The notes beneath the pieces are model-generated. The model was not told the origin of the DNA, searched no databases, and saw only the letters and a list, made by a program, of their open reading frames with translations. DNA of 64,000 bases, from the IMG/VR virus record IMGVR_UViG_3300021437_000013, positions 1 to 64,000 of that record. One strand, given 5' to 3'. The stretch is from a virus. A program made the translations under genes and the position numbers. Of this stretch, positions 1 to 64,000 are shown piece after piece. Numbering within the stretch: the stretch's first letter is position 1; every line of letters begins with the position of its first letter.

Positions 1-108
1 TGATAGTACAATCAATGCACCAAACCCACAACCTGCTAAAAATAAGAAAGTAAAGAATAAGTAATCATCAAATAGTATATGTAACGCTACTTGTGCAACT
101 GATATCAT
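1..108 (-). CDS. Small membrane protein, 3' end beyond window
   Basis: The first 36 codons of a minus-strand gene are visible and read off the left edge, so the product is partial. It starts at an ATG at 108 with a strong AGGAGG Shine-Dalgarno. From about residue 16 the sequence is hydrophobic (FFTFLFLAGCGFGALIVL), consistent with one transmembrane segment. It follows the membrane-anchored protein at 117-569 in the same operon. A holin or other lysis role is possible by position but nothing proves it. Confidence 0.6.
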   Translation of the reverse strand, partial: MISVAQVALHILFDDYLFFTFLFLAGCGFGALIVLS

Positions 109-116
109 ATAACCTC

Positions 117-569
117 CTAAAACTCTATAGTAAGCCCCACACCAACTTTCTTGTCGGTAGTTACCATCCCTGTAATTGATAGACTACCATAAACAGGGAT
201 TGTAGTCAATAGCCCAAAACTATGTTCGACTTTCCAAGGGTCAAAGGCAATAACTCCAAGCTGTATACCTCTATTAGATACTGTCTTAGTAGTTTCTTTT
301 GTGGCCGTTATATTAGTATCTTTATTATCTGTAGCATGTGTATCTTCCGAGATAGTAGTTTCTTTAGTTGAACTACCGTCTTTATTCTTATGCTCAATAA
401 TCCTAACATTCTTTTTCTTATCTTCCACTTTAACTTCTTTAATAACTTCCACAAGTTTCTCTACTGTCTTAATCTCCACTTTAGCTTTAGGTTGTAATAC
501 AAACCTACCAATAAGTAAAGCTATAATTACAGCTATAATACAAATCTTGTTTTCTTTAATCTTATCCAT
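117..569 (-). CDS. Membrane-anchored periplasmic protein, unknown function
   Basis: A 150-residue protein. The ATG at 569 (MDKIKENK) was chosen because an AGGAG lies just upstream and it falls right after the dUTPase stop; a longer reading would overlap dUTPase. Residues 8-22 form a transmembrane helix (ICIIAVIIALLIGRF). A charged stretch rich in Val, Lys and Glu follows (VEIKTVEKLVEVIKEVKVE), then a Thr/Asp-rich linker and a C-terminal beta-rich part. The layout, an inner-membrane anchor with a periplasmic body, is common among small phage proteins near lysis genes and would fit a spanin-like or exclusion role, but I recognise no family. Confidence 0.7.
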   Translation of the reverse strand: MDKIKENKICIIAVIIALLIGRFVLQPKAKVEIKTVEKLVEVIKEVKVEDKKKNVRIIEHKNKDGSSTKETTISEDTHATDNKDTNITATKETTKTVSNRGIQLGVIAFDPWKVEHSFGLLTTIPVYGSLSITGMVTTDKKVGVGLTIEF

Positions 570-570
570 G

Positions 571-996
571 TTATACTCCTGTACTTCCAAACCCACCTTC
601 GCCACGGTCTGTACTTGTTAATTCTTCTACCTCTTCAAATGTAACTTCTGGCAATGGTAATACTACCAGTTGACCTATCTTATCCCCGACTTTATAAACA
701 TTATTACCATATGGCTTAATAGTATTAAAGCGTAACTTCAACTCCCCAACGTACGACTCGTCCACAAGTCCAATTGAGTTACAAAGACTTAAATCCATCT
801 TAGAGATACTACTTCTCGGGAATAATAATCCACAATGTCCGCTTGGTAATTCAATTGCAATACCCGTACCATACTCAATATAGGAATCAGTAATATTAAC
901 TGATACGGCCACTAAGTCTGCTCCGGCATCTGTTGCATGTGCTCTTGTTGGCATAACTGCTTCTGGTACTAATTTCTTAAACTTTATATTACTCAT
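571..996 (-). CDS. dut: dUTPase (deoxyuridine 5'-triphosphate nucleotidohydrolase)
   Basis: Hydrolyses dUTP to dUMP and pyrophosphate, keeping uracil out of DNA and feeding dUMP to thymidylate synthesis. All five trimeric dUTPase motifs are present in a 141-residue protein: HATDAGADL (about 20-28), FPRSSISK (about 59-66), IGLVDESYVGEL (about 74-85), VGDKIGQLVVLPL (about 102-114) and the C-terminal RGEGGFGSTG. The ATG at 996 is preferred over an upstream one because AAAGGAGG precedes it. The 5' end overlaps the stop of the gene upstream by a few bases. With ThyX, RNR and dCMP deaminase in the same window it forms a dTTP-supply set. Confidence 0.96.
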   Translation of the reverse strand: MSNIKFKKLVPEAVMPTRAHATDAGADLVAVSVNITDSYIEYGTGIAIELPSGHCGLLFPRSSISKMDLSLCNSIGLVDESYVGELKLRFNTIKPYGNNVYKVGDKIGQLVVLPLPEVTFEEVEELTSTDRGEGGFGSTGV

Positions 997-1216
997 GTGC
1001 AATTCCTCCTTTAACTCTTTTGACTGCAAAACCATATACTAACACACCCTTATGAAACAAGTCAACCGGTAAGAAAGATAGGTTATCGCTTTCAGGAATA
1101 GTGACCGCTTTATATAAACTGCCGGGGTGACCACCAATTGCCACTTTGGCTTCGCCTATGTATTCTAACTGTTCAATAAAAGATACTGGCATCGGATTGT
1201 CAATAAATAAAAGCAT
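989..1216 (-). CDS. Small unknown protein, paralogue of its neighbour
   Basis: 75 residues. It starts by a TAATG overlap with the stop of the gene at 1216-1473 and runs into dUTPase. Its middle (SLYKAV, then LPVDLFHK) aligns with NLYKVD and VPVDVEYF in the 1216-1473 product, so the two look like a tandem duplication. Function not recognised. Translational coupling suggests expression with dUTPase. Confidence 0.75.
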   Translation of the reverse strand: MLLFIDNPMPVSFIEQLEYIGEAKVAIGGHPGSLYKAVTIPESDNLSFLPVDLFHKGVLVYGFAVKRVKGGIAHE

Positions 1217-1473
1217 TATAATTTCTCCAAGATTTCGTTAGTTGATGGTATATACAAGCTGTAATATAAATATGCTGTAATTGTCTGTAGTCCTTTATCT
1301 CTGGTAAAGTATTCAACATCGACGGGAACCATTATATATCCTGAATGTTCGATAGCTCCGTCAACTTTGTATAAGTTACCATCCACAGGTGTTCCGTATA
1401 ATCTTCCTCTTCCTTCAATAGTTAAAGAAGACTTAATGTTGTTTGGTAAATCGTTAATCTCAAATATATACAT
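1216..1473 (-). CDS. Small unknown protein, paralogue of its neighbour
   Basis: 85 residues, with AGGGG before the ATG at 1473. It shares the G-x-LY-x-x-P and VPVD pattern with the downstream 75-residue product; N-termini are also alike (short hydrophobic strand, then IND-x-P against IDN-P). No catalytic motif is visible. It sits between the M15 peptidase and dUTPase in a tightly packed leftward operon. Confidence 0.75.
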   Translation of the reverse strand: MYIFEINDLPNNIKSSLTIEGRGRLYGTPVDGNLYKVDGAIEHSGYIMVPVDVEYFTRDKGLQTITAYLYYSLYIPSTNEILEKL

Positions 1474-1479
1474 AATCCC

Positions 1480-1914
1480 CTACGGTTTAAACCAACGTGT
1501 TCCACCAGATACATAACTACTAAAAGGTTTATTTTGAGCATGAAGCCAGTTTGAATTGCCTTCTTCAAAGAATAGGTTAGCTTCATCTGCCGCTTCTCTA
1601 CCCTCTTTAGTATCTTTAAGCCACTTAGTAATTAACAATCTGGCATCAGCAATATCTACGGCCGCCGCATTTGTAACTGTTTCAAGGTGCTTTGATTTCA
1701 TCGGTATCTTAGATTGGTCTGTAATACCTTTCTGTGCGTAAATCCGTAAATGGTCTTGTAATGTTCTTACACCAGATGTTACAGTCATTGGCTTACCATA
1801 CTTAGTACGGATTATATTAATCTTAATTAATAAGTCTTGTTCTTCTTTAAGCTTATCACTGTCTAAGTCTTCGGGTTTAATCCCACAATGTATTATTTCT
1901 TCTAATGTTAGCAT
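1480..1914 (-). CDS. M15-family peptidase, probable endolysin
   Basis: 144 residues, resembling phage D-Ala-D-Ala carboxypeptidase/L-Ala-D-Glu endopeptidases that cut peptidoglycan stems. Visible motifs are SGVRT (about 47-51), SKHLET then AAAVDI (candidate zinc ligands His and Asp at about 76 and 88) and WLH (about 123-125, third ligand). The ATG at 1914 is preferred to one at 1950 because TAGAGG, overlapping the upstream stop, precedes it. There is no signal peptide, so export would need a holin; membrane proteins at 1-108 and 117-569 lie nearby. An independent transglycosylase is at 10300-10728. Confidence 0.85.
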   Translation of the reverse strand: MLTLEEIIHCGIKPEDLDSDKLKEEQDLLIKINIIRTKYGKPMTVTSGVRTLQDHLRIYAQKGITDQSKIPMKSKHLETVTNAAAVDIADARLLITKWLKDTKEGREAADEANLFFEEGNSNWLHAQNKPFSSYVSGGTRWFKP

Positions 1915-1921
1915 AAAACCT

Positions 1922-2251
1922 CTATATATGAAAGTTGGCTTGTTTAGCATCTATTAAATGAGTACCACGGAACTTTAGCATACTATTTGTATTCTTTATT
2001 AAGAATAAAGACTCTGCACCGTTATTAAAAATGCAAGTAATAAATGTTGATGCTAATCTACCAAGTGCCACATCTCTACCAATCTTCTTATTAAAGTTAT
2101 CTTTAGGATGACATACTGAAATACCAATCTTAACAAAGAACTCTTCACCAGTAGAACAAGTGCGAATACTATTTAAATCATCCTCTTCTATCTCTATTAC
2201 TAATGTTCCATTTACTGTACTATTCCGTTTGTGTAAAAACATCTGTTTCAT
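1922..2251 (-). CDS. Conserved-looking phage protein of unknown function
   Basis: 109 residues, starting by TAATG overlap with the preceding gene. The core has the pattern VCHPKDNFNKKIGRDVALGRL, which resembles a hypothetical protein I associate with many phage genomes; this is memory of a pattern and not a search result. A short acidic start and a mixed alpha/beta body can be inferred. No enzyme motif is visible. Confidence 0.75.
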   Translation of the reverse strand: MKQMFLHKRNSTVNGTLVIEIEEDDLNSIRTCSTGEEFFVKIGISVCHPKDNFNKKIGRDVALGRLASTFITCIFNNGAESLFLIKNTNSMLKFRGTHLIDAKQANFHI

Positions 2252-2490
2252 TATTCTTCCTCGTTTTGAATCTTAAACTTGATACTTTGTTCTAATATGT
2301 CACACTCTTCACCAGTGCAGCTTAAAAGCTTTAAAAGGGCTATAGCCTCGTCGGGGTCATTATGGAACATCTCATGAGGGGTCATCGTGTAGAACATCTT
2401 ATTCGGGCTATTAAGCCACTCATATCGCATATCTTCATCTGGCAATAAGTTAGATACCAAAGCATCAAACTCTAATTCTCTTAATGGCAT
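2251..2490 (-). CDS. Small acidic unknown protein
   Basis: 79 residues with TAGGAG ahead of the ATG at 2490. It is acidic (LPDEDMRYEW, NDPDEAIALL, EECDILEQ) and has no transmembrane segment. It is translationally coupled to the next gene by TAATG. Function not recognised. Confidence 0.7.
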   Translation of the reverse strand: MPLRELEFDALVSNLLPDEDMRYEWLNSPNKMFYTMTPHEMFHNDPDEAIALLKLLSCTGEECDILEQSIKFKIQNEEE

Positions 2491-2491
2491 A

Positions 2492-2614
2492 CTAATCTCC
2501 TAAATTATCCATTACCACCCTAAACAAGGTAATAACTATCATTATAGGCATAACTACAATGAATATAGTTAGGCTTAAGAAAAACTTAAGAAGTACAAAG
2601 GCTGCATCTAACAT
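2492..2614 (-). CDS. 40-residue single-pass membrane protein
   Basis: Short ORF from an ATG at 2614 with GGAGG at ideal spacing. It is almost entirely one hydrophobic helix (LSLTIFIVVMPIMIVITLF) with a short charged tail. It is the first gene downstream of the leftward promoter at 2634-2662. Possibly a lysis accessory or membrane modulator; size and composition alone do not decide. Confidence 0.65.
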   Translation of the reverse strand: MLDAAFVLLKFFLSLTIFIVVMPIMIVITLFRVVMDNLGD

Positions 2615-2633
2615 ATAGACCTCCAATGTTTCT

Positions 2634-2662
2634 ATCTTAGCATACTAATATTAACGTGTCAA
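2634..2662 (-). promoter_or_regulatory. Sigma-70-type promoter, leftward
   Basis: On the minus strand: TTGACA (2657-2662), 17-bp spacer, TAAGAT (2634-2639). It drives the block from 2614 leftwards. The rightward late-type element at 2670-2684 starts eight bases away, so the two promoters are back to back. Confidence 0.7.
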
Positions 2663-2669
2663 TACCCAC

Positions 2670-2684
2670 TTAACAACTTATATA
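2670..2684 (+). promoter_or_regulatory. Late promoter element (TTAACAACTTATATA)
   Basis: Matches the first nine bases of the recurrent late element; the 3' half diverges. It lies directly before the AGGAG of the lone plus-strand gene 2697-3257, and is the only copy outside 13.9-51.5 kb. Confidence 0.6.
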
Positions 2685-2696
2685 TAGGAGAGTTTT

Positions 2697-3257
2697 ATGG
2701 ATGATGTAGACGATATCTTAGCACAAAAGAAGAAACAAGCTGCTTTATTGGCTTTAGCTCAAATAAGAGATGCCCAACCAGAGGCAAGTCAACCTTCTAT
2801 GGTCGTCAAAGGTGAAACACCTGATGAAGCTTCTGCACGTTTAACTGCTGATACTCAAAAGCACATTGAAGACAATGAAAACTCCCCAATGGGATATGCT
2901 AACCAATTAGCTTCTAAATTTGGATTACTTAAGAAGATGCTTGGTTCATCTGCTGAAAACTACGGTGTACCAGCTAACACTGTTGACCAAGACATACCAA
3001 AAATGGCTACTCTTAATAATGTTGCATTTGATAAGAACAAAGCTGATGTTCAAGATATTCAGAATAAAAGAAATGCAATACTTGCCATGGCACAAGCTAA
3101 CCAAGTTCAACAAGCAGTAAAGCCACAACAAGATGCTACAGCGGTAATGGCTCAATCACTTCAATCTAACCCTGACTTGGCTAACTCAATGGCTAATAAT
3201 GATGATATGAAGAAAGCTGAGATGTTAAAGAATTGGGCTAAGACTTTAGGCCGTTAG
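2697..3257 (+). CDS. Unknown protein with virion-like composition, lone plus-strand gene in the left block
   Basis: 186 residues, start after TAGGAG. It is rich in Ala, Gln, Asp and Asn with helical repeats (ILAMAQANQVQQAVKPQQ, MAQSLQSNPDLANSMANN), a composition shared with the ejection-type proteins at 48611-54585. It is the only plus-strand gene among leftward genes and carries the late promoter element, which suggests late expression and a structural or ejection role. No enzyme motif is visible. Confidence 0.8.
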   Translation: MDDVDDILAQKKKQAALLALAQIRDAQPEASQPSMVVKGETPDEASARLTADTQKHIEDNENSPMGYANQLASKFGLLKKMLGSSAENYGVPANTVDQDIPKMATLNNVAFDKNKADVQDIQNKRNAILAMAQANQVQQAVKPQQDATAVMAQSLQSNPDLANSMANNDDMKKAEMLKNWAKTLGR

Positions 3258-3298
3258 TCTTAAATAGATTAACGCACAAATAATAAACATTATACCAA

Positions 3299-3520
3299 TC
3301 ACACACTAACACCTTGAATTTTAATTTCTGACTGTTTTCCGTTCTCATCAACGAGTATAACCCTACCGCCTTTTTTTAAAGCGTTCAAGACTGTATCGGC
3401 AATATCTACGGCCAGTTCAAGTGCATCCGTTTTTGTTTTCAAGTTAGCATCTTTCTTTATTCTATCAACTTTACTAACTGTTCCCTTAAACATTTCAGTT
3501 TGAATAATCGTAGTTGTCAT
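3299..3520 (-). CDS. Small unknown protein, possibly DNA-binding
   Basis: 73 residues. The start overlaps the upstream stop as ATGA. Residues about 26-73 read as two helices then a beta strand (TDALELAVDIADTVLNALK, then GGRVILVDENG), a layout that loosely recalls small ribbon-helix-helix regulators. The resemblance is weak. Confidence 0.65.
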   Translation of the reverse strand: MTTTIIQTEMFKGTVSKVDRIKKDANLKTKTDALELAVDIADTVLNALKKGGRVILVDENGKQSEIKIQGVSV

Positions 3521-4176
3521 ACACCTATTCCGTATAGTTTACAAATTGGAAACTCTTTACTATTACCGCCATGGTATATAGTCATTAACTCTTTTAAATA
3601 TTCTTCACCGTACAAACCTTTCATCTTCTTTTCATAATAAGAATGAATGGCTCTTAGTAAGAAGTTCCTATTCTTTTGTGGGAATAAGCTTATGAAGTCA
3701 AGAATCTTGCCGCTTGTTTGGTCTTTACTTTGATTACAGCTTATAATCAGGTTAATTAAAAAGAACGGTAGGAATAGATATGCTAATATTGAATCAGCAC
3801 ACAATCCAAAAATAAAGTAATTAGCTGGATTGAATGGTAGGAATCTTGTAATGTCGGTAGACTTCCCTTTAGTATTATCATAAGTACCAAGATGACGCAG
3901 TAAATACTTCCATATCTGTTTTGCATGGCCAGTATTATACGCTTTAGAGAATGATGTTATTGCAATAAGCTCGTCGTGGCTTGTTGTTTTAACTAAAGTT
4001 GGATTCCTGTTATATAATCCATCTTCTACTTTACAAACGCTCAAATGTTTATTCATTAATAAAACCTTATCTTTATCATCAGTGAGGAATAAGTAGGTAA
4101 CTAAGAATAATCCGGCATTTTCGGATTCTTTATCTAAGTCTGTCACTAATCCATTTTCAACTGTAAAATAATTCAT
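3517..4176 (-). CDS. Unknown phage protein, 219 aa
   Basis: Start after AGGAG. Notable stretches are TSHDELIAI (about 64-72), FNPANYFIFGL and a hydrophobic segment about 125-142 (ADSILAYLFLPFFLINLII) that could be a membrane helix. I associate the HDE-plus-NPANY pattern with proteins of unknown function in several phages, from memory only. It is coupled to 3299-3520 and separated from thyX by the HNH gene insertion. Confidence 0.75.
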   Translation of the reverse strand: MNYFTVENGLVTDLDKESENAGLFLVTYLFLTDDKDKVLLMNKHLSVCKVEDGLYNRNPTLVKTTSHDELIAITSFSKAYNTGHAKQIWKYLLRHLGTYDNTKGKSTDITRFLPFNPANYFIFGLCADSILAYLFLPFFLINLIISCNQSKDQTSGKILDFISLFPQKNRNFLLRAIHSYYEKKMKGLYGEEYLKELMTIYHGGNSKEFPICKLYGIGV

Positions 4177-4188
4177 ATAACTCCTACA

Positions 4189-4992
4189 TTAAAACATGAT
4201 ACCATAATACTTATTTTTAATCAACTTATCTGATTTAATTAAATTATAAATGCTACAGCTCTTTTTAAATCCAAGAAAGTCGCAAGCATCTTTAGTATTT
4301 AAAAAAGAAATAAAAGGTTCTCTATTAATATTGTAAAGAGTAACTCTTCTTTTTACATCTTTTAGAAAAGTCTTTCTGTCTTTAGTATTTTCTATAATAT
4401 CCTTTATTGATTTATTTCTATACTTATATTTTTTATGTGCCGTATCATATTTTATATTATACAAGATACACCACTCCATTAGAGTTTTTTCTTGGCCGTT
4501 ATATTCTAAATAAATAGTACAGTCTCTATTATGAATTTGTTCTAGTGGAGTAGCCCATCTACAATTTTCCTTAAAATAACCTTTATTGTTGTCTATTCTG
4601 TCTATAGATAAACCATTCGATTCTCCCATATCCTCAAAGAAATTTTCAAAACTATTAAACCATCTACTACACATTGTTATATTTCTATCTCTATAACACT
4701 TAGAACTTAAATCATTTCTTCTTCCAGAAGTTCTCCCTTTTATTTGCGACCATATTCTATACTCTCTTGTTTTACTTTTACCATGAGTCTTGACTATTGA
4801 TGAGTGGTTACACCAGCAAATTTTTGTATATTCGCTTTTAGATATTAACGTATTTGTGCTTCTTATAATATCTTTTCCACACTCGCACCGACACTTCCAA
4901 TGCGCTTTTGAGTTTTTTACACTACCTTCCGCTAAACCTACTACTTCTAATTTTCCGAATACCCGTCCTGTTAAATCATTAAAATATTCCAT
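4189..4992 (-). CDS. Free-standing HNH homing endonuclease
   Basis: 267 residues. The N-terminus has a zinc-finger-like part (CRCECG, then ICWCNHS), followed by an HNH core with DRIDNNKGY and NCRWAT (about 140-160), typical of phage and intron HNH nucleases. The C-terminal part (SFLNTKDACDFLGF) resembles NUMOD-type DNA-binding helices. It would make a site-specific double-strand break to spread itself. It lies between thyX and the 219-residue gene in an otherwise tightly packed operon, and looks more AT-rich and Lys/Asn-rich than its neighbours, fitting a recent insertion. Confidence 0.88.
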   Translation of the reverse strand: MEYFNDLTGRVFGKLEVVGLAEGSVKNSKAHWKCRCECGKDIIRSTNTLISKSEYTKICWCNHSSIVKTHGKSKTREYRIWSQIKGRTSGRRNDLSSKCYRDRNITMCSRWFNSFENFFEDMGESNGLSIDRIDNNKGYFKENCRWATPLEQIHNRDCTIYLEYNGQEKTLMEWCILYNIKYDTAHKKYKYRNKSIKDIIENTKDRKTFLKDVKRRVTLYNINREPFISFLNTKDACDFLGFKKSCSIYNLIKSDKLIKNKYYGIMF

Positions 4993-5000
4993 TTGTTCTC

Positions 5001-5621
5001 CTAAGTATCAAATATAATAGGTATCTTACTTTGTAGTATAGCTCCGATCTCTGTAGCTAAAAATCTAATCTCATCTTGTGCTTTTTTTGTTCTTCTCTTT
5101 TTAAGAAAGTCTCGCCATAACCTTAAGTTTCCCGTCATAACCATTTCAACCATAACAGCGTTATTAAGTGCGTTACGAGCTACTTGTGGCTTAAGTCCTG
5201 ATGTTGATAAGCTGATATAAAATTTCTCACAGCTTTCCATAGCTTGACAAAATAAAAATTGTTGCTCTGTAGTCCACTTATGATAATCCATAGGAGTAAT
5301 AAACTCAACACCATCTGGGTATTTATCTGTACGAGTAAAGTTACAAAATCTCTGACTTCTTGCCGAGTATGAAAATAATCTATGCCGTACTATTTGGTTA
5401 TGACATGCTCTACTACATTTAATTTTAACGCTTACAGATGCATGTTCTATAACACTCTCGTGAGCACTTTCTAATATTTTAGATAAGAGAACAGTATGAC
5501 TATTTTCATTTACTTTGTCATTGGAGTCATAACAAACTCTTGTTGCATGTTCAATATGACGGAGAACTGCTACTCCGTCAATATCAGTAATCAATTCTAC
5601 ACTAGGATTAATTAGCTTCAT
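5001..5621 (-). CDS. thyX: Flavin-dependent thymidylate synthase ThyX
   Basis: Converts dUMP to dTMP using FAD, NADPH and methylene-tetrahydrofolate. The 206-residue protein has the family signature RHRLFSYSARSQRF (about 79-92, pattern RHR-x7-S-x-R) and HESVIEH (about 54-60). RNALNNA and NLRLWRDFLKKR further on match the C-terminal substrate and flavin region. Length fits the family. The 5' end overlaps the gene upstream by 14 bases. It works downstream of dUTPase, dCMP deaminase and RNR. Confidence 0.96.
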   Translation of the reverse strand: MKLINPSVELITDIDGVAVLRHIEHATRVCYDSNDKVNENSHTVLLSKILESAHESVIEHASVSVKIKCSRACHNQIVRHRLFSYSARSQRFCNFTRTDKYPDGVEFITPMDYHKWTTEQQFLFCQAMESCEKFYISLSTSGLKPQVARNALNNAVMVEMVMTGNLRLWRDFLKKRRTKKAQDEIRFLATEIGAILQSKIPIIFDT

Positions 5622-5802
5622 TTACTGAACCTGTTTCTTTTGTGATAAAATCAAAAAACTCAACATTTGATGTAAGACCAGTAGCCGCAAGAATCTCTTT
5701 GCGAGATTGTACTAAACTATCACTTATAACCGCTGCATCCTTTGTTTTACTTTCTTCTAAAAAAGTTTTCCATTCATTAATTTCTTTACTAAAATCTTTC
5801 AT
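5608..5802 (-). CDS. Small unknown protein upstream of thyX
   Basis: 64 residues, predicted mostly helical and charged (EINEWKTFLEESKTKDAA), ending in overlap with the thyX start. The leader (AATAGGAGAATATT before ATG) is nearly identical to that of the gene at 5847-6089, a sign of local duplication. Function not recognised. Confidence 0.7.
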   Translation of the reverse strand: MKDFSKEINEWKTFLEESKTKDAAVISDSLVQSRKEILAATGLTSNVEFFDFITKETGSVNEAN

Positions 5803-5846
5803 AATATTCTCCTATTTTAAACTTGAAGCCACAAGTAAAACTTGCG

Positions 5847-6089
5847 TTATGGGTGCCACTTTATTTTTACACCACTACTAGTAAAAGTTACTCTAAACCC
5901 TCTATCCTCTAATAGTTCACGATTATTATTACTAACATAATCTACGATAATGTGAGACTTTCCATCGTAAGCTGCATCAAATAATATGTTTAATAAAAGT
6001 ATAATTTCATTATCCTTTTTTTGTTCTAGCACTCTCTCTGTAATTTTTGCCAAAATATTAGCATTGAGTTTTTCTAACGATCTATTCAT
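5847..6089 (-). CDS. Small unknown protein, paralogue of 6104-6352
   Basis: 80 residues. Helical N-terminal half, then a short alpha/beta part reading LLEDRGFRV and ending in VKIKWHP. The same order (A-x-x-G, V-S, E-x-L, RGF, KISW) occurs in the 82-residue product upstream, so the two are probably tandem paralogues. Function unknown. Confidence 0.75.
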   Translation of the reverse strand: MNRSLEKLNANILAKITERVLEQKKDNEIILLLNILFDAAYDGKSHIIVDYVSNNNRELLEDRGFRVTFTSSGVKIKWHP

Positions 6090-6103
6090 AATATTCTCCT
6101 ATT

Positions 6104-6352
6104 TTAAGTTTTAGAAAGCTTATACCAAGATATCTTCATAATGGTATTGAGAGTGTGTAGTTCTTTTACCTCTTCTATTGTGAAACCTCTAGAGTATAAA
6201 AACTCAGCACTCTGCACACTCAACCATCTCACTAAAACACAACAATCACCTTGGATTGCTGCATTATGTATTTCTTTCATTACTTTATTAATGCGTTCTC
6301 GCTCGGCAATTTCTGCCATTTTTTTAGCCGTAAACTCTTCTTGTTCTATCAT
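6104..6352 (-). CDS. Small unknown protein, paralogue of 5847-6089
   Basis: 82 residues, GAGG before the ATG at 6352. It contains AAIQGD, FLYSRGFTIEEV and IMKISWYK, matching the order of conserved points in the downstream neighbour. A small alpha/beta fold of unknown role. The start overlaps the upstream stop as ATGA. Confidence 0.75.
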   Translation of the reverse strand: MIEQEEFTAKKMAEIAERERINKVMKEIHNAAIQGDCCVLVRWLSVQSAEFLYSRGFTIEEVKELHTLNTIMKISWYKLSKT

Positions 6353-6591
6353 ATATACCTCTTTTTTAGAGTTGTGCCTAATTTCTCTAATGATTGCATA
6401 ATAAGAAGCTCTTCTAACTGTTCAAATATCAAGTCCTGTAAACTGGTCAAACTCCCTCCAGCTCTAATGTAATAATCAGTACAATCAACAAAGCTTTCAC
6501 TACATTTACATTCTACAAACTCACCAGAGTAATTACTATAGATTAAGTCTTCACATTTATTACAGAAGTATCTATCGTATCTATTACTCAT
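6349..6591 (-). CDS. Small zinc-ribbon protein, paralogue of 6584-6796
   Basis: 80 residues beginning MSNRYDRYFCNKCEDLIY. Cysteines in CNKC and CKC (about 10-13 and 28-30) could bind one zinc. The C-terminal half (LTSLQDLIFEQLEELLI) is helical. It is clearly related to the neighbour beginning MSNKYVRCTCTNCEDFIY. Role unknown. Confidence 0.78.
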   Translation of the reverse strand: MSNRYDRYFCNKCEDLIYSNYSGEFVECKCSESFVDCTDYYIRAGGSLTSLQDLIFEQLEELLIMQSLEKLGTTLKKRYI

Positions 6592-6796
6592 ATACTTTAT
6601 CTCCTAGATATAACTTAATTAAATCTTCATATATCAAGTCTTGAATCTTCATTCTATCGTCAGTGTATCTTAAAAATCCGAATCTAGCTTTATCTGAACC
6701 AAAGTCGCACTTACAACGTACATAATCCCCTTCATATCTACAGTAGATAAAATCTTCACAATTAGTACAAGTACATCTAACGTATTTGTTACTCAT
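6584..6796 (-). CDS. Small zinc-ribbon protein, paralogue of 6349-6591
   Basis: 70 residues. CTNC and CKC motifs are followed by a helical MKIQDLIYEDLIKLYL, in the same order as the neighbour. It starts by ATGA overlap with the stop of the MGCDIH protein and its end overlaps the next start, so four genes here are translationally chained. Confidence 0.78.
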   Translation of the reverse strand: MSNKYVRCTCTNCEDFIYCRYEGDYVRCKCDFGSDKARFGFLRYTDDRMKIQDLIYEDLIKLYLGDKVYE

Positions 6797-7254
6797 GAGT
6801 CAAACCCCATAACAAGATACATATTATCATAGTTTTCAGCTAATGTATTCATCTCACTACTAATAGCGTACAATACACCTAATACATAATTAGTATACTC
6901 TATCTCTTCCGTGTTGTCAACAACTTCGTCATCATCTTTATGACAAGGGCAACAACACTTAATTTGTGCTGGCTTCTCTGCACTGATTCTTTTAGATAAC
7001 TCGGCAATCTCATCTAAGCTTAAGTAAGTAAAAGAATGGTCACCAAGTAAAGCATCACCATCGGGAAACAGCTCTTTCATTTTATCGGTTAATCCTCTGC
7101 CAATTACACCATCAAGCGGCCTAATAAGATTACTTCTTACCCCTGCTAATGCTCCAAACAGTACATAGCTTCTAACGTCAATAACATCAACTTCTACTAC
7201 TTTAAGTTCACCTTGCTTTTCAGCTACATATGTTGCATGTATATCACAACCCAT
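6793..7254 (-). CDS. MGCDIH-family phage protein, unknown function
   Basis: 153 residues. The ATG at 7254 is chosen because the protein then begins MGCDIHATYVAEKQ, the usual start of a widespread phage hypothetical family (known to me by pattern), and GGGAG precedes it; an earlier ATG at 7266 is possible. Further family-like points are RSYVLFGALAGVR and GDHSFTYLSLDEI. A Cys-rich insert (KCCCPCHKDDDE) may bind metal. Confidence 0.8.
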   Translation of the reverse strand: MGCDIHATYVAEKQGELKVVEVDVIDVRSYVLFGALAGVRSNLIRPLDGVIGRGLTDKMKELFPDGDALLGDHSFTYLSLDEIAELSKRISAEKPAQIKCCCPCHKDDDEVVDNTEEIEYTNYVLGVLYAISSEMNTLAENYDNMYLVMGFDS

Positions 7255-7420
7255 AAACACTCCCATCTACTATAATCTTCATTGCCTCATCGAACGTGAT
7301 AGTTGACGGATTATCTTTCTGAATCCATCCAAACCCGAAATCAACTGGCCGTACACCAAACATTACAAACATCTTTTCATACACGGCTTCCATTTCTGGG
7401 TTCTCTACTTTATCACTCAT
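7244..7420 (-). CDS. 58-residue unknown protein
   Basis: Begins MSDKVENPEMEAVYEK at 7420 with ATGA overlap of the upstream stop, and ends a few bases inside the MGCDIH gene. It contains VRPVDFGFGWIQKDNPST. The clean overlaps at both ends are the main evidence that it is a gene; without it a 150-base gap would break the operon. Confidence 0.7.
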   Translation of the reverse strand: MSDKVENPEMEAVYEKMFVMFGVRPVDFGFGWIQKDNPSTITFDEAMKIIVDGSVYGL

Positions 7421-7767
7421 AGTTCACCTAAGCATATCTTAACTCTTTCCTCTACGCTCTTTCTAAAGTCAGGATCATCCTTCATACTTTCTTCTTTAGC
7501 TTCAATCATTTTACTACGCTTACGAACCATACTACCTATTTGAATAGTATCCACCTCTTCATTTTCTAATGATATTACTCCATCTGGAGCTGAGTCACAA
7601 ATAACATAGTACACTTTGTATACTCCCTTCTTTGAAAGTTTCGGGATATTCTTTTTATTCCCATTCAACTCTACACGAATTGCATCATTAAGTATCTTAA
7701 AGATAAAGTTATATTCCTCATCAAACTTTTCTGTCATTTCATTAACATCAATTACTAAAGGTTTCAT
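7417..7767 (-). CDS. Unknown protein, 116 aa
   Basis: Start after TAGGAG. Acidic N-terminus, a beta-rich middle (KGVYKVYYVICDSAPDGVISL) and a charged helical end. No motif I recognise. It lies between the RNR cluster and the small-gene chain. Confidence 0.7.
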   Translation of the reverse strand: MKPLVIDVNEMTEKFDEEYNFIFKILNDAIRVELNGNKKNIPKLSKKGVYKVYYVICDSAPDGVISLENEEVDTIQIGSMVRKRSKMIEAKEESMKDDPDFRKSVEERVKICLGEL

Positions 7768-7778
7768 ATTCTCTCCTA

Positions 7779-8003
7779 CTAAAAATTAAATGGTATCTTC
7801 TCTACTTTAGTCCAACTTGCCACTGTGGTCTTTGGTACTTTACCAAAAAATCCCATATACAAAACTTTACCGCTACTATTAATATACACCAAAGACAATA
7901 AATAGTCAAGCGGTGATTCATGTTGCACCCCCACTACTACAATGTAAGTAGAGGCTTTGTTATCTTTAAAGGTATCGCCTTCTTCTAACTTAAACGATTT
8001 CAC
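7779..8003 (-). CDS. Unknown protein overlapping the RNR 3' end
   Basis: About 74 residues, predicted beta-rich (STYIVVVGVQHESPLDYLLSLVYI). No ATG fits; GTG at 8003 (MKSFKLEEGD) with GGTGG upstream is preferred over GTG at 8012. The start lies inside the last codons of the RNR gene, implying coupling. Function unknown. Confidence 0.6.
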   Translation of the reverse strand: MKSFKLEEGDTFKDNKASTYIVVVGVQHESPLDYLLSLVYINSSGKVLYMGFFGKVPKTTVASWTKVEKIPFNF

Positions 8004-9852
8004 ACAAACCACCCGAACATGCTACTTGTTCTACTCTCTCCGTCTTATCTTCAACTTCTACTACTTTAGTTAAATCAATGCCATTAACAAGCTTACTCAT
8101 TTCCTCAAACTGCTCTTTAGTACAATCTTCAAATGGAGCTTGAACATAAGTATGGTCTGAGAAAGGTAATAGTGATACTCCATTATACAATTCTCTGTTA
8201 TTCCACATTAAATCCCTTACAGTTTCCCATTCAGTTTCTCTAACCGAAATAGTCAGGGATACGTTATGAGTATTATCACCGCTTCTGTGGCCGTTTCTTA
8301 CCCATTGTGTATTATATTGCATAGCTCTATTAAAAAGAGTTTCAGCCGTTTCATCATGTCTTATTATAGAACCTTCTGGCGATTCTTGAGGGATACTAAC
8401 TACTACACCAGTAGCACTAAACTTATCATCTTCTACTAAAGCAGGTATTACATTTTTTAAATATACTGCTAACGCATCATCTTTATTCATACGAATACGA
8501 CGAATATAATATCTTGCATGTCTTGCATGAATACCAGATGAAGAACCAAGTACACATGATGCCGTTCCTTCTGGTTTAACGGCCGTTATCCTTGCTGCTG
8601 CATTAATACCAAGCTTCTTTGCAAACTTAGCATTAACTTCTTTTGCAAGCTCCGCTCCCTCTGCTAACCATTCATCGGTTACTATACCTGAACCATCAGC
8701 TATACCAGTAAATGAAACACCAAGTAAAGCTTCTTTCTCGGTAGTCTCTTGCCAAATAGGGCGCAAGTAACTAAAGTCTGTGTATGTGGCTTGTAGTGTT
8801 CCAATAACAGTGGCGGCATATATTCTATTTAAAAAGTCTTTCTTATTTGCGATGTTAGATTGATTGACGGTAGTAAGGTTGCAGAACTGATTTGGCTGTA
8901 GTGCAATTTCACAGCAGGGATTAGTGCCCATATCTTCGTTATTAGTCCAGTAAACGCCGGGTTCACCAGAACCAGAATCACGGCACATATTATAAATATA
9001 ATCAAATTCTTCTTTAGTAGTTTTATCTCTTGGTAATACTGCAGAGTTATTTGCTCTTGCTCTGTATGGGTGCTTCTCCCACCAGTTGCCATGCTTACAA
9101 GTTAGCATTGCTTTATCTGTTCTATCAAACAAACTAATTAAAGCTGCACGACGAATCCCCCCAGCTAATACCGCATCTGATATAATACAAACAATATCAT
9201 GAACTTCAATAGAAGTTAATTTTCTTCCTATAGCCGCATCTAATCTTTCCTCTACTAATTTTAGCATTACTTTTAAAGGTTCTGGGCCGGGCGCTTTTGC
9301 TCCCGTAGTAACTAAGTAACTCCCTTTAGCTCTAATCAAAGAGAAATCAAAGTCTGGTTTAGTTTTGCTAAAAAAATATGCTTCCACTAATACGTTTAAA
9401 GAGTCGGCCCATCCACTAATTGAATCGTGGATAACAAATCTAACGCTTTCGGATGGTTTCTTTATCTTTGGTAACTTTGATATGTGTCGTTGTTGAACTG
9501 AATACCCAAACCCAACACCAGATAGTAAAAGAAATAGCGCTTCACTAAAAATCTTAGTGTCGTCTATTGGTGCAAATGAACAGTTGTAACTTCTAACATT
9601 ATTCTTTATAACAGCTTCACCAGCAAACTGTAAAGCTCTCATTGAGGGCATTACTTTTAATTCATGAATGTATTTAAATGCTTTAAGTATCTCATTTGAT
9701 AGATGAGGGAACTTATTTAGGTGCATAACCATTGCACGGTTGATAGTCTCTGATAATGTTTCTCGTCTTCCTAAATGTCCTATATGTTTTGCGTATGTTC
9801 TAAATGCGGTAACTTCTGATAATAGTTTATTAGATAAGTTCATAGAGGTCAT
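7990..9852 (-). CDS. nrdJ: Adenosylcobalamin-dependent ribonucleotide reductase (class II, monomeric)
   Basis: Reduces ribonucleotides to deoxyribonucleotides with a cobalamin-generated thiyl radical, oxygen-independently. The 620-residue protein resembles the Lactobacillus leichmannii-type monomeric enzyme. NPCCE (311-315) gives the active-site Asn, radical Cys313 and Glu. C91 (SYNCSF) and C324 (QFCNL) match the substrate-reducing pair, with the same 11-residue spacing between radical and second redox Cys as I recall for the Lactobacillus enzyme. SGVGFGYSVQ (111-120), KPEGTASCVLGSSSG and the tail CSGGLC (shuttle cysteines) complete the set. The ATG at 9852 follows AGGAG. The host must make or import B12. 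Confidence 0.95.
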   Translation of the reverse strand: MTSMNLSNKLLSEVTAFRTYAKHIGHLGRRETLSETINRAMVMHLNKFPHLSNEILKAFKYIHELKVMPSMRALQFAGEAVIKNNVRSYNCSFAPIDDTKIFSEALFLLLSGVGFGYSVQQRHISKLPKIKKPSESVRFVIHDSISGWADSLNVLVEAYFFSKTKPDFDFSLIRAKGSYLVTTGAKAPGPEPLKVMLKLVEERLDAAIGRKLTSIEVHDIVCIISDAVLAGGIRRAALISLFDRTDKAMLTCKHGNWWEKHPYRARANNSAVLPRDKTTKEEFDYIYNMCRDSGSGEPGVYWTNNEDMGTNPCCEIALQPNQFCNLTTVNQSNIANKKDFLNRIYAATVIGTLQATYTDFSYLRPIWQETTEKEALLGVSFTGIADGSGIVTDEWLAEGAELAKEVNAKFAKKLGINAAARITAVKPEGTASCVLGSSSGIHARHARYYIRRIRMNKDDALAVYLKNVIPALVEDDKFSATGVVVSIPQESPEGSIIRHDETAETLFNRAMQYNTQWVRNGHRSGDNTHNVSLTISVRETEWETVRDLMWNNRELYNGVSLLPFSDHTYVQAPFEDCTKEQFEEMSKLVNGIDLTKVVEVEDKTERVEQVACSGGLCEIV

Positions 9853-9869
9853 TTACTACTCCTAAGTAA

Positions 9870-10052
9870 TTAAAATTGTGATTCTAAAATTGATAATGCT
9901 TCTTTCAATTCCGCTATAGATAATAGCATCTTTGGTGAATTAACCTCGATAGCTACTACAGACTTGTTATCTTCTGATACTCTAAGTTTTAATACTTCCT
10001 CAGATTCATCAGCCATCTTAATAGATAATTCAAATGTCTTACTAATTGGCAT
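9870..10052 (-). CDS. 60-residue unknown protein upstream of nrdJ
   Basis: Start after AGGAG. Alternating strands and charged turns (FELSIKMADESEEVLKLRV) then a helix (MLLSIAELKEALSILE), suggesting a small compact alpha/beta protein. It is cotranscribed with the RNR gene; any functional tie is inference from position. Confidence 0.65.
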   Translation of the reverse strand: MPISKTFELSIKMADESEEVLKLRVSEDNKSVVAIEVNSPKMLLSIAELKEALSILESQF

Positions 10053-10060
10053 ACTATCTC

Positions 10061-10228
10061 CTAATTTTTTGAATGTGCTTCTTGTTTCATCTTAGCTCTC
10101 ATACCTGCTAAGTCTGACTCATCTTGTAAAGCTTTATGGCCTGCACAAGCTGATACAATCAACAAGATACCAACTATCACAAGTAGCATCTCAATAAATC
10201 CATTATTCAAAAATCTTCCTTTACTCAT
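10061..10228 (-). CDS. Small putative lipoprotein
   Basis: 55 residues, AGGAG before the ATG at 10228. A hydrophobic signal (MLLVIVGILLIVSAC) ends in a lipobox-like VSAC, followed by a short charged tail. Small phage lipoproteins include outer-membrane spanins (Rz1), usually Pro-rich, which this is not. The lipobox supports a Gram-negative host. It is first gene after the promoter at 10251-10279. Confidence 0.65.
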   Translation of the reverse strand: MSKGRFLNNGFIEMLLVIVGILLIVSACAGHKALQDESDLAGMRAKMKQEAHSKN

Positions 10229-10250
10229 ACAATCTCCTTTTTGGTCTTTC

Positions 10251-10279
10251 AGTATATTCTATCTCATTACAATTGTCAA
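10251..10279 (-). promoter_or_regulatory. Sigma-70-type promoter, leftward
   Basis: On the minus strand: TTGACA (10274-10279), 17-bp spacer, TATACT (10251-10256). The A/T-rich stretch upstream of the -35 (to 10293) is repeated almost exactly before the 11662-11689 promoter, so it may act as an UP-like element. Confidence 0.75.
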
Positions 10280-10299
10280 CATTTATTTTAAGCTTATTA

Positions 10300-10728
10300 T
10301 TAGCCCTTTAAAGGGATTCTAATCTGCTTGTGTAGGGTAACACCTAAAAGCATCTCCAACGTGTTTAAACGCTTATAATGACGTTTAAACGTGTGGTAGT
10401 ATGTGTTGCTCTTAACTCCCTGCTTACCTAACTTCTTAGCACCCTGTAGCCCTCTATTATAACAAACAACCCACGAGAAATCTAAGAACTTACCACTAAG
10501 TTTATCTCGACATTCCTTTAGGATGCTTGTACCTATCTCAATATTCTTACAAGGGTCGAATATCTTTTTCTTATGTAATTGCATTAGGCCGTAATCTTTT
10601 GTTTTAGATACAGCTTTAACTTTGTAATTACTTTCCAGTGATACAATTGCATTGATTGCTGATACATCTACATTCTGCATTAAACTGGCTTTCACCATGC
10701 ACATCTGTATTATTCCCATGATTTCCAT
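10300..10728 (-). CDS. Lytic transglycosylase (SLT/lysozyme-like fold)
   Basis: 142 residues. SLESNY gives the catalytic Glu at about 32, followed by DYGLMQL (about 45-51), the GLMQ motif of SLT enzymes, and VVCYNRGLQGAKK matching the family's YN-G motif. It would cleave the MurNAc-GlcNAc bond of peptidoglycan. The ATG at 10728 follows AGGAGG. There is no signal peptide. Position among minus-strand genes suggests lysis more than virion entry; the second wall enzyme is the M15 peptidase at 1480-1914. Confidence 0.88.
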   Translation of the reverse strand: MEIMGIIQMCMVKASLMQNVDVSAINAIVSLESNYKVKAVSKTKDYGLMQLHKKKIFDPCKNIEIGTSILKECRDKLSGKFLDFSWVVCYNRGLQGAKKLGKQGVKSNTYYHTFKRHYKRLNTLEMLLGVTLHKQIRIPLKG

Positions 10729-10751
10729 ATTATCCTCCTATTTACAGAAGG

Positions 10752-10949
10752 TTACATATTCGGGTCTTCAAACTCACCATAATCATATGATAGTTCACCC
10801 ATTAAAAATTGTAACTCTTCCTCTGAACCATACACTAATGCCATTGATTTATTCTTTAATTCCATTAGCATAAAATCTCTTATTACATTAGCTTTAATCA
10901 GTGTACCTTTCTTTTCTGGAATAAGCAATGGTTTTTTTAGTGTAGACAT
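10752..10949 (-). CDS. 65-residue unknown protein
   Basis: Start after AAGGTGG. Basic N-terminus (STLKKPLLIPEKKG), acidic C-terminus (ELSYDYGEFEDPN). Its start overlaps the end of the next gene upstream. Function unknown. Confidence 0.65.
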   Translation of the reverse strand: MSTLKKPLLIPEKKGTLIKANVIRDFMLMELKNKSMALVYGSEEELQFLMGELSYDYGEFEDPNM

Positions 10950-11149
10950 GCGGCCACCTTGTTTAGTTCATTAATAATCTCTTTATCATCTGCAATTGTT
11001 ATGCCAGAATTAAAGCTTAAGAACTTAAACCCCTTTGATGCACCAGACATGATTTCATAACGGCCAACAAGTCTCTCGGCATCTAATACTTCTAATAAAT
11101 ATACTAAGCCATGAATATTATGTATGTAAACTTCCCTATTTTGTAGCAT
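10937..11149 (-). CDS. 70-residue unknown protein
   Basis: Start after TAGGAG at 11149. Beta-rich first half (REVYIHNIHGLVYLLEVLDAE), helical end. No family recognised. Part of the run of very small genes at 10.7-12.4 kb typical of host-takeover regions. Confidence 0.68.
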   Translation of the reverse strand: MLQNREVYIHNIHGLVYLLEVLDAERLVGRYEIMSGASKGFKFLSFNSGITIADDKEIINELNKVAACLH

Positions 11150-11157
11150 AATCGCTC

Positions 11158-11331
11158 CTAATTATCACCAAATTCTTGTTTAAGTGTGCTTTTGTTTTCT
11201 TTATCCATCTCGTTCTTAAGACGCTCTTGCGTGATTAAGTCTTTCATCTCATTAACCTTATCAGTTTCTTTGTTAGCATGAACAATTAAGAAAATGTTTG
11301 AAGATAATAAAAATGCAACTAATAATCCCAT
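11158..11331 (-). CDS. 57-residue membrane-anchored coiled-coil protein
   Basis: The ATG at 11331 has GGAG upstream. Residues 2-18 are hydrophobic (GLLVAFLLSSNIFLIVH), then a charged helix (ETDKVNEMKDLITQERLKNEM) runs to the end. It could be a holin/antiholin-like or other membrane effector; unproven. Confidence 0.62.
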   Translation of the reverse strand: MGLLVAFLLSSNIFLIVHANKETDKVNEMKDLITQERLKNEMDKENKSTLKQEFGDN

Positions 11332-11339
11332 AAATGCTC

Positions 11340-11456
11340 CTATTTTAAGTGACTTTCAATAAACTTTATGATTGCTACTAATCCTACTGCCATTATAAGC
11401 GGTAAGATTATGATGCAAACTACTAAATATCCTACTAAAAAAGCTATTGTTTCCAT
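11340..11456 (-). CDS. 38-residue hydrophobic membrane protein
   Basis: Starts at ATG 11456 with GGAG upstream. Nearly wholly hydrophobic (GYLVVCIIILPLIMAVGLVAII) with a short polar end. Lies between two other small membrane proteins, all three leftward and similarly spaced. Confidence 0.58.
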   Translation of the reverse strand: METIAFLVGYLVVCIIILPLIMAVGLVAIIKFIESHLK

Positions 11457-11463
11457 GTGTCTC

Positions 11464-11631
11464 CTATTTTAATACGCTGTAAATCAAGTAAATGAATGGT
11501 GCTAACAACATTAAGCCACCAACAACACCTACTACACCAGTTTTAGCAATTGTTACTGTAGTATCTACATCATCAGTTGAGATTGTGAAGATAAAGTAAG
11601 CTACTACTGCTAAAATTAATAATGTAATCAT
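11464..11631 (-). CDS. 55-residue protein with two membrane segments
   Basis: ATG at 11631 with AGGAG upstream. Hydrophobic helices at about 1-16 and 32-52 flank a polar loop (TDDVDTTVTIAK). Two short helices in a small protein would suit a holin, but the gene is in the minus-strand block far from the M15 peptidase. It is the first gene after the 11662-11689 promoter. Confidence 0.62.
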   Translation of the reverse strand: MITLLILAVVAYFIFTISTDDVDTTVTIAKTGVVGVVGGLMLLAPFIYLIYSVLK

Positions 11632-11661
11632 CAGGTACTCCTTGTTTTGTTTCTTGAATCT

Positions 11662-11689
11662 AGGATATCATATCCATTAAATATGTCAA
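11662..11689 (-). promoter_or_regulatory. Sigma-70-type promoter, leftward
   Basis: TTGACA (11684-11689), 16-bp spacer, TATCCT (11662-11667), minus strand, ahead of three small membrane-protein genes. A 20-base identity runs through the -35 and upstream region to the promoter at 10251-10279. Confidence 0.65.
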
Positions 11690-11697
11690 CATTTATT

Positions 11698-11913
11698 TTA
11701 AGCCACTAACTTCACTTTACCATAATTTACATAAGTCTTTGTCTTATCTTGTTCACTTCGTCTATTAAGCTCTAATAGCCATTTAAAGCTGTCTACGGCT
11801 CTACCCTCATAGATAGTAGCGGCTTCTACATCACCATGCTCTAATGCCTTAATAACCATCTTAAACTGGATTCTTATTGTATTAATCATGTGTTGTTTTT
11901 GTGCGTTTGTCAT
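11698..11913 (-). CDS. 71-residue helical unknown protein
   Basis: ATG at 11913 (MTNAQKQHM) preferred over GTG at 11919 because GAGG is correctly spaced. Mostly helical and basic. Function unknown. Confidence 0.66.
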   Translation of the reverse strand: MTNAQKQHMINTIRIQFKMVIKALEHGDVEAATIYEGRAVDSFKWLLELNRRSEQDKTKTYVNYGKVKLVA

Positions 11914-11929
11914 AACCACCTCTGATATT

Positions 11930-11957
11930 AGTATATCATACTAAATATCCATGTCAA
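11930..11957 (-). promoter_or_regulatory. Sigma-70-type promoter, leftward
   Basis: TTGACA (11952-11957), 16-bp spacer, TATACT (11930-11935) on the minus strand. The -35 lies inside the end of the upstream gene. The leader to the 11913 start is short. Confidence 0.68.
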
Positions 11958-12123
11958 TCTCTAAAAGCTCCATGAATAAAATATTATCTGCCATATCTGC
12001 GGCTAAATAGATAACTTCAAGTTGATTCTCGGATAAGTCTTCACATATTGCTATGTTTTGTAATGCGTTGATTGTTTCTTTAAGGTTACTTAATGCCACT
12101 AATGCTTTATCTTTGTTGTTCAT
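11941..12123 (-). CDS. 60-residue helical unknown protein
   Basis: ATG at 12123 (MNNKDKALVALSNLKE) chosen because GGGAG is six bases upstream; an ATG at 12135 lacks a site. Two amphipathic helices, acidic C-terminus. No family recognised. Confidence 0.66.
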   Translation of the reverse strand: MNNKDKALVALSNLKETINALQNIAICEDLSENQLEVIYLAADMADNILFMELLEIDMDI

Positions 12124-12147
12124 ATATGCTCCCAAAACTGAGTAATC

Positions 12148-12399
12148 CTATGCTCTCTTAACTAAGTAACTGTACTCTCTTCTGTACATTAAGCTACCAT
12201 CTGGTAATACTGTTTCAACTCCATCAGTTGATAAGATTGATGCTCTATCTTGTGGATTCTTTAAGCTGTTAGCATATCCATGGTCATTTACGAACATCTT
12301 TTGGCTTGAAGCTACATATTCATCCATCATTTGGTTAGCTCTGTCTAAAGTAACGATTAATACTTCTACTTTACGATTAGCCATGATTGAGTTTTTCAT
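12148..12399 (-). CDS. 83-residue unknown protein, first gene of the leftward block
   Basis: ATG at 12399 after AAGGAG. Contains a helical N-terminal half (VEVLIVTLDRANQMMDEYV) and a polar C-terminal half. It is the first gene behind the promoter at 12428-12455, so probably among the earliest products. Function unknown. Confidence 0.7.
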   Translation of the reverse strand: MKNSIMANRKVEVLIVTLDRANQMMDEYVASSQKMFVNDHGYANSLKNPQDRASILSTDGVETVLPDGSLMYRREYSYLVKRA

Positions 12400-12427
12400 A
12401 TAAGCTCCTTGGTTGTTTGTTACCTGT

Positions 12428-12455
12428 AGTCTACCATACCTAAACTATCTGTCAA
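12428..12455 (-). promoter_or_regulatory. Sigma-70-type promoter for the leftward block
   Basis: Minus strand: TTGACA (12450-12455), 16-bp spacer, TAGACT (12428-12433). Predicted start about 20 bases before the ATG at 12399. It is divergent from the structured RNA at 12481-12810. Confidence 0.68.
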
Positions 12456-12480
12456 TACTTAATTTACATTATTTTGATAT

Positions 12481-12810
12481 TCGGGAATAGGAAGGGCAAA
12501 GTGTTCTTAGTCTTCATGAACAGCTTAGTATGCAGGTTTGTGATGCCCGAGGTCAAACATAGAGCTTGTAAGGTATGCATTGCCTAAGATTTGGTTAGTG
12601 TTTACACACCATGAAGAACTTAGGCCAGAGAAAAAAGGGTAACAAGAACTGTTTGCATATTATCCTAACTCGCAACTACTATAATCTATCAGCTTCTTTT
12701 CCCACTTTGCCTATTTCCCTTTCAAGATTGTAAGCTGACAGATTTGCTACACTTAAGTAGCTATATTTTAGTTTATGTCCAAAATAGATAAATGACGTAG
12801 GATTGTAGAA
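12481..12810 (+). ncRNA. Structured RNA, copy 1 of a twin pair (pseudoknotted)
   Basis: No gene fits here, but the stretch aligns in layout with 15912-16245. Helices: GGCAAAGTG (12495-12503) with CACTTTGCC (12703-12711), extended by GGGAATA (12483-12489) with TATTTCCC (12712-12719); TCTTCATG (12511-12518) with CATGAAGA (12610-12617); and TCAGCTT (12689-12695) with AAGCTGA (12732-12738), which crosses the first helix and makes a pseudoknot. A 31-base box at 12773-12803 differs from copy 2 at three positions. In copy 2 each helix has different bases that still pair. Strand is inferred from the downstream plus-strand gene; ends are approximate. Family not recognised. Confidence 0.72.
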
Positions 12811-13395
12811 TATCATAAGATGCAACAAATGTAAAGGTATAATACACTTACAACACATTGTAGCTACATTTTACTTATTCTTTAGTAATTACATGAGGTT
12901 ACTATGATACATCTATGATACAAGCTATATTTAATATACTAATATTAACAGGTTTGTTAATTTAAGTAGATTCATTATTCTAATTGATGATTAGTTGATA
13001 CATCTTAAACCAATGGCACTTATTGCCATTATTTGCCAAACGATAGTATATCAATCTTACTATAGTTTAGTGTTTCAGACTAACTTTTTCTATGTTTTTA
13101 TAAAATACAAGTAAGTGATTCTTTAGTAAATACTAGTAGTTGCTATATGCTTTTATGTACACAATATATTTCATGTACATTAAACTGTTACAAACTGTTA
13201 CAAAATGTTACAAATTGTGACACTATTTAGCAGATTAATGCTGAAATTTGAATTAACATCGTAGTATTAATTATAGGACATAATTACCTTTTATGCTGAA
13301 AATACCATCTGTAGTGTTAATATTTTGATACTAAACCTAACTAATATCTTGTATTAATTATACTAATATGTTAGTATGATAAAATAGGAGGTTCT
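12811..13395. other. Very AT-rich non-coding stretch, candidate origin region
   Basis: No gene or late element seen. It holds a repeated ATGTACA pair (about 13155-13180), a four-unit 10-bp repeat (13182-13221) and many TACTAATAT-type words. It lies where transcription diverges between the leftward block and the rightward genes. The leader of the gene at 13396 ends in TAGGAGG. Confidence 0.4.
13182..13221. repeat. Four tandem 10-bp repeats (iteron-like)
   Basis: AAACTGTTAC twice (13182-13201), then AAAATGTTAC and AAATTGTGAC. Spacing is exactly 10 bp, close to one helical turn, so a bound protein would sit on one face of the DNA. Flanked by very AT-rich sequence, as in replication origins or operator arrays. 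Confidence 0.6.
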
Positions 13396-14001
13396 ATGGC
13401 TAAAAAACTAAACATAAAGCTTATACTGGCCGCACAAATGGCTAAAGGTATAAACCCAGAAGATGAAAAGATTAGGATTAAGCAGAAGGTTGAAAATGAG
13501 GAAGAGAGATTGCGACAACTTAGGTTTGAAAATCTTAAAAGAAGTATAACTTATCAAGCCGGGCTAATCGAACATAGAGATGATAGTCAAGACATAATCA
13601 ATACTATGGTTAAGGATAAGAGGAAGCTGTTTCTAAAAGAATATAAAGGATTCTCAATCCCTAATTCTTATATGTCATATTCTCAATGGAAAGTAGAACA
13701 CGCTACAATTAGCCATCCTATGTCCTATTTAAGAAACGTAAGATTACATAAAGGAATAGAGTATTTAGGTAATAAAGAGGAGATACTACAAGATATTAGA
13801 AGTAGAATAGATACTTACAATATGTATCATCCTACAGATAAGTTTAATAATCGGATATTTGATGATATAAGACATATACTAAAGAATCTTGCTGAGTATA
13901 TACCTGATATTATGAGTGATTCAGAACTTATATTTGAGTTTAAAGCAAGACACATCACTCCTAAGAATAGACACAACCCATTTATACCGCTTAACAACTA
14001 A
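13396..14001 (+). CDS. Unknown protein, 201 aa
   Basis: ATG after AGGAGG. Basic, helical N-terminus (KQKVENEEERLRQLRFENLKRS), then an aromatic-rich part (KGFSIPNSYMSYSQWK) and a basic C-terminus. High charge suggests nucleic-acid contact, but no motif is recognised. It is sandwiched between two structured RNA regions, and its last codons and stop (CTT AAC AAC TAA) are themselves a late promoter element. Confidence 0.8.
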   Translation: MAKKLNIKLILAAQMAKGINPEDEKIRIKQKVENEEERLRQLRFENLKRSITYQAGLIEHRDDSQDIINTMVKDKRKLFLKEYKGFSIPNSYMSYSQWKVEHATISHPMSYLRNVRLHKGIEYLGNKEEILQDIRSRIDTYNMYHPTDKFNNRIFDDIRHILKNLAEYIPDIMSDSELIFEFKARHITPKNRHNPFIPLNN

Positions 14002-14008
14002 ATGTGAA
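13991..14008 (+). promoter_or_regulatory. Late promoter element, upstream of the structured region
   Basis: TTAACAACTAAATGTGAA. It overlaps the stop of 13396-14001. No coding start follows for about 780 bases, so the transcript would begin with the structured non-coding region. Confidence 0.6.
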
Positions 14009-14740
14009 GGAATGATAGTAAGCCATAAAGATGAGGGGCGATAATACATCTCTTCTAAAGTTAATAGCTCGTAGGTCTGAGATAATGGAAACAAAGGGTA
14101 GGACTGAAATGAGTGTGTCCAGAGAGTAAGATGAATAAACTTACCACAGGCATTAAAGGAAGCAATAGCTTCACTGCTTATAACAACCAAGCTTAAGCAG
14201 AAGGATATAGAAAGTCTTATCCTTATTTAACTTTAGACGTTTCAACCTCGGTAAGTTGAATAGTTAATGGAGCATATATCTTACCCATTAACAATAAATA
14301 GATACTTCTTAGGAAGAACTATATCTAAAAGCGACACTGAGCAATACATTTACAATGTCTTAGGCAACTTGGTCATGAGACAAAAGGTTAAGTGAAAGTG
14401 TATGTGACTTAGCAGCTACATAACCAGTCCTCTCTTCTTACCTCTTAAGGTTATCTTAGTATAGCAACCTAACCAGTAGCATAACTGAGTAAAATCAAGG
14501 GGTTAGGGGTAGGGTAGGGGGTAAATAGGTAGCCTGTTGGGGACGTTTAACCGCTCATATTTACAAACTTAAAATTAAAATAGAAACATTACCAGAATAA
14601 CCCTGACTTGGTAAGTGGTTAAAATACATCGTATAAAGCTATTAGAGGCTTATAGAGGGGTTAGAATGGTAATGGTAGGGGGTATATAGGGGGAAACCCT
14701 TAATCCTCTTAAAATGCCTATTACAGCATTAGGATACTTA
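14002..14740 (+). ncRNA. Large structured non-coding region, candidate RNA
   Basis: About 740 bases without a gene. Strong local hairpins: GAAGC/GCTTC (14159-14163 with 14168-14172), AAGGATA/TATCCTT (14201-14207 with 14218-14224), TTCAAC/GTTGAA (14241-14246 with 14255-14260), GTTAATGG/CCATTAAC (14263-14270 with 14285-14292), TTCTT/AAGAA nested in TAGATA/TATCTA (14299-14327), and nested ATCCT/AGGAT plus AATGC/GCATT (14703-14735). A late promoter element begins it. Size and ornateness recall phage-associated large RNAs such as GOLLD and ROOL, but I cannot match it to either. Ends uncertain. Confidence 0.5.
14499..14521 (+). other. G-quadruplex motif with a competing hairpin
   Basis: Four G-runs (GGGG 14499-14502, GGGG 14506-14509, GGG 14512-14514, GGGGG 14517-14521) with loops of two to three bases fit the classical G4 pattern. 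CCTAACC at 14468-14474 can pair with GGTTAGG at 14501-14507, so the element could switch between two folds. A looser G-rich cluster follows at 14657-14693. Confidence 0.6.
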
Positions 14741-14761
14741 GAAACAACCTTGTTCTTGTTA

Positions 14762-14779
14762 GTAACAACTATCAGTAGA
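14762..14779 (+). promoter_or_regulatory. Late promoter-like element, weaker match
   Basis: GTAACAACTATCAGTAGA, then GG and an ATG at 14787. It keeps the AACAACTA core. Best candidate promoter for the gene at 14787. Confidence 0.45.
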
Positions 14780-14786
14780 GGTTGAT

Positions 14787-15461
14787 ATGATTGATTTAAA
14801 CATAATAGGTTCATGTGTGTATGCATTAATTGATGATAATAATAAAGAGGTTATTGTTATTGGTACCAGTAATGGATATAAGGGATTAGTAGAAGAGATG
14901 TATTGTATATCTACTAAAGTTAAATATGATGGGTTTACAGTTACTAACGTTGTAGCTTCACCATTACCAGAAGAATCCAGAATCAGATTACAAACAATAG
15001 ATAAGCTTATTACTGAATACACAAATAAACAGTATATAGTTAGAAACAGCACTAGAAAACGTAGTAGTATGACTTATAAGATTATCTGTAAAAGTATGAA
15101 ACTTGGTGGGATGATAACCAGACAGAACATCTTCATAGTTATAGAGAAGAGTATTAAGTATAATGGTAAAGTCCGTGGAGTATTTGAGTCTAACGAAGAG
15201 GCTAACAACTTCATTGACTACTTAAAGAGTATGAATGAGGATATGTTACGGCCACTATCTGCATGTAATGCACTTACTAAAGCTTGGACATTAGAAGAAG
15301 AAAGACAGAAATCAGAGTATTTAATACCCGGTAAGAAGACTGTGACAGTAAGTATGGATGGTCACGGGAAAGAGGCTAGAAGGATATCTTATCCTAGAGC
15401 TGTAATACTACATAACATTAAGCAGATGTTAGCCGGGTTACCTACAATGCCACTTAACTAA
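14787..15461 (+). CDS. Unknown protein, 224 aa
   Basis: ATG after AGAGG. N-terminal beta-rich half (IIGSCVYALIDDNNKEVIVIGTS, then VKYDGFTVTNVVASP) and a helical, charged C-terminal half (EEANNFIDYLKSMNEDML, RRISYPRAVILHNIKQML). No family recognised. It runs tail to tail with the minus-strand gene 15458-15835, overlapping by four bases. Being among structured RNAs, an RNA-related role is conceivable but unsupported. Confidence 0.78.
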   Translation: MIDLNIIGSCVYALIDDNNKEVIVIGTSNGYKGLVEEMYCISTKVKYDGFTVTNVVASPLPEESRIRLQTIDKLITEYTNKQYIVRNSTRKRSSMTYKIICKSMKLGGMITRQNIFIVIEKSIKYNGKVRGVFESNEEANNFIDYLKSMNEDMLRPLSACNALTKAWTLEEERQKSEYLIPGKKTVTVSMDGHGKEARRISYPRAVILHNIKQMLAGLPTMPLN

Positions 15462-15835
15462 TAATTATGCATATGTCGTAGTATTGCAACTTGATCTAAG
15501 AAGCTAATATTAAGCTTTTGAAGCTGTGTACGTTTAGCCTTAGGTACACTAGCCAACTCTAATTGTAACGTGTTTAAATCGAAATTAGGTGCCTTAGATA
15601 ACGTCTTAAGTAACACCTCTGCTGATATCTCTTTAAGATGCTTACGGTTGGCATACTTAACGTTAAATACACATTCTGGATTAAGGATATCTTTCTCATA
15701 CTCTATTTCTAACCCCATACCATCATATACACCAGTTAATACTAATTCTATCTTACTGTGACTAACTACATCAAATGATTCAGATACAATTAAGTAATGC
15801 TCAGTCATGTTGTGTTTGTATTTGTAATATTTCAT
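15458..15835 (-). CDS. Unknown protein, 125 aa, isolated minus-strand gene
   Basis: ATG at 15835 with AGGAG upstream and its own sigma-70-like promoter (15853-15880). N-terminal beta-rich segment (HYLIVSESFDVVSHSKIELVLTGVYDG), then a helical basic segment (PKAKRTQLQKLNISF). Its independent promoter suggests early expression apart from the main leftward block. Function unknown; a small regulator is a guess. Confidence 0.72.
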   Translation of the reverse strand: MKYYKYKHNMTEHYLIVSESFDVVSHSKIELVLTGVYDGMGLEIEYEKDILNPECVFNVKYANRKHLKEISAEVLLKTLSKAPNFDLNTLQLELASVPKAKRTQLQKLNISFLDQVAILRHMHNY

Positions 15836-15852
15836 ATTTACTCCTTACCTTC

Positions 15853-15880
15853 ACTATATCATAGCTACATATTAAGTCAA
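15853..15880 (-). promoter_or_regulatory. Sigma-70-type promoter for 15458-15835
   Basis: Minus strand: TTGACT (15875-15880), 16-bp spacer, TATAGT (15853-15858), about 18 bases before the ATG. Confidence 0.7.
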
Positions 15881-15911
15881 CAAGTATCTATAATAATACT
15901 AATATTCATTT

Positions 15912-16245
15912 TAGACAATAGGAGGGGCAAGGCATCTTTGTCCTAATAATAGCCCCTGGGGGAGGGTTATGCGCCGATAGACTTGCTTGGTAGTGTTGCT
16001 CAGGATTTGTTTAGTGCTATTAACACCATTAGGAACACAGAGCTGGAGACAAAAAGAAACAGAACCATTTACACTAATATCCAAGTTACGCTATCTCATG
16101 TCGGTGTATCATCTACTTTACTGTGCCTTGCCTTATCTCTTTTTGCAGCTTAGTAGTGAATTCCAGGTTATCTTTATACTGCTAACTCTCACAGTTGTCT
16201 TTTTAGGTTATGTCCAAAAAGGGTAAATGACGTAGGATGATAGAA
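15912..16245 (+). ncRNA. Structured RNA, copy 2 of a twin pair (pseudoknotted)
   Basis: Homologous in layout and length to 12481-12810. GGCAAGGCA (15926-15934) pairs with TGCCTTGCC (16124-16132); TCCTAAT (15941-15947) with ATTAGGA (16028-16034); and CTACT (16113-16117) with AGTAG (16152-16156), crossing the first helix. The shared word GATTTG-K-TTAGTG (16004-16016, copy 1 at 12588-12600) and the 31-base box at 16208-16238 keep their places. The bases in all three helices differ from copy 1 yet pair, which is covariation. It lies directly upstream of the terminase gene cluster. A packaging-RNA role like phi29 pRNA is imaginable but untested. Confidence 0.74.
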
Positions 16246-16307
16246 TAACACAGAAAGGTAGATAAATCAATAATTATTATATTATTTAGTTGACAAATGA
16301 ATAGAAA

Positions 16308-16325
16308 CTAACAACTACTACTAAA
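16308..16325 (+). promoter_or_regulatory. Late promoter-like element before the terminase cluster, weaker match
   Basis: CTAACAACTACTACTAAA, then GG. It keeps AACAACTA but the 3' half differs. A TTGACA at 16290-16295 has no good -10, so I favour the late element. Confidence 0.4.
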
Positions 16326-16335
16326 GGATTAAAAC

Positions 16336-16560
16336 ATGGACTTAAGAGAATGTAAAATATGTAATCAGGTTAAGCCAAGACTTACACTTGGATTATTCCC
16401 AAATGGCAGAGCGCCTAAGTATGCAGATGAACATGGTAAGCTTTGGAATGGACTTGTATGCCCATCGTGTACTGTAGATAGAGCTAAAGAAACTATGAAG
16501 ATTACAAGAAGCAATAGAAAGCTGGCCGCTAAGATTGAGAAAGATAATGAAATTAGATGA
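16336..16560 (+). CDS. Small zinc-finger protein
   Basis: 74 residues. CKIC (about 6-9) and CPSC (about 42-45) would bind one zinc; the C-terminal third is basic and helical (RAKETMKITRSNRKLAAKIEK). First gene of the rightward terminase operon. Such small fingers before terminase genes could be packaging or regulatory factors; function not recognised. Confidence 0.72.
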   Translation: MDLRECKICNQVKPRLTLGLFPNGRAPKYADEHGKLWNGLVCPSCTVDRAKETMKITRSNRKLAAKIEKDNEIR

Positions 16561-16909
16561 TATCAAATTGATTAATACTCCTAACCCTAACCAATACTTT
16601 GATAAGGATATCTTAGAGGAAGAGATTAATCTATTAGCTTTAGCATTATACAAACTTATTATTGCCTTAAACAATAAAGAAGATATGATACATGAAACTG
16701 ATGATATGCAGCTTAGATACATTATCAGTGAAGATTATGCCGCTATTGCTAAAGACTTCCTTAAGCTTGCAGACCAAGTAAAGATACGAATAGACTTATA
16801 CCATGAAATGTGTGACGAATTAGGATTACCAAAGGAAATAGATTATGTTAGACTTTATAAACAACTTGAGAAGTTTCAAATCATTAATCAAGATTTTGAC
16901 AATTGTTAG
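16547..16909 (+). CDS. Unknown helical protein, 120 aa
   Basis: ATG at 16547 (MKLDDIKL) overlaps the preceding stop and is preferred to an in-frame TTG at 16535. Acidic and helical (EEEINLLALALYKLIIALNN; YAAIAKDFLKLADQVKIRIDLY). No motif recognised. Coupled to its neighbours in the terminase operon. Confidence 0.72.
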   Translation: MKLDDIKLINTPNPNQYFDKDILEEEINLLALALYKLIIALNNKEDMIHETDDMQLRYIISEDYAAIAKDFLKLADQVKIRIDLYHEMCDELGLPKEIDYVRLYKQLEKFQIINQDFDNC

Positions 16910-17117
16910 TGTGGCCGTAGCGGTTATTAAACCAATTGCAGCAATAATAGCTATTGCATTATTAGGTTATAGTATTGTTATGCGAATATTAGACCATAAA
17001 GAGAGTCAAGAAATCAATTCTAAGGTGGTTAATAGCCTATTAGACGAGATGAAAGAGATTAGGACGCACGTTTCATCAATTAAGTTAAAACTCGGCTTTA
17101 AACCGAACAAGGAGTAG
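16845..17117 (+). CDS. Membrane protein, 90 aa, holin-like
   Basis: ATG at 16845 with AGGA upstream, overlapping the previous gene by 65 bases, which is long for this phage. Residues about 15-47 make one long or two short membrane helices (LTIVSVAVAVIKPIAAIIAIALLGYSIVM), followed by a charged amphipathic helix (KESQEINSKVVNSLLDEMKEIRT). A holin-type topology is plausible; so is an unrelated membrane role. Confidence 0.65.
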   Translation: MLDFINNLRSFKSLIKILTIVSVAVAVIKPIAAIIAIALLGYSIVMRILDHKESQEINSKVVNSLLDEMKEIRTHVSSIKLKLGFKPNKE

Positions 17118-17119
17118 TT

Positions 17120-17506
17120 ATGGATATAGATAGTAGCTACATTGAAAAACAGAATGAAGTATTATTAGCACTTAATAATAAAATACTAAAATTAGAGATG
17201 GAGAAGAGGGCACTAGAACATAAGCTTACAGAGATGACTGCTAATGCTCCAACTATTAATAGTCTTGATATATTTGATATCACTGATGAGGAAACAGTAT
17301 GCCTTACTCAGATAGCTTTATTAAGAGGTCTTGCCTTACAAAGAGAACTGTCTACAGAAGAAACTAAGAGATTCGAGGTTTATCATAAAGCTATGAATAA
17401 CTTAAGAGGTAGAAAGAAAGAGGAAGAGAAAGTAGACCTTAAAGATATTGATAATGACAACCTACTACAAATATTAGATGGCACTATAGTTAAGAAGACC
17501 GAATGA
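17120..17506 (+). CDS. terS: Probable terminase small subunit
   Basis: 128 residues, AAGGAG before the ATG. A coiled coil spans about 8-40, followed by DITDEETVCLTQIALLRGLALQ and RELSTEETKRFEVYHKA, a pattern seen in phage small terminases (known to me by pattern). The stop overlaps the terminase large subunit start as ATGA, the usual pairing. The coiled coil and helical core fit an oligomeric DNA-recognition ring; I see no clear helix-turn-helix. Confidence 0.7.
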   Translation: MDIDSSYIEKQNEVLLALNNKILKLEMEKRALEHKLTEMTANAPTINSLDIFDITDEETVCLTQIALLRGLALQRELSTEETKRFEVYHKAMNNLRGRKKEEEKVDLKDIDNDNLLQILDGTIVKKTE

Positions 17507-20052
17507 GCAAACCAACAGCTAAACAATTAACCAGACAAGAGCTTATCCATGAAATGTGGAGAAGGGGAAACTTAGTATATAAGATGCATTCAGTACAAAG
17601 AGAGATGTACGAAACTTTAGAATCTGCAGCTCCCAATTCTGTATTAGTTTGGATGACGTCCAGGCAGCTCGGCAAATGCCTAGAAGAGAATACTTTGGTA
17701 GCTACTCCACAAGGTTCAGTAAAGATAAAAGATATACAAGAAGGAAGCATTGTATATGGGTATGATGAGAAAGGTAAGATTACTCCTACTGAGGTTATAA
17801 AGGTTCATAATCAAGGTAAAAAAGAAGTAGTGGATTTGATGCACAGAGGGAGAGTAATCGCTACGGCCACAGACGACCATAAATGGTTAGCTTGGGATAG
17901 CTACAAGAATAAAGAAGTAGAAATAACCGCCAAACAACTTACGGGATATCCTAGATATAAAATTAGAAGAGAGTATTTTGATTATGTTGGAGGTAGTATT
18001 CATGAACCGCACGCTTACACTCTCGGGGCTTTATTGGGTGACGGGTACGGAAAACATAATAAAAGTTCAATGACTCAATTATGTGTATCTTCAAGAGATG
18101 ATAAAATTCCCGAGGCTATTTCTAGAGAATTAGGGTGTTTTTACTGGAAAGCAAAAGGTAATAACTTCTCATATATACTAAGTAACACTTTTAAGCCTAT
18201 GACTAAAGGTAAAACTTATGATTTAATGACTATAAACTACTATAAAGAGTGGTGTTCTGGTAAAAAAGCACATGAGAAATTTTGTGATTATGAAACAATA
18301 AGAACTTGGTCTAGAGAATCTCAAGTTAGATTTATTGCCGGATTAATTGATACTGATGGTAGTATACATCTCTCAGGAAGAGATAAGACGGAGTTACGAT
18401 TTTCTTTAGGTATGCAGGCAGAGACTGTTATACAATGTGTAAGTAAGTTAATGTTAGATTTATGGCAAGCGGAGACTTGTTATTTATTGGATAATAGACC
18501 TAAATATAAAAATGGCCCAGTACATACTATATATTTAAATAATAACTTTTTAGTAAAAAGAATACTAAAAGAACTGTCACCTCATATAGTTACGGAACAT
18601 AAAAAATATAAAGAAGAGTATGATAATTTTCCAGAATATAATCATATAAAAGACTATGTTGGTGTAATTGCTGGAAAAAGGTATGAAGTAAATACTTATG
18701 ACTTAAGTATTGATAATAAAACCCACCTATATTGTTTAGCTAATGGATTAATAACCCACAATAGTACAATGCTATGCTTAATCGCAATAATGGCTTGTAT
18801 AAAGAAGCCTAATAGTATTGTAAAGATACTAACTGATACTAAGGTTCATGCTCAAATGATTCTTGAACCTAAATTCATAGAGGTTCTAGAAGACTGTCCA
18901 GAAGAACTAAAACCTACTTATAATGCTTCTCGATATATGTACCACTTCCCTAATGGGAGTCAAATACAAATGGCTGGTACAGATGCAGGCTCCGCCGAGA
19001 GGTTGAGGGGTGGTAAGTCTGAGCTGGTTTTGGTTGATGAAGCTGCGTTTTGTTCAAAGCTTGAGTATAATATCCTATCAGTATTAGTACCAACTACCAC
19101 CCATACTGGCGGTAAGATTGTATTAGCATCATCAGCACCAGAAGACCCAGACCATGATTTTATTAAGTTTATGGAAAGGGCAGAAATAGAAGGAACTTTA
19201 GTAAGTAAAACCGTATATGATAACCCTCTACTTACTACAGAGAAAATTAAGACTATTATAAAGGGGTATGCGGGGGGTATTGATAATCCTAACTTTAGAC
19301 GAGAGTATTTAAATATCATTGAGAAGAATGAGAAGACAACCGTATTCCCAGAGGTTAATGAAAATACAATAAAAGAGATTACTTCTAATATTCCTCCCAT
19401 GCCTGCACATTATGATTGTTTTGTTGGTATGGACTTAGGATTCAAAGACTTAACGGGCATTGTATTTGCTCATTATGACTTTAGGAATAAGCTATTAGTA
19501 TTTGATAAAGAGATAGTTAAGAAAGGGCCTGAGGTTAATCTTAAAGAGTTACCAGATGAAATATTAAAGGTTGAGAAAGAACTCTGGAGTAATAAGCTTA
19601 CTAATGAAGTTAGAATCCCTACTAAACGAGTATCTGACATTAACCCACTTGTTACTCAAGAGATTGCCAGAAATAGTAATTATCAAGTCATGTTCTACAA
19701 TGCAGACAAGGCACAGCGTATGACTGCTTTAAATGCCTTTAGAGCCGCTTTTCAATCGGGGCAGATAAAGATTAACCCCCAAGGTTGTCCAGTGCTTATA
19801 CGGCATTTAAACAATGCTAAATGGAAGTCTTTGGATGACAAGAGCGACTTTGCTAGAAGTTCAGATGATTCACATTATGACTTAGCAATGGCTGCCTTAT
19901 ACTTATTCAGGGCCGTTAATTTTGATAAGAATCCTTATCCGATTGGTAGTCGTGACCCTAACACTAATCACTATGCTGATTGGCATAGTAAGAATCAATC
20001 CTCAAACGTAAACAAATACAAAGCTCTATTAGGAATCAAAAAAAAGAAGTAG
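17503..20052 (+). CDS. terL: Terminase large subunit interrupted by an intein
   Basis: ATP-driven packaging motor and headful nuclease. 849 residues as encoded: an extein of about 487 residues and a 362-residue intein (59-420). The Walker A motif SRQLGK-ST is split exactly after the Lys; the intein must splice out to restore it. Walker B is LVLVDEAAF. The RNase H-like nuclease has VGMDLGFKD and the late acidic HYDLAMAALYLF. The extein length is normal for phage TerL. The start overlaps terS (ATGA). The gene is followed by its own late promoter unit at 20075. Confidence 0.95.
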   Translation: MSKPTAKQLTRQELIHEMWRRGNLVYKMHSVQREMYETLESAAPNSVLVWMTSRQLGKCLEENTLVATPQGSVKIKDIQEGSIVYGYDEKGKITPTEVIKVHNQGKKEVVDLMHRGRVIATATDDHKWLAWDSYKNKEVEITAKQLTGYPRYKIRREYFDYVGGSIHEPHAYTLGALLGDGYGKHNKSSMTQLCVSSRDDKIPEAISRELGCFYWKAKGNNFSYILSNTFKPMTKGKTYDLMTINYYKEWCSGKKAHEKFCDYETIRTWSRESQVRFIAGLIDTDGSIHLSGRDKTELRFSLGMQAETVIQCVSKLMLDLWQAETCYLLDNRPKYKNGPVHTIYLNNNFLVKRILKELSPHIVTEHKKYKEEYDNFPEYNHIKDYVGVIAGKRYEVNTYDLSIDNKTHLYCLANGLITHNSTMLCLIAIMACIKKPNSIVKILTDTKVHAQMILEPKFIEVLEDCPEELKPTYNASRYMYHFPNGSQIQMAGTDAGSAERLRGGKSELVLVDEAAFCSKLEYNILSVLVPTTTHTGGKIVLASSAPEDPDHDFIKFMERAEIEGTLVSKTVYDNPLLTTEKIKTIIKGYAGGIDNPNFRREYLNIIEKNEKTTVFPEVNENTIKEITSNIPPMPAHYDCFVGMDLGFKDLTGIVFAHYDFRNKLLVFDKEIVKKGPEVNLKELPDEILKVEKELWSNKLTNEVRIPTKRVSDINPLVTQEIARNSNYQVMFYNADKAQRMTALNAFRAAFQSGQIKINPQGCPVLIRHLNNAKWKSLDDKSDFARSSDDSHYDLAMAALYLFRAVNFDKNPYPIGSRDPNTNHYADWHSKNQSSNVNKYKALLGIKKKK
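17677..18762 (+). mobile_element. Intein with LAGLIDADG homing endonuclease in terL
   Basis: Cys59 of the precursor is the first intein residue (CLEENTLVATPQGSVKI, block A). TDDH at 123-126 is block B. LGALLGDGYG (174-183) and FIAGLIDTDG (277-286) are the two LAGLIDADG helices. The end LYCLANGLITHN carries blocks F and G with the terminal His-Asn, and the +1 residue is Ser. All splicing residues are present, so it should be active. The endonuclease would cut inteinless terL alleles at the Walker A codons. Confidence 0.95.
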
Positions 20053-20074
20053 TTTCTAATGTTTTCTCGTCATC

Positions 20075-20092
20075 TTAACAACTAATGGTATG
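20075..20092 (+). promoter_or_regulatory. Late promoter element upstream of the protease-portal unit
   Basis: TTAACAACTAATGGTATG, followed by GAG and the ATG at 20101. Falls in the 48-base gap after terL. Confidence 0.65.
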
Positions 20093-20100
20093 GAGAACAT

Positions 20101-20850
20101 ATGATAAAGAAAACAACCAAGATTCTAGCTGTATCAGTTGCATCAGCTTTACTAATTGCTGCTGCAGGGGTTCAGTTCTCTGACTTCCATAAGAAATTTA
20201 TAAGAAACAAGACTGCACCAAACACAGTTATGGTACTTAACCTTGAACAGAACTCTGGTGGTACTGGATTCTATCTTAAAGTTCCATCTGGCCGTTCAGT
20301 TATTATAACTAATCGTCACGTTTGTGAATTAGAGAAAGATGGTAATATCTTGATTAAAGAAGAGGGCAGTCGCCTTACAGCTATCCATAGAGTAATCACT
20401 ATTAGTAAGAATCATGACTTATGTGTCATTGATGCAAACGGAAAAGATAAGGGATTATCATTAGCTTCTGACATTAGTGTTGGTGATTCAGTATATGTTG
20501 TAGGTCATCCTAACTTACGACCGTTAATTATTACAGAAGGTGATTTAATTGATAAGTCAACTCCAAGTGCAGTTATCCATCACATGATGAAGCCAGAAGA
20601 TGCACCAGAAACTTGTAATGGGAAGATAAAAGAAATAGAGCCATTACCGGGTTTTAAGATTCCTGTTTGTGTTCAATATGATATCAGTTATTATATCTCT
20701 GCTATTTCATATGGTGGTAACTCTGGTTCACCAGTAGTTAATAAATATGGTAATGTTATTGGTGTTTTATTTGCAGGTAATCAAAATGTAATTAACGACA
20801 CTATGATTGTAAGATTAGAAGATTTAAGAGAATTTATCAAGGATTTATAA
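20101..20850 (+). CDS. Trypsin-like serine protease with N-terminal membrane anchor
   Basis: 249 residues. Residues about 8-23 are hydrophobic (ILAVSVASALLIAAAG): a signal anchor or signal peptide. The catalytic triad of the chymotrypsin/HtrA fold is visible: His73 (TNRHVC), Asp106 (NHDLCVID) and Ser208 (GGNSGSP). No PDZ domain follows. It lies between terminase and portal, where many phages keep a head-maturation protease, but those are usually other folds and not secreted. Roles to weigh are cleavage of virion proteins, or an envelope-located protease against host factors. ATG after GGAGAAC. Confidence 0.88.
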   Translation: MIKKTTKILAVSVASALLIAAAGVQFSDFHKKFIRNKTAPNTVMVLNLEQNSGGTGFYLKVPSGRSVIITNRHVCELEKDGNILIKEEGSRLTAIHRVITISKNHDLCVIDANGKDKGLSLASDISVGDSVYVVGHPNLRPLIITEGDLIDKSTPSAVIHHMMKPEDAPETCNGKIKEIEPLPGFKIPVCVQYDISYYISAISYGGNSGSPVVNKYGNVIGVLFAGNQNVINDTMIVRLEDLREFIKDL

Positions 20851-20851
20851 T

Positions 20852-22855
20852 ATGTCTAATTCAAATACTTATTTTGCGGATTTAGATAGTAAAGAATGTG
20901 CGGCATTATGTATGCAACGTTCAGCTACATTTTATACTACTTTACAGCGTAATGCCTACCTAGAGAAACTACGTTCTATGTGGTTATTCTATCATGGTAT
21001 TTATGCCAATCTTGGTGCTGATGAGCATCAAATTTCTTTTGGTGGTGAACAAGGTGAGATAGTAAATATCCCGATAAACCATTTCAGAAATATTGCAGAA
21101 CATATTATTAATATGATTACTTCTAACCGTCCAATGATGGAAGCTAGAGCAGTCAATAATGATTACAAGTCTTTATCTCAAGCTAATTTGGCAGGTAGTA
21201 TATTAGATTACTACATGAGAAACAAAGGTATAGAAGACAAGATACATGCCTCGGTTGAAAAAGCCGTAGTTATGGGATGTGGATATATTAAGCTTGAGTG
21301 GAACGCTACAGCTGGAGCAGTTCATGATGTGAACGATGACACTGGTGAATTTATTTATGAAGGTGAAATTGAATGTAGTGGCTTATCTCCGTTTGACGTT
21401 GTAATGGACGGTACTAAAGAATCTTGGGATAATGAATGGCTTATTGCTCGTTCATTTAAAAATAGACATAATTTAGTAGCTAAGTATCCTGAATTTAAAG
21501 ATGAGATATTAGCACTACAAACAAAGTCAGATGATAACCGTTATAGTATTTCAATGTTTACAAATGATAGAACTGATGATATTCCAGTTTATGAGTTTTA
21601 TCATAAAAGAACAGAAGCAAAACCAGACGGCCGTTACATGCTATATTTATCAGATAACATTATCTTGATGGATACTAAATTAGTTTATAGAGAGATTCCA
21701 ATATACAGACTTGCTATGTCAGAGATTATGGGAACTCCATACGCTTACACTAATATGTTTGACGTTTACCCAATCCAAGAAGCCATTAATGGATTAAACT
21801 CTACAATCTTAACTAATCAAAATGCTACGGGTATTCAAAGTCTTTGGGTTCAAAAAGGTTCTGACTTTAATCTTGAATCTGTTATTGGTGGTATGAACTT
21901 AATTGAGTCTGAAACTAAACCAGAACCAATACAACTTACAGCTACTGCACCAGAGACGTTTAACTACTTAAAGAAACTTGAGCAAGATATCGAAACTATT
22001 TCAGGTATTAATGCGGTCACAAGAGGTAACCCTGCAAGCTCACTTCGCTCTGGTAACTCTTTAGCATTAGTTCAGGCGATGAGCTTACAGTATATGTCAA
22101 AGTTCCAAAAGAACTATGTAACTTTTATTGAACAAGTTGGTACTTCTTTATTAAACATACTAAAAGATTTTGCCTCTACCCCTAAACTTATGGAAGTAGT
22201 GGGAAGAAATAACAGAGCCTTTACTAAAGAGTTTACTGGTGATATGATTAAGGATATTAATCGTGTAGTAGTTGACGTTGGTAACCCATTATCAAGAAGT
22301 ACTGCTGGCCGTGTACAAATGGCAGAACAGTTATTACAAATGAAGCTTATTAAGAATCCACAACAATACTTTATGGTAATGAATACTGGTAGACTTGATA
22401 ACATGTATGATTCTGACATGAACCAGTTATTATTAGTTAAGAAAGAAAATGAAGATATGTTAGATGGTAAAAAGGCAACGGCCGCATTATTAGATGCTCA
22501 CCGTATGCACATCATCGAACACCAAGCGGTATCAAGTGATCCAGAGTTAAGACAAAATGCAGAACTTGTTGCTAATCTTTATGAGCACATTCAAGAGCAT
22601 ATTAATTTCTTAAGAACTGCTGACCCGGACTTATTACAATTGATTAATGAAACTCCATTGAATCCACCACAACAAGCAGGCAACCCAATACCACCAGAGA
22701 ATATGCCGCCACAAAGTGCAGTTGAAAATTCTCCAATGAATAATGTTATGAGTCAACAAGGTGGAGCACAACAAAATGCAGGTTCATTACCCGGACTTCC
22801 AAAAGTTGATTCGGCATTATTGCCAAATTCAGCGCTGAACCCTAACCCGAAATAA
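20852..22855 (+). CDS. Portal protein
   Basis: 667 residues. The size, position after terminase, and long helical-plus-beta sequence fit podovirus portals, which form the dodecameric DNA gate. Typical points are NHFRNIAEHIINMITSNRP in the wing/clip region, a stem-like SGINAVTRGNPASSLRSGNSLALVQAM, and a Pro/Gln/Asn-rich C-terminal tail (barrel/tail region). The start is one base after the protease stop. I recognise it by general pattern; no sub-family is assigned. Confidence 0.85.
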   Translation: MSNSNTYFADLDSKECAALCMQRSATFYTTLQRNAYLEKLRSMWLFYHGIYANLGADEHQISFGGEQGEIVNIPINHFRNIAEHIINMITSNRPMMEARAVNNDYKSLSQANLAGSILDYYMRNKGIEDKIHASVEKAVVMGCGYIKLEWNATAGAVHDVNDDTGEFIYEGEIECSGLSPFDVVMDGTKESWDNEWLIARSFKNRHNLVAKYPEFKDEILALQTKSDDNRYSISMFTNDRTDDIPVYEFYHKRTEAKPDGRYMLYLSDNIILMDTKLVYREIPIYRLAMSEIMGTPYAYTNMFDVYPIQEAINGLNSTILTNQNATGIQSLWVQKGSDFNLESVIGGMNLIESETKPEPIQLTATAPETFNYLKKLEQDIETISGINAVTRGNPASSLRSGNSLALVQAMSLQYMSKFQKNYVTFIEQVGTSLLNILKDFASTPKLMEVVGRNNRAFTKEFTGDMIKDINRVVVDVGNPLSRSTAGRVQMAEQLLQMKLIKNPQQYFMVMNTGRLDNMYDSDMNQLLLVKKENEDMLDGKKATAALLDAHRMHIIEHQAVSSDPELRQNAELVANLYEHIQEHINFLRTADPDLLQLINETPLNPPQQAGNPIPPENMPPQSAVENSPMNNVMSQQGGAQQNAGSLPGLPKVDSALLPNSALNPNPK

Positions 22856-22869
22856 TATAAGGAAATATT

Positions 22870-23742
22870 ATGGATAAATTAAATGCCGCTACAGTCTCAA
22901 AGAAGTTTATGGATGAACTTACTTCGAGAATTAAAAATGGTGAACCTATTGATAGTATGTTATCTCAATATAGCCCCACAGCTATAAGAGACATTCTTGA
23001 GGAAGCTCAAGGTGTTGCAGCAGGTAACAAGAACCCATTAGATTTATTTGAGAAACCAGAACTTATTAAAAGTGTTCCCGTAAATGAAATACCTAATTTA
23101 GCAGACCATGGGGAAGCTTACTTTTATAAGAATGGAGCGCCTGCGAAAATCAATGTAAGAAACTTGGATGATAAAGGAACTCTTATTCATGAATTGCAAC
23201 ACGCTTATGATGCAGCAAGTCAACCTAGCATCCGTGTACCTACTGATATTTCAGATAACCCATCATTAAAAGCATTACAACAGTTGAAATCAGAACTTGA
23301 TATTAACCGTCCAATTAAAAGTGTGTCAGACTTAAAAGGTCTTGAGGAAACAACTCAATTCTTATCTAACCACTTTAAGCCAGATGTTGTAGAGGGTACG
23401 AGCCGTCTTAAGCAGTTAATCAACCTTGAAAGGATTATGAAGGGTGAACCCCTTAAGTCTATAGCAGCAATTGCCGCACCAGTAGCTAAAGGATTAGGAT
23501 TAGCTGGAGCAGGTCTTGCAGCAGCTTCAATTGGTAATAAAGCAATGGCCGGAGATTACTCAGGCGCAGCCACTGACGCAGTTGATTTAGGTACAGACCT
23601 TACACCCGGCGTCTCAGAGGCTAAAATGGCTTTAATGCCGTCTGATATTGGAAGTGATGAATCTATAGAAGACCCTAGTTCTGATGCGTTTAAACGGCGA
23701 TTAGATGCCTTAAACAAGCTCCGTAATCAAGGAAGTAACTAA
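22870..23742 (+). CDS. Putative zincin metallopeptidase-like virion protein
   Basis: 290 residues with GTLIHELQHAYD: HELQH at 107-111 is the HExxH zinc-protease signature. The C-terminal part (about 190-235) is Ala/Gly-rich and hydrophobic (APVAKGLGLAGAGLAAASIGNKAMAG), perhaps membrane-inserting. It sits straight after the portal and ends in TAATG overlap with the next gene. It may be a virion-carried peptidase or a structural protein with a relic zincin; the third zinc ligand is not certain. Confidence 0.7.
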   Translation: MDKLNAATVSKKFMDELTSRIKNGEPIDSMLSQYSPTAIRDILEEAQGVAAGNKNPLDLFEKPELIKSVPVNEIPNLADHGEAYFYKNGAPAKINVRNLDDKGTLIHELQHAYDAASQPSIRVPTDISDNPSLKALQQLKSELDINRPIKSVSDLKGLEETTQFLSNHFKPDVVEGTSRLKQLINLERIMKGEPLKSIAAIAAPVAKGLGLAGAGLAAASIGNKAMAGDYSGAATDAVDLGTDLTPGVSEAKMALMPSDIGSDESIEDPSSDAFKRRLDALNKLRNQGSN

Positions 23743-24242
23743 TGTCAACATTACCAAGTAAATTAGACCAAGCACAAGTCTTACAACATGTATTCGATGA
23801 GGATTTAAAGTCTCTTCGAGTCGCTTCATCTGCAACAATAGTTCCGGGTTCGTTTGACGTGGCATTAAGTGCCGCAGATGATACTATTGCCATAGCGGAT
23901 GCCACAAGCGGAGCTAAAGCAGGTGTAACAAGCTCTAATGAACTCAAAGTGCTTGATATTAATTCAGTATTACCTACCACACCAACTATCTACAATGCAG
24001 TAAACTTAACGGCCAATACAGAATATAGCTATAATTACCCAGCAAACACTAAAAAGGTTTATATTAAAGCTCGTAAAGGCATCTTAAAGGTAGCTTATGT
24101 TGTTAATGGTACTATCTCAACCAATAATATCTTAGTTGCTAAAGGTGCAAGTTATTGTATTGAGGGAATTAAGACCTCTGCTACGGTATATTTCTCATCT
24201 TCTTTTACTACTGACACGGTAGAAATCGAAACTTGGGCTTAA
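23742..24242 (+). CDS. Structural-type unknown protein, 166 aa
   Basis: Coupled to the preceding gene by TAATG. Short helical start, then beta-rich Thr/Ala/Val sequence (TKKVYIKARKGILKVAYVVNG) ending IETWA, typical of small head-decoration or fibre-linked proteins. No named family. Confidence 0.7.
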   Translation: MSTLPSKLDQAQVLQHVFDEDLKSLRVASSATIVPGSFDVALSAADDTIAIADATSGAKAGVTSSNELKVLDINSVLPTTPTIYNAVNLTANTEYSYNYPANTKKVYIKARKGILKVAYVVNGTISTNNILVAKGASYCIEGIKTSATVYFSSSFTTDTVEIETWA

Positions 24243-24251
24243 AATCCACCC

Positions 24252-24269
24252 TTAACAACTAATAGAATG
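24252..24269 (+). promoter_or_regulatory. Late promoter element containing a start codon
   Basis: TTAACAACTAATAGAATG, an exact match to the consensus. The final ATG (24267-24269) is the only reasonable start of the next gene, so the mRNA would be nearly leaderless. Confidence 0.72.
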
Positions 24270-24647
24270 GGAACTTCTAAAGAAAAACTTACATTTGACA
24301 ATACTGATGCAAGTAATAGTGATACCGTTGGGGCAACTATTATTGGTGCTGATGGTAATATCATTACTGACACGGTAGTTGGCCTTAAAAAAGGGTTAGA
24401 TGTTAATGTTATCAGTGACATAAACGTCACAACAAGTGCAACACCAGAAGAATTAAGCTACATTGACCAATATAGTGATACAGTTTTCTACTTTGGTTAT
24501 GCCGCTATAGGCTCAGTAACCTCTGGTGCAGTATGGAAAATCACAAGATTAACCATTTCTGGAACTATAGTAAAAACTGAGTATGCCGCCGGAGTCTCGA
24601 CGTACACCCAAGTATGGGATAATAGAACAAGTTTAAGTTATTCATAA
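24267..24647 (+). CDS. Structural-type unknown protein, 126 aa, apparently leaderless
   Basis: Beta-rich, Thr/Ser/Asp-rich (TVGATIIGADGNIITDTVVGL), ending YTQVWDNRTSLSYS. No Shine-Dalgarno is near the ATG, which lies in the promoter element; there is no other Met in the frame. Located just before the giant fibre gene; a fibre-attachment or decoration role is inferred. Confidence 0.66.
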   Translation: MGTSKEKLTFDNTDASNSDTVGATIIGADGNIITDTVVGLKKGLDVNVISDINVTTSATPEELSYIDQYSDTVFYFGYAAIGSVTSGAVWKITRLTISGTIVKTEYAAGVSTYTQVWDNRTSLSYS

Positions 24648-24655
24648 GGATAAAT

Positions 24656-27600
24656 ATGTCAGATTTAAAATTAGTTAAGCTATTAAATCCAGCGGTAGTT
24701 GTAAACTCTAACGTTAAACCAACCGGTGCTTATTCTGCCATAGTAAATTATGGTATTGGTGATTCAGTAAGTTATACTAACGGTAATTCTTATATTTGTA
24801 TTTCCCCAATCTCTGGGGTAGTACCAACAAACACAACCTATTGGCAGTTATTAGCTCAACAAGGGGCTACGGGTGCAACTGGTGCTACGGGAGCCACAGG
24901 CGCAACTGGTTCTACTGGCGCAACTGGTTCAGCTGCTACTATCGCAGTAGGTACAACAACTACAGGTTCACCGGGTACTTCTGCAAGTGTAACTAACTCA
25001 GGTTCTTCAAGTGCCGCTACTTTCAATTTTACCATCCCTAGGGGCGATGTTGGGGCAACGGGAGCAGCCGGAGCGGCCGCCACAGTAGCAGTGGGAACAA
25101 CAACCACGGGAGCAGCTGGAACAAGTGCATCAGTTACCAATTCTGGTTCATCTTCCGCAGCTACATTTAACTTTACAATCCCAAGAGGTGACACTGGAGC
25201 AACGGGAGCTACTGGAGCAACAGGAGCAACAGGAACCGCAGCAACAATTGCAGTAGGAACAGTAACAACTGGTGCAGCAGGTTCAAGTGCTAGTATAACT
25301 AACTCAGGTTCATCATCAGCGGCAACATTTAACTTTACGATTCCTCGTGGTGACCCCGGTTCAAACACTCCAACGGATGCAGTATTTGCCGTTTTAGATG
25401 TTACTGACAATACAAAACAAGTAAAATTTGATGTAGCTGGAACTACAGGAACAACAACTACCATCTTAAGTTCACAAACTACAAATAAAACTATCACTTT
25501 ACCTGATGCCACTGACACATTAGTCGGTAAAGCTACAACAGATACATTAACCAATAAAACTTTAACTTCACCAGTTATAAACTCTCCAACTGGAATAACT
25601 AAATCCGATGTTGGTCTTAGTAATGTTGACAATACTTCTGACGCTACAAAGAACAGTGCTACGGCCACACTCACTAATAAGACTTTAACCTCTCCAATCA
25701 TAAGTACAATCAGTAACACGGGCACTTTAACGCTCCCAACAAGTACGGATACGCTCGTCGGACGTGCAACTACTGATACACTGACAAACAAAACCCTTAC
25801 TTCTCCTGTAATTAATTCACCTACGGGTATTACAAAATCCGACGTAGGACTTTCAAATGTAGACAACACCAGTGACGCAACAAAGAACGCTACAACTGCT
25901 ACGTTTACAAACAAATCTCTATCCGATTCTACTACGGCAATCGTTGATGTTACTGATGCAACAAAACAAATCAAGTTTGATGCAGCAGGTACTACCGCAA
26001 CAGCTACAACTATCCTTTCGTCTCAAACAGTTAATAGAACTATTACCCTCCCAGATGCTACAGATACACTTGTGGGTAAAGCAACTACGGATACATTAAC
26101 TAACAAGACTCTAACAAGTCCAGTAATCAATACTCCAACTGGTATTACTAAGTCAGACGTGGGATTATCTAACGTCGACAACACGTCAGATGCGACAAAG
26201 AATGCAGCAACTGCAACATTAACTAACAAAACACTTGATACAGCAACAAACACAATCACTGGATTAGCCAATACAAACATTAGTACATCTGCCGCTATAG
26301 CTCACTCTAAAATGGCAGCATTAACCGCTTCAAAAGTGGCAGTTACTGACGCATCAGGCTTTATTACTACAGCTACACCATCAACAACTGAAATAAATTA
26401 TGTAGCAGGTGTTACAAGTGCAATCCAAACACAAATAGATACTAAGGCTCCAATAGCTTCACCAACATTCACAGGTGTTCCAGCAGCTCCAACGGCTACC
26501 GCAGGAACAAATACAACACAAATTGCAACAACGGCATTTGTTACTTCCGCAGTTGCAGGGGCTACAGCTGGAGTTTCATCCTTTAATACAAGAACGGGCG
26601 CAGTAACATCGGCTAACGGTGATTACACGGCTACACAAATCACAAATACCCCATCAGGTAACATAACATCAACTACGGTTCAAGCGGCAATCAATGAAGC
26701 TCAGACGCACATTGATACTCACGTTGCAGGTACAGCAGTACATGGGGCAACTGGTGCGGTAATGGGTACAACTAATACCCAAACTGTAACAAATAAGACA
26801 TTCTTAGATACAACTACTATCATTGCAGATGTAACAGATAATACAAAACAGATTAAATTTGATGCTGCTGGTACTACTGCAACAAGTACAACAATATTAT
26901 CATCTCAAACTACAAATAAAACTTTAACTTTACCAGATATTACGGATACTTTAGTTACAAAAACAAGTACGGATACATTAACTAATAAGACGTTGACCAC
27001 TCCCATCATTTCTTCTATCTCAAACACAGGTACATTGACTTTACCAACGTCAACTGATACATTAATAGGTAGGGCAACTACTGATATACTTACTAATAAA
27101 TCATTAAGTGATACAACTACCGCAATAGTGGATGTTACTGATAACACTAAGCAGATTAAATTTGATGCCGCAGGTACAACGGCAACATCAACTACAATCA
27201 CGGGCTCTCAAACGGCTAATAGAGTGCTTACATTACCAGATGCAACTGATACATTGGTTGGTAAAGCTACAACGGATACATTAACAAACAAAACCCTTAC
27301 TTCTCCAGTTATTTCAACTATAGTTAATACGGGAACTTTAACTTTACCTACAATTACGGATACTTTAGTAGGTAGAACCACTACAGACACGTTAACTAAT
27401 AAAACATTAACTTCACCAGTCATTAGTACAATAGTAAATACTGGTACTTTGACACTTCCTACAGCTACAACTACACTAGTTGGTACTACAACTACAGATA
27501 CACTAACAAATAAAACACTTACGTCACCAGTAATATCGACAATTGTAAATACTGGTACGCTTACATTACCTACGTCAACAGATACATTAGTAGGTCGTGC

Positions 27601-28888
27601 TACAACTGATACATTAACGAATAAAACTTTAACATCTCCCGTTATTGGAACAATAGTAAACACTGGTACATTAACTTTACCAACGTCAACCGATACACTT
27701 GTTGGCCGTGCAACTACTGATACACTTACTAACAAGTCTTTATCTGATACTACTACTTCTATAGTAAACGTAACAGATGCTACTAAGAAAATCTTATTCA
27801 GTTCGGTTGGTACTACTGCAACTACAACAACAATTACAGCTTCACAAACAGCAAACAGAGTTATAACGCTCCCAGATGCCACTACAACGCTTGATGGTAT
27901 CAATAACGTAGCTACTCTTACTAACAAAACTCTTACTGCTCCCGTTATAGCTACAATTGTAAACACAGGTACTTTGACATTACCAACTATTACAGATACA
28001 TTAGTCGGAAGAACAACAACCGACACACTTACAAACAAAACTTTAACATCACCAGTAATAAGTACCATTGTCAATACGGGAACTTTAACCCTCCCAACAT
28101 CTACTGATACGTTAATTGGTAGAGCTACAACGGATACATTAACAAATAAGTCATTTTCAGATACAACTACTGCGGTAGTAGATGTAACTGATCCAACTAA
28201 GAAGATATTATTCGATGCTGCAGGTACTACGGGAACCACTACAACGCTACAAGCGGCTCAAACTGCTAACAGAGTCGTAACCTACCCAGATGCAACGGAT
28301 ACAATCGTAGCAAGAGCCACTACAGATACGTTAACTAATAAAACTATTTCAGGATTGTCAAATACAATCAATAATATTTCATTAACTACATCCGTTACAG
28401 GTGCATTACCTATAGCGAATGGTGGTACTGGACAAACTACAGCAGCAAATGCCTTTTCTGCACTATCTCCAACTACAAACCCGGGGGATATGATTTATGA
28501 AGGTGCCGTTGGTGTTGGTGTTATAGCATTACCAATAGGTACTACTGGACAAGTCTTAACTGTAGCAGGTGGTTTTCCAACTTGGGCAACTGCAACTGGT
28601 GGCGGCGGTACTGGCACAGCGGTATACAAAGTAATCCAATCTGTAGATTTTGGAGCTAATGACAATGATTATGTAACGGCCACAATATCCAATGCTAATG
28701 TATTATCCACTCATACCTTTTCGTTTAGTGTTGAACGTGATCCTTTAGACGGGGATTATGAGGACGCAATACTTGAAACTATCCACGTTTCAAAGGGAGC
28801 AGTAGTAAATAATACAAGTTTTGATATCCATGTTCATGCACCAGAGATGACTTGGGGTAGATATAATATTCATTGCACGTTTCTATAA
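24656..28888 (+). CDS. Giant repetitive tail-fibre protein
   Basis: 1410 residues. After about 60 residues come three collagen-like Gly-x-y blocks (GATGATGATG) separated by a repeated unit with SGSSSAATFNFTIPRGD. Most of the rest is built from repeats: TTDTLTNKTLTSPVI, NTGTLTLPT and VDVTDATKQIKFDAAGTT. A unique C-terminal domain ends AVYKVIQSVDF to the stop. The composition (Thr, Asn, Ser; almost no Cys or Trp) fits a trimeric fibre that binds the host surface. Repeats are shared with the 36434-40873 protein. ATG after AAGGA. Confidence 0.82.
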   Translation: MSDLKLVKLLNPAVVVNSNVKPTGAYSAIVNYGIGDSVSYTNGNSYICISPISGVVPTNTTYWQLLAQQGATGATGATGATGATGSTGATGSAATIAVGTTTTGSPGTSASVTNSGSSSAATFNFTIPRGDVGATGAAGAAATVAVGTTTTGAAGTSASVTNSGSSSAATFNFTIPRGDTGATGATGATGATGTAATIAVGTVTTGAAGSSASITNSGSSSAATFNFTIPRGDPGSNTPTDAVFAVLDVTDNTKQVKFDVAGTTGTTTTILSSQTTNKTITLPDATDTLVGKATTDTLTNKTLTSPVINSPTGITKSDVGLSNVDNTSDATKNSATATLTNKTLTSPIISTISNTGTLTLPTSTDTLVGRATTDTLTNKTLTSPVINSPTGITKSDVGLSNVDNTSDATKNATTATFTNKSLSDSTTAIVDVTDATKQIKFDAAGTTATATTILSSQTVNRTITLPDATDTLVGKATTDTLTNKTLTSPVINTPTGITKSDVGLSNVDNTSDATKNAATATLTNKTLDTATNTITGLANTNISTSAAIAHSKMAALTASKVAVTDASGFITTATPSTTEINYVAGVTSAIQTQIDTKAPIASPTFTGVPAAPTATAGTNTTQIATTAFVTSAVAGATAGVSSFNTRTGAVTSANGDYTATQITNTPSGNITSTTVQAAINEAQTHIDTHVAGTAVHGATGAVMGTTNTQTVTNKTFLDTTTIIADVTDNTKQIKFDAAGTTATSTTILSSQTTNKTLTLPDITDTLVTKTSTDTLTNKTLTTPIISSISNTGTLTLPTSTDTLIGRATTDILTNKSLSDTTTAIVDVTDNTKQIKFDAAGTTATSTTITGSQTANRVLTLPDATDTLVGKATTDTLTNKTLTSPVISTIVNTGTLTLPTITDTLVGRTTTDTLTNKTLTSPVISTIVNTGTLTLPTATTTLVGTTTTDTLTNKTLTSPVISTIVNTGTLTLPTSTDTLVGRATTDTLTNKTLTSPVIGTIVNTGTLTLPTSTDTLVGRATTDTLTNKSLSDTTTSIVNVTDATKKILFSSVGTTATTTTITASQTANRVITLPDATTTLDGINNVATLTNKTLTAPVIATIVNTGTLTLPTITDTLVGRTTTDTLTNKTLTSPVISTIVNTGTLTLPTSTDTLIGRATTDTLTNKSFSDTTTAVVDVTDPTKKILFDAAGTTGTTTTLQAAQTANRVVTYPDATDTIVARATTDTLTNKTISGLSNTINNISLTTSVTGALPIANGGTGQTTAANAFSALSPTTNPGDMIYEGAVGVGVIALPIGTTGQVLTVAGGFPTWATATGGGGTGTAVYKVIQSVDFGANDNDYVTATISNANVLSTHTFSFSVERDPLDGDYEDAILETIHVSKGAVVNNTSFDIHVHAPEMTWGRYNIHCTFL
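25500..28360 (+). repeat. Fibre repeats, identical in protein but varied in DNA
   Basis: Over ten units encode TDTLTNKTL with the NTGTLTLPT strand between. The amino acids stay the same while the codons change from unit to unit: NTGTLTLPT is written with a different codon combination nearly every time. The related modules are also found at about 36590-38330. Confidence 0.75.
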
Positions 28889-28906
28889 ATAACAACTAAG
28901 AGTATA
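28889..28906 (+). promoter_or_regulatory. Late promoter element upstream of 28924
   Basis: ATAACAACTAAGAGTATA, followed by AATAAGGAG and the ATG at 28924. Just after the giant fibre gene stop. Confidence 0.65.
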
Positions 28907-28923
28907 AATAAGGAGATAATAAT

Positions 28924-30354
28924 ATGTCAATTAAAATTAAAGGTACAGCGAATACCGCAGAAGTAGACTCGTTTAGTCAGTTACAAGTAAATCTTCCCCT
29001 AACAGAAGCTAATGAGGGGTATGTATCATGCTCAGTTACCAATGATGATGGTACTATTACTGGTGCAAGATATGTAAAATCAATGGAAGTATCTGATGAC
29101 TTTAGATTACAAGTTGGTTCATCGTCAATGATATTCGATTCTAACTTTCCCGGTTCAGCAATCAATACTACTATTTGGCAAACTTCACTTACTACAATGA
29201 CTAACACTGTAACTAATGGTTTTTCAGTATTAAATGCCGGTGCTTCGGTTGCATCTGGTGCTATCGCTTTACAACGTACTTATAGACACTTTCCAGTATT
29301 TAAACAGGCAACAATGCGTGTTGAAATGGAATGTCAATTTGCTCAGTTACCACAAGCAAACAACGTAACGGAATGGGGTATGGGAATTGCCGCCGCCGCC
29401 GCCGCCGCCCCAACCGATGGAGCATTTTTCAGATTAACTTCTGCAGCCACTTTTGTTTGTGTTCTTAACTATAATGGTACGGAAACAGTTTCATCTACTT
29501 TTAACTTTTCAACTCTAGTAGGTACTAACATATCTCGTTCATTTTTAATTTATATTAACGCAGAGGCCGTAAGTTTTTGGATTGAAAACGTCTTAATTGC
29601 AGAAATCAATATTCCAGCAGGTCAGGCAGCTCCAACATCATCACAAAACTTACCATTATTTTTCCGTACATATAACTCTGCAGCTACAACATTAGCACAG
29701 ATTATTAAAGTTGGTAACTGTTCAATTCAGAAATCAGACTTTGATACAAATAAACCGTGGGGATATACAATTTCAGGTATTAGCGGTCATGCTACTCAAG
29801 GACAAACTGGCGGTACTCTAGGTTCTACTGCAATTTATACTAACGCCGCCGCAGCAGCCGCCGCAGCTTTAACAAACACAACTGCAGCAGCAGCAAATAC
29901 CGGTTTAGGTGGTATTATTAACGTAATTCCATCTTTGGCAGTAGGTACTGACGGTATTTTATGTTCTTACCAAGTACCCTTGGGTACTGCTACACTTCCG
30001 GGTAAATCTTTATATATTACTGGGGTATCAATAGACGGCGCAGTAACTGCTGCTTTAACTGGAGGACCCGGCCCAATTGCACATTCTATAGCATATGGAC
30101 ATACTGCAGTATCTCTTGCTACAACTGAATCAGCAACAACAAAAGCACCAAGACGTGTACCAATAGGTATGCAAACTTTCCCGGTTACTGCTGCAATAGG
30201 TACTTTAGGAGTTAGATTACAAGATGACTATACATCAGCTCCAATATACGTTCAACCGGGTGAATTTATACAAATAACATGGAGACAGTTAGGAACTGCG
30301 TTTACAGCTGGAACGATTACCTATGTAGTAACTTTAACTGGGTTTTGGGAATAA
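28924..30354 (+). CDS. Structural protein, 476 aa, fibre or decoration type
   Basis: Begins MSIKIKGTANTAEVDSF, with a beta-rich lectin-like middle (FKQATMRVEMECQFAQLP, SFWIENVLIAEINIPAG) and a C-terminal half with SLYITGVSIDGAV and QPGEFIQITWRQLG. Two poly-Ala runs occur, one from a (GCC)7 tract at 29389-29409. The arrangement recalls host-surface binding or head fibre proteins. No enzymatic motif. Expressed from its own late element. Confidence 0.72.
   Translation: MSIKIKGTANTAEVDSFSQLQVNLPLTEANEGYVSCSVTNDDGTITGARYVKSMEVSDDFRLQVGSSSMIFDSNFPGSAINTTIWQTSLTTMTNTVTNGFSVLNAGASVASGAIALQRTYRHFPVFKQATMRVEMECQFAQLPQANNVTEWGMGIAAAAAAAPTDGAFFRLTSAATFVCVLNYNGTETVSSTFNFSTLVGTNISRSFLIYINAEAVSFWIENVLIAEINIPAGQAAPTSSQNLPLFFRTYNSAATTLAQIIKVGNCSIQKSDFDTNKPWGYTISGISGHATQGQTGGTLGSTAIYTNAAAAAAAALTNTTAAAANTGLGGIINVIPSLAVGTDGILCSYQVPLGTATLPGKSLYITGVSIDGAVTAALTGGPGPIAHSIAYGHTAVSLATTESATTKAPRRVPIGMQTFPVTAAIGTLGVRLQDDYTSAPIYVQPGEFIQITWRQLGTAFTAGTITYVVTLTGFWE
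29389..29409 (+). repeat. (GCC)7 trinucleotide repeat coding poly-Ala
   Basis: Seven GCC codons in a row, unusual for an AT-rich genome. A second Ala-rich tract of mixed GCC/GCA codons lies at about 29843-29866 in the same gene. Confidence 0.8.
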
Positions 30355-30359
30355 AATAT

Positions 30360-30971
30360 ATGTCAGTAGTAAACACTTCTTTTAGTAACATAAAGAACTT
30401 AATAACTCAAAAAAATTTATTAGTTCAGTATGTTCAAAATTTAGACCAATATCATGTTCGTATATTTGATGGATTATTCATCCTTTCTTGTGATATAGCG
30501 ATAAGTGCAGATAACCCAGAATGTGTTGATTTTGAAACTAACTACAAGGCTTCTGCTAATAAGTCATTATACCAATTAGGACAACAACCATTTGCATCTA
30601 AGCAGATTGGTAGCAAGAAACTTTATAAGCGTGTCCATGGGGTTAAAAATGACCTTATACAAGGTGATAATGTGATAGTGTTTACTATCCCCTACGCATG
30701 GGCTAAAATAAATGGAATAGAGCTTGTCGGAGGTGAAAACCTTGATGCGGTATCTCTGGCCGTATTAGATTCAGCTACAGGAGCATACTCTACAATACCA
30801 AACTTACAGTTAAATCAATTTGGATTCCAGATTAACGTTAGTAAAGATTACTATCAGTTTAAAAGTGAATTTGATGCTGATTTATATCTTGGTATGCAGG
30901 TTAAGATTACATATACGTCCTTAAGTGCTAAGAATATCGGTATAAACTTTATACTAAATGAGTTAAAATGA
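30360..30971 (+). CDS. Structural-type unknown protein, 203 aa
   Basis: ATG at 30360 chosen over one at 30279, which would overlap the previous gene by 76 bases; GGGA precedes the chosen one. Contains QQPFASKQIGSKKLYKRVHG and VIVFTIPYAWAKINGIELVGG, and a beta-rich C-terminus. It lies in the capsid/fibre region. Function unknown. Confidence 0.7.
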   Translation: MSVVNTSFSNIKNLITQKNLLVQYVQNLDQYHVRIFDGLFILSCDIAISADNPECVDFETNYKASANKSLYQLGQQPFASKQIGSKKLYKRVHGVKNDLIQGDNVIVFTIPYAWAKINGIELVGGENLDAVSLAVLDSATGAYSTIPNLQLNQFGFQINVSKDYYQFKSEFDADLYLGMQVKITYTSLSAKNIGINFILNELK

Positions 30972-31396
30972 TTATTGCAACATCAAAACCTAACAAATTT
31001 AAGATTGGTGCTTGGCTTATAACTGTCTATCAAAAGACGACATATAGCCATGTTCTAATTATAGACAAAGATTTAGTATTCCAAGCAAGTCATGGGATGG
31101 TAAATTGTATGTATATAGATAATTTCTTAGCAGATAATACCATCATTGATAAGTTTGAGGTTCCTGACAGTGCTGTTGATATGGAATTTGTTAAGAAGAA
31201 ACTTGGTATAGGATACAGCTACAAAGAAATATTCGCTCTGGCCGTGAAGTTTGTAACAGGTATTAAACTGTTTAGTAATCATTCAGACCCTAAGTTTATA
31301 TGCTCAGAGTTTGTCGGAGATGCTTTGCATATCGGTTGGTGTAATGACTACACGACACCAAAAGAAATAGCTACATATTTAAGGAGTTTAAAATGA
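30968..31396 (+). CDS. Permuted NlpC/P60-like (papain-fold) hydrolase
   Basis: 142 residues. TYSHVLII places a His at 28 and FICSEFV a Cys at 112; His before Cys is the order of the circularly permuted NlpC/P60 or LRAT-like group. These act as amidases, peptidases or acyltransferases, in phages often on peptidoglycan. Overlaps the neighbours as ATGA at both ends and is expressed with late genes, so it may be a virion-linked or lysis-time enzyme. The assignment rests on two motifs. Confidence 0.66.
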   Translation: MIIATSKPNKFKIGAWLITVYQKTTYSHVLIIDKDLVFQASHGMVNCMYIDNFLADNTIIDKFEVPDSAVDMEFVKKKLGIGYSYKEIFALAVKFVTGIKLFSNHSDPKFICSEFVGDALHIGWCNDYTTPKEIATYLRSLK

Positions 31397-31692
31397 ATAA
31401 TTTAATTGCTTGGTTTAAAAATAAGATGCAGGAGTATAATCAATCTGGTATTCCTATTATATTAATCAAAGATAATGCTACTGGTAAAGGTTCAGTATCT
31501 TTAACGCTATTATTTATCTCTTCTATATACGTTCAAGTAAGCTTATTAAACAAGTATACTGGTACAGGTAAAGGGGTAGACCCTGCCAATGCTTTTGAAT
31601 GGTTTTTAGCAACGAGTGGATTATATTTTGGAAGAAGTTTGTCAAAAAAGGTTCAAAGTATCCCAGAACAGAACAAACCAGAGGATAAGTAA
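31393..31692 (+). CDS. Membrane protein, 99 aa, holin candidate
   Basis: Two hydrophobic segments: SVSLTLLFISSIYVQVSLL (about 35-53) and FEWFLATSGLYFGRSL (about 69-84), with a charged tail (EQNKPEDK). The size and placement beside a wall-active-type enzyme and another small membrane protein suggest a lysis cassette inside the late operon. Not proven. Confidence 0.66.
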   Translation: MNNLIAWFKNKMQEYNQSGIPIILIKDNATGKGSVSLTLLFISSIYVQVSLLNKYTGTGKGVDPANAFEWFLATSGLYFGRSLSKKVQSIPEQNKPEDK

Positions 31693-31850
31693 TGGCTCGT
31701 TTTATTGCAAAACTACCAAATACCCCTAAAGATGTGGCTAGAAAGCAAGCAATTCACACCACAAAACACTTAAAACGCTTCAAAATAGCGTTTATAATCA
31801 GTATTTTACTTAATATTGGGTTACTTAGCAAGATTTTTAAGGTTTTTTAA
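31692..31850 (+). CDS. 52-residue membrane protein
   Basis: Starts by TAATG overlap with the preceding stop. Basic N-terminus (MARFIAKLPNTPKDVARKQ) and a hydrophobic C-terminal helix (IAFIISILLNIGLLSKIF). The stop falls in the next late promoter element. Possible partner of the gene upstream, in spanin-like or antiholin-like fashion; inference only. Confidence 0.66.
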   Translation: MARFIAKLPNTPKDVARKQAIHTTKHLKRFKIAFIISILLNIGLLSKIFKVF

Positions 31851-31863
31851 CAACTAGAACCGT
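31847..31863 (+). promoter_or_regulatory. Late promoter element upstream of scaffold and capsid
   Basis: TTAACAACTAGAACCGT. The core matches; the 3' half differs. An untranslated leader of about 80 bases follows to the scaffold ATG at 31941. Confidence 0.6.
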
Positions 31864-31940
31864 ACCATTGTGTGCATACTCTACCTTTTGGCGAGTAAAT
31901 GAAACGCTATCCTTAACAGGACGCAAAAAGAAGGTTTTAA

Positions 31941-32870
31941 ATGGAAAATAGTAATGAAAGTTCTGCCCCAGTAGCAGAAGTAAGTGAGAATGTTGAATCT
32001 CCAGTTGATTCTAGCATAGAAAATGCAGAGAGTCAACCAGAAGCAGCAAAAGAAGCTGTAATTGAAGCTAAAAAGAGAATTAAGCAATTGAAGCTTAAAT
32101 TTAATGGTAAGGAATCAGTAGAGGATTTACCGTTTGAGATAGATGATGACCCTAAAGCTATTGAATATATGACTAAGCAATTGCAAATGGCAAAGCTTGG
32201 ACAGTCAAAAGCTCAAGAGTTTAGTAAGTTGGAATCAGATGTATCTGCTTTCTTAAAAGAGTTAAAGAGTAACCCAAGAAAAGCATTATCTAATCCGGCC
32301 ATTGGTGTTGATGTTAAGAAATTTGCAGCTGAGATACTTGAGGAAGAGATTAGACAATCTCAAAAGACTCCAGAGCAGATTAAATTAGAAGAATACGAAG
32401 CTGAATTAAAAGCTTTAAAAGAAGAAAAAGAAAATAACGAGAAGACAGCAAAGCAAAAAGAATATGACAATTTAGTACAACAAGAATATGCAAGACTTGA
32501 TACACAAATTGCCGCTGCTATTGAGAAGACAGACCTACCAAGAAGCCCATATGTCGTAAGTAAGATTACTGACTATATGATTATGGCTTTACAAAGTGGT
32601 AAGGATGTTCCAGTAGAAAGCATCGTATCTTTAGCAAAAGAAGAGATACTTGATGATATTAAGCAGATGTTTGGTGCTATGCCCGCAGAAACTATTGAGG
32701 CTATTTTAGGTAAAGAAACATTAACTAAAGTAAGAAAGAATAAGATAGCGGCCGCAAAGAACCCACCACAACCGCTTAATTCAGCAATTAAAGAAGTTGC
32801 TGGTGCAAGCAGAGCGGCTTCAAGTAAGGCAGAAGAGAAAGTAAGTTTTAGGGATTTCTTTAAGTTATAA
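31941..32870 (+). CDS. Head scaffolding protein
   Basis: 309 residues, acidic and almost entirely helical with long coiled-coil stretches (KLEEYEAELKALKEEKENNEK), an acidic disordered N-terminus and a basic/Ser-rich C-terminus. It directly precedes the major capsid gene, the usual place for a scaffold. The C-terminal end (SFRDFFKL) may be the capsid-binding hook. No protease domain is seen. ATG after GAAGG. Confidence 0.82.
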   Translation: MENSNESSAPVAEVSENVESPVDSSIENAESQPEAAKEAVIEAKKRIKQLKLKFNGKESVEDLPFEIDDDPKAIEYMTKQLQMAKLGQSKAQEFSKLESDVSAFLKELKSNPRKALSNPAIGVDVKKFAAEILEEEIRQSQKTPEQIKLEEYEAELKALKEEKENNEKTAKQKEYDNLVQQEYARLDTQIAAAIEKTDLPRSPYVVSKITDYMIMALQSGKDVPVESIVSLAKEEILDDIKQMFGAMPAETIEAILGKETLTKVRKNKIAAAKNPPQPLNSAIKEVAGASRAASSKAEEKVSFRDFFKL

Positions 32871-32907
32871 GTTTTCGATTGTTTTAAGGGTGTTTCGGAG
32901 TAGTTTA

Positions 32908-33012
32908 ATGACGTTGCCTATCCAATTGGACGGCAAACTATCAAAGAAAGAAAAAGAAATGCAGTATAAAAAACATGAGAGAGTAACAAAGTCCATGCTT
33001 AGTGTGGATTAA
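32908..33012 (+). CDS. Possible 34-residue basic protein before the capsid gene
   Basis: In the 191-base gap between scaffold and capsid, an ATG at 32908 with GGAG eight bases upstream opens a short ORF of Lys/Glu-rich sequence (SKKEKEMQYKKHERVTK). The gap is otherwise without features apart from the capsid Shine-Dalgarno. Plausible but small. Confidence 0.45.
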   Translation: MTLPIQLDGKLSKKEKEMQYKKHERVTKSMLSVD

Positions 33013-33061
33013 ATAAAAAAATTATAGTGTGACTCACTCAAAACGTCAATAGGAGATATTT

Positions 33062-34327
33062 ATGGCAGCAGCAGCAGGAAGTAACCAATTTGGTGATTTA
33101 CAAAACACGGTTGGTAACTTAAACGGTTTTTTCAAAGATTTATATGCGGATAAACTACACACAGTTATTCCAGAAGGGTTTTATTTATTAAAAAACCTTA
33201 ACTTTTCTGAAAAAGAAAGACTAGGGAACATGTTTAACTGTCCAGTTATTACTGGATTGGAAAACGGGTTAACTTATGCTTCATCTATTGAAGATGCTTT
33301 TGCTCTTAACGGTGCATCAGCTGGTAAAACTCAAAACGCACAAGTAAAAGGTGCTCCAATTGTTATTCAAGGTACTCTTGGATATTTGGCAGCAGCTCGT
33401 GCCGCTAACGGTAAATCTGCATTTATGGACGCAACTAAATACTTAGTAGCTTCTTTAATGAAGTCTTTATCAAAAGCAATCGAATTAACAATTCTTTACG
33501 GACAATCAGGATTAGCAACTATTGGTTCAGTATCTGGTGCAGTAATAACTGTATCTGCAGCTTCATGGGCTACTGGTATTTGGATTGGTTGTGAAGGTAT
33601 GAAACTTGATATCTATTCAAGTGCAGGTGTTTTAAGAAACGGTGCTTCTACTCCAGTTACAATCGTATCTGTAGATTTAGATGCTCACACTATCACAACT
33701 GATACCACTCTTTCTTCAATCAGTGCAGTAGCTACTGATATTGTATTCCCATACCACGCTAAAACTAAACAAGCTCAAGGTATCGTATCAATCCTTTCTC
33801 AAACTTCTGGTTCATTATTTGGTATTGATCAAACAGCTAACTCAATCTTCAAAGGTTCTTCTTATGATGCTGGTGGAGCTGCTTTATCTTTCAATAAGAT
33901 AGTATCTGCTGCCGCTGTAGTAGCTGCTAAAGGTAAAGAAGGGAAATTAACAGTTCTTCTTTCTCCAAAAACTTGGGCTAACATTAACTCTGATCAAGCT
34001 GCTTTAAGAAAGTATGATGCTTCTTATTCAGAATCAGAAGCTAAAAATGGTGTTAAGGCTATTAAATTTTACTCTCAAACTGGGGAAATTGAATTAATTC
34101 CTTATATCTATATGAAAGAAGGTATGGCTCTTATGTTGTCTCTTGAAGATTTCTCAAGAGTAGGTTCTACAGATATTACTTTTAACCGTCCGGGTATGGG
34201 TAATCAACAATTTTTCCGTGATTTAGATCAATCAGCAGGATATGAATTAAGAGCGCTTTCGGATCAAGCGGTGTTTACGACTTCGCCAGCTCACTCTTTA
34301 ATCATCTCTAATATCGTAAACAGCTAA
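33062..34327 (+). CDS. Major capsid protein
   Basis: 421 residues. Position after scaffold, a clean AGGAG, codon-regular sequence, and a following strong terminator all fit the most highly expressed structural gene. The N-terminal region is helical (NLNGFFKDLYADKLHTVIPEG), with alternating beta segments after (VITVSAASWATGIWIGCEGMKLDIY) and a late RVGSTDITFNRPGMGNQQF, consistent with an HK97-type fold; no N-terminal propeptide is obvious. Sequence family not identified. Confidence 0.85.
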   Translation: MAAAAGSNQFGDLQNTVGNLNGFFKDLYADKLHTVIPEGFYLLKNLNFSEKERLGNMFNCPVITGLENGLTYASSIEDAFALNGASAGKTQNAQVKGAPIVIQGTLGYLAAARAANGKSAFMDATKYLVASLMKSLSKAIELTILYGQSGLATIGSVSGAVITVSAASWATGIWIGCEGMKLDIYSSAGVLRNGASTPVTIVSVDLDAHTITTDTTLSSISAVATDIVFPYHAKTKQAQGIVSILSQTSGSLFGIDQTANSIFKGSSYDAGGAALSFNKIVSAAAVVAAKGKEGKLTVLLSPKTWANINSDQAALRKYDASYSESEAKNGVKAIKFYSQTGEIELIPYIYMKEGMALMLSLEDFSRVGSTDITFNRPGMGNQQFFRDLDQSAGYELRALSDQAVFTTSPAHSLIISNIVNS

Positions 34328-34351
34328 TTTTACTAACTTTTCTCTTATCAG

Positions 34352-34380
34352 GGGAGCTATTCAGCTCCCTTTTTTATTTT
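34352..34380 (+). terminator. Intrinsic terminator after the capsid gene
   Basis: GGGAGCT (34352-34358), loop ATTC, AGCTCCC (34363-34369), then a T-rich run. A clear seven-pair stem, and the only strong intrinsic terminator I found in the window. Confidence 0.9.
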
Positions 34381-34400
34381 AATCAAATTACATTTAATCA

Positions 34401-34429
34401 TTGCTTAGTCACACAACCCATGTTATATT
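34401..34429 (+). promoter_or_regulatory. Sigma-70-type promoter for the homing-type nuclease
   Basis: TTGCTT (34401-34406), 17-bp spacer, TATATT (34424-34429). The predicted start falls at or next to the ATG at 34436. It is the only good plus-strand host-type promoter noted within the late block. Confidence 0.6.
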
Positions 34430-34435
34430 ACTTGT

Positions 34436-35866
34436 ATGGGAAAGAATAAATCAATGATATGGTACACAATTGAAATGCTCGACGAGGTTGCAAAGTCTCG
34501 TGGTGGCCGTTGCTTATCTACTGAATATACTACATGCTTCTTTAAGTACCTGTGGCAAGATCATTTAGGTAATCAGTGGAGAGCTTCATGGACCGCAGTT
34601 AGACGTGGCACATGGTCACCTTTCTTAGTTAAAGAAAAACAGCGTAACTTCAATCTTAAATATACTATAGAAGATTTGCATAAATATGCAGAGTCAAAGG
34701 GTGGTAAATGTTTATCTACAGTTTATACTAAGACTAAAGACTATTACGAATGGGTAGATAGTAAAGGTAGATATTTTAAAAAAACGTGGGAAGAAATAAT
34801 CACAGCTAAACAATGGTCACCACATGAGAAAAGAGAAACCTTAAGTAAACTAAAGACTATTTACAAAGAAGAATTTTTTATCTCTTTCCTATCTAAGACT
34901 GATATACCTTTTGCATTTCTGGGTATAGAAGAGGGCTCTTATCAGAGGTCAAGACGTGGCATATATAAAAATACTATTACTGGTAAAATTCACAAAATCA
35001 CCCCCTCTAGATTACTTAATTTCGGACTTCCTTCCAAATTCAACAAGATGCAACATGAAATATACAAGTTCATCTGCTCTCTCGGCCTTGAAGCTCATGA
35101 GGATAATCGAACTATAATAGCACCCTTTGAACTTGATATAGTAATCCCCTCTCTTAATGTAGCTATAGAACTTGACGGCCTTAGATGGCATAACAAAGAG
35201 AAAGACTACCATCTAAACAAGACAATTAATGCTAAAAAAGCAGGTTATGACTTAATCCACATATACGACTTAGAATGGAAACACCATAAAAAGCAAGTAA
35301 AATCATTCCTTACTACTAAACTTGGTAAAAGTAAGCGTAAAGTATATGCCAGAAAATGTGAGATTAGGACAGTTCCAAAAGACATAACTAAAGATTTCCT
35401 TAATTCCTATCACATTCAAGGTAACGTAGGTCACATAGAAGCATTTGGACTATACTATCAAGACGAATTATTATCCCTAATTACTATTGGTAAGCATCAC
35501 AGAGACTCTACTAAACTCGTTTTAAGCCGTTTTGTTGGTAAAGAAGGTGTATCTGTACTTGGTGGACTTTCAAAGCTCTCTAAAGCCGCTTTTAAGCGTT
35601 ATGGGAGCTTTATAACATGGGTAGATAGACGAATATCTAACGGTGAGAACTGGATTAAAGCAGGTTGGACGGTAACTAATGTTGCACGACCAGATTATTT
35701 CTACTTTGATTCAAATACCCGTAAAATCATAAGTAAACAATCCAGAAAAAAGAGCTTAGTAAACACTCCCGAGGGCATGACAGAAGTCGAACATGCTAAA
35801 ATTGATGGTTTAAGACGAATATATGACTGCGGTAAGATTACTTTAGAGTATAAACTACCCTCTTAA
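34436..35866 (+). CDS. Homing-type endonuclease with Vsr-like nuclease core
   Basis: 476 residues. Two tandem N-terminal repeats of about 50 residues (GGRCLSTEYTT and GGKCLSTVYTK, each ending W-SP) look like the DNA-binding repeats found in phage homing enzymes. The middle has ELDIVIP and VAIELDGLRWH (about 224-250), resembling a Vsr/PD-(D/E)xK core. The C-terminal domain (HIEAFGLYYQDELLSLITIG, then RIYDCGKITLEY) recurs in phage nucleases of this sort. It sits alone between the capsid terminator and the next late promoter, with its own sigma-70 promoter and no Shine-Dalgarno: a mobile cassette. Confidence 0.82.
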   Translation: MGKNKSMIWYTIEMLDEVAKSRGGRCLSTEYTTCFFKYLWQDHLGNQWRASWTAVRRGTWSPFLVKEKQRNFNLKYTIEDLHKYAESKGGKCLSTVYTKTKDYYEWVDSKGRYFKKTWEEIITAKQWSPHEKRETLSKLKTIYKEEFFISFLSKTDIPFAFLGIEEGSYQRSRRGIYKNTITGKIHKITPSRLLNFGLPSKFNKMQHEIYKFICSLGLEAHEDNRTIIAPFELDIVIPSLNVAIELDGLRWHNKEKDYHLNKTINAKKAGYDLIHIYDLEWKHHKKQVKSFLTTKLGKSKRKVYARKCEIRTVPKDITKDFLNSYHIQGNVGHIEAFGLYYQDELLSLITIGKHHRDSTKLVLSRFVGKEGVSVLGGLSKLSKAAFKRYGSFITWVDRRISNGENWIKAGWTVTNVARPDYFYFDSNTRKIISKQSRKKSLVNTPEGMTEVEHAKIDGLRRIYDCGKITLEYKLPS

Positions 35867-35880
35867 CAACTAATATAATG
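35863..35880 (+). promoter_or_regulatory. Late promoter element upstream of 35907
   Basis: TTAACAACTAATATAATG. Overlaps the stop of the homing-type nuclease; the ATG inside it is not followed by a long reading frame. Restarts late transcription after the cassette. Confidence 0.68.
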
Positions 35881-35906
35881 TAGTCATATCATTATTAGGA
35901 GTCTTC

Positions 35907-36410
35907 ATGTCAGTTAGGATTGTAATTAAAAATACCCCAATAGACATTCCAGAACAAGGTGAATCCCAACCATGGGGGCCAGCAATTACAGAGGCTCTAC
36001 AAGCCCTTGCAGATGCCGTAAACGTGTCTACTGGTTCATATGACGTACCCCCTCAAGTATTACACATAGATTCATTCAATAGTGCTACAGATGTAACTGT
36101 AGATAACCTTTATTTCCCACCTACCGATGTTATTTCAGCATTTATCTTTTATTCAGTCATTAGACAAACTCAAGATTCTGGAGCAGGGGATGCAAAGAAC
36201 GTATCAGAAGAGGGAACAATGGAAGTAATCTATAATTCACTTAATCCAGTAGGAAATAAGTGGGAGTTAGTAAGAAGTTCTACTAATGATGCTAGTATTT
36301 CTTTCAGTATTACAGATTTAGGACAAGTAACATTCTCAACTACAGCCTTAAGTGGTATAAATCACGTTGGAAGCATATCGTATAGAGCACTTTCTATTAA
36401 CAAACTTTAA
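35907..36410 (+). CDS. Structural-type unknown protein, 167 aa
   Basis: ATG after TAGGAG. N-terminal part has IDIPEQGESQPWGPAITEALQALADAV, a pattern often seen at the start of fibre-associated proteins, then a beta-rich C-terminal domain (GTMEVIYNSLNPVGNKWEL). Probably a fibre or attachment component with the following gene. Confidence 0.7.
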   Translation: MSVRIVIKNTPIDIPEQGESQPWGPAITEALQALADAVNVSTGSYDVPPQVLHIDSFNSATDVTVDNLYFPPTDVISAFIFYSVIRQTQDSGAGDAKNVSEEGTMEVIYNSLNPVGNKWELVRSSTNDASISFSITDLGQVTFSTTALSGINHVGSISYRALSINKL

Positions 36411-36433
36411 TTATTTTATTATAAGGGAAAACC

Positions 36434-39400
36434 ATGTTAAACATTAAAAAATTCTTTGTTGGTATCGCAGTTAAAGCAAAGTCAATATTAGCATCTGATA
36501 CTAAAGGTGAATTAGAAGTATTAGACAGTGATGGTAGCTTAAATTACCATAACGGTTCAAGTCGTGCTAAAGTACTAACTGATTCTCACACGGCCACAAT
36601 AACAAACAAAACAATCAATGCACCTGATAACACTATCACTAATATTGCTAATGCTAATATTAACGCTTCGGCGGCAATTGATGCTTCTAAAATCGCAAAT
36701 GGTGTTGTCTCTAATGCCGAGTTTCAATACCTTGATGGTGTTACCTCTGCAATACAAACACAAATAAACACTAAAGAGAATAGCGCAAATAAAGGGGTAG
36801 CCAATGGATATGCACCTCTTGACTCAACTGCTAAAATATCCTCTACTTACCTCCCATCTTATGTTGATGATGTTTTAGAATATGCCAATCTTGCATCGTT
36901 CCCCGTAACTGGTGAAACAGGTAAGATTTATGTTGCTTTAAACAACAATAAAACTTATAGATGGAGCGGTTCAGCTTATATTGAAGTATCCCCATCAGAA
37001 GTAAACTCTGTAAATGGTTATACTGGCGTTGTAGTATTAACTAAGTCTGATGTTGGACTAAGTAACGTAGATAATACATCTGATGCGACAAAGAACGCTG
37101 CAACTGCGACATTAACTAATAAAACTATTAATGCCCCAGACAATACAATTACTAACATTGCAAATACTAACATATCTGCAACTGCTAATATTGATGCCTC
37201 TAAGATTGGTACTGGTATCGTATCTAATACAGAATTTAACTACTTAGATGGTGTTACAAGTGCGATTCAAACTCAATTAAATGCTACAGCTTCAAGTTCA
37301 GCTTTATCAGCTCATACGGGAGCCTCTACGGGTGTTCATGGTGTAACTGGTGCGGTAGTTGGTACTACAGATACACAAACACTAACAAATAAAACAATTG
37401 ATGTATTAAGTAATACAGTTTCAAACATTGCAAACGCTAATATTAGTGCATCTGCTGCAATTGTTGATACTAAACTTGCTACAATATCTACAGCAGGTAA
37501 AGTAAATAACTCAGCTACTACGGCAACAAACTTAAATACAGCATCAGCAATCGTTGCTCGTGATGCTTCTGGTAACTTCACAGCAGGAACAATTACAGCT
37601 AACTTAAACGGTAACGCTACAACTGCCACATCAGCAACATCTGCTACTACTGCTGGAACAGTAACAACAAATGCAAACCTTACTGGCCCTATCACTTCAA
37701 TTGGTAACACTACATCGGTAGCATCTCAAACTGGTACAGGTTCAACTTTTGTAATGAATACTTCACCAACATTAGTTACCCCGAATCTTGGAACTCCATC
37801 AGCTTTAGTTGGTACTAATATCACAGGTACAGCGGCAAGTTTAACAGCAGGTACAGTTACTACTAATGCTAATTTAACTGGCCCTATTACATCAGTAGGT
37901 AATGCAACCTCTATAGCTTCACAAACTGGTACGGGCACTACATTTGTAATGTCAAATAGTCCGACAATAACTACACCAGTAATATCTTCTATCACTAATA
38001 CCGGAACTTTAACACTTCCAACAACAACTACAACTTTAGTAGGTAGAGTAACTACAGATACATTAACAAACAAATCTTTATCAGATAGTACAACTGCGAT
38101 AGTTGATGTTACCGATGCCACTAAACAAATTAAATTTGATGCGGCCGGAACAACTGCTACAGCTACAACTATTACAAGTTCACAAACTGCTAATAGAACT
38201 ATTACTTTACCAGATGCCACTACTACTTTAGATGGTATTGATAATACAGCCACACTTTCTAATAAAACTATTTCAGGATTGTCAAACACAATCAACAACA
38301 TATCACTTACTACTGCGGTTACTGGAACTCTTCCAATAGCCAACGGTGGTACAAATGCAACTTCACAATCAGCACCAGTAAACTCGATAAGTCCGTTAGT
38401 ATATTTTGATGGTACTAAAATGACTACTGATGCTACACCTGCACACTTGGGGTATAATGCTACTACTGATACAGTTTATACAAGCTCGGTTTCATTATCA
38501 GCAGCATCCACTAACTCTTTACAGATGACAAATACCCAAACTGGTTCATCAAGTGCTGGTGCTGGTATCTCTGGCTTTTCTGACCCCGGAGCGGCAATGG
38601 CTTCTGGTAACAGATTAGGATTCATGACTTTTGGTGGTGCTAAAGATGCGGCACACACTACAGCAAATACTACGGCCATAACTGGTTTTGCTACAGAAGC
38701 TTGGAGCAGTACGGCTACAGGTTCAAAGATTCAACTTGAAACAACTCCAAATACAACTACTACAAGAACAGTAGCAATGACTATCGACCAATCTGGTAAT
38801 GTTGGTATTGGTTCTGCTATTACTTCACCTTCTAACAAACTTCAAGTTGCAGGTACAATTGAATCTACAACTGGTGGATTTAAATTCCCAGATGGTACTA
38901 CACAAACTACAGCAGGCGGCGGCGGTACAGGTTCATTAAACACTATATTCCAATTAAAAGCTGATGAAAGTATTGGTACTTGGTCATCAGGTAACAATGC
39001 TACTTTCCTAGGTGGTGGTACTTTATCAGGTACTTTCTCAATAAATAATACAACTCCGTTACAAGGTGCTAACAGTTACAATTATGTAACATCTGGTGTT
39101 GGTTCTGCTAACGATTATATTGTATCCGCTAACCAAGCGGTTGATATAAGATTCAGAGGACAACAAGCATACTTTACTTTCCCATATAGCTTTTCTGGTA
39201 ACTCTACAGATATGAAGATTGTGGTATATGATGCCACTAACTCAGCTATCATTTCATCTACTACCGATTATGTTACTCCTACTATAGCACTTGGCGGTTC
39301 TGGTACTACTATGAATACCGCAGTAGTTGGGGTTATCATCCCTGCTACTTGTGCAAACATAAGAGTAGGATTTCAATTCATGACTGCAGGTGGTGTTACA

Positions 39401-40873
39401 AGAACATTCCAATTCGACTCTCTCCAACTCTCTCTCGACATAGGAGCCATTACTAACGTAGCTAACCTTACAGACTGGACAAGTTATACTCCTACATTCA
39501 CTGGTTTTGGCACTGCTGCATCTATAGAGTTTTTCTACAGAAGAGTGGGTAATAACTGTGAGATTAAAGGTAGATTCACTGTAGGTACTGCAACAGCCAC
39601 AGAAGCAAGAGTATCACTACCTACTGGATTAACTTCACAAGGTACTTCTGTTATACCAAGTTTAGTAATATGTGGATATGGTTCTGCTGCAGGTGCTAAC
39701 ACTACTGATTTTGGTGGAAAAACTGTACTTATTGAACCGTCAGTATCATATGTAACATTCGGAGAGATAAGCGCAACTACTAACAGTAGTACAACTAAAC
39801 AAAATGCTAACGCAATTACAGTTTCATCTGTTATGTTCCAATTCAATGCGTCAGTGCCTATTCTCGGTTGGGATAGTTACAACTCCAACGTCATTGTACC
39901 TGTCAACCAAGTATCATCTGACACTATGAACTTTGTATTTCAATCTACAGCATTAACTGGGAATGAGGCAGTTGGTACATTTAATACATACACATTAGCA
40001 GCAAACTCAAATACAGCAACTATATCAGCATCTGCACCAACACAAACAACATCTTCAATGTCAACTAATGGCGTGCAAGTATTTGCTAGAGCATATAATG
40101 CAGCATCAACAACCGCCTCGCCTGCAGTAGTAGACATAGTAGTAGGTAAGGGATTAAAGAACGTATCGGCATACGCTTATAGTGCCACAGGAAAGACTAA
40201 TTCAATATCATATGACTTGGCAGTAGCATCTTCCACAGACGAACGTGGAGCATTAGTAAACTATAATGAAACTACTGGTATATTAAGAATAGAAGCTGGG
40301 TTTTGCTGTTTGGCTACTAATACTACAAGATTAATTGATGCTCACGTTGGTAATGCTTCTGCATACTTCGTAATTAACGCTGCAAAAACCCCATCTGCTG
40401 CTGCATTACCAGTATTGCTTCCTAAAATTGCTTATTTGAGTGAACAACAAGCAAATGGTACAGCTGGAGGTACATCAGTAGCAGCAACTTGGACGAATAG
40501 AACATTAAATACTATAGTAGATTCATTTGGTATTGTTACCTCATTAGCATCAAACCAATTTACATTACCGGCAGGTACTTATAGAATCAGTGGATATACT
40601 ACATTATTAATGGGGGATGCTCAAAAGTGTAGATTAAGAAACATAACAGATTCAACTACATTATTAGTCGGGGCAAGTACATACTCAGGTAGTACGGCCG
40701 GGTATGCTTCTTATAACTCAACTTTAGACGGTGAAGTAACTATTACAGCACCAAAAACTTTCGCATTGCAATATTATGTTGGTACAGCAAAGGCGACGAA
40801 CGGATTGGGTAACCCTACTACATCAACAGAATTTGAAATTTATTCAGCAATTCAAATAATGAAAATTAAATAA
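36434..40873 (+). CDS. Second giant tail-fibre protein
   Basis: 1479 residues. An N-terminal head (KFFVGIAVKAKSILASDTKGELEVL) is followed by fibre repeats (NKTINAPDNTITNIANANI, TNKSLSDSTTAIVDVTD), a switch motif LPIANGGTNATSQSA about residues 630-645, SGNVGIGSAITSP, then large globular C-terminal parts probably for receptor binding, ending FEIYSAIQIMKIK. It shares repeat modules with the 24656-28888 protein. I saw no clear intramolecular chaperone or lyase motif. A fibre-assembly-like gene follows. Confidence 0.8.
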   Translation: MLNIKKFFVGIAVKAKSILASDTKGELEVLDSDGSLNYHNGSSRAKVLTDSHTATITNKTINAPDNTITNIANANINASAAIDASKIANGVVSNAEFQYLDGVTSAIQTQINTKENSANKGVANGYAPLDSTAKISSTYLPSYVDDVLEYANLASFPVTGETGKIYVALNNNKTYRWSGSAYIEVSPSEVNSVNGYTGVVVLTKSDVGLSNVDNTSDATKNAATATLTNKTINAPDNTITNIANTNISATANIDASKIGTGIVSNTEFNYLDGVTSAIQTQLNATASSSALSAHTGASTGVHGVTGAVVGTTDTQTLTNKTIDVLSNTVSNIANANISASAAIVDTKLATISTAGKVNNSATTATNLNTASAIVARDASGNFTAGTITANLNGNATTATSATSATTAGTVTTNANLTGPITSIGNTTSVASQTGTGSTFVMNTSPTLVTPNLGTPSALVGTNITGTAASLTAGTVTTNANLTGPITSVGNATSIASQTGTGTTFVMSNSPTITTPVISSITNTGTLTLPTTTTTLVGRVTTDTLTNKSLSDSTTAIVDVTDATKQIKFDAAGTTATATTITSSQTANRTITLPDATTTLDGIDNTATLSNKTISGLSNTINNISLTTAVTGTLPIANGGTNATSQSAPVNSISPLVYFDGTKMTTDATPAHLGYNATTDTVYTSSVSLSAASTNSLQMTNTQTGSSSAGAGISGFSDPGAAMASGNRLGFMTFGGAKDAAHTTANTTAITGFATEAWSSTATGSKIQLETTPNTTTTRTVAMTIDQSGNVGIGSAITSPSNKLQVAGTIESTTGGFKFPDGTTQTTAGGGGTGSLNTIFQLKADESIGTWSSGNNATFLGGGTLSGTFSINNTTPLQGANSYNYVTSGVGSANDYIVSANQAVDIRFRGQQAYFTFPYSFSGNSTDMKIVVYDATNSAIISSTTDYVTPTIALGGSGTTMNTAVVGVIIPATCANIRVGFQFMTAGGVTRTFQFDSLQLSLDIGAITNVANLTDWTSYTPTFTGFGTAASIEFFYRRVGNNCEIKGRFTVGTATATEARVSLPTGLTSQGTSVIPSLVICGYGSAAGANTTDFGGKTVLIEPSVSYVTFGEISATTNSSTTKQNANAITVSSVMFQFNASVPILGWDSYNSNVIVPVNQVSSDTMNFVFQSTALTGNEAVGTFNTYTLAANSNTATISASAPTQTTSSMSTNGVQVFARAYNAASTTASPAVVDIVVGKGLKNVSAYAYSATGKTNSISYDLAVASSTDERGALVNYNETTGILRIEAGFCCLATNTTRLIDAHVGNASAYFVINAAKTPSAAALPVLLPKIAYLSEQQANGTAGGTSVAATWTNRTLNTIVDSFGIVTSLASNQFTLPAGTYRISGYTTLLMGDAQKCRLRNITDSTTLLVGASTYSGSTAGYASYNSTLDGEVTITAPKTFALQYYVGTAKATNGLGNPTTSTEFEIYSAIQIMKIK

Positions 40874-40884
40874 TGGAGATTAAA

Positions 40885-41202
40885 ATGGATATAGCATTAA
40901 AAATAAGTAAATATTTAGAGAAGCATAAAGATAAAAGAGATGAAAATGACTCTCTTAATCTTGTAGAAGGTAGCATTGTAGGGTGGGATTTTGTAAATGT
41001 TCCAATGCCTACAGAACAAGACCTAGCAGATGCAGAAGCAGAGATGGTAGCATTAGAGGCTCGTAATAGCCTTTTAAAGGCGATTGAAGCACTAGAGGCT
41101 AGCATTACCCCTAGACATATGAGAGAAGCACTTATAAGTGGTAATATGACCTTTATAGAGGGTATAGAAGCTAAGATTGTAGAGTTAAGGAAAGGATTGT
41201 AG
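40885..41202 (+). CDS. Possible fibre-assembly or fibre-linked protein
   Basis: 105 residues; the ATG at 40885 follows GGAG, while an ATG at 40873 overlaps the fibre stop. WDFVNVPMPTEQDLADAEAE resembles the W-x-x-V-x-x-P-x-P-T element of small proteins encoded after fibres, some of which are assembly chaperones. The C-terminal half is helical. Tentative. Confidence 0.62.
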   Translation: MDIALKISKYLEKHKDKRDENDSLNLVEGSIVGWDFVNVPMPTEQDLADAEAEMVALEARNSLLKAIEALEASITPRHMREALISGNMTFIEGIEAKIVELRKGL

Positions 41203-41203
41203 T

Positions 41204-41383
41204 ATGTTCAAATCAGACAATCAAAGGAAGCTCTTTTACGCAGTAGCTAACAGTAAGAAAGTAGCTAATAAAGTCAATATGAAGCAAGATATGGCCAGAA
41301 AGTTCATAGAAGATGCTAATAACGATAAGCCTAAGAAGCCTAAATTTAATAAATTAGAATCAATGTTCAATAAAAAGGTTTAG
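41204..41383 (+). CDS. 59-residue basic protein (MFKSDNQRKLF)
   Basis: Starts one base after the previous stop. MFKSDNQRKLFYAVANSK resembles the beginning of a small phage/bacterial protein group with K-S-x-x-Q-R-K-L/F-F (pattern memory). Strongly basic C-terminus (NDKPKKPKFNKLES). Function unknown. Confidence 0.68.
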   Translation: MFKSDNQRKLFYAVANSKKVANKVNMKQDMARKFIEDANNDKPKKPKFNKLESMFNKKV

Positions 41384-41410
41384 GATGATGTTTAAGGCTA
41401 GGATGGCCTC

Positions 41411-41428
41411 TTAACAACTAAGAGGATG
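41411..41428 (+). promoter_or_regulatory. Late promoter element upstream of the tail module
   Basis: TTAACAACTAAGAGGATG, then AGGG and the ATG at 41437. In a 53-base intergenic gap. Confidence 0.68.
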
Positions 41429-41436
41429 AGGGATAT

Positions 41437-41916
41437 ATGGTAGATGTAACAATGTCAGATAGAGATAGTTCACAGATTAATCGTTATGAACACGACGATG
41501 ATTTATTCGCTAAACGTGTTATGATTGTCGGTGGGGAAGTAAATCTATCCGTAGATTCTTCCGCTATAGCAGATGCTGTTAAGGATAGCTTAAGCAATCT
41601 TAAGATAGAATCAAGTTCACCTGTATGTAACTGTAAGCCAGAAATACAGATAGTTGAAAAGCAAGTCTTTATCCCCTCTGAACCACAAGTCATTCACATT
41701 AAAGAGTCAATACCCGTAATTTCTTCGGTAGTTCAAACTGTGGAAGTACCTGTAATTGTTAAAGAAATAGAAATCAAGATAGTGGAAGTTCCAGTAATAG
41801 TTAAAGAAACTGTACTATTAGAATCTCCGGCCGTAGAGAAAAAATCAGAATTGATAAGTAAATTAATATTAATTGCACAGATAGTAATTAGCGTAGTATT
41901 ATTAACAAGAAAGTAG
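41437..41916 (+). CDS. Tail-anchored protein with VEVPVIVKE repeats
   Basis: 159 residues. Acidic N-terminus, a CNC pair at about 68-70, then repeats of VPVIVKE with I/V-E-x alternation (about 104-130), and a C-terminal membrane helix (LISKLILIAQIVISVVLL) with a basic end. The Val/Glu/Pro repeats recall the stretch VEIKTVEKLVEVIKEVKVE in the anchored protein at 117-569. A periplasm-crossing or virion-tail role is possible; unrecognised. Confidence 0.7.
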   Translation: MVDVTMSDRDSSQINRYEHDDDLFAKRVMIVGGEVNLSVDSSAIADAVKDSLSNLKIESSSPVCNCKPEIQIVEKQVFIPSEPQVIHIKESIPVISSVVQTVEVPVIVKEIEIKIVEVPVIVKETVLLESPAVEKKSELISKLILIAQIVISVVLLTRK

Positions 41917-41924
41917 GAGTAGTC

Positions 41925-42302
41925 ATGAAAGGATTAGAAGCATTAATTGGTAAAAAAGGTAAATCATTAGACGAAAATTCAGCTAAAGCACAAATGGAAG
42001 TTTTAAAAGACTTAAAAGCTAGAGCAATGGAAGCAATGGGTAACAAACTTGACGGAGCTAAGAAAGTAGAAGTATCTGCTAACTCTTCTGAGGGTTTAAA
42101 ATCTGGTCTTGACAAAGCTAAAGAACTTCTAGGACAAGATTTATCTCCACAAGATGAAACTGATAATCATGACGAAGAAAGCGAAGATGAGTCACCAGAA
42201 GAAGAATCTAATGAAAGTGATGAAGTAGAAAGCTTAGAAGACATCGAAGCTAAAATCCATGAATTACTTGCTAAAAAACAATCTTTAATTGGTAAAAAAT
42301 AA
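41925..42302 (+). CDS. Acidic helical protein, 125 aa
   Basis: ATG after AGGAG. Lys/Ala-rich helical first half (AQMEVLKDLKARAMEAMGNKL), then a highly acidic segment (HDEESEDESPEEESNESDEVE) and a short helix. Could be an assembly factor or chaperone for the tail proteins next to it; no family recognised. Confidence 0.68.
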   Translation: MKGLEALIGKKGKSLDENSAKAQMEVLKDLKARAMEAMGNKLDGAKKVEVSANSSEGLKSGLDKAKELLGQDLSPQDETDNHDEESEDESPEEESNESDEVESLEDIEAKIHELLAKKQSLIGKK

Positions 42303-42314
42303 TTAGAGGTGCTT

Positions 42315-43511
42315 ATGGCTCTCACTACTCCATGGCTTACTTCTAATGACTTAATTGACATAGTAAAGAAGCGCATAGCGTTTCCTATATCTCAAAATAC
42401 TTTATCAGAAGAAGACATACTAAAATTCGCATCTTATGAATTATTTGATTCACAAGTACCATCCATCATGGAATTTCATGATGAATATTTCGTATTTCGT
42501 CAATCAGTATTAATTGAAAATGATAAACTAAGATATCAAATACCAGACCGTGCAATCGGTATGAAGCTTAGAGATTTATTACTTGAAATGCCTGATAACA
42601 GCGTAAGAGAAATGACTCGTATTACTCCCGAGTCTGTAGCTTACTTTCAACAAGTTGGTAGTAACACTACTGACATATATCGTTTTTATGTAGAAGGTGA
42701 TGAGATAGTTCTTGCCTCTAATCAAGTTGCGGCAACTGGTCAATCCTTAAGATTTACATACTATTTACGTCCTAACTCTTTAGTAAAGAATGATAGAGCG
42801 GCAACAGCTCAATACTTCACTAAAAACCTTGCTATTGATAATACTACACTTACTAACGGTGATAGCTTCAAAGTAGGTTCATTAACTTTCACGGCCGGAA
42901 TAGATTTTGCTATCGGTGCAAATACTAATATTACAGTATCTAATATCCATGTGGCATTATCAGCTTTAGGAATATCTAACGATGTTAACGGCCAATCAAT
43001 AATGTTAAGAAATAAGAATGCTAAAACTGTTTATAGTTCAACTAATCCAGTAGCATTGAGTTTACAAAATGGTCTTGGTATTGAGTTTGACTTAGTACCT
43101 TCAATCATCACTAACGGTTCAGTAATTGATTTCTTACAAACTAAAGGCGGTCATAGAACTTACTCAATTGATGTTGAAATAGGAGCTTCGGCAATCTCTG
43201 GTAATGTAATCAATTTTGACTTAGGCGTAATCCCACCAAGTTTCGTAGTAGGTGATTATATTTGTCTTGCAAATGAATCAATCATACCTCAAATCCCATC
43301 TGACGTACACAGCTTACTTGCTGAAAGAACTTGTGAACGTATGCTTATGTCAATTGGTGATGTTCAAGGTAGTCAGATATCAGCACAAAAAGTGGCACAA
43401 CTTGAGAAACAACAGTCTGCAATGGTTGACAACCGTGTAGAAGGTGCCCCACTTAAAATCGTTAATCGTTTCTCTCCATTAAGATTAAACAAAAGATGGC
43501 GCAGACGCTAA
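42315..43511 (+). CDS. Head-tail adaptor-like structural protein
   Basis: 398 residues. ATG at 42315 with GAGG upstream is preferred to a GTG at 42309. It begins MALTTPWLTSNDLIDIVKKRIAFP, helical, followed by LRFTYYLRP and a beta-rich insert. Placement just before the nozzle-like protein and after the portal/capsid set suits a connector or adaptor. I recognise it only by this context and general pattern. Confidence 0.66.
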   Translation: MALTTPWLTSNDLIDIVKKRIAFPISQNTLSEEDILKFASYELFDSQVPSIMEFHDEYFVFRQSVLIENDKLRYQIPDRAIGMKLRDLLLEMPDNSVREMTRITPESVAYFQQVGSNTTDIYRFYVEGDEIVLASNQVAATGQSLRFTYYLRPNSLVKNDRAATAQYFTKNLAIDNTTLTNGDSFKVGSLTFTAGIDFAIGANTNITVSNIHVALSALGISNDVNGQSIMLRNKNAKTVYSSTNPVALSLQNGLGIEFDLVPSIITNGSVIDFLQTKGGHRTYSIDVEIGASAISGNVINFDLGVIPPSFVVGDYICLANESIIPQIPSDVHSLLAERTCERMLMSIGDVQGSQISAQKVAQLEKQQSAMVDNRVEGAPLKIVNRFSPLRLNKRWRRR

Positions 43512-43520
43512 AGGGAACAT

Positions 43521-46500
43521 ATGTCAAATCTATTTGTACTTCGTGCTAAAGGCTTAAATACGTCTCCTAATGAACTAAATAGAGAAGAAGGCTCTTTAAT
43601 AGAAGCTACAAACGTCACCATACGTCGTGACGGAGTCATAGAGCCTGTTCGTGGGTTCAGCCTGTGGGGTAGTAGCCTCCCCATCTCTAATCAGCGTATA
43701 AACCAATTAATAAGCTATAGAGGCCGTATATTCAGACAATACTCAAGTAAAATGAGTTATGATAACTCTGGTAATGGTGACTTTGTTGATTGTGTTGATT
43801 CTTTATCAGAAACACAAGATGGATTACGAGTTAAGTCTATTGAAGCTAATGGGAACCTTTATATTACCTCATCATCTGGTATCAAGAAGATATCAGCTAA
43901 AAGTACAGATGACTTTAAGACTACAGCTGGATTTATAACAAACTCTGGTGGTATTAAAGCCGCTGACTTCTCTCCTACTCTTCAAGTAACCCAAGGAGAT
44001 ACAACAAGTTTCTTTCTTGGTGATTCAACTATAGCTTACCGCATTGTATGGGGTACTAAAGATAAGAATAATAACTTAGTGCTTGGTTCACCATCTCAAA
44101 GGGAAGTAGTATATAATCCACTGTTAGGTATGATTTCAAATGACTTTGTTACATTACTTAATACTTTGGATAGCTTAAATAGTGCAACTCCGACTACAGC
44201 AATGATTAGGGATGCTAACTACCTATCTACTTTAAAAGTTACTTTATCTGATTCTGCGAATACTGTTCTTGCTAATATGATTGCATTATGTACTAAACTT
44301 GATAATGATATATTCTTAGCAAGTCAATCCTCATCACAACCGTTAGTAATATCTACAACTACAATTGCCTCTGGTCTTTGTACTATAAACTTTTCAACTG
44401 GTAACCCATCAACATATTTAAGTGTTGGTAAGAAGGTTAATTTAGCTGGGTTCAGTCCTACCACTGGAACTTTAAATGGTGTTCAAGCTTTAACGGCCGT
44501 AACATCAACCTCTATTACATTTGCTACAACTGCAACTGGTGCGGTTACTTTATCAACTGCACAAATTCACTATGCTCAATATCAATCAATTACACAACCT
44601 GCTACACCATCAATAATAGCTACTACACAAGAGCTCACTAATATTCAAACATATTTACAAGATATTTTAACTAAACTACAAAATGAACCATTAACTATTA
44701 TATCATCAACTGATGCAGTATTATTATCCAGTATAATTATAACATCGTCAGCTAAAGTAAAGCTTACTATTACTATCCCAGAGGAAGTAACAAGTAACTA
44801 TTTCTTTCAAGTTTATCGTTCATCTTTAACTACTTCACAAGGTGTATTCACATTAGACTCTTTAACTCCTGATGACGAGTTACAACTTGTTTATGAAGCT
44901 TACCCAACAAGTACAGAATTAGCTGCACATTCGGTTACTATAGTAGATGATACACCAGATGAATTTAGAGGTGCTAACTTATACACTAACGCATCAACTG
45001 GTGAAGGTATTTTACAAGCTAACGAACTACCACCATTCGCTAAAGATATTAATCGTTTTAAAGGTTCTATCTTCTATGCCAATACGAGAACAAGACATAG
45101 TATGTCGCCATCTCTATTAGGGGTAGTAAAGATGCGTACTGACTTTGAAGCTGGTAATATCCCATCAATAACCACTTCTGATAGTACCAACATATTTCAC
45201 ACTTATGACTTTGTTGAGGGTATTAAACAACAAGTAGCCATAACTTGTGTTGCCGATGTGTCTAATAGCTTAAATGGTAAATACTTCTTACTTGATACAT
45301 CAACAGTATCATTATGTGTTTACTTTGAAACTACCACAGCAACTGACCCAGCTATATCAGGAAGAACAAGCGTAAAAGTTAGTATTTCAACTGGCGATAG
45401 TGCGTCAACAGTTGCCACTAAACTTGCTAATAAACTATCTACAAGATTATTTGACTTTAATAACGTAGCAGTATCTACAGCTACAGTTACAACTACTGAC
45501 ATTAATTATGTTGAGGTTGTAGCATCTACAGCAGGTAATTCAGGCTTTAGTATATCTAATACACTTGGCCGCGGTGAAAAGATTGCTCGTAACGTGACAA
45601 GCATTACTTGCCCTGCCGCATCTGCATTTGTATCAACTGCAACAACTGCGGACTACTTCACATTAAACTCTACAGGTGATTATAATAATTACTATATTTG
45701 GTTTAAAGTTGGTTCTTCAATAAGTCCAGCATTAGCAAATAAACAAGGGATTATGATAACCCTTACTGGTGCTGAAACTAACGTACAAGTAGCAGCTGCA
45801 ATATTAGCGGCTATCCCATCAGACTTTACAGTAACGGCATTATCTAACGTATTAACTATTACTAATATCAGATATGGAAAGTGTACGGCCGCTACAGAAG
45901 TAGTTGCATCAAGTAGCTTTATCCTATCTACTACCGTAACAGGTGGTATAAATGTATTATTATCTGCTGAAATATCTCCGGCATTAGCAACTGACCAAAC
46001 TGCAAGAAGTTTAGTAAGGATTATCAATAAGAATGAAGATGATATCATATCCGCTTATTATATGTCATCCGCAACAGATGTTCCGGGTAAACTATTATTT
46101 CAAGATAGAAGTTTAACTGAAAATGCTTTTTATATCACAGCTAACAATACTAATACTGGTGGTAGCTTTAATCCTGACATATCCCCAACAGTTAATATTG
46201 CAAGCACTACCGCAGTTGGTGACAAAACATTAATCACTACTGCCACAGCTCACGGCCTTACAAGTACAGATAGTGTTATCATTGGGTATACTAACTCTGT
46301 ACCAGTTCTACATGGTATTTATGCCGTAGAATATAATAATGCCACAAGCTTTTATATAGCTCAAAAGACAATTACAAATGCTACATCAGGTGGTTATACT
46401 CCATTAAAAGATGCAGTAACTTCTGAGAATGAAGCTAAACCAAATAGAATCTATTATAGTAAGTATCAACAACCAGAGGCAGTACCTTTAACCAATTATT

Positions 46501-48158
46501 TCGATGTTGGGGCAGAAGGTAAAGAGATACTAAGAATATTCCCATTAAGAGATTCATTGTTCGTATTTAAACAAGATGGATTATATCGTATTTCTGGTGA
46601 GGTTATTCCGTTCAGCTTAACCTTATTCGATTCATCTTTAACATTACTTGCCCCAGACTCTTTAACGGTTCTTGATAACTTAATTTATTGTTGGACTGAT
46701 AGAGGGGTTCAAGCTGCATCTGAATCGGGTGTACAAGTTGTTTCAAGAGCAATCGACAATATAGTATTACCTCTTTCATCTGCTAATTATGCTAACTTTA
46801 AAACCGCTACATGGGCAGTAGGTTATAAATCAGATAACTCAGTTACAATGTGGACGGTGTTAGATAAAGCTGATACACATGCTCGTATCGGGTATAGATT
46901 CAATACTTTAACTGGTAGTTGGACTACAATCAATAAAGAAACTACTTGTGGCATAATTAATGAAGTAGATGACAAAATGTATCTTGGTTGTGGTGACGTA
47001 TCTTATATTGAAAAAGAAAGAAAGAGTTTTGACAGAACAGACTTTGCAGGTAGAGAATACACTGTACTATTATCAGCAGGTAAGTTTTTTGGCACTACAA
47101 TGAAACTTCCAGTAGTATCTAACTTATCAGTTGGGGATGCCTTAGTACAAGCTCAACTTGTATCTTTATTTGAATTTAATATGCTACTATCTAAACTTGA
47201 CTTAGATTCAGTCATTGCAGCTACAGACTTTAGAAGTACATTAGCTATAGTGGCAGGCGATAACATGCGTTCTAAACTTGAGTCTTTAGCATTAAAGCTT
47301 GATAATGATCCGAGTGTTCAGCAGGTTAATTACTATCCAAGTATAGCCGCTAAAACTGGAACAGTAACAAACATCACGGCCGGAACAAACTCAGTGATTA
47401 CAGCTACAGAACACGGACTAATCAGTGGTAGAAGAGTTAGGATAACATCATCTAATTCTACTCCGTCAATTGATGGTGATTATACTATCACGGTTATTGA
47501 TGCTAATACTTTCTCAATCCCATTCGTAGTAAATATTGCAGGTACATCAGCAAACTTTGCAACTATCATTCAAGACCAGATAGACGTTAAAACGTGTTAT
47601 AACAAGATTATAACCCTTTTAAATAACGATGGCGGCGTTGGGTATAATAACTATTCACAAGCTAATGGGATAACCACCCAAGAGGCTATTATCACTAAAA
47701 TCAATATAGTAACTAAAGAGGTTACTGTAAATAAAGCTATGGATTTCGTAGTAGGTGATATTGTAGCATTTAAGTCAATTCAAGCAAGTGTTACTTACTC
47801 CCCTAATACTTTCGGTGACCCTCTTAACTTTAAGCATATGAGACAGGCTACAGTAATGTTTGATTCAAGAGCCTTAACAAGTGCTACCTTATCATTTAGA
47901 AGCGATTTAAAGCCTGTTTTTAGCCCCGTAGAGGTGGCTTTAGATGGTAGTGGTACGTTTGGTAGTGATGCCTTTGGTGATAGCTTCTTTGGTGGTAGTT
48001 CTAACTCTGCACCGATAAGAACATTAATACCAAGAGATTGTATGCGTTGTAGATACTTAATAGTGAAATTTGCACACAATATAGCAAGAGAACACTTTGC
48101 GATGAATGGTATCACTTTAACTGCTAATATGCCGTTAGGTGAAAAGGCTTACAGGTAA
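43521..48158 (+). CDS. Large tail nozzle-like (tubular) protein
   Basis: 1545 residues. It begins with TSPNELNREEGSLIEATNVTI and RDGVIEPVRGF, and later FPLRDSLFVFKQDGLYRISG and LTVLDNLIYCWTDRGVQAAS, repeated propeller-blade patterns typical of podovirus nozzle or tail-tube B proteins (T7 gp12/P22 gp10 type). It is about twice their usual length, with extra Ser/Thr-rich domains between blades (for example about 570-800). It probably closes the tail below the adaptor and may carry fibre-docking domains. Confidence 0.75.
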   Translation: MSNLFVLRAKGLNTSPNELNREEGSLIEATNVTIRRDGVIEPVRGFSLWGSSLPISNQRINQLISYRGRIFRQYSSKMSYDNSGNGDFVDCVDSLSETQDGLRVKSIEANGNLYITSSSGIKKISAKSTDDFKTTAGFITNSGGIKAADFSPTLQVTQGDTTSFFLGDSTIAYRIVWGTKDKNNNLVLGSPSQREVVYNPLLGMISNDFVTLLNTLDSLNSATPTTAMIRDANYLSTLKVTLSDSANTVLANMIALCTKLDNDIFLASQSSSQPLVISTTTIASGLCTINFSTGNPSTYLSVGKKVNLAGFSPTTGTLNGVQALTAVTSTSITFATTATGAVTLSTAQIHYAQYQSITQPATPSIIATTQELTNIQTYLQDILTKLQNEPLTIISSTDAVLLSSIIITSSAKVKLTITIPEEVTSNYFFQVYRSSLTTSQGVFTLDSLTPDDELQLVYEAYPTSTELAAHSVTIVDDTPDEFRGANLYTNASTGEGILQANELPPFAKDINRFKGSIFYANTRTRHSMSPSLLGVVKMRTDFEAGNIPSITTSDSTNIFHTYDFVEGIKQQVAITCVADVSNSLNGKYFLLDTSTVSLCVYFETTTATDPAISGRTSVKVSISTGDSASTVATKLANKLSTRLFDFNNVAVSTATVTTTDINYVEVVASTAGNSGFSISNTLGRGEKIARNVTSITCPAASAFVSTATTADYFTLNSTGDYNNYYIWFKVGSSISPALANKQGIMITLTGAETNVQVAAAILAAIPSDFTVTALSNVLTITNIRYGKCTAATEVVASSSFILSTTVTGGINVLLSAEISPALATDQTARSLVRIINKNEDDIISAYYMSSATDVPGKLLFQDRSLTENAFYITANNTNTGGSFNPDISPTVNIASTTAVGDKTLITTATAHGLTSTDSVIIGYTNSVPVLHGIYAVEYNNATSFYIAQKTITNATSGGYTPLKDAVTSENEAKPNRIYYSKYQQPEAVPLTNYFDVGAEGKEILRIFPLRDSLFVFKQDGLYRISGEVIPFSLTLFDSSLTLLAPDSLTVLDNLIYCWTDRGVQAASESGVQVVSRAIDNIVLPLSSANYANFKTATWAVGYKSDNSVTMWTVLDKADTHARIGYRFNTLTGSWTTINKETTCGIINEVDDKMYLGCGDVSYIEKERKSFDRTDFAGREYTVLLSAGKFFGTTMKLPVVSNLSVGDALVQAQLVSLFEFNMLLSKLDLDSVIAATDFRSTLAIVAGDNMRSKLESLALKLDNDPSVQQVNYYPSIAAKTGTVTNITAGTNSVITATEHGLISGRRVRITSSNSTPSIDGDYTITVIDANTFSIPFVVNIAGTSANFATIIQDQIDVKTCYNKIITLLNNDGGVGYNNYSQANGITTQEAIITKINIVTKEVTVNKAMDFVVGDIVAFKSIQASVTYSPNTFGDPLNFKHMRQATVMFDSRALTSATLSFRSDLKPVFSPVEVALDGSGTFGSDAFGDSFFGGSSNSAPIRTLIPRDCMRCRYLIVKFAHNIAREHFAMNGITLTANMPLGEKAYR

Positions 48159-48162
48159 TCAT

Positions 48163-48576
48163 ATGAAAATGCCATCATTTAAAAGGATATTCGATACTGA
48201 CTTTGATGAAACATATAAAGCTATGATTCAAACTCTGGCCGTGACAATTAATAACGGTTTTGAAGTTATTTATGAAGCGTTAAATAAGAAGATATCTATT
48301 AGTGAAAATATCCAATGTACGCTTAAAGATGTTACTTTTAAGGTTGATGCCTCTGGTAATCCAACTACAAGAGTAAGCTTTATCAGTGACATACCGAATA
48401 TGAGGGTAATTGGTACTCAGGTTATAAAAGTAGTAAATAACACAAATTCAAGTGTTTACCCGACTAGTGGAGTATTTATTAGCTTTACAGAGACTAACAA
48501 CGGCATTGAGATAAATAATGTAACAGGTTTAACTATAGGAAATACTTACACTTTACGCATTGTAGCATACCATTAA
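48163..48576 (+). CDS. Small tail-linked protein, 137 aa
   Basis: ATG at 48163 follows AGG and stands right after the nozzle stop; an earlier GTG at 48139 would overlap. Contains FKRIFDTDFDETYKAMIQTL (helical) and a beta-rich part (NMRVIGTQVIKVVNN). The stop lies in the next late element. Could be a tail-assembly or fibre adaptor; unknown. Confidence 0.68.
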   Translation: MKMPSFKRIFDTDFDETYKAMIQTLAVTINNGFEVIYEALNKKISISENIQCTLKDVTFKVDASGNPTTRVSFISDIPNMRVIGTQVIKVVNNTNSSVYPTSGVFISFTETNNGIEINNVTGLTIGNTYTLRIVAYH

Positions 48577-48590
48577 CAACTAAAAGGGTA
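48573..48590 (+). promoter_or_regulatory. Late promoter element upstream of the ejection proteins
   Basis: TTAACAACTAAAAGGGTA. Overlaps the 48576 stop and is followed by AAGGAAT and the ATG at 48611. The AAGGG after the core looks much like a T7-type initiation region. Confidence 0.68.
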
Positions 48591-48610
48591 AACTTATATA
48601 AGGAATTAAT

Positions 48611-49960
48611 ATGGCCGCACAAACTGGTACAGGTTTTACAAATTTAAGTAAGATTTTAGGAGCCAATCAAGGTAATCAACTTGGTCAAACAGTTGCGTCA
48701 AATATCCAAAATGCAGGTCAACAAGTACAATCAGGTATTAACCAAGCTTCAAATCAATTCAAGACTGATGCAGATAAGAATAGATTAGATACTGCAGAAA
48801 ATAAGCAGTTTGTAACGGATACCGTTGGTGGGATAGTACAAGCTGACCCAAGTAATACAGCGGCACAAACAGCTACACCAGACCAATTATCAAGAATGTC
48901 AAAGATTATGGGCGGTACTTATCAAGGCCCTACAGACTTAAACAATACACAACAATTAAATGCTAGTGCACAAAATGCACAAGATTTAGGTAACCTATCT
49001 ACTTCGGGAAGTGGTAGACAAGAGTTATTAAGACGTACAGTTGGTAACACTGGTTATAATGCAGGTGCGAGAAAGGTAGATAGTGCTTTACTTGGTCAAT
49101 CTGGACAAGACTTATCAAGAGCAAGACAAACCACACAAGGATTAGTACAGAATGTAAATGATGCTTCACAACAAGCACAATTGACTGGTCAACAATATCA
49201 AGGTCAAGCTAAACAATTTGCAACTGATACAAAAGATACAATCAATAAGAATTTAGGTACTATGGATGAAAAGACTGCAGCAGATTTTAAAGCCGCACAA
49301 GATGCGGAAGCAGCAAGAACCGCAAAGATTGCGGCCATAAGTCAATTTGCTAACAATCAAAAACCAGTATTAAATCCAGATGGTTCTCAGAAATTAGATA
49401 TGAATGGTAATCCAGTAATGGAAGCTGTAACTAATAAAACAGGAGCCGATACATTAACGGATTTCCAAAAATTATTAGAGTCAAAAGGTGTTTTAAATGC
49501 CGACCAATTAAAAACTTTATTTGGTCAAGGTAACTTAAGCGAAGCTAATGCAGCAAGATTAGCAATTGTAAATCCAAATATAGCAAATCGAAACATAGCA
49601 ACGAGAAATTACATGCATGATATGGCAGAGGATAATTATGTTAGAAATATACTTTCACAGCCTTATAATACAACAATTAATAATGCAAATAATGCTTTTA
49701 CTAATGTTGGGGGCATTGCCGCACAAAAAGCATTACAAGGCGACTCTGCTATCTCTAGTTTGTATGCCAACTTAGCTAAACAATTACAAAACTCTACAGG
49801 TGCACAAAACCTTACACAACAAGGTGTTGCATCTCAAGACTTAAGAAATAAATATACAGCTTTACAACAATTATTAGGTAAACAAGGAACTGACTTAACT
49901 TACAATAATGCTCCAGTATATCAAGCTGGTCAATTAGGAATAGATACCAGTAAATTATAA
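48611..49960 (+). CDS. Internal virion / ejection-type protein
   Basis: 449 residues, very rich in Gln, Asn, Ala and Thr, helical (AGQQVQSGINQASNQF; NVNDASQQAQLTGQQYQGQAKQF). Low hydrophobicity. Position at the end of the structural block, before three similar proteins, matches the internal core/ejection proteins of T7-like and marine podoviruses that cross the envelope ahead of DNA. No lytic motif is visible. Confidence 0.72.
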   Translation: MAAQTGTGFTNLSKILGANQGNQLGQTVASNIQNAGQQVQSGINQASNQFKTDADKNRLDTAENKQFVTDTVGGIVQADPSNTAAQTATPDQLSRMSKIMGGTYQGPTDLNNTQQLNASAQNAQDLGNLSTSGSGRQELLRRTVGNTGYNAGARKVDSALLGQSGQDLSRARQTTQGLVQNVNDASQQAQLTGQQYQGQAKQFATDTKDTINKNLGTMDEKTAADFKAAQDAEAARTAKIAAISQFANNQKPVLNPDGSQKLDMNGNPVMEAVTNKTGADTLTDFQKLLESKGVLNADQLKTLFGQGNLSEANAARLAIVNPNIANRNIATRNYMHDMAEDNYVRNILSQPYNTTINNANNAFTNVGGIAAQKALQGDSAISSLYANLAKQLQNSTGAQNLTQQGVASQDLRNKYTALQQLLGKQGTDLTYNNAPVYQAGQLGIDTSKL

Positions 49961-49974
49961 CAACTATAGAAATG
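49957..49974 (+). promoter_or_regulatory. Late promoter element containing a start codon
   Basis: ATAACAACTATAGAAATG. CTATAGAA is very close to the SP6/T7 promoter initiation region. Its ATG (49972) begins the next gene. Confidence 0.68.
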
Positions 49975-50367
49975 GAACTTAAAGAAGCAATAACCAAATT
50001 TTATAGTAGTGATAATGATTTAATAGAGAAGTTTCATATTATAGCTGGTAGTGGGTTAGAAGCTTGTGTAAATAGAACGGTAGATGATTTAGATAAGGTT
50101 GACATAACTTATATCTATGATAAAGAGGAACTAATAGGATACTTTGCAACAGATACACAGCCTTATATTACCTATTTAATAGGGTTTTTTATAATGCCGG
50201 AGTATCGGAAAGATAAGAAGTATTGGAATGAAATAATAGATACTTTGCCAGTTGGTACAATAAGTGGCCTTTATAATAAGAATATAAGAGCCCAGAAGTT
50301 TTACAGTAAGCAAGGTTATAAGATATTAAGTAAAACGGTAGATGGACGCATTTATCGAATTAAATAG
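49972..50367 (+). CDS. GNAT acetyltransferase-like protein between ejection genes, apparently leaderless
   Basis: 131 residues. IGYFATD, ITYLIGFFIMPEYRKD and NIRAQKFYSKQGYKIL follow the GNAT strand-helix order; the A-site loop is atypical (RKDKKYWNE). T7-like phages have a small GNAT-like protein near their internal core genes, as I recall, needed for core assembly. The ATG is in the promoter element with no Shine-Dalgarno. Catalysis is uncertain. Confidence 0.68.
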   Translation: MELKEAITKFYSSDNDLIEKFHIIAGSGLEACVNRTVDDLDKVDITYIYDKEELIGYFATDTQPYITYLIGFFIMPEYRKDKKYWNEIIDTLPVGTISGLYNKNIRAQKFYSKQGYKILSKTVDGRIYRIK

Positions 50368-50375
50368 GAGTAAGT

Positions 50376-51434
50376 ATGCCAATGATATCAGCCGCCGCTA
50401 TAGTAGCCGCCCCAGCAATAGGTGGGATAGTCGGTAACATTTTAGGTGCAAGCGATAGAGACGCAGCAAGAGCTAATATGGCTCAAGCTTTAAATGAAAT
50501 CATGTCAACAGGTACACCACCTGATATGGCTAAAGCTTTATTACTCGATAAATTCAAATCAGCAGGTGTGTTAACTCCAGCATTAGAAGCTGACTTAGGG
50601 GATGTATCATCTAATCTATCTCAATATAAAGAAGATGCCAATCTTAAAAATTCACAAATGGACGCCCTTAACGCTTTAGCACAACAAGCTAAAACGGGAT
50701 TATCAGCAACTGACCAAGTAGCTTTAAATCAGATTCGTAATAAAGCTATGACTGATGCAGAGGCTCAACGTCAATCGGTTATGCAACAAATGCAATCCCG
50801 TGGTATGGGGGGTTCAGGTGCAGAACTTATATCTCAATTATCAGCAGGACAAAATGCCTCTAATCAAGAAGCTAATCAAGGAATGTCAGTGGCTGCACAA
50901 GCTCAACAAGCAGCTTTAAATGCCCTTATGAACCGTGGACAATTAGCAGGTAATATGAGAGGTCAAGACCTTAATACTGCACAGGCTACAATGGGAGCCG
51001 CTGATGCTATGGCTAAATTTAATATGCAAAATAGTATGGGTAGACAAGCAGCAAACGTTGGTATTGCTAACCAAGCCCAAGCATCTAACTTAGCAAATGC
51101 ACAACAATTATCTAACATGAACGTAAATCAACAAAATGCAGAAGCACAAAGACAAGCTAATGCAGAACATCAAAAATGGGTTGATTCACTTAATCTTAAT
51201 ACCGCTAAAGCTAATGCCCTTAACGGTCAAGCTTCACAATTACAAAACCAAGCTAATGCCACTGGTGCTTTATGGAGCGGTGTTGGTAGTGCAGTTGGTG
51301 CAGGTGCTAATGCTTATAATAATTACTCACAGAATCAAGCAGCAAAGGCGGCATCAGCAGGTAGTTCGTATACTCCATCAGCATCACAAACTATGAGTGA
51401 CTACTGGAAGAATAATCCATATAGTAACAACTAA
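50376..51434 (+). CDS. Ejection-type protein with N-terminal membrane helix
   Basis: 352 residues. The first 25 are hydrophobic and Gly/Ala-rich (ISAAAIVAAPAIGGIVGNILGA), then a long Gln/Asn/Ala-rich helical body, and a second Gly-rich stretch (GALWSGVGSAVGAGANAY). This pattern suits a protein that inserts into the host membrane during DNA ejection. ATG after TAGGAG. The stop overlaps the next late element. Confidence 0.72.
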   Translation: MPMISAAAIVAAPAIGGIVGNILGASDRDAARANMAQALNEIMSTGTPPDMAKALLLDKFKSAGVLTPALEADLGDVSSNLSQYKEDANLKNSQMDALNALAQQAKTGLSATDQVALNQIRNKAMTDAEAQRQSVMQQMQSRGMGGSGAELISQLSAGQNASNQEANQGMSVAAQAQQAALNALMNRGQLAGNMRGQDLNTAQATMGAADAMAKFNMQNSMGRQAANVGIANQAQASNLANAQQLSNMNVNQQNAEAQRQANAEHQKWVDSLNLNTAKANALNGQASQLQNQANATGALWSGVGSAVGAGANAYNNYSQNQAAKAASAGSSYTPSASQTMSDYWKNNPYSNN

Positions 51435-51441
51435 TAATTAA
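51424..51441 (+). promoter_or_regulatory. Late promoter element upstream of 51450
   Basis: GTAACAACTAATAATTAA. Overlaps the stop (AGT AAC AAC TAA) and is followed by GGAATC and the ATG at 51450. Confidence 0.55.
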
Positions 51442-51449
51442 GGAATCAT

Positions 51450-52985
51450 ATGAATATACAAGAACTATTAGGATTGATTAAGAAACCACAAGACGATGAT
51501 AATATACCAAGTAGTATTGCTCGTCCAAGTGACGAAAATATGCTTGTATCTAATCCTGAGGCAGCTAAGAAGTTTATTCAGATGTATGGTGGAACTGTAG
51601 ATAAGAACGGTGTGGTAGTATCTCCTACACAACAAAACGTTACAGCATTACCAAATAAGAACGCAGACCTACCATCTTTCGCTGATGTTGAATCTCAAGC
51701 TAAAGAAGACATTGGTAATAACGTAGAAGACTTAAAGGATGTTTCAACAGAAGAGTCAGACAGTCAACCAGATGTTGAAAACATTAAATCACAATACCCA
51801 TCAATTGATTCATCAGAAGTATGGAACCGCAATAAAGATAAGACTTTAAACCCAGAAATGGAAACAGCTGATAAAGCCCCAGAACAATCAAGTCAACAAT
51901 CTTTAGTTGATGCTTACTTAAAAACTCAACAAGCACCATCACAAAACCCACAAGACTTATTAGCAATGCTAAAACAAGCTCAAGATATTGAGAATCAAAA
52001 ACAATTATCACATGGCCTATTACAAGCCTCTACTATGTTAGGTCAGGCGTTAACTCACCAAAAATTAGATACTTCTAATGTTGATAAAATTGGTACTGGT
52101 GAGAATCAAGTTACAGCGTTACAAAAACAAATTTCAATGGGCCAAGAGCAATCTAATATTGACATGGCTCAGAAACAACGTGACCCTAATAGTGCTATCT
52201 CTGTTCAAGGCAGAGAGCTATTAAAGAAGGTTGGTATTAATGTTCCTGATACTTTCTCAGCTGCAGATGCAGAGAAGTTAGGACTTAACTATTCTAACTT
52301 ATTAACTCAGAAAAATTCACAAGATTTAAAACGTGAAATGATGAATGAGACTTTAGGAAGTAAAGAAGCTATCGCAGAGTTAAGAGGTTCTTCTAAAGGT
52401 AATGATGCTCAAAATAAAGCTTATGAAAAGGCAGTTCAACAAGCGGAAGCTGTAAGAGGCGATAAAGCAGTTCAACAAGCTAAAGCAGATATGTATGCAA
52501 TTAAGAAAGTTAATTCATTAGTTAATCTAAACGGTGACCCTAATAATCTTGACCAACAACAAGTAGAATTACTTGCCTCGGAAATTGGTAAAATTGCAAC
52601 TGGTGGAGTTCCAACTATCCACGAACTTCAAACCCTTAACCCATCGTCTATTAGTAAATCTTTAAGAGAAGCAGCAACGGCCGTTTCAAATCAACCAACT
52701 CCAGCTAACCGTGGCGAGTTTGTTAATGCTATGAAAAAGTATGCAGATAGCATCAATCATGATGCACAATCTACTATCAAAGAAAAGTATCAAAGAGCAT
52801 TAAGTGCATTTGAATCTAAAATGGGTTCTGATAATGTAGCTAATTTTAAAAAAGCATACATGGGTGAGGATAATCCGGTACAAGCAATGTCACCGCAAGA
52901 TGCGCAAAAGATGACTAAGCCACAAACGGTTATACAGAACGGCCACACGTATACACTTAATCCATTGACGGGGGCTTACGAATAG
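51450..52985 (+). CDS. Ejection-type structural protein, 511 aa
   Basis: Polar, helical, rich in Gln, Asp and Lys (QQAPSQNPQDLLAMLKQAQ; KAVQQAEAVRGDKAVQQAK). N-terminal ELLGLIKKPQDDDN, C-terminal end with TYTLNPLTGAYE. No membrane segment or enzyme motif. Located between two other ejection candidates. Confidence 0.68.
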   Translation: MNIQELLGLIKKPQDDDNIPSSIARPSDENMLVSNPEAAKKFIQMYGGTVDKNGVVVSPTQQNVTALPNKNADLPSFADVESQAKEDIGNNVEDLKDVSTEESDSQPDVENIKSQYPSIDSSEVWNRNKDKTLNPEMETADKAPEQSSQQSLVDAYLKTQQAPSQNPQDLLAMLKQAQDIENQKQLSHGLLQASTMLGQALTHQKLDTSNVDKIGTGENQVTALQKQISMGQEQSNIDMAQKQRDPNSAISVQGRELLKKVGINVPDTFSAADAEKLGLNYSNLLTQKNSQDLKREMMNETLGSKEAIAELRGSSKGNDAQNKAYEKAVQQAEAVRGDKAVQQAKADMYAIKKVNSLVNLNGDPNNLDQQQVELLASEIGKIATGGVPTIHELQTLNPSSISKSLREAATAVSNQPTPANRGEFVNAMKKYADSINHDAQSTIKEKYQRALSAFESKMGSDNVANFKKAYMGEDNPVQAMSPQDAQKMTKPQTVIQNGHTYTLNPLTGAYE

Positions 52986-52986
52986 T

Positions 52987-54585
52987 ATGGAAAAGCCAAA
53001 GTTTAACCCCAATGCTCCATTCCAAGCTGCTGAGAAACCTAAGTTTGACCCGTCTCAACCGCATGAGATAGTTCCCTCTAATCCTCAACAAGAGGAACCT
53101 AATTATATTGAATCATTAGGAAGAGGGTTACTACAAGGTGGAACACTAGGATTTTCAGATGAAGCAACTGGCGGGGTTCAAGCTTTAGTAGATGCTATAA
53201 AGAAAGGCAGTATGTCAGACATTAGCGATGACTATACTAAACATACGGAAGAGTCAAGACAAGCTAATGCAGCAGCACAAAAAGCTAACCCTATAACTTA
53301 CAAGAGCGGTGACATTATCGGTATGTTAGCCCCGTTCTTAATGTCAGGTGGTGCGGCAGCAGGTGTTAAAGGTGCAGCGGCCGTTGGTGGCGGTGTATCA
53401 GCTTTAAACGCATTAGGTACATCAGAGAATCAATCAGCGGAAGATGCTACAAAGAATGCTTTATTAGCAGGTGCAATTGGAGCAGGTACTGGAGCAGCGG
53501 CAGAAGCAGTGGCACCAGAACTATCATCTTTAGTAAGTAAATATTTAAGGGGTGGAGCAGAGAATCTAGCAGTTAAAGCAACTGGAGCTACAGCATCACA
53601 AGCTAAGAAGTTTGCACCAGAAGCCGGAGCAGAGTTATTAGATAAAGGATTCATTCAACCATTATCAACACCATCCGGACTTGTTGACCGTTTAACTAAA
53701 GCAGCTCAAGAATCGGGTGACACACTAAACAGCACTTTAGCAGATTTATCAGCTCAAGGCGGTAAGGTAAATAAATCAGACATTATTAAATCATTAGAGG
53801 ATAAAATAGCTGAACTTGGTAGTAATCCCGGTGAAGCTGATGTTGTTAAAAAACTATCTTCAATGAAAGAGGATATAATAGCATCTCCGGGGGATTCAGT
53901 ATCTTTAACAGATGCAGAAGCCATTAAACGTTCATTTGGTAAGAATATCAGTAATTGGATGGACCCAGAGAAAGCATCTGCAGCTAAGACTGTTTATGGT
54001 GCATATAAAAATGCAGTAGAAGATTCTGCTACGGCCATGAATCCCGATGTAGCTAATCAATTCTTACAAGCTAAAAAAGACTACGGATTAATAGCTCCAC
54101 TTAAAGAAGCTACAGAAAATACAGCTTTAAAAGCTCAACAATCGGCATTTGGTGGATTAGGTGATACAACTGACTTAGTGGCAGCATCTGCCCTTGGTGG
54201 AGGTCATGGAATGGCCACAGCAGGGGTTTTAGCAGCAAAGAAGGCTATCCTACCAATGGCATCTCAAACCCTCGCCTATGGGGCTAATACAGCGTCTAAA
54301 GCGGTGTCTGCAATGGGTGACTTAGTAGCTCCAGCGGCTTCAATGGCTGCAGCTCAAGTAAAACCTGCTGACCAATCAAAACATTTATATAGTATGAACA
54401 ATATGCAGTTAAACACTGTAGCGAATCAATTAGCGACTAACCCATCTACCAAAATCTATGCAGATTCTTTACAAGATGCAATAGCTAAAGGCGATGAACA
54501 ACGCAAGAACGCTACGTTATTTTCCATGCTACAAAACCCTGCGGCCAGAGATGCCGTAAGTGGAATTACAACACCTCAGGAGTAA
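52987..54585 (+). CDS. Ejection-type protein with Gly/Ala-rich hydrophobic centre
   Basis: 532 residues. N-terminal duplicated short motif (EKPKFNPNAPF, EKPKFDPSQPH), then GRGLLQGGTLGFSDEATGG, a pattern I associate with phage virion proteins. Several Ala/Gly-rich hydrophobic segments at about 115-170 and 390-460 (AAAGVKGAAAVGGGVSAL, LVAASALGGGHGMATAGVL). Likely a pore-forming or core component during DNA entry. No Shine-Dalgarno is near the ATG, which begins one base after the preceding stop, so coupling is likely. Confidence 0.7.
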   Translation: MEKPKFNPNAPFQAAEKPKFDPSQPHEIVPSNPQQEEPNYIESLGRGLLQGGTLGFSDEATGGVQALVDAIKKGSMSDISDDYTKHTEESRQANAAAQKANPITYKSGDIIGMLAPFLMSGGAAAGVKGAAAVGGGVSALNALGTSENQSAEDATKNALLAGAIGAGTGAAAEAVAPELSSLVSKYLRGGAENLAVKATGATASQAKKFAPEAGAELLDKGFIQPLSTPSGLVDRLTKAAQESGDTLNSTLADLSAQGGKVNKSDIIKSLEDKIAELGSNPGEADVVKKLSSMKEDIIASPGDSVSLTDAEAIKRSFGKNISNWMDPEKASAAKTVYGAYKNAVEDSATAMNPDVANQFLQAKKDYGLIAPLKEATENTALKAQQSAFGGLGDTTDLVAASALGGGHGMATAGVLAAKKAILPMASQTLAYGANTASKAVSAMGDLVAPAASMAAAQVKPADQSKHLYSMNNMQLNTVANQLATNPSTKIYADSLQDAIAKGDEQRKNATLFSMLQNPAARDAVSGITTPQE

Positions 54586-54587
54586 GT

Positions 54588-54878
54588 ATGGGAAATCTAA
54601 TTAATGACAAAGATTTATTTGAAAGAGTGCTAGACCGTTTGGATAGTATTGATGAAAGACTTAACAATGTTGATAAGACATTAGTAAAGCAAGAAATGAA
54701 TCTTGATGAGCATATGAAGCGTTCTGACTCTCTTGAAACTATGATCAATCACGTTAAGATGGACTTAGAGCCAGTAGAATCTCATGTGAAGAATGTTAAT
54801 TTAATCTTAAAGATAATTGGTATATTAGGTTCAAGTATATGTGCCATTTATTACGCTATAGAGATTTACAAGCATTAA
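54588..54878 (+). CDS. XhlA-like coiled coil with C-terminal membrane helix
   Basis: 96 residues, AGGAG before the ATG. About 60 residues of amphipathic coiled coil (RVLDRLDSIDERLNNVDKT), then one membrane helix (LILKIIGILGSSICAIYYAI). Resembles the XhlA type of lysis-associated membrane protein. Last gene of the rightward block; its stop overlaps the stop of the converging 54875-55309 gene. A lysis role is plausible. Confidence 0.7.
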   Translation: MGNLINDKDLFERVLDRLDSIDERLNNVDKTLVKQEMNLDEHMKRSDSLETMINHVKMDLEPVESHVKNVNLILKIIGILGSSICAIYYAIEIYKH

Positions 54879-55309
54879 TCAATATCATAACTATTGTCTG
54901 GATATAAAGTATCAAACTCTTTATTGTCCAAGTCTTCAATAGATAGCATCTTTCTTTGTACTACGGCCCTAGAATAAATATCACGGTTCCTATCGTTATT
55001 CTTGTCAAAGCAAGCTTTCTTCCATTCAACAGTATCCATCATATTCTTAGTTACATCACCTTTAGCACCTGCGTTGATGTATTCCCCGACAAACTTATTA
55101 AGCCAAGCTTTTTCCTCATCGTTAAGTTTATTAGCGTAAGAAGCTATATCCATAATCTCTTCTCGTCTTGAATGAAGATTGTAAGCTGGGTCAAGATTGG
55201 GATACTTTACGTTTCGTCTACCCTTCTTCTTCGAACTCTTGTTCAGTAGAGCTTTCTCCTGTGCTTTCTTTCCCATCTTTGATGCGTTTTTGTCTTTGTT
55301 CTTTAACAT
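54875..55309 (-). CDS. Unknown phage protein, 144 aa
   Basis: ATG at 55309 (MLKNKDKN) preferred for its AAGG; an ATG at 55324 gives five more residues. Basic N-terminus, then GRRNVKYPNLDPAYNLHSRRE and DEEKAWLNKFVGEY, a pattern common to a phage hypothetical family by my memory. Overlaps the preceding gene by about 90 bases in another frame. Function unknown. Confidence 0.68.
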   Translation of the reverse strand: MLKNKDKNASKMGKKAQEKALLNKSSKKKGRRNVKYPNLDPAYNLHSRREEIMDIASYANKLNDEEKAWLNKFVGEYINAGAKGDVTKNMMDTVEWKKACFDKNNDRNRDIYSRAVVQRKMLSIEDLDNKEFDTLYPDNSYDID

Positions 55310-55916
55310 ACTTACGACCTTCATTTATTATATATGTGTATACTTCTTTAGGAAATATATCGAATAGCTTCATATCAAGCAGAGTAACCATCAAATCATC
55401 TTTACCAATTCTTCTACAGCTTATTATTGACCTAAATGTATTCTCAAAAGAGTTATACCCAATAAGAGGGTGGTTATCTAACTCACAGAATAAAAGATAT
55501 TTGTAGTATAAAACATCAACTGGTATAGGATTCAATCCTTTCTTAAGTTTATAACGAGAAATAAACTTTTGAACTATATTATAGCTACTAAGTCTTATTG
55601 GCTTATGTAATTTAAGCTCTTGTTTCTTAATAAAGAACTCAATTGGCTTATCAATCTTAACTCTTTTAGCATCAAGACATTCAAATCTACTTAATAGAAT
55701 ACTAATAAAGAACTCTCTCTTTACTTTACGCTTAGTATACCAACAATAGAACTGGTAAATGTTTGAAATGGGAACTACATTATCGCCGGGATTAATGTCA
55801 TATCTTTGTAAGAACTCAGGAACATTAGTTACAATTGAATAATCTTCATCAACAAGATTCTCGCCTGATTCTAATGCCGCTAATAACTCTTCATCTGATA
55901 TTTTGTGCTTTACCAC
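55218..55916 (-). CDS. Unknown protein, 232 aa
   Basis: Starts with GTG at 55916 (MVKHKISDEEL) after AAGGC; it overlaps the HNH gene by 26 bases. Helical, basic middle (KPIRLSSYNIVQKFISRYKLKKG) with SRFECLDAKRVKIDKP, suggesting a DNA-binding or winged-helix-like protein, and an acidic tail (STEQEFEEEG). Not identified. Its place between HNH and replication genes suggests a DNA-metabolism role. Confidence 0.68.
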   Translation of the reverse strand: MVKHKISDEELLAALESGENLVDEDYSIVTNVPEFLQRYDINPGDNVVPISNIYQFYCWYTKRKVKREFFISILLSRFECLDAKRVKIDKPIEFFIKKQELKLHKPIRLSSYNIVQKFISRYKLKKGLNPIPVDVLYYKYLLFCELDNHPLIGYNSFENTFRSIISCRRIGKDDLMVTLLDMKLFDIFPKEVYTYIINEGRKYVKEQRQKRIKDGKESTGESSTEQEFEEEG

Positions 55917-56445
55917 GTTTTGCCTTCTTATTTTTAGCTTTTTCTATCATGTCGTTTAAATAGATAGTGTATTCTACCTCAAGAGTGGCAATAAGTAAAG
56001 GGGAAAGTTCTGTAAATGTATTATTAATCTTCATTTCTTTGATTCTTTTGCGCATAAATCGTTCAGTATTACTTTTTAATGTATGGCAAGATGGGATATT
56101 GTTATTCTCACTAAGTTTAGTGGAGCATAACACTTGTAGATTAGAGGCATCACATACAATACCCTTTACAATTTCATCATAACTCATTTCTTCCTCAGAT
56201 GAATCAATGGGGATACAAGGGATAATATGGTCTACGGCCACATTCTTTTGAGGGAATAGTTCACCACATATAGCACACTTAAACCGTACTTGTTTCTTTT
56301 TACCAGTAGAACCATCTTTAAGCTTAAGAGGCGGTAGTTCAACTCTAGCCTTTTGAAGTACAGACTTATGACTTTCGGTCCTGCGAAAAGCCCTGCGAAT
56401 TCCTGCTTTGACAAGTCTTTTCATTTCAATGCTATTCCACTTCAT
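55891..56445 (-). CDS. HNH endonuclease
   Basis: 184 residues. CAICGELF (C57, C60) with VAVDHIIPC (D72, H73), NLQVLC and SCHTLKSN form a full HNH with structural zinc cysteines. Basic ends. It lies within a coherent leftward replication operon between a zinc-ribbon protein and an unknown one, with overlaps both sides, so it looks like a resident DNA-processing or recombination nuclease and not a recent homing insert. ATG after GAGG. Confidence 0.85.
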   Translation of the reverse strand: MKWNSIEMKRLVKAGIRRAFRRTESHKSVLQKARVELPPLKLKDGSTGKKKQVRFKCAICGELFPQKNVAVDHIIPCIPIDSSEEEMSYDEIVKGIVCDASNLQVLCSTKLSENNNIPSCHTLKSNTERFMRKRIKEMKINNTFTELSPLLIATLEVEYTIYLNDMIEKAKNKKAKRGKAQNIR

Positions 56446-56839
56446 TCATTACCTCTTCATGCCCAGCACTATCATATACTACTTCTCTTTTTTTACATAC
56501 TTCACAGAAGTAAATAGTCCTCACCATTGAAGTAGCAAGAATCTTGTACGGCCGTTGACAATCTTTACACTTATCTTCGTGTACTTCTTTAGCTTCTTTA
56601 TCAATCTTCTTTAATTTGTTTTCTTGTTTTAAGGCTTTAATAACCTTTTCGACTGGAACACCATCAAGTTTGTTATCAATAAAGCTGCGAGTTTTATCAA
56701 ATGCTTCTTGTAATGTTTTAAGTTCAGATATTAACTTCTGTTTATCAGACGCTAATCGTCTTATTTTTGATTTCAGTTCTTTTACTTCACCAGACTTACC
56801 ATCTTCTTTTGAAAATGATTTATGTTTACGACCCATCAT
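56432..56839 (-). CDS. Coiled-coil plus zinc-ribbon protein
   Basis: 135 residues: basic N-terminus, a coiled coil about 17-85 (ELKSKIRRLASDKQKLISELKT), and a C-terminal zinc ribbon (C91, C94, C112, C115). Might be a transcription or recombination accessory. An overlap of 14 bases joins it to the HNH gene. Not identified further. Confidence 0.72.
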   Translation of the reverse strand: MMGRKHKSFSKEDGKSGEVKELKSKIRRLASDKQKLISELKTLQEAFDKTRSFIDNKLDGVPVEKVIKALKQENKLKKIDKEAKEVHEDKCKDCQRPYKILATSMVRTIYFCEVCKKREVVYDSAGHEEVMNEVE

Positions 56840-56849
56840 ATGGCCTTTG

Positions 56850-57131
56850 TTAAATGTTTTTCAATCCTTCTCTAATCTTCTGAATCTCAAGCATCATAAT
56901 AGTGTATAATGGCTTAATTTCAGGTCTGTTTAAGTAAAGATTAACGGGAAGGTAATTATTAACATTATCAAGGTTAAGTGCTGTATAATCAGCCATTTCA
57001 CTTGAATTTTGTACTAATAATACTCCATTCTCATTAATTTCTACTTGACACACATCATTAGTTGTTAGATTAACCACCCTAAAAGCAGATAAATATAAAT
57101 CACTTAAGAAAGTTTCTGGATATTGGTACAT
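56850..57131 (-). CDS. Unknown protein, 93 aa
   Basis: ATG after AGGAGG. Contains VNLTTNDVCQVEINENGVLLVQ and a helical C-terminus (LYTIMMLEIQKIREGL). Function unknown. Confidence 0.68.
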   Translation of the reverse strand: MYQYPETFLSDLYLSAFRVVNLTTNDVCQVEINENGVLLVQNSSEMADYTALNLDNVNNYLPVNLYLNRPEIKPLYTIMMLEIQKIREGLKNI

Positions 57132-57151
57132 AAAATCCTCCTAAAAGTGTA

Positions 57152-57349
57152 TTAAACTGGGCCAAAATCAATTCTGGTCTTAGGAAGCTGTACTGGTTCA
57201 CCTTGGTCAAATTGAGGTGCCTCTTCATCTTGGTATTCAGATATAAGAATTTCAATCTTCTTTTGTTGCTCATTCCATGCCAATTCGGCAAGGTCATAAG
57301 CTTGAATAGAACAATCAGGGAATTGTGAAATAAAGTCTTTAAAAGTCAT
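57152..57349 (-). CDS. Unknown protein, 65 aa
   Basis: ATG at 57349 after AGGAGG. Acidic, helical (CSIQAYDLAELAWNEQQKKIE) with a Pro-rich tail (EAPQFDQGEPVQLPKTR). Function unknown. It precedes 56850-57131 with a short gap. Confidence 0.66.
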   Translation of the reverse strand: MTFKDFISQFPDCSIQAYDLAELAWNEQQKKIEILISEYQDEEAPQFDQGEPVQLPKTRIDFGPV

Positions 57350-57358
57350 AAATCCTCC

Positions 57359-58006
57359 TTAAATATACTGCTTACGGCAAGAATACCACATTTGAAGGTC
57401 ACTTTCAAGAGCAATTTTAGTAGTATCATTAATAACTACTAAATCATATCTATCATTCAATTGCTCAAGCTCTGATTGATGCGCTAATTCCCGTTTAAAC
57501 GCATTTGAAATGACTGGCCTATCCAAATACATCAATATAGCTCCAAGAGCCTTTAAAGCGGCTCTTTCGCTGTTAAAACGTGCATCTGTAACAATGACAT
57601 GCCCATCAATGCTCTTAATCTTATTTAAAGTGATATCAATCCAAATATTAGCATCAACAAGATTTCTGCATAAGTCAGTACCAATAAAGGTTAAAGCGTG
57701 TCTTGGTGAGGTAATAGTAGTATTCTCATACTCAATGAATCTTGAGGGAGTAACCTCAATACCAAACTCGTTAAGCTCAAATGCCAAGTTGGCCGCTAAG
57801 TCTTTATTGAATAAGAAGGGGATATCAAAATCTTTATCTTTCAAGGTAGTTTCATGGAAGTAGGTAATGGGAAGTTGCAACACTTTACTACAGACTTCTT
57901 TAAGGGTATCCGCAAATGCTACTCTGGTAAAACCAAGCTTATTAACGAACATACTTCCCACTACGTCTTTTCCACTTCCGGCCAAGGCTGATACTGATAT
58001 AATCAT
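57359..58006 (-). CDS. Deoxynucleoside monophosphate kinase
   Basis: 215 residues. P-loop ALAGSGKD (Gly10 to Lys13) right at the N-terminus, as in T4 gp1-type dNMP kinases. TSPRHALTFIGTDLCRNLVD and VIVTDARFNSE match the NMP-binding and lid areas, with YLDRPVI after. It phosphorylates dNMPs to dNDPs using ATP. ATG at 58006 follows TTGGAG, which overlaps the methyltransferase stop. Fits the dTMP-to-dTTP route fed by ThyX. Confidence 0.86.
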   Translation of the reverse strand: MIISVSALAGSGKDVVGSMFVNKLGFTRVAFADTLKEVCSKVLQLPITYFHETTLKDKDFDIPFLFNKDLAANLAFELNEFGIEVTPSRFIEYENTTITSPRHALTFIGTDLCRNLVDANIWIDITLNKIKSIDGHVIVTDARFNSERAALKALGAILMYLDRPVISNAFKRELAHQSELEQLNDRYDLVVINDTTKIALESDLQMWYSCRKQYI

Positions 58007-58008
58007 GT

Positions 58009-58902
58009 TTACTCCAATTTCATTTCTTTTAGTATATGACAAATAACGTCAACTGTCCATCCATCCCCTAATAAATCTTGCGCTTGTGGATAAGATACAC
58101 ATTTTGTATATCCCACAGGAACAGTTTGAGCTTGTTCTAATTCTTCTCTGGTTAAGTATCTGCAAAAATCCTCAAATTGAACTAACCCAGAATTAGGAGA
58201 GCGGTCTTGTTTTCTTGTTAGACATTGAACTTTATCAGCATAAGTAACATTAGCACAACCAGAAAGTGCGCCATTTCGTCCTTTCCCTTCTCTCCACATT
58301 TTAACTCTTGATGGAGTATTTTTTACTTTATACAAAGATTCAATCTTGGTATTTTTTTCTTTAAAATCTTGAAAAGAGATATTCTTATCTTTTGGGATAG
58401 TGATATTTGGTATATTACTCCAATATACTCTTGGTCTACTTTGAAAAGAAACTAAGTTGCTATTTATTGCAATTCCAGTTACTCCTAAATACTCATCTAA
58501 TTGTGATTTACTTTCTTTTTTCATAATAACATTTTCTAATAAAAAGTAAGTAGGATTTATTTCTTTTAGTAATCTCAAATATTCATAAAACAACTTAGAC
58601 TTGTCGCCGCTTAATCCCTTACCATTAACTTTTAGTAAAGAAAAGTCTTGACATGGTGAACCACCAATTAACAAATCAATCTTTCCAACATTAAATACTC
58701 CATTTTCAGTAGTCAATATACCATCTTTATAAGATACTTTTGTTACGTCACCGATGTGTATAGTTTTTGGGTAATTAGATAATGTTACTTTTATAGCTAA
58801 CTTTTTTATTTCGGAAGCGTAGTAATTATCATAATGAATACCTAACCTATTTAATGCGATTTGTCCACATGACATACCATCAAATAAGCTCAGTACGTTC
58901 AT
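58009..58902 (-). CDS. DNA cytosine-C5 methyltransferase
   Basis: 297 residues. Motif I FDGMSCGQIAL (AdoMet site), IV GSPCQDFS (catalytic Cys84), VI ENV (123-125), VIII QSRPR (154-158), and a C-terminal LLGDGWTVDVICHIL (X) are all visible. Target recognition lies between about 165 and 240 and the target sequence cannot be told. ATG at 58902 overlaps the previous stop (TAATG). It could protect phage DNA from host restriction; no partner endonuclease gene is apparent. Confidence 0.93.
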   Translation of the reverse strand: MNVLSLFDGMSCGQIALNRLGIHYDNYYASEIKKLAIKVTLSNYPKTIHIGDVTKVSYKDGILTTENGVFNVGKIDLLIGGSPCQDFSLLKVNGKGLSGDKSKLFYEYLRLLKEINPTYFLLENVIMKKESKSQLDEYLGVTGIAINSNLVSFQSRPRVYWSNIPNITIPKDKNISFQDFKEKNTKIESLYKVKNTPSRVKMWREGKGRNGALSGCANVTYADKVQCLTRKQDRSPNSGLVQFEDFCRYLTREELEQAQTVPVGYTKCVSYPQAQDLLGDGWTVDVICHILKEMKLE

Positions 58903-59252
58903 TATAACCACCCATCAAGTAAATGAATCTCACCAGATGGTACATCATTAGAAGTAGATGGGCCGTGGTGTAAATCATGTAATCCTGCAGCTAACTTTAA
59001 ACTATGTTCATTAGCAAATGAAAGATTCTTTTTACAATACTTAACCAACAAATCTTCTCTAACTACTTTGTAGTCATTATCGTTAAGCTTAATTTTAGTA
59101 ATGTTTAAAGCTTGTGTATTAGATAAGAACTCAACTTCTAAACCAGTTTCAAGTATAATATACTCGTAAAAGGATAAAAGAGGGTCTTGGTGCTTGTTTG
59201 TACTTAAGAAGATGTTCTTAATGTCTTTTGGGTTAAATTTTAGTATTTTCAT
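58902..59252 (-). CDS. Unknown protein, 116 aa
   Basis: Starts by ATGA overlap with the zincin gene. Contains ILETGLEVEFLSNTQALNI and GLHDLHHGPSTSNDVPSGE, with clustered His. Function unknown. Sits between the zincin-like gene and the C5 methyltransferase. Confidence 0.68.
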   Translation of the reverse strand: MKILKFNPKDIKNIFLSTNKHQDPLLSFYEYIILETGLEVEFLSNTQALNITKIKLNDNDYKVVREDLLVKYCKKNLSFANEHSLKLAAGLHDLHHGPSTSNDVPSGEIHLLDGWL

Positions 59253-59593
59253 TCATGCTCCTTTAATAGAAAAAACGTTTGCATATCTATAGCACATTTA
59301 ATAATACTGTGCCATTCTCTTGAAAATAATGTAGCTGTAATCTCTTCTAACTGTTCAGCGGTAATATTAGCAGAGTCAATATTACATTGTGCTAAGAATC
59401 CGTGCCAAAGCTCATGAAGTGCCGTGTCTAATAGAATCTCATCAGCTCTAAAGTGGATTTCTTTATATGCAGGGATAGTAATACCGCCACAATTACCATA
59501 CTTCAATTTAAAGGTTTTTGCTGCGTGACAACGTGCAGTCCAATCAGCCCCGAGTATTTTAAAATGATAAATGTTATTTTTTCGTTTAGCCAT
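59249..59593 (-). CDS. Small zincin (HExxH) protein
   Basis: 114 residues. DTALHELWHGFL gives HELWH at 60-64, a minimal zinc-peptidase motif of the SprT/ImmA-like kind often found as short phage proteins. The third ligand may be Glu in the following helix (EQLEEITATLF). It may be a peptidase against host repressor or defence proteins; that is inference. The ATG lacks a strong Shine-Dalgarno. Confidence 0.74.
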   Translation of the reverse strand: MAKRKNNIYHFKILGADWTARCHAAKTFKLKYGNCGGITIPAYKEIHFRADEILLDTALHELWHGFLAQCNIDSANITAEQLEEITATLFSREWHSIIKCAIDMQTFFLLKEHE

Positions 59594-59611
59594 AATATCC
59601 TCAGAGTAACA

Positions 59612-60001
59612 TTATTTCTTATCGTTGTCAATAATAGCAACAATCTTTTTAGTCATCATTCTCCAACCTTCAAGTTGTGCTTCGATAGTGGCATCAGAGA
59701 AGTATTTTTGAATCTTCTGTAGCTTCATTAATGACCAAGCTCCCTCGTCAAGTAGCACTCTTGAGACAGCACTATCAATCTTGTCAAGGTCTAATGAGCG
59801 TGAGTTACATTCGTCAAGGAACTCAGTATGACTATCAGTCTCGTAGACAGGTACGAATTTAGCATTAGGGAAACCGTGTTCAGGTTTAAGGATACTATAC
59901 TTATTGTTCTTCTTATGAATCATTTCATCTTTACCAGAGTATATATTTCTGATAGGTTCATAGAAGTATTCAACATCTTTAAGTTTAGCTAATAGGCTCA
60001 T
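59612..60001 (-). CDS. Unknown protein, 129 aa
   Basis: ATG at 60001 (MSLLAKLKDVEYFYEP) has TAGGAG upstream; an ATG at 60028 does not. Contains EHGFPNAKFVPVYETDSH and a helical C-terminus (EAQLEGWRMMTKKIVAIIDN). Function unknown; coupled to the phosphoesterase. Confidence 0.68.
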   Translation of the reverse strand: MSLLAKLKDVEYFYEPIRNIYSGKDEMIHKKNNKYSILKPEHGFPNAKFVPVYETDSHTEFLDECNSRSLDLDKIDSAVSRVLLDEGAWSLMKLQKIQKYFSDATIEAQLEGWRMMTKKIVAIIDNDKK

Positions 60002-60009
60002 AGTGTCTC

Positions 60010-60738
60010 CTATAGTTTTCCTATCCATCGTCCAGAAGTATCAAGCACCATAGGTATTAAAATTGGTTTAGAGTCGATAATAACAGAAGTTCCAATAACT
60101 GGTCGGCTTAAGTTAAGCTTATCATATGCAAATGCCAAAGATTTCTTATCAATTAAACAACCTGACTGTAAAGAGAATAATAGATTCTTCGGATTACCTA
60201 CATAATCAATTCTAAAGTCTTGGTGGAAGTGAAATTGAACTGTATTGATTCCTCTTTGTGTAGCAAGCTTTATACCATTCTTGACCATACCATGACAAAA
60301 ATAACATTCTTGGCCGTTAGGTAATATTACAGTTAGGTCATTAACCCATTGCCATTTATCGCTTACACCGTACACTTGTTGTTGTGTAGCTAAGAATTTC
60401 ATAGGGATACCGTTTATCTTAAACTTACGAGTAATCATACTTCCATGATTAGAATCTAATAAAATCATCTCAGGAAATAACTTCTCTAACTTTTTAATCT
60501 TCTCTAAGCCAAGTTTTAACTCATCTCCGGCAGAAGGTAAATCCAAATCGGACGGGTGGAAAGAGGCGTTGTGGAAATCCAACTCATCACCCCCATTAAC
60601 TACCAATGTAGGATTGTATTTTTTCTTTATAGCTGCTAAAAACTTGAACATATCTGGATGTTCATAAGGCATGTGTTGGTCAGAAATACAAAGTATTCTT
60701 CTTGTGTCTAAATCTTTCATTTTAGTTGTCTTCGCCAT
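60010..60738 (-). CDS. Calcineurin-like metallophosphoesterase
   Basis: 242 residues. SDQH (D-x-H), NGGDELDFH (GD-x-x-D), LDSNHGS (variant of GNHD), FCHG and FHFH supply the metal-binding set of the calcineurin-like fold. Substrate unknown: phage members act on nucleotides, RNA or DNA ends. It lies in the DNA-metabolism operon beside dCMP deaminase. The ATG at 60738 has a distant GGAG; an ATG at 60720 is an alternative. Confidence 0.85.
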   Translation of the reverse strand: MAKTTKMKDLDTRRILCISDQHMPYEHPDMFKFLAAIKKKYNPTLVVNGGDELDFHNASFHPSDLDLPSAGDELKLGLEKIKKLEKLFPEMILLDSNHGSMITRKFKINGIPMKFLATQQQVYGVSDKWQWVNDLTVILPNGQECYFCHGMVKNGIKLATQRGINTVQFHFHQDFRIDYVGNPKNLLFSLQSGCLIDKKSLAFAYDKLNLSRPVIGTSVIIDSKPILIPMVLDTSGRWIGKL

Positions 60739-60976
60739 GTTCCATTTCTCCTTTAACTTCTTTTAATTTATCTCTTGCTTTCTTATATAATCCAAAATAC
60801 ATTCTATGAGCTTCATCCAAGTCTAACAGTATAAACTTCAATGAACGGTAATCTTTATAAACCTGTAATGCTTTCTTAGCTGTAGATATAGCTTTAAGAA
60901 TATCTGTAATCTCTGTTACAGCCTTTTCAAGCTTCTTAATCTTATGCTTAGAACCTATCTCAAGTAAATTTGTCAT
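60722..60976 (-). CDS. Helical unknown protein, 84 aa
   Basis: Starts by ATGA overlap with the dCMP deaminase stop. All-helical and charged (KLEKAVTEITDILKAISTAKKAL), perhaps coiled coil. Function unknown. Confidence 0.68.
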   Translation of the reverse strand: MTNLLEIGSKHKIKKLEKAVTEITDILKAISTAKKALQVYKDYRSLKFILLDLDEAHRMYFGLYKKARDKLKEVKGEMEHGEDN

Positions 60977-61413
60977 TTAAGCATACCAACAATATGTTTA
61001 TTCAACTCTATTAAATCATTCTGGTCAAAATTATAACATATAGTAGTAATGTTTGCAAGTCTAAATATCTCTGCTGATAGACTATTTTCTCTATGCTTTA
61101 AGTAAAAGATAAACTTAATACCTGAATAGGCTATGAGTCTTGCACATTCCGGACAAGGGTAAAGGGTGGTATATAATATACTGTTCCATAAGTTTTCTTT
61201 AGCATTAACTATGGCCGCTTGTTCTGCATGAATAACATAGTTATGCTTCTCGTCAGAATCCCACTTAGTAGTAGGTATGTCTTTTGTGAATTGATTGTAA
61301 CCAGTAGATATGATTTTATCATTGTTTTTGGAGACAATTACCGCACCAACTTTAGTTTTTGGATCAGGTGACTGTTGAGCTTCTATTAAAGCAAGTAACA
61401 TCATTGACTTCAT
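60973..61413 (-). CDS. dCMP deaminase
   Basis: 146 residues. HAEQAA (H62, E64) and PCPECA (C87, C90) are the zinc site and catalytic Glu of the cytidine/dCMP deaminase fold; PKTKVGAVIV and STGYNQF match the N-terminal part. Converts dCMP to dUMP for ThyX. Phage dCMP deaminases are commonly regulated by dCTP/dTTP. Start overlaps the gene upstream as ATGA. Confidence 0.92.
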   Translation of the reverse strand: MKSMMLLALIEAQQSPDPKTKVGAVIVSKNNDKIISTGYNQFTKDIPTTKWDSDEKHNYVIHAEQAAIVNAKENLWNSILYTTLYPCPECARLIAYSGIKFIFYLKHRENSLSAEIFRLANITTICYNFDQNDLIELNKHIVGMLK

Positions 61414-61583
61414 AGATACCCCAATAGGATAGCATCTTCAAATAATATAAAGTTCTTTAAGAAGTTATTATTATAATATTCATCTATATTACCAAGAGTA
61501 ACATGAAAATAATCCTCTTCTGCCAGTTTGATAAACATAAACAAGTCTTTACGAGGTACATAATATACCGCTTCTAATATCAT
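61410..61583 (-). CDS. 57-residue unknown protein
   Basis: ATG at 61583 with AGGAAG upstream; overlaps both neighbours as ATGA, strong evidence for a real gene. Aromatic and acidic (VYYVPRKDLFMFIKLAEEDYF). Function unknown. Confidence 0.7.
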   Translation of the reverse strand: MILEAVYYVPRKDLFMFIKLAEEDYFHVTLGNIDEYYNNNFLKNFILFEDAILLGYL

Positions 61584-61762
61584 TTTGACTTCCTTTTACA
61601 ATCAACAAGCTCGGTTGATATCTGCTTAATTTCATTAGATGCAAAAATAAGCATCTTATCTTGGTTCCTCTTCATACCTGCTATCTCGATGTATTGCAGC
61701 TTAATGACGTAGTATTGAGTTAAGCAAACAGCGGATAGGATAGCAATGATTAGTAGTTTCAT
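61580..61762 (-). CDS. 60-residue membrane-anchored protein
   Basis: Signal-anchor-like start (LLIIAILSAVCLTQYYVI), then a charged helix (QDKMLIFASNEIKQISTEL) and basic tail. First gene after the promoter at 61780-61808. An i-spanin-like or membrane regulator role is possible; not established. Confidence 0.66.
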   Translation of the reverse strand: MKLLIIAILSAVCLTQYYVIKLQYIEIAGMKRNQDKMLIFASNEIKQISTELVDCKRKSK

Positions 61763-61779
61763 AAATACCTCTTATGTCA

Positions 61780-61808
61780 ACTTTAGCATAGTAAGAATTA
61801 GGAGTCAA
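61780..61808 (-). promoter_or_regulatory. Sigma-70-type promoter, leftward
   Basis: Minus strand: TTGACT (61803-61808), 17-bp spacer, TAAAGT (61780-61785). The -35 overlaps the end of the methyltransferase gene. Confidence 0.65.
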
Positions 61809-62481
61809 CTTTATTTGTGATGGCTTGTATCCTGTTTTCCGCTATTTTAAAGTATGCCTCATCTTTTTCTATACCTATGAATTTACGATTAAGATTTTTA
61901 CAGGCTAAGCCTGTAGTTCCAGAACCCATAAATGGGTCTAATACTATTTGATTTTCATTACTGTGAATCTTAACCAAATCTTCCATCAATTTAAGGCTTT
62001 TCTGTGTGGGGTGTAATCCTTTATCTATTGAATGTACAAATTTAGGCCTTTGGTATTTATCATCTTGTCTATTAAATACCCACTTAGCACCTTTTTTTGT
62101 AAACCAGATAGCACATTCATAGTCTGTAATATATCGCCTATCTCTATTTCTAGGCATGGGGTTAGATTTTTCAAGTCTAATCATATCTTTAGTGTCGAAT
62201 CCATTTGCTTCCGCAAACTTAGATATATCTCCTAAGTTCTTCCAATCATTGAAGCATATAAAACTACCGTTCTTGTTTAAAATTCTATTCACTTCAACAA
62301 TATAAGATAAAATATCAGCATCTTTATCCCATTCACCGAAATCTATCCCTGCCCTACCCATAGTATTAAAATTATTATCTCTAGCTATATTGTATGGAGG
62401 GTCTGTTAAAACCAGATCAACGCTCCCTGTTTTTATGCTTTTCAAAAGGTCTAAACAATCGCCATTCAATAAATTAATCAT
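61798..62481 (-). CDS. Beta-class DNA methyltransferase (N6-adenine or N4-cytosine)
   Basis: 227 residues. DPPY (27-30) precedes DPFMGSGTTGLA, the IV-then-I order of the beta class. HPTQKSLKLMEDLV is a family hallmark. DPPY favours adenine but N4-cytosine is not excluded. Target unknown. Overlaps the DNA polymerase stop (ATGA). Together with the C5 enzyme it gives the phage two modification activities. Confidence 0.9.
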   Translation of the reverse strand: MINLLNGDCLDLLKSIKTGSVDLVLTDPPYNIARDNNFNTMGRAGIDFGEWDKDADILSYIVEVNRILNKNGSFICFNDWKNLGDISKFAEANGFDTKDMIRLEKSNPMPRNRDRRYITDYECAIWFTKKGAKWVFNRQDDKYQRPKFVHSIDKGLHPTQKSLKLMEDLVKIHSNENQIVLDPFMGSGTTGLACKNLNRKFIGIEKDEAYFKIAENRIQAITNKVDS

Positions 62482-64000
62482 AAATCCTCCAATAAGTGTT
62501 TATTCTTAACTAAAGAATAATCTATAAATGGATTTTCGTCAAGGATATTATCTAAAATACTTACCGTATCATATACCCTATTTATGAGCTTTTCAACATT
62601 AACATCATTATTATAATCTTCAATACACCTTAATCCAGTAATCTTTGTTTCTTTAACTTTTACTTTACCATTCTTTAATTGAGTTTCTTCTTTCAAAGAA
62701 GATATAACACATGGAAATAAATAAATCTTATCCCCTTCTTGTACTTCCTTTTTAGCTATAGCATCCCATATATCACGTTCATTCTTTCTTGCTTCGGGAT
62801 TCTTAGCACAATCTAAAACTGGCTTTGTTACTGTTTTCTTTTGACACCATCTTAGTATGTCAGTGACATTCATAGCTTCTCTTAAATAGCTATGATAGAT
62901 TTCTTTAAGATTACGGCCGTTATTTTCTAAGGAATCTCTAATTAAATCATCTAATAGCTCTTTTAAAGCCGGTTCAAGCTTACTACTCTTTAATGCGCTA
63001 CCTTTCTTAGTATATTTACTGCCAGTCTTTAATACATAATTCTTAGCTTTTAATGCTAAACAAGAATCGTAATATCCGTCATTTTCCCATTCAATCATAT
63101 CGGGAGATAAATCATTAATCTCTTTTGTTAAAGTTTCAATCTCTTCACTACTAAACTTGCTCATATCAGCTTTACAAAATGAAATTGAATCTGTATCACT
63201 TGGGCCAATAATAAAGTCATGTTGAATAGTAGCAGGGAGTTTTCCATCTAATGATAAATATTTCTGTTTATCAGCTTTAACTTGCATTTTAGCATAAAAC
63301 TTATCAATCCAATAATGATAATTATTCCCACTGGCCCAACGTAATGCCAAATCAATTACTTCTCTGGTTTCTTTAGTAATAATCTGTGCAATATGTGCAT
63401 CATTAAAATTAAGGCCAGAAGTATTAGTTACACCGTAGGAAGAATTGATAATTATCTTATTTACTGAATCTAAATCTTTCCAGTATTGTTCACCAGTTTC
63501 TTTAGCCAGTTTTTTATATTCAAAGCGTTTATTAGCAAAGTAATTAACCATATTATAAAAATTAGCTCTTGGGTCTTTAGTTTTATTATAAAGCTTTAAT
63601 CTTAATATTTGTGATGGATATGCCGACTTTATATCAACTTTAAATAAGTTATTATAAATACCAGGAATACCAAAACTAATACCGCCCTCCACTTTCTCTT
63701 CCGATATATCATCAGCTAATGGGATACTTTCACCTATTTGTAGATATGACCTAACTAAAAATGAGTTTATTTGTCCACCAGTAGCAGTTTCCATCATCAT
63801 TTGGAAACTCTTTGGGATATGTTGAGTAAAATAAAAAAAAGGAGATGCAAACGTATCAAATAGCTTTAAAGAGTCTTCTGCGTCCTCTTCTGCATATTGA
63901 ATAACTTTAAGCTTCATTTCTGGACTTTTCCAGTATTCAGCTATCTTACTGGCATCAATATATGTTCTATCCGCTTTATCTTGTCCTATAGCTTTAATAA
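62478..64000 (-). CDS. DNA polymerase, family B (5' end beyond window)
   Basis: The reading frame is open to the right edge, so the N-terminal part, most of the 3'-5' exonuclease, is missing. Near the edge YAEEDAEDSLKLF resembles Exo III. Polymerase motifs follow: A DIKSAYPSQI, B KIIINSSYG, and C SDTDS. KAKNYVLK matches the later K-x-Y element. A and B are close together with no long insert, which argues against the phi29-type terminal-protein insertion, although EGGISFG precedes motif A. An internal ATG at 63917 is unlikely to be the start because coding continues upstream. Confidence 0.92.
   Translation of the reverse strand, partial: IKAIGQDKADRTYIDASKIAEYWKSPEMKLKVIQYAEEDAEDSLKLFDTFASPFFYFTQHIPKSFQMMMETATGGQINSFLVRSYLQIGESIPLADDISEEKVEGGISFGIPGIYNNLFKVDIKSAYPSQILRLKLYNKTKDPRANFYNMVNYFANKRFEYKKLAKETGEQYWKDLDSVNKIIINSSYGVTNTSGLNFNDAHIAQIITKETREVIDLALRWASGNNYHYWIDKFYAKMQVKADKQKYLSLDGKLPATIQHDFIIGPSDTDSISFCKADMSKFSSEEIETLTKEINDLSPDMIEWENDGYYDSCLALKAKNYVLKTGSKYTKKGSALKSSKLEPALKELLDDLIRDSLENNGRNLKEIYHSYLREAMNVTDILRWCQKKTVTKPVLDCAKNPEARKNERDIWDAIAKKEVQEGDKIYLFPCVISSLKEETQLKNGKVKVKETKITGLRCIEDYNNDVNVEKLINRVYDTVSILDNILDENPFIDYSLVKNKHLLEDL

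Follow-up and report, generated by a model that had tools for sequence, protein, structure and literature searches.

The window, a 64,000-nucleotide part of a 77,824-base virus record, carries two paralogous copies of a large non-coding element, which sequence comparison indicates to be a real orphan pair of structured RNAs, moderately surprising and not yet a demonstrated new class. Copy 1 (RNA 1) spans positions 12475 to 12815 and copy 2 (RNA 2) positions 15901 to 16250, both on the plus strand. An initial annotation had placed them at 12481-12810 and 15912-16245; the location held, but the units are slightly longer. The two stretches are true copies of each other, homologous over their whole length even when a highly conserved 31-base box at the 3' end is left out. 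The 285 and 289 bases outside the box gave a global alignment score of 177.5, compared with 92.4 ± 8.3 for dinucleotide shuffles (reached in 0 of 1000; z about 10), and the box-less score was matched by none of 836 control windows of the genome. Identity was about 70% in the aligned columns outside the 3' 50 bases, so that the earlier statement that most of the remaining sequence differs was too strong. A shared 13-base word does exist, but it is really AATAGGA[A/G]GGGCAA, with one mismatch in 14. Indels of 1 and 2 bases are frequent and scattered along the alignment of the copies and no reading frame is kept; the frequent 1-base indels argue against a protein-coding function, in agreement with the non-coding nature proposed before, and a protein-coding gene was rejected on these grounds. 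Downstream the homology ends sharply at 12815/16250, and upstream it runs on weakly into the divergent promoter regions (p 0.02).

Three long-range helices had been proposed for each copy, and all six arms were located in both. In copy 1, the core of helix A is formed by GGCAAAGTG (12495-12503) and CACTTTGCC (12703-12711), lying within plus-strand arms at 12494-12503 and 12703-12712; in copy 2, GGCAAGGCA (15926-15934) pairs with TGCCTTGCC (16124-16132). Helix B has the core CTTCATG (12512-12518)/CATGAAG (12610-12616) in copy 1, extended to arms at 12510-12518 and 12610-12619 with a bulged A at 12618, and TCCTAAT (15941-15947)/ATTAGGA (16028-16034) in copy 2, with arms at 15940-15947 and 16028-16036 and a bulged A at 16035. 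Helix C, the weak candidate pseudoknot, pairs TCAGCTT (12689-12695) with AAGCTGA (12732-12738) in copy 1; in copy 2 its core is CTACT (16113-16117)/AGTAG (16152-16156), within a 5' arm of UCA, a bulged U and CUACU (16109-16117) and a 3' arm AGUAG-UGA (16152-16159). As the arms follow each other in the order A, B, B', C, A', C', helix C crosses helix A in both copies, and the pseudoknot layout put forward earlier is topologically valid.

Between the copies, all 10 pairs of helix A are kept with three double changes, helix B keeps 8 of its 9 pairs with two double changes, its bulged A being conserved, and helix C keeps 6 of 7 with a single double change; these counts come from a hand-anchored alignment, which, like the selection of helices, is biased toward a covariation result. 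When pairing partners were permuted within base classes, the value for helix A was never matched in 20,000 trials, that for helix B at a frequency of 0.004 and that for helix C at 0.04. A test that did not select helices beforehand considered the 17 copy-1 helices of at least 7 pairs, three of which kept their pairing through compensation, where 0.68 were expected (p 0.025); the total of double changes over all these helices gave p 0.057. Consensus folding of the pair by RNAalifold yielded -29.9, compared with -18.6 ± 3.8 for column shuffles, of which 1 in 200 reached this value. Helix A was also predicted independently in each copy by single-sequence folding, and in overall fold stability neither copy exceeded its own shuffles (z 0.04 and 0.49). 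Helices A and B are therefore probably real and pseudoknot C is possible, the significance of the covariation being moderate with two sequences only; the copies have probably retained one common fold. The initial annotation had regarded covariation as seen directly, which is a reasonable description for A and B, but for C it is thin, and the unbiased p is about 0.03. The wobble pairs G12494-U12712 and U12776-G12797 form only in plus-strand RNA, placing the RNA on the plus strand.

Minus-strand genes run leftward from 12399 and the rightward structural genes are found beyond 13396, so that the RNA pair is situated in a divergent zone that precedes the terminase operon. Each copy is intergenic and adjoins a divergent gene start, and neither interrupts a gene. 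Downstream of copy 1, a plus-strand open reading frame of 201 aa (13396-14001), for which no relative was found, is followed by a third structured non-coding region (14002-14786, plus strand), the leader of a 224-aa gene. The fold of this region was more stable than those of 20 shuffled versions (z -3.83), in line with the earlier claim that the two copies bracket a further structured region, and the region contains a G-quadruplex-like tract at 14499-14521. The 224-aa gene (14787-15461, plus strand) encodes a protein with a predicted I-TevI-like GIY-YIG fold whose motifs are poorly preserved. A fold search with this protein returned nothing below E 0.001, with I-TevI among the low-significance entries, so the GIY-YIG assignment rests on a profile match (E 6e-7) and on the I-TevI-like fold topology. 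A 125-aa open reading frame on the minus strand (15458-15835) diverges from copy 2. On the plus strand, the first open reading frame after copy 2 is a 74-aa gene (16336-16560), and the terminase large subunit gene (TerL, 17503-20052, assigned through PHROG 36964 and relatives) is interrupted by an intein-like segment.

Some 70-80 bases separate the beginning of each copy from the initiation codon of a divergent minus-strand gene, and the intervening regions contain predicted sigma-70-like promoters on the minus strand that align with each other. Upstream of copy 1 (12400-12474) these elements are TTGACA from 12455 and TAGACT to 12428, and upstream of copy 2 (15836-15900) they read TTGACT-N16-TATAGT. 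With a divergent gene start on one side and the limits of homology as found, each copy would be the 5' segment of a rightward transcript. A plus-strand TATAAT (15889-15894) precedes the putative closing helix of copy 2 by about 8 bases, and the promoter scan scored no convincing plus-strand promoter.

The copies most resemble control elements placed where two transcripts would begin, and our tentatively preferred reading of this proposed role is that they act in cis as leaders of two rightward transcription units. Each plus-strand RNA of about 340 nt would form the first part of a rightward transcript, copy 1 leading the 201-aa and 224-aa genes and copy 2 leading the 74-aa gene and the terminase operon. 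In the predicted fold, long-range helix A would enclose arm B, pseudoknot C would cross A and the near-invariant box would lie at the 3' end. The pseudoknotted body may fold while the polymerase leaves the promoter, and either the body or the box might then decide whether downstream transcription or translation proceeds, by attenuation or by antitermination of the kind exerted by the twin put RNAs of HK022. The leader reading draws on the full-length homology with A and B pairing kept, on the consensus fold, which outperformed 199 of the 200 column shuffles, on the placement of the two copies before rightward genes and on one strand, and on the wobble pairs that assign the RNA to this strand. 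The weakly shared divergent promoter region upstream together with the abrupt end of homology downstream points in the same direction, as does a different conserved RNA that relatives hold upstream of the 74-aa gene. Against it, 580 bases separate copy 1 from the plus-strand open reading frame that follows, a terminator-like site was found only inside copy 1, the plus-strand promoter scan was negative as described, covariation comes from two sequences with an unbiased p of about 0.03, and the fold stability of either copy does not exceed that of shuffled sequence.

Precedent comes from the lambdoid phage HK022, whose two leader RNAs putL and putR resemble each other in sequence and act in cis on the elongating polymerase (PMC9378689). 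There, termination is suppressed in cis without a dedicated protein factor. In both systems one phage genome has two similar RNA elements; those of the window adjoin divergent promoter regions and would lie near the starts of two transcription units. A put RNA is about 70 nt long and consists of two stem-loops (PMC9378689), whereas the elements described here far exceed this length, contain long-range helices and a possible pseudoknot, and lie both on one strand. Identity with put RNA was rejected for these differences in length and fold.

A possible but doubtful alternative to the leader reading is that the element is a stand-alone, trans-acting RNA gene, present twice and ending at a closing helix beyond the box, whose target would be a host or phage protein or other RNAs. 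The homology halts abruptly where such a helix (P0) could close the molecule, and the 580 bases after copy 1 contain no plus-strand gene. In copy 1, the putative 5' arm of P0 (12475-12482, plus strand) pairs with 12808-12815, and in copy 2 five inner pairs are retained (TATTC 15903-15907/GAATA 16243-16247). However, 6 of 8 pairs are kept between the copies with zero compensatory change, so P0 is compatible with the element ends but unsupported by covariation. Neither copy is followed by a terminator-like site, and copy 2 directly precedes a gene, which also speaks against a free-standing molecule. Large stand-alone phage RNAs are known, namely ROOL and GOLLD; a ROOL example measures 659 nt, ROOL RNAs have multiple predicted pseudoknots, many GOLLD RNAs exceed 800 nt, and the two families often occur near tRNA islands (PMC12286853). 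These are likewise large structured phage non-coding RNAs of unknown function, but the pair in the window is much shorter, has no Rfam match and lies in a window without tRNA: ARAGORN detected neither tRNA nor tmRNA there, and identity with either was rejected for want of a model match.

Searches for known families and further homologues were negative throughout. At the gathering threshold no Rfam family, be it ROOL, GOLLD, a group I or II intron, a riboswitch or a small ribozyme, matched in the window, and a permissive search of 12400-16400 gave weak matches only, all outside the copies, so that the earlier suggestion of a layout outside known phage RNA families stands at every threshold tried. 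Searches of 50,697 phage records by blastn, with each copy and with the box by itself as query, returned nothing or chance matches. IMG/VR scans with two box patterns and one internal pattern yielded no homologue; four matches to the internal pattern lay on contigs lacking the phage proteins of the window and look like chance. The box pattern was likewise negative in GTDB genomes. The packaging RNA (pRNA) of phi29, a shorter RNA of small podoviruses, acts together with gp16. Like the present pair it is a phage non-coding RNA, and copy 2 lies upstream of terminase genes, but the window elements have no Rfam match, no gp16-type motor gene was seen and the phage has an ordinary TerL.

The relatives of this phage were collected through alignments of two proteins. 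A tblastn search with TerL produced a Silvanigrella phage record as the sole sequenced relative; a major capsid protein alignment including this record (30% identical capsid protein) led to 62 IMG/VR loci, and a TerL alignment led to 80 more. The family comprises dozens of environmental contigs, the longest of 70-95 kb, and has no close cultured member. In relatives the rightward genes begin with a conserved homologue of the 224-aa gene, and a 74-aa homologue precedes TerL (by tblastn, with 26 upstream loci plus another 50). About 115 of the relatives' loci, with TerL 39-54% identical to that of the window, were searched by profile and covariance methods, and the RNA pair was absent from them. 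With no third homologue in Rfam, phage genomes, IMG/VR pattern scans, GTDB or the loci of relatives, the RNA pair is an orphan among everything searched. When intragenomic RNA twins were sought in the relatives, only loci L093 and L185 stood out; L185 was rejected as a pair of coding paralogues and L093 as unconvincing. In at least eight relatives, the stretch separating the 224-aa and 74-aa homologues, the zone equivalent to that of copy 2, contains another conserved non-coding element, unlike the RNA pair and about 250-390 bases long. A canonical hammerhead motif occurs on the opposite strand in one relative; a hammerhead core was sought in the window's own non-coding zone and not found.

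A broader proposal is that the pair represents a novel class of large phage RNA with a pseudoknot, doubled so that it serves two transcription units, and that the phage lineage repeatedly recruits unrelated structured RNAs to its divergent intergenic zone for shared control ahead of the terminase operon, these being the present pair, the family of about 300 nt in relatives and opposite-strand hammerhead ribozymes. We consider this rather unlikely.

The box itself (12773-12803 in copy 1 and 16208-16238 in copy 2, plus strand) is identical at 28 of 31 positions, as had been reported, and occurs exactly twice in the whole 77,824-base record. In copy 1 it could form a UAUGUC/GACGUA hairpin (12774-12779/12794-12799) or act as an inverted repeat in DNA, the potential hairpin of copy 2 being 16209-16214/16229-16234. 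Being nearly invariant, the box gives no covariation and could be either a DNA site or an RNA hairpin, with which the pairing is compatible while showing no compensation. The box might be read as a DNA operator or activator-dependent promoter that fires the downstream genes in both places, the rest of the copies hitch-hiking or forming a lesser upstream RNA; we judge this distinctly unlikely. Such a site would fit the inverted repeat TATGTC-N14-GACGTA with half-sites about two helical turns apart, the -10-like TAGAAT kept a few bases past the box in both copies, and the far higher conservation of the box than of the remainder. It would, however, leave the compensatory changes in A and B and the conserved blocks 5' of the box unexplained, and it would serve only two promoters.

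That the elements are a duplicated non-coding spacer with a functionless RNA, the compensations reflecting chance and the choice of the best-looking helices, is improbable. The unbiased tests, with p from 0.03 to 0.1, the ordinary fold energies and an alignment anchored on helices are in favour of such a spacer, but the intact helix A with its three double changes, the permutation and consensus folding results and the prediction of helix A in each copy separately argue against it. A mobile RNA remnant, for example a group I-like intron pair tied to the GIY-YIG-like protein between the copies, is very improbable: two RNA copies do flank a gene with an I-TevI-like fold and the crossing order A-B-B'-C-A'-C' resembles group I P3-P4..P6-P7-P3'-P7', but a group I intron was rejected as there was no Rfam core match even at E 10, no interrupted gene or exons, and the protein family is conserved in relatives that lack the RNA.

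As paralogues within one genome, the two copies offer a rare chance to see compensatory change preserving structure in a single genome. To our knowledge, there are few precedents for large leader RNAs controlling packaging-gene operons. Since another conserved RNA precedes the pre-terminase gene in relatives, this zone makes a tractable hunting ground for phage RNA regulators.

In relatives of the window phage, a second conserved non-coding element was located between the homologue of the 224-aa gene and the next gene. In the IMG/VR loci of these relatives it occupies L085:3311-3624, L129:6566-6879, L138:4516-4819, L127:292-594, L134:4035-4325, L132:706-1095, L139:784-1047 and L145:780-1062, with GGTGTAG.TGTATGGGTATGG at the 5' end and GTTATAGTTGTTAAAT at the 3' end. 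When L085 and L086 were compared, the element was better conserved than the adjacent coding sequence. It gave no Rfam match where searched and was not found in the window.

The non-coding divergent zone of another relative (G011) contains a canonical type III hammerhead ribozyme motif on the minus strand (L083:8709-8763), whose match to RF00008, at 36.1 bits (E 1.6e-5), does not reach the gathering cutoff of 48.5. In L085, L086, L090, L091 and L092 the same strand carries related stem-CUGAUGA motifs that lack a clear GAAA and stem II; several of them lie just 5' of a minus-strand start codon.

Elsewhere in the window, a CTTAACAACTAA..ATG-like motif occurs three times (24240-24269, 35851-35880 and 41399-41428), always intergenic and close to gene starts, and is a repeated leader motif. 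Two large proteins (24656-28888 and 36434-40873) are rich in internal repeat units, e.g. TATDTLTNKTL, some of them at 111-base spacing; judged by these repeats, both would be tail-fibre-like. The TerL reading frame (17503-20052) encodes 849 aa and includes an intein-like segment: residues 58-420 match helicase and endonuclease families as well as other phage families. With a TerL frame of 839 aa, the relative G029 (L088) may carry such a segment as well.

Upstream of the 224-aa gene (14787-15461) or its homologue, plus-strand runs of 5-12 G were found within 300 bases in 13 of 19 genomes, the background of G runs being 0.24 per kb. In the window, these plus-strand tracts lie at 14499-14521 and 14678-14693 and include the G-quadruplex-like GGGGTTAGGGGTAGGGTAGGGGG. 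The 224-aa protein itself belongs to a divergent family combining an I-TevI-like GIY-YIG fold with a second domain. The window's copy retains the GIY and YIG motifs only poorly, so this protein is possibly a binding protein instead of a nuclease.
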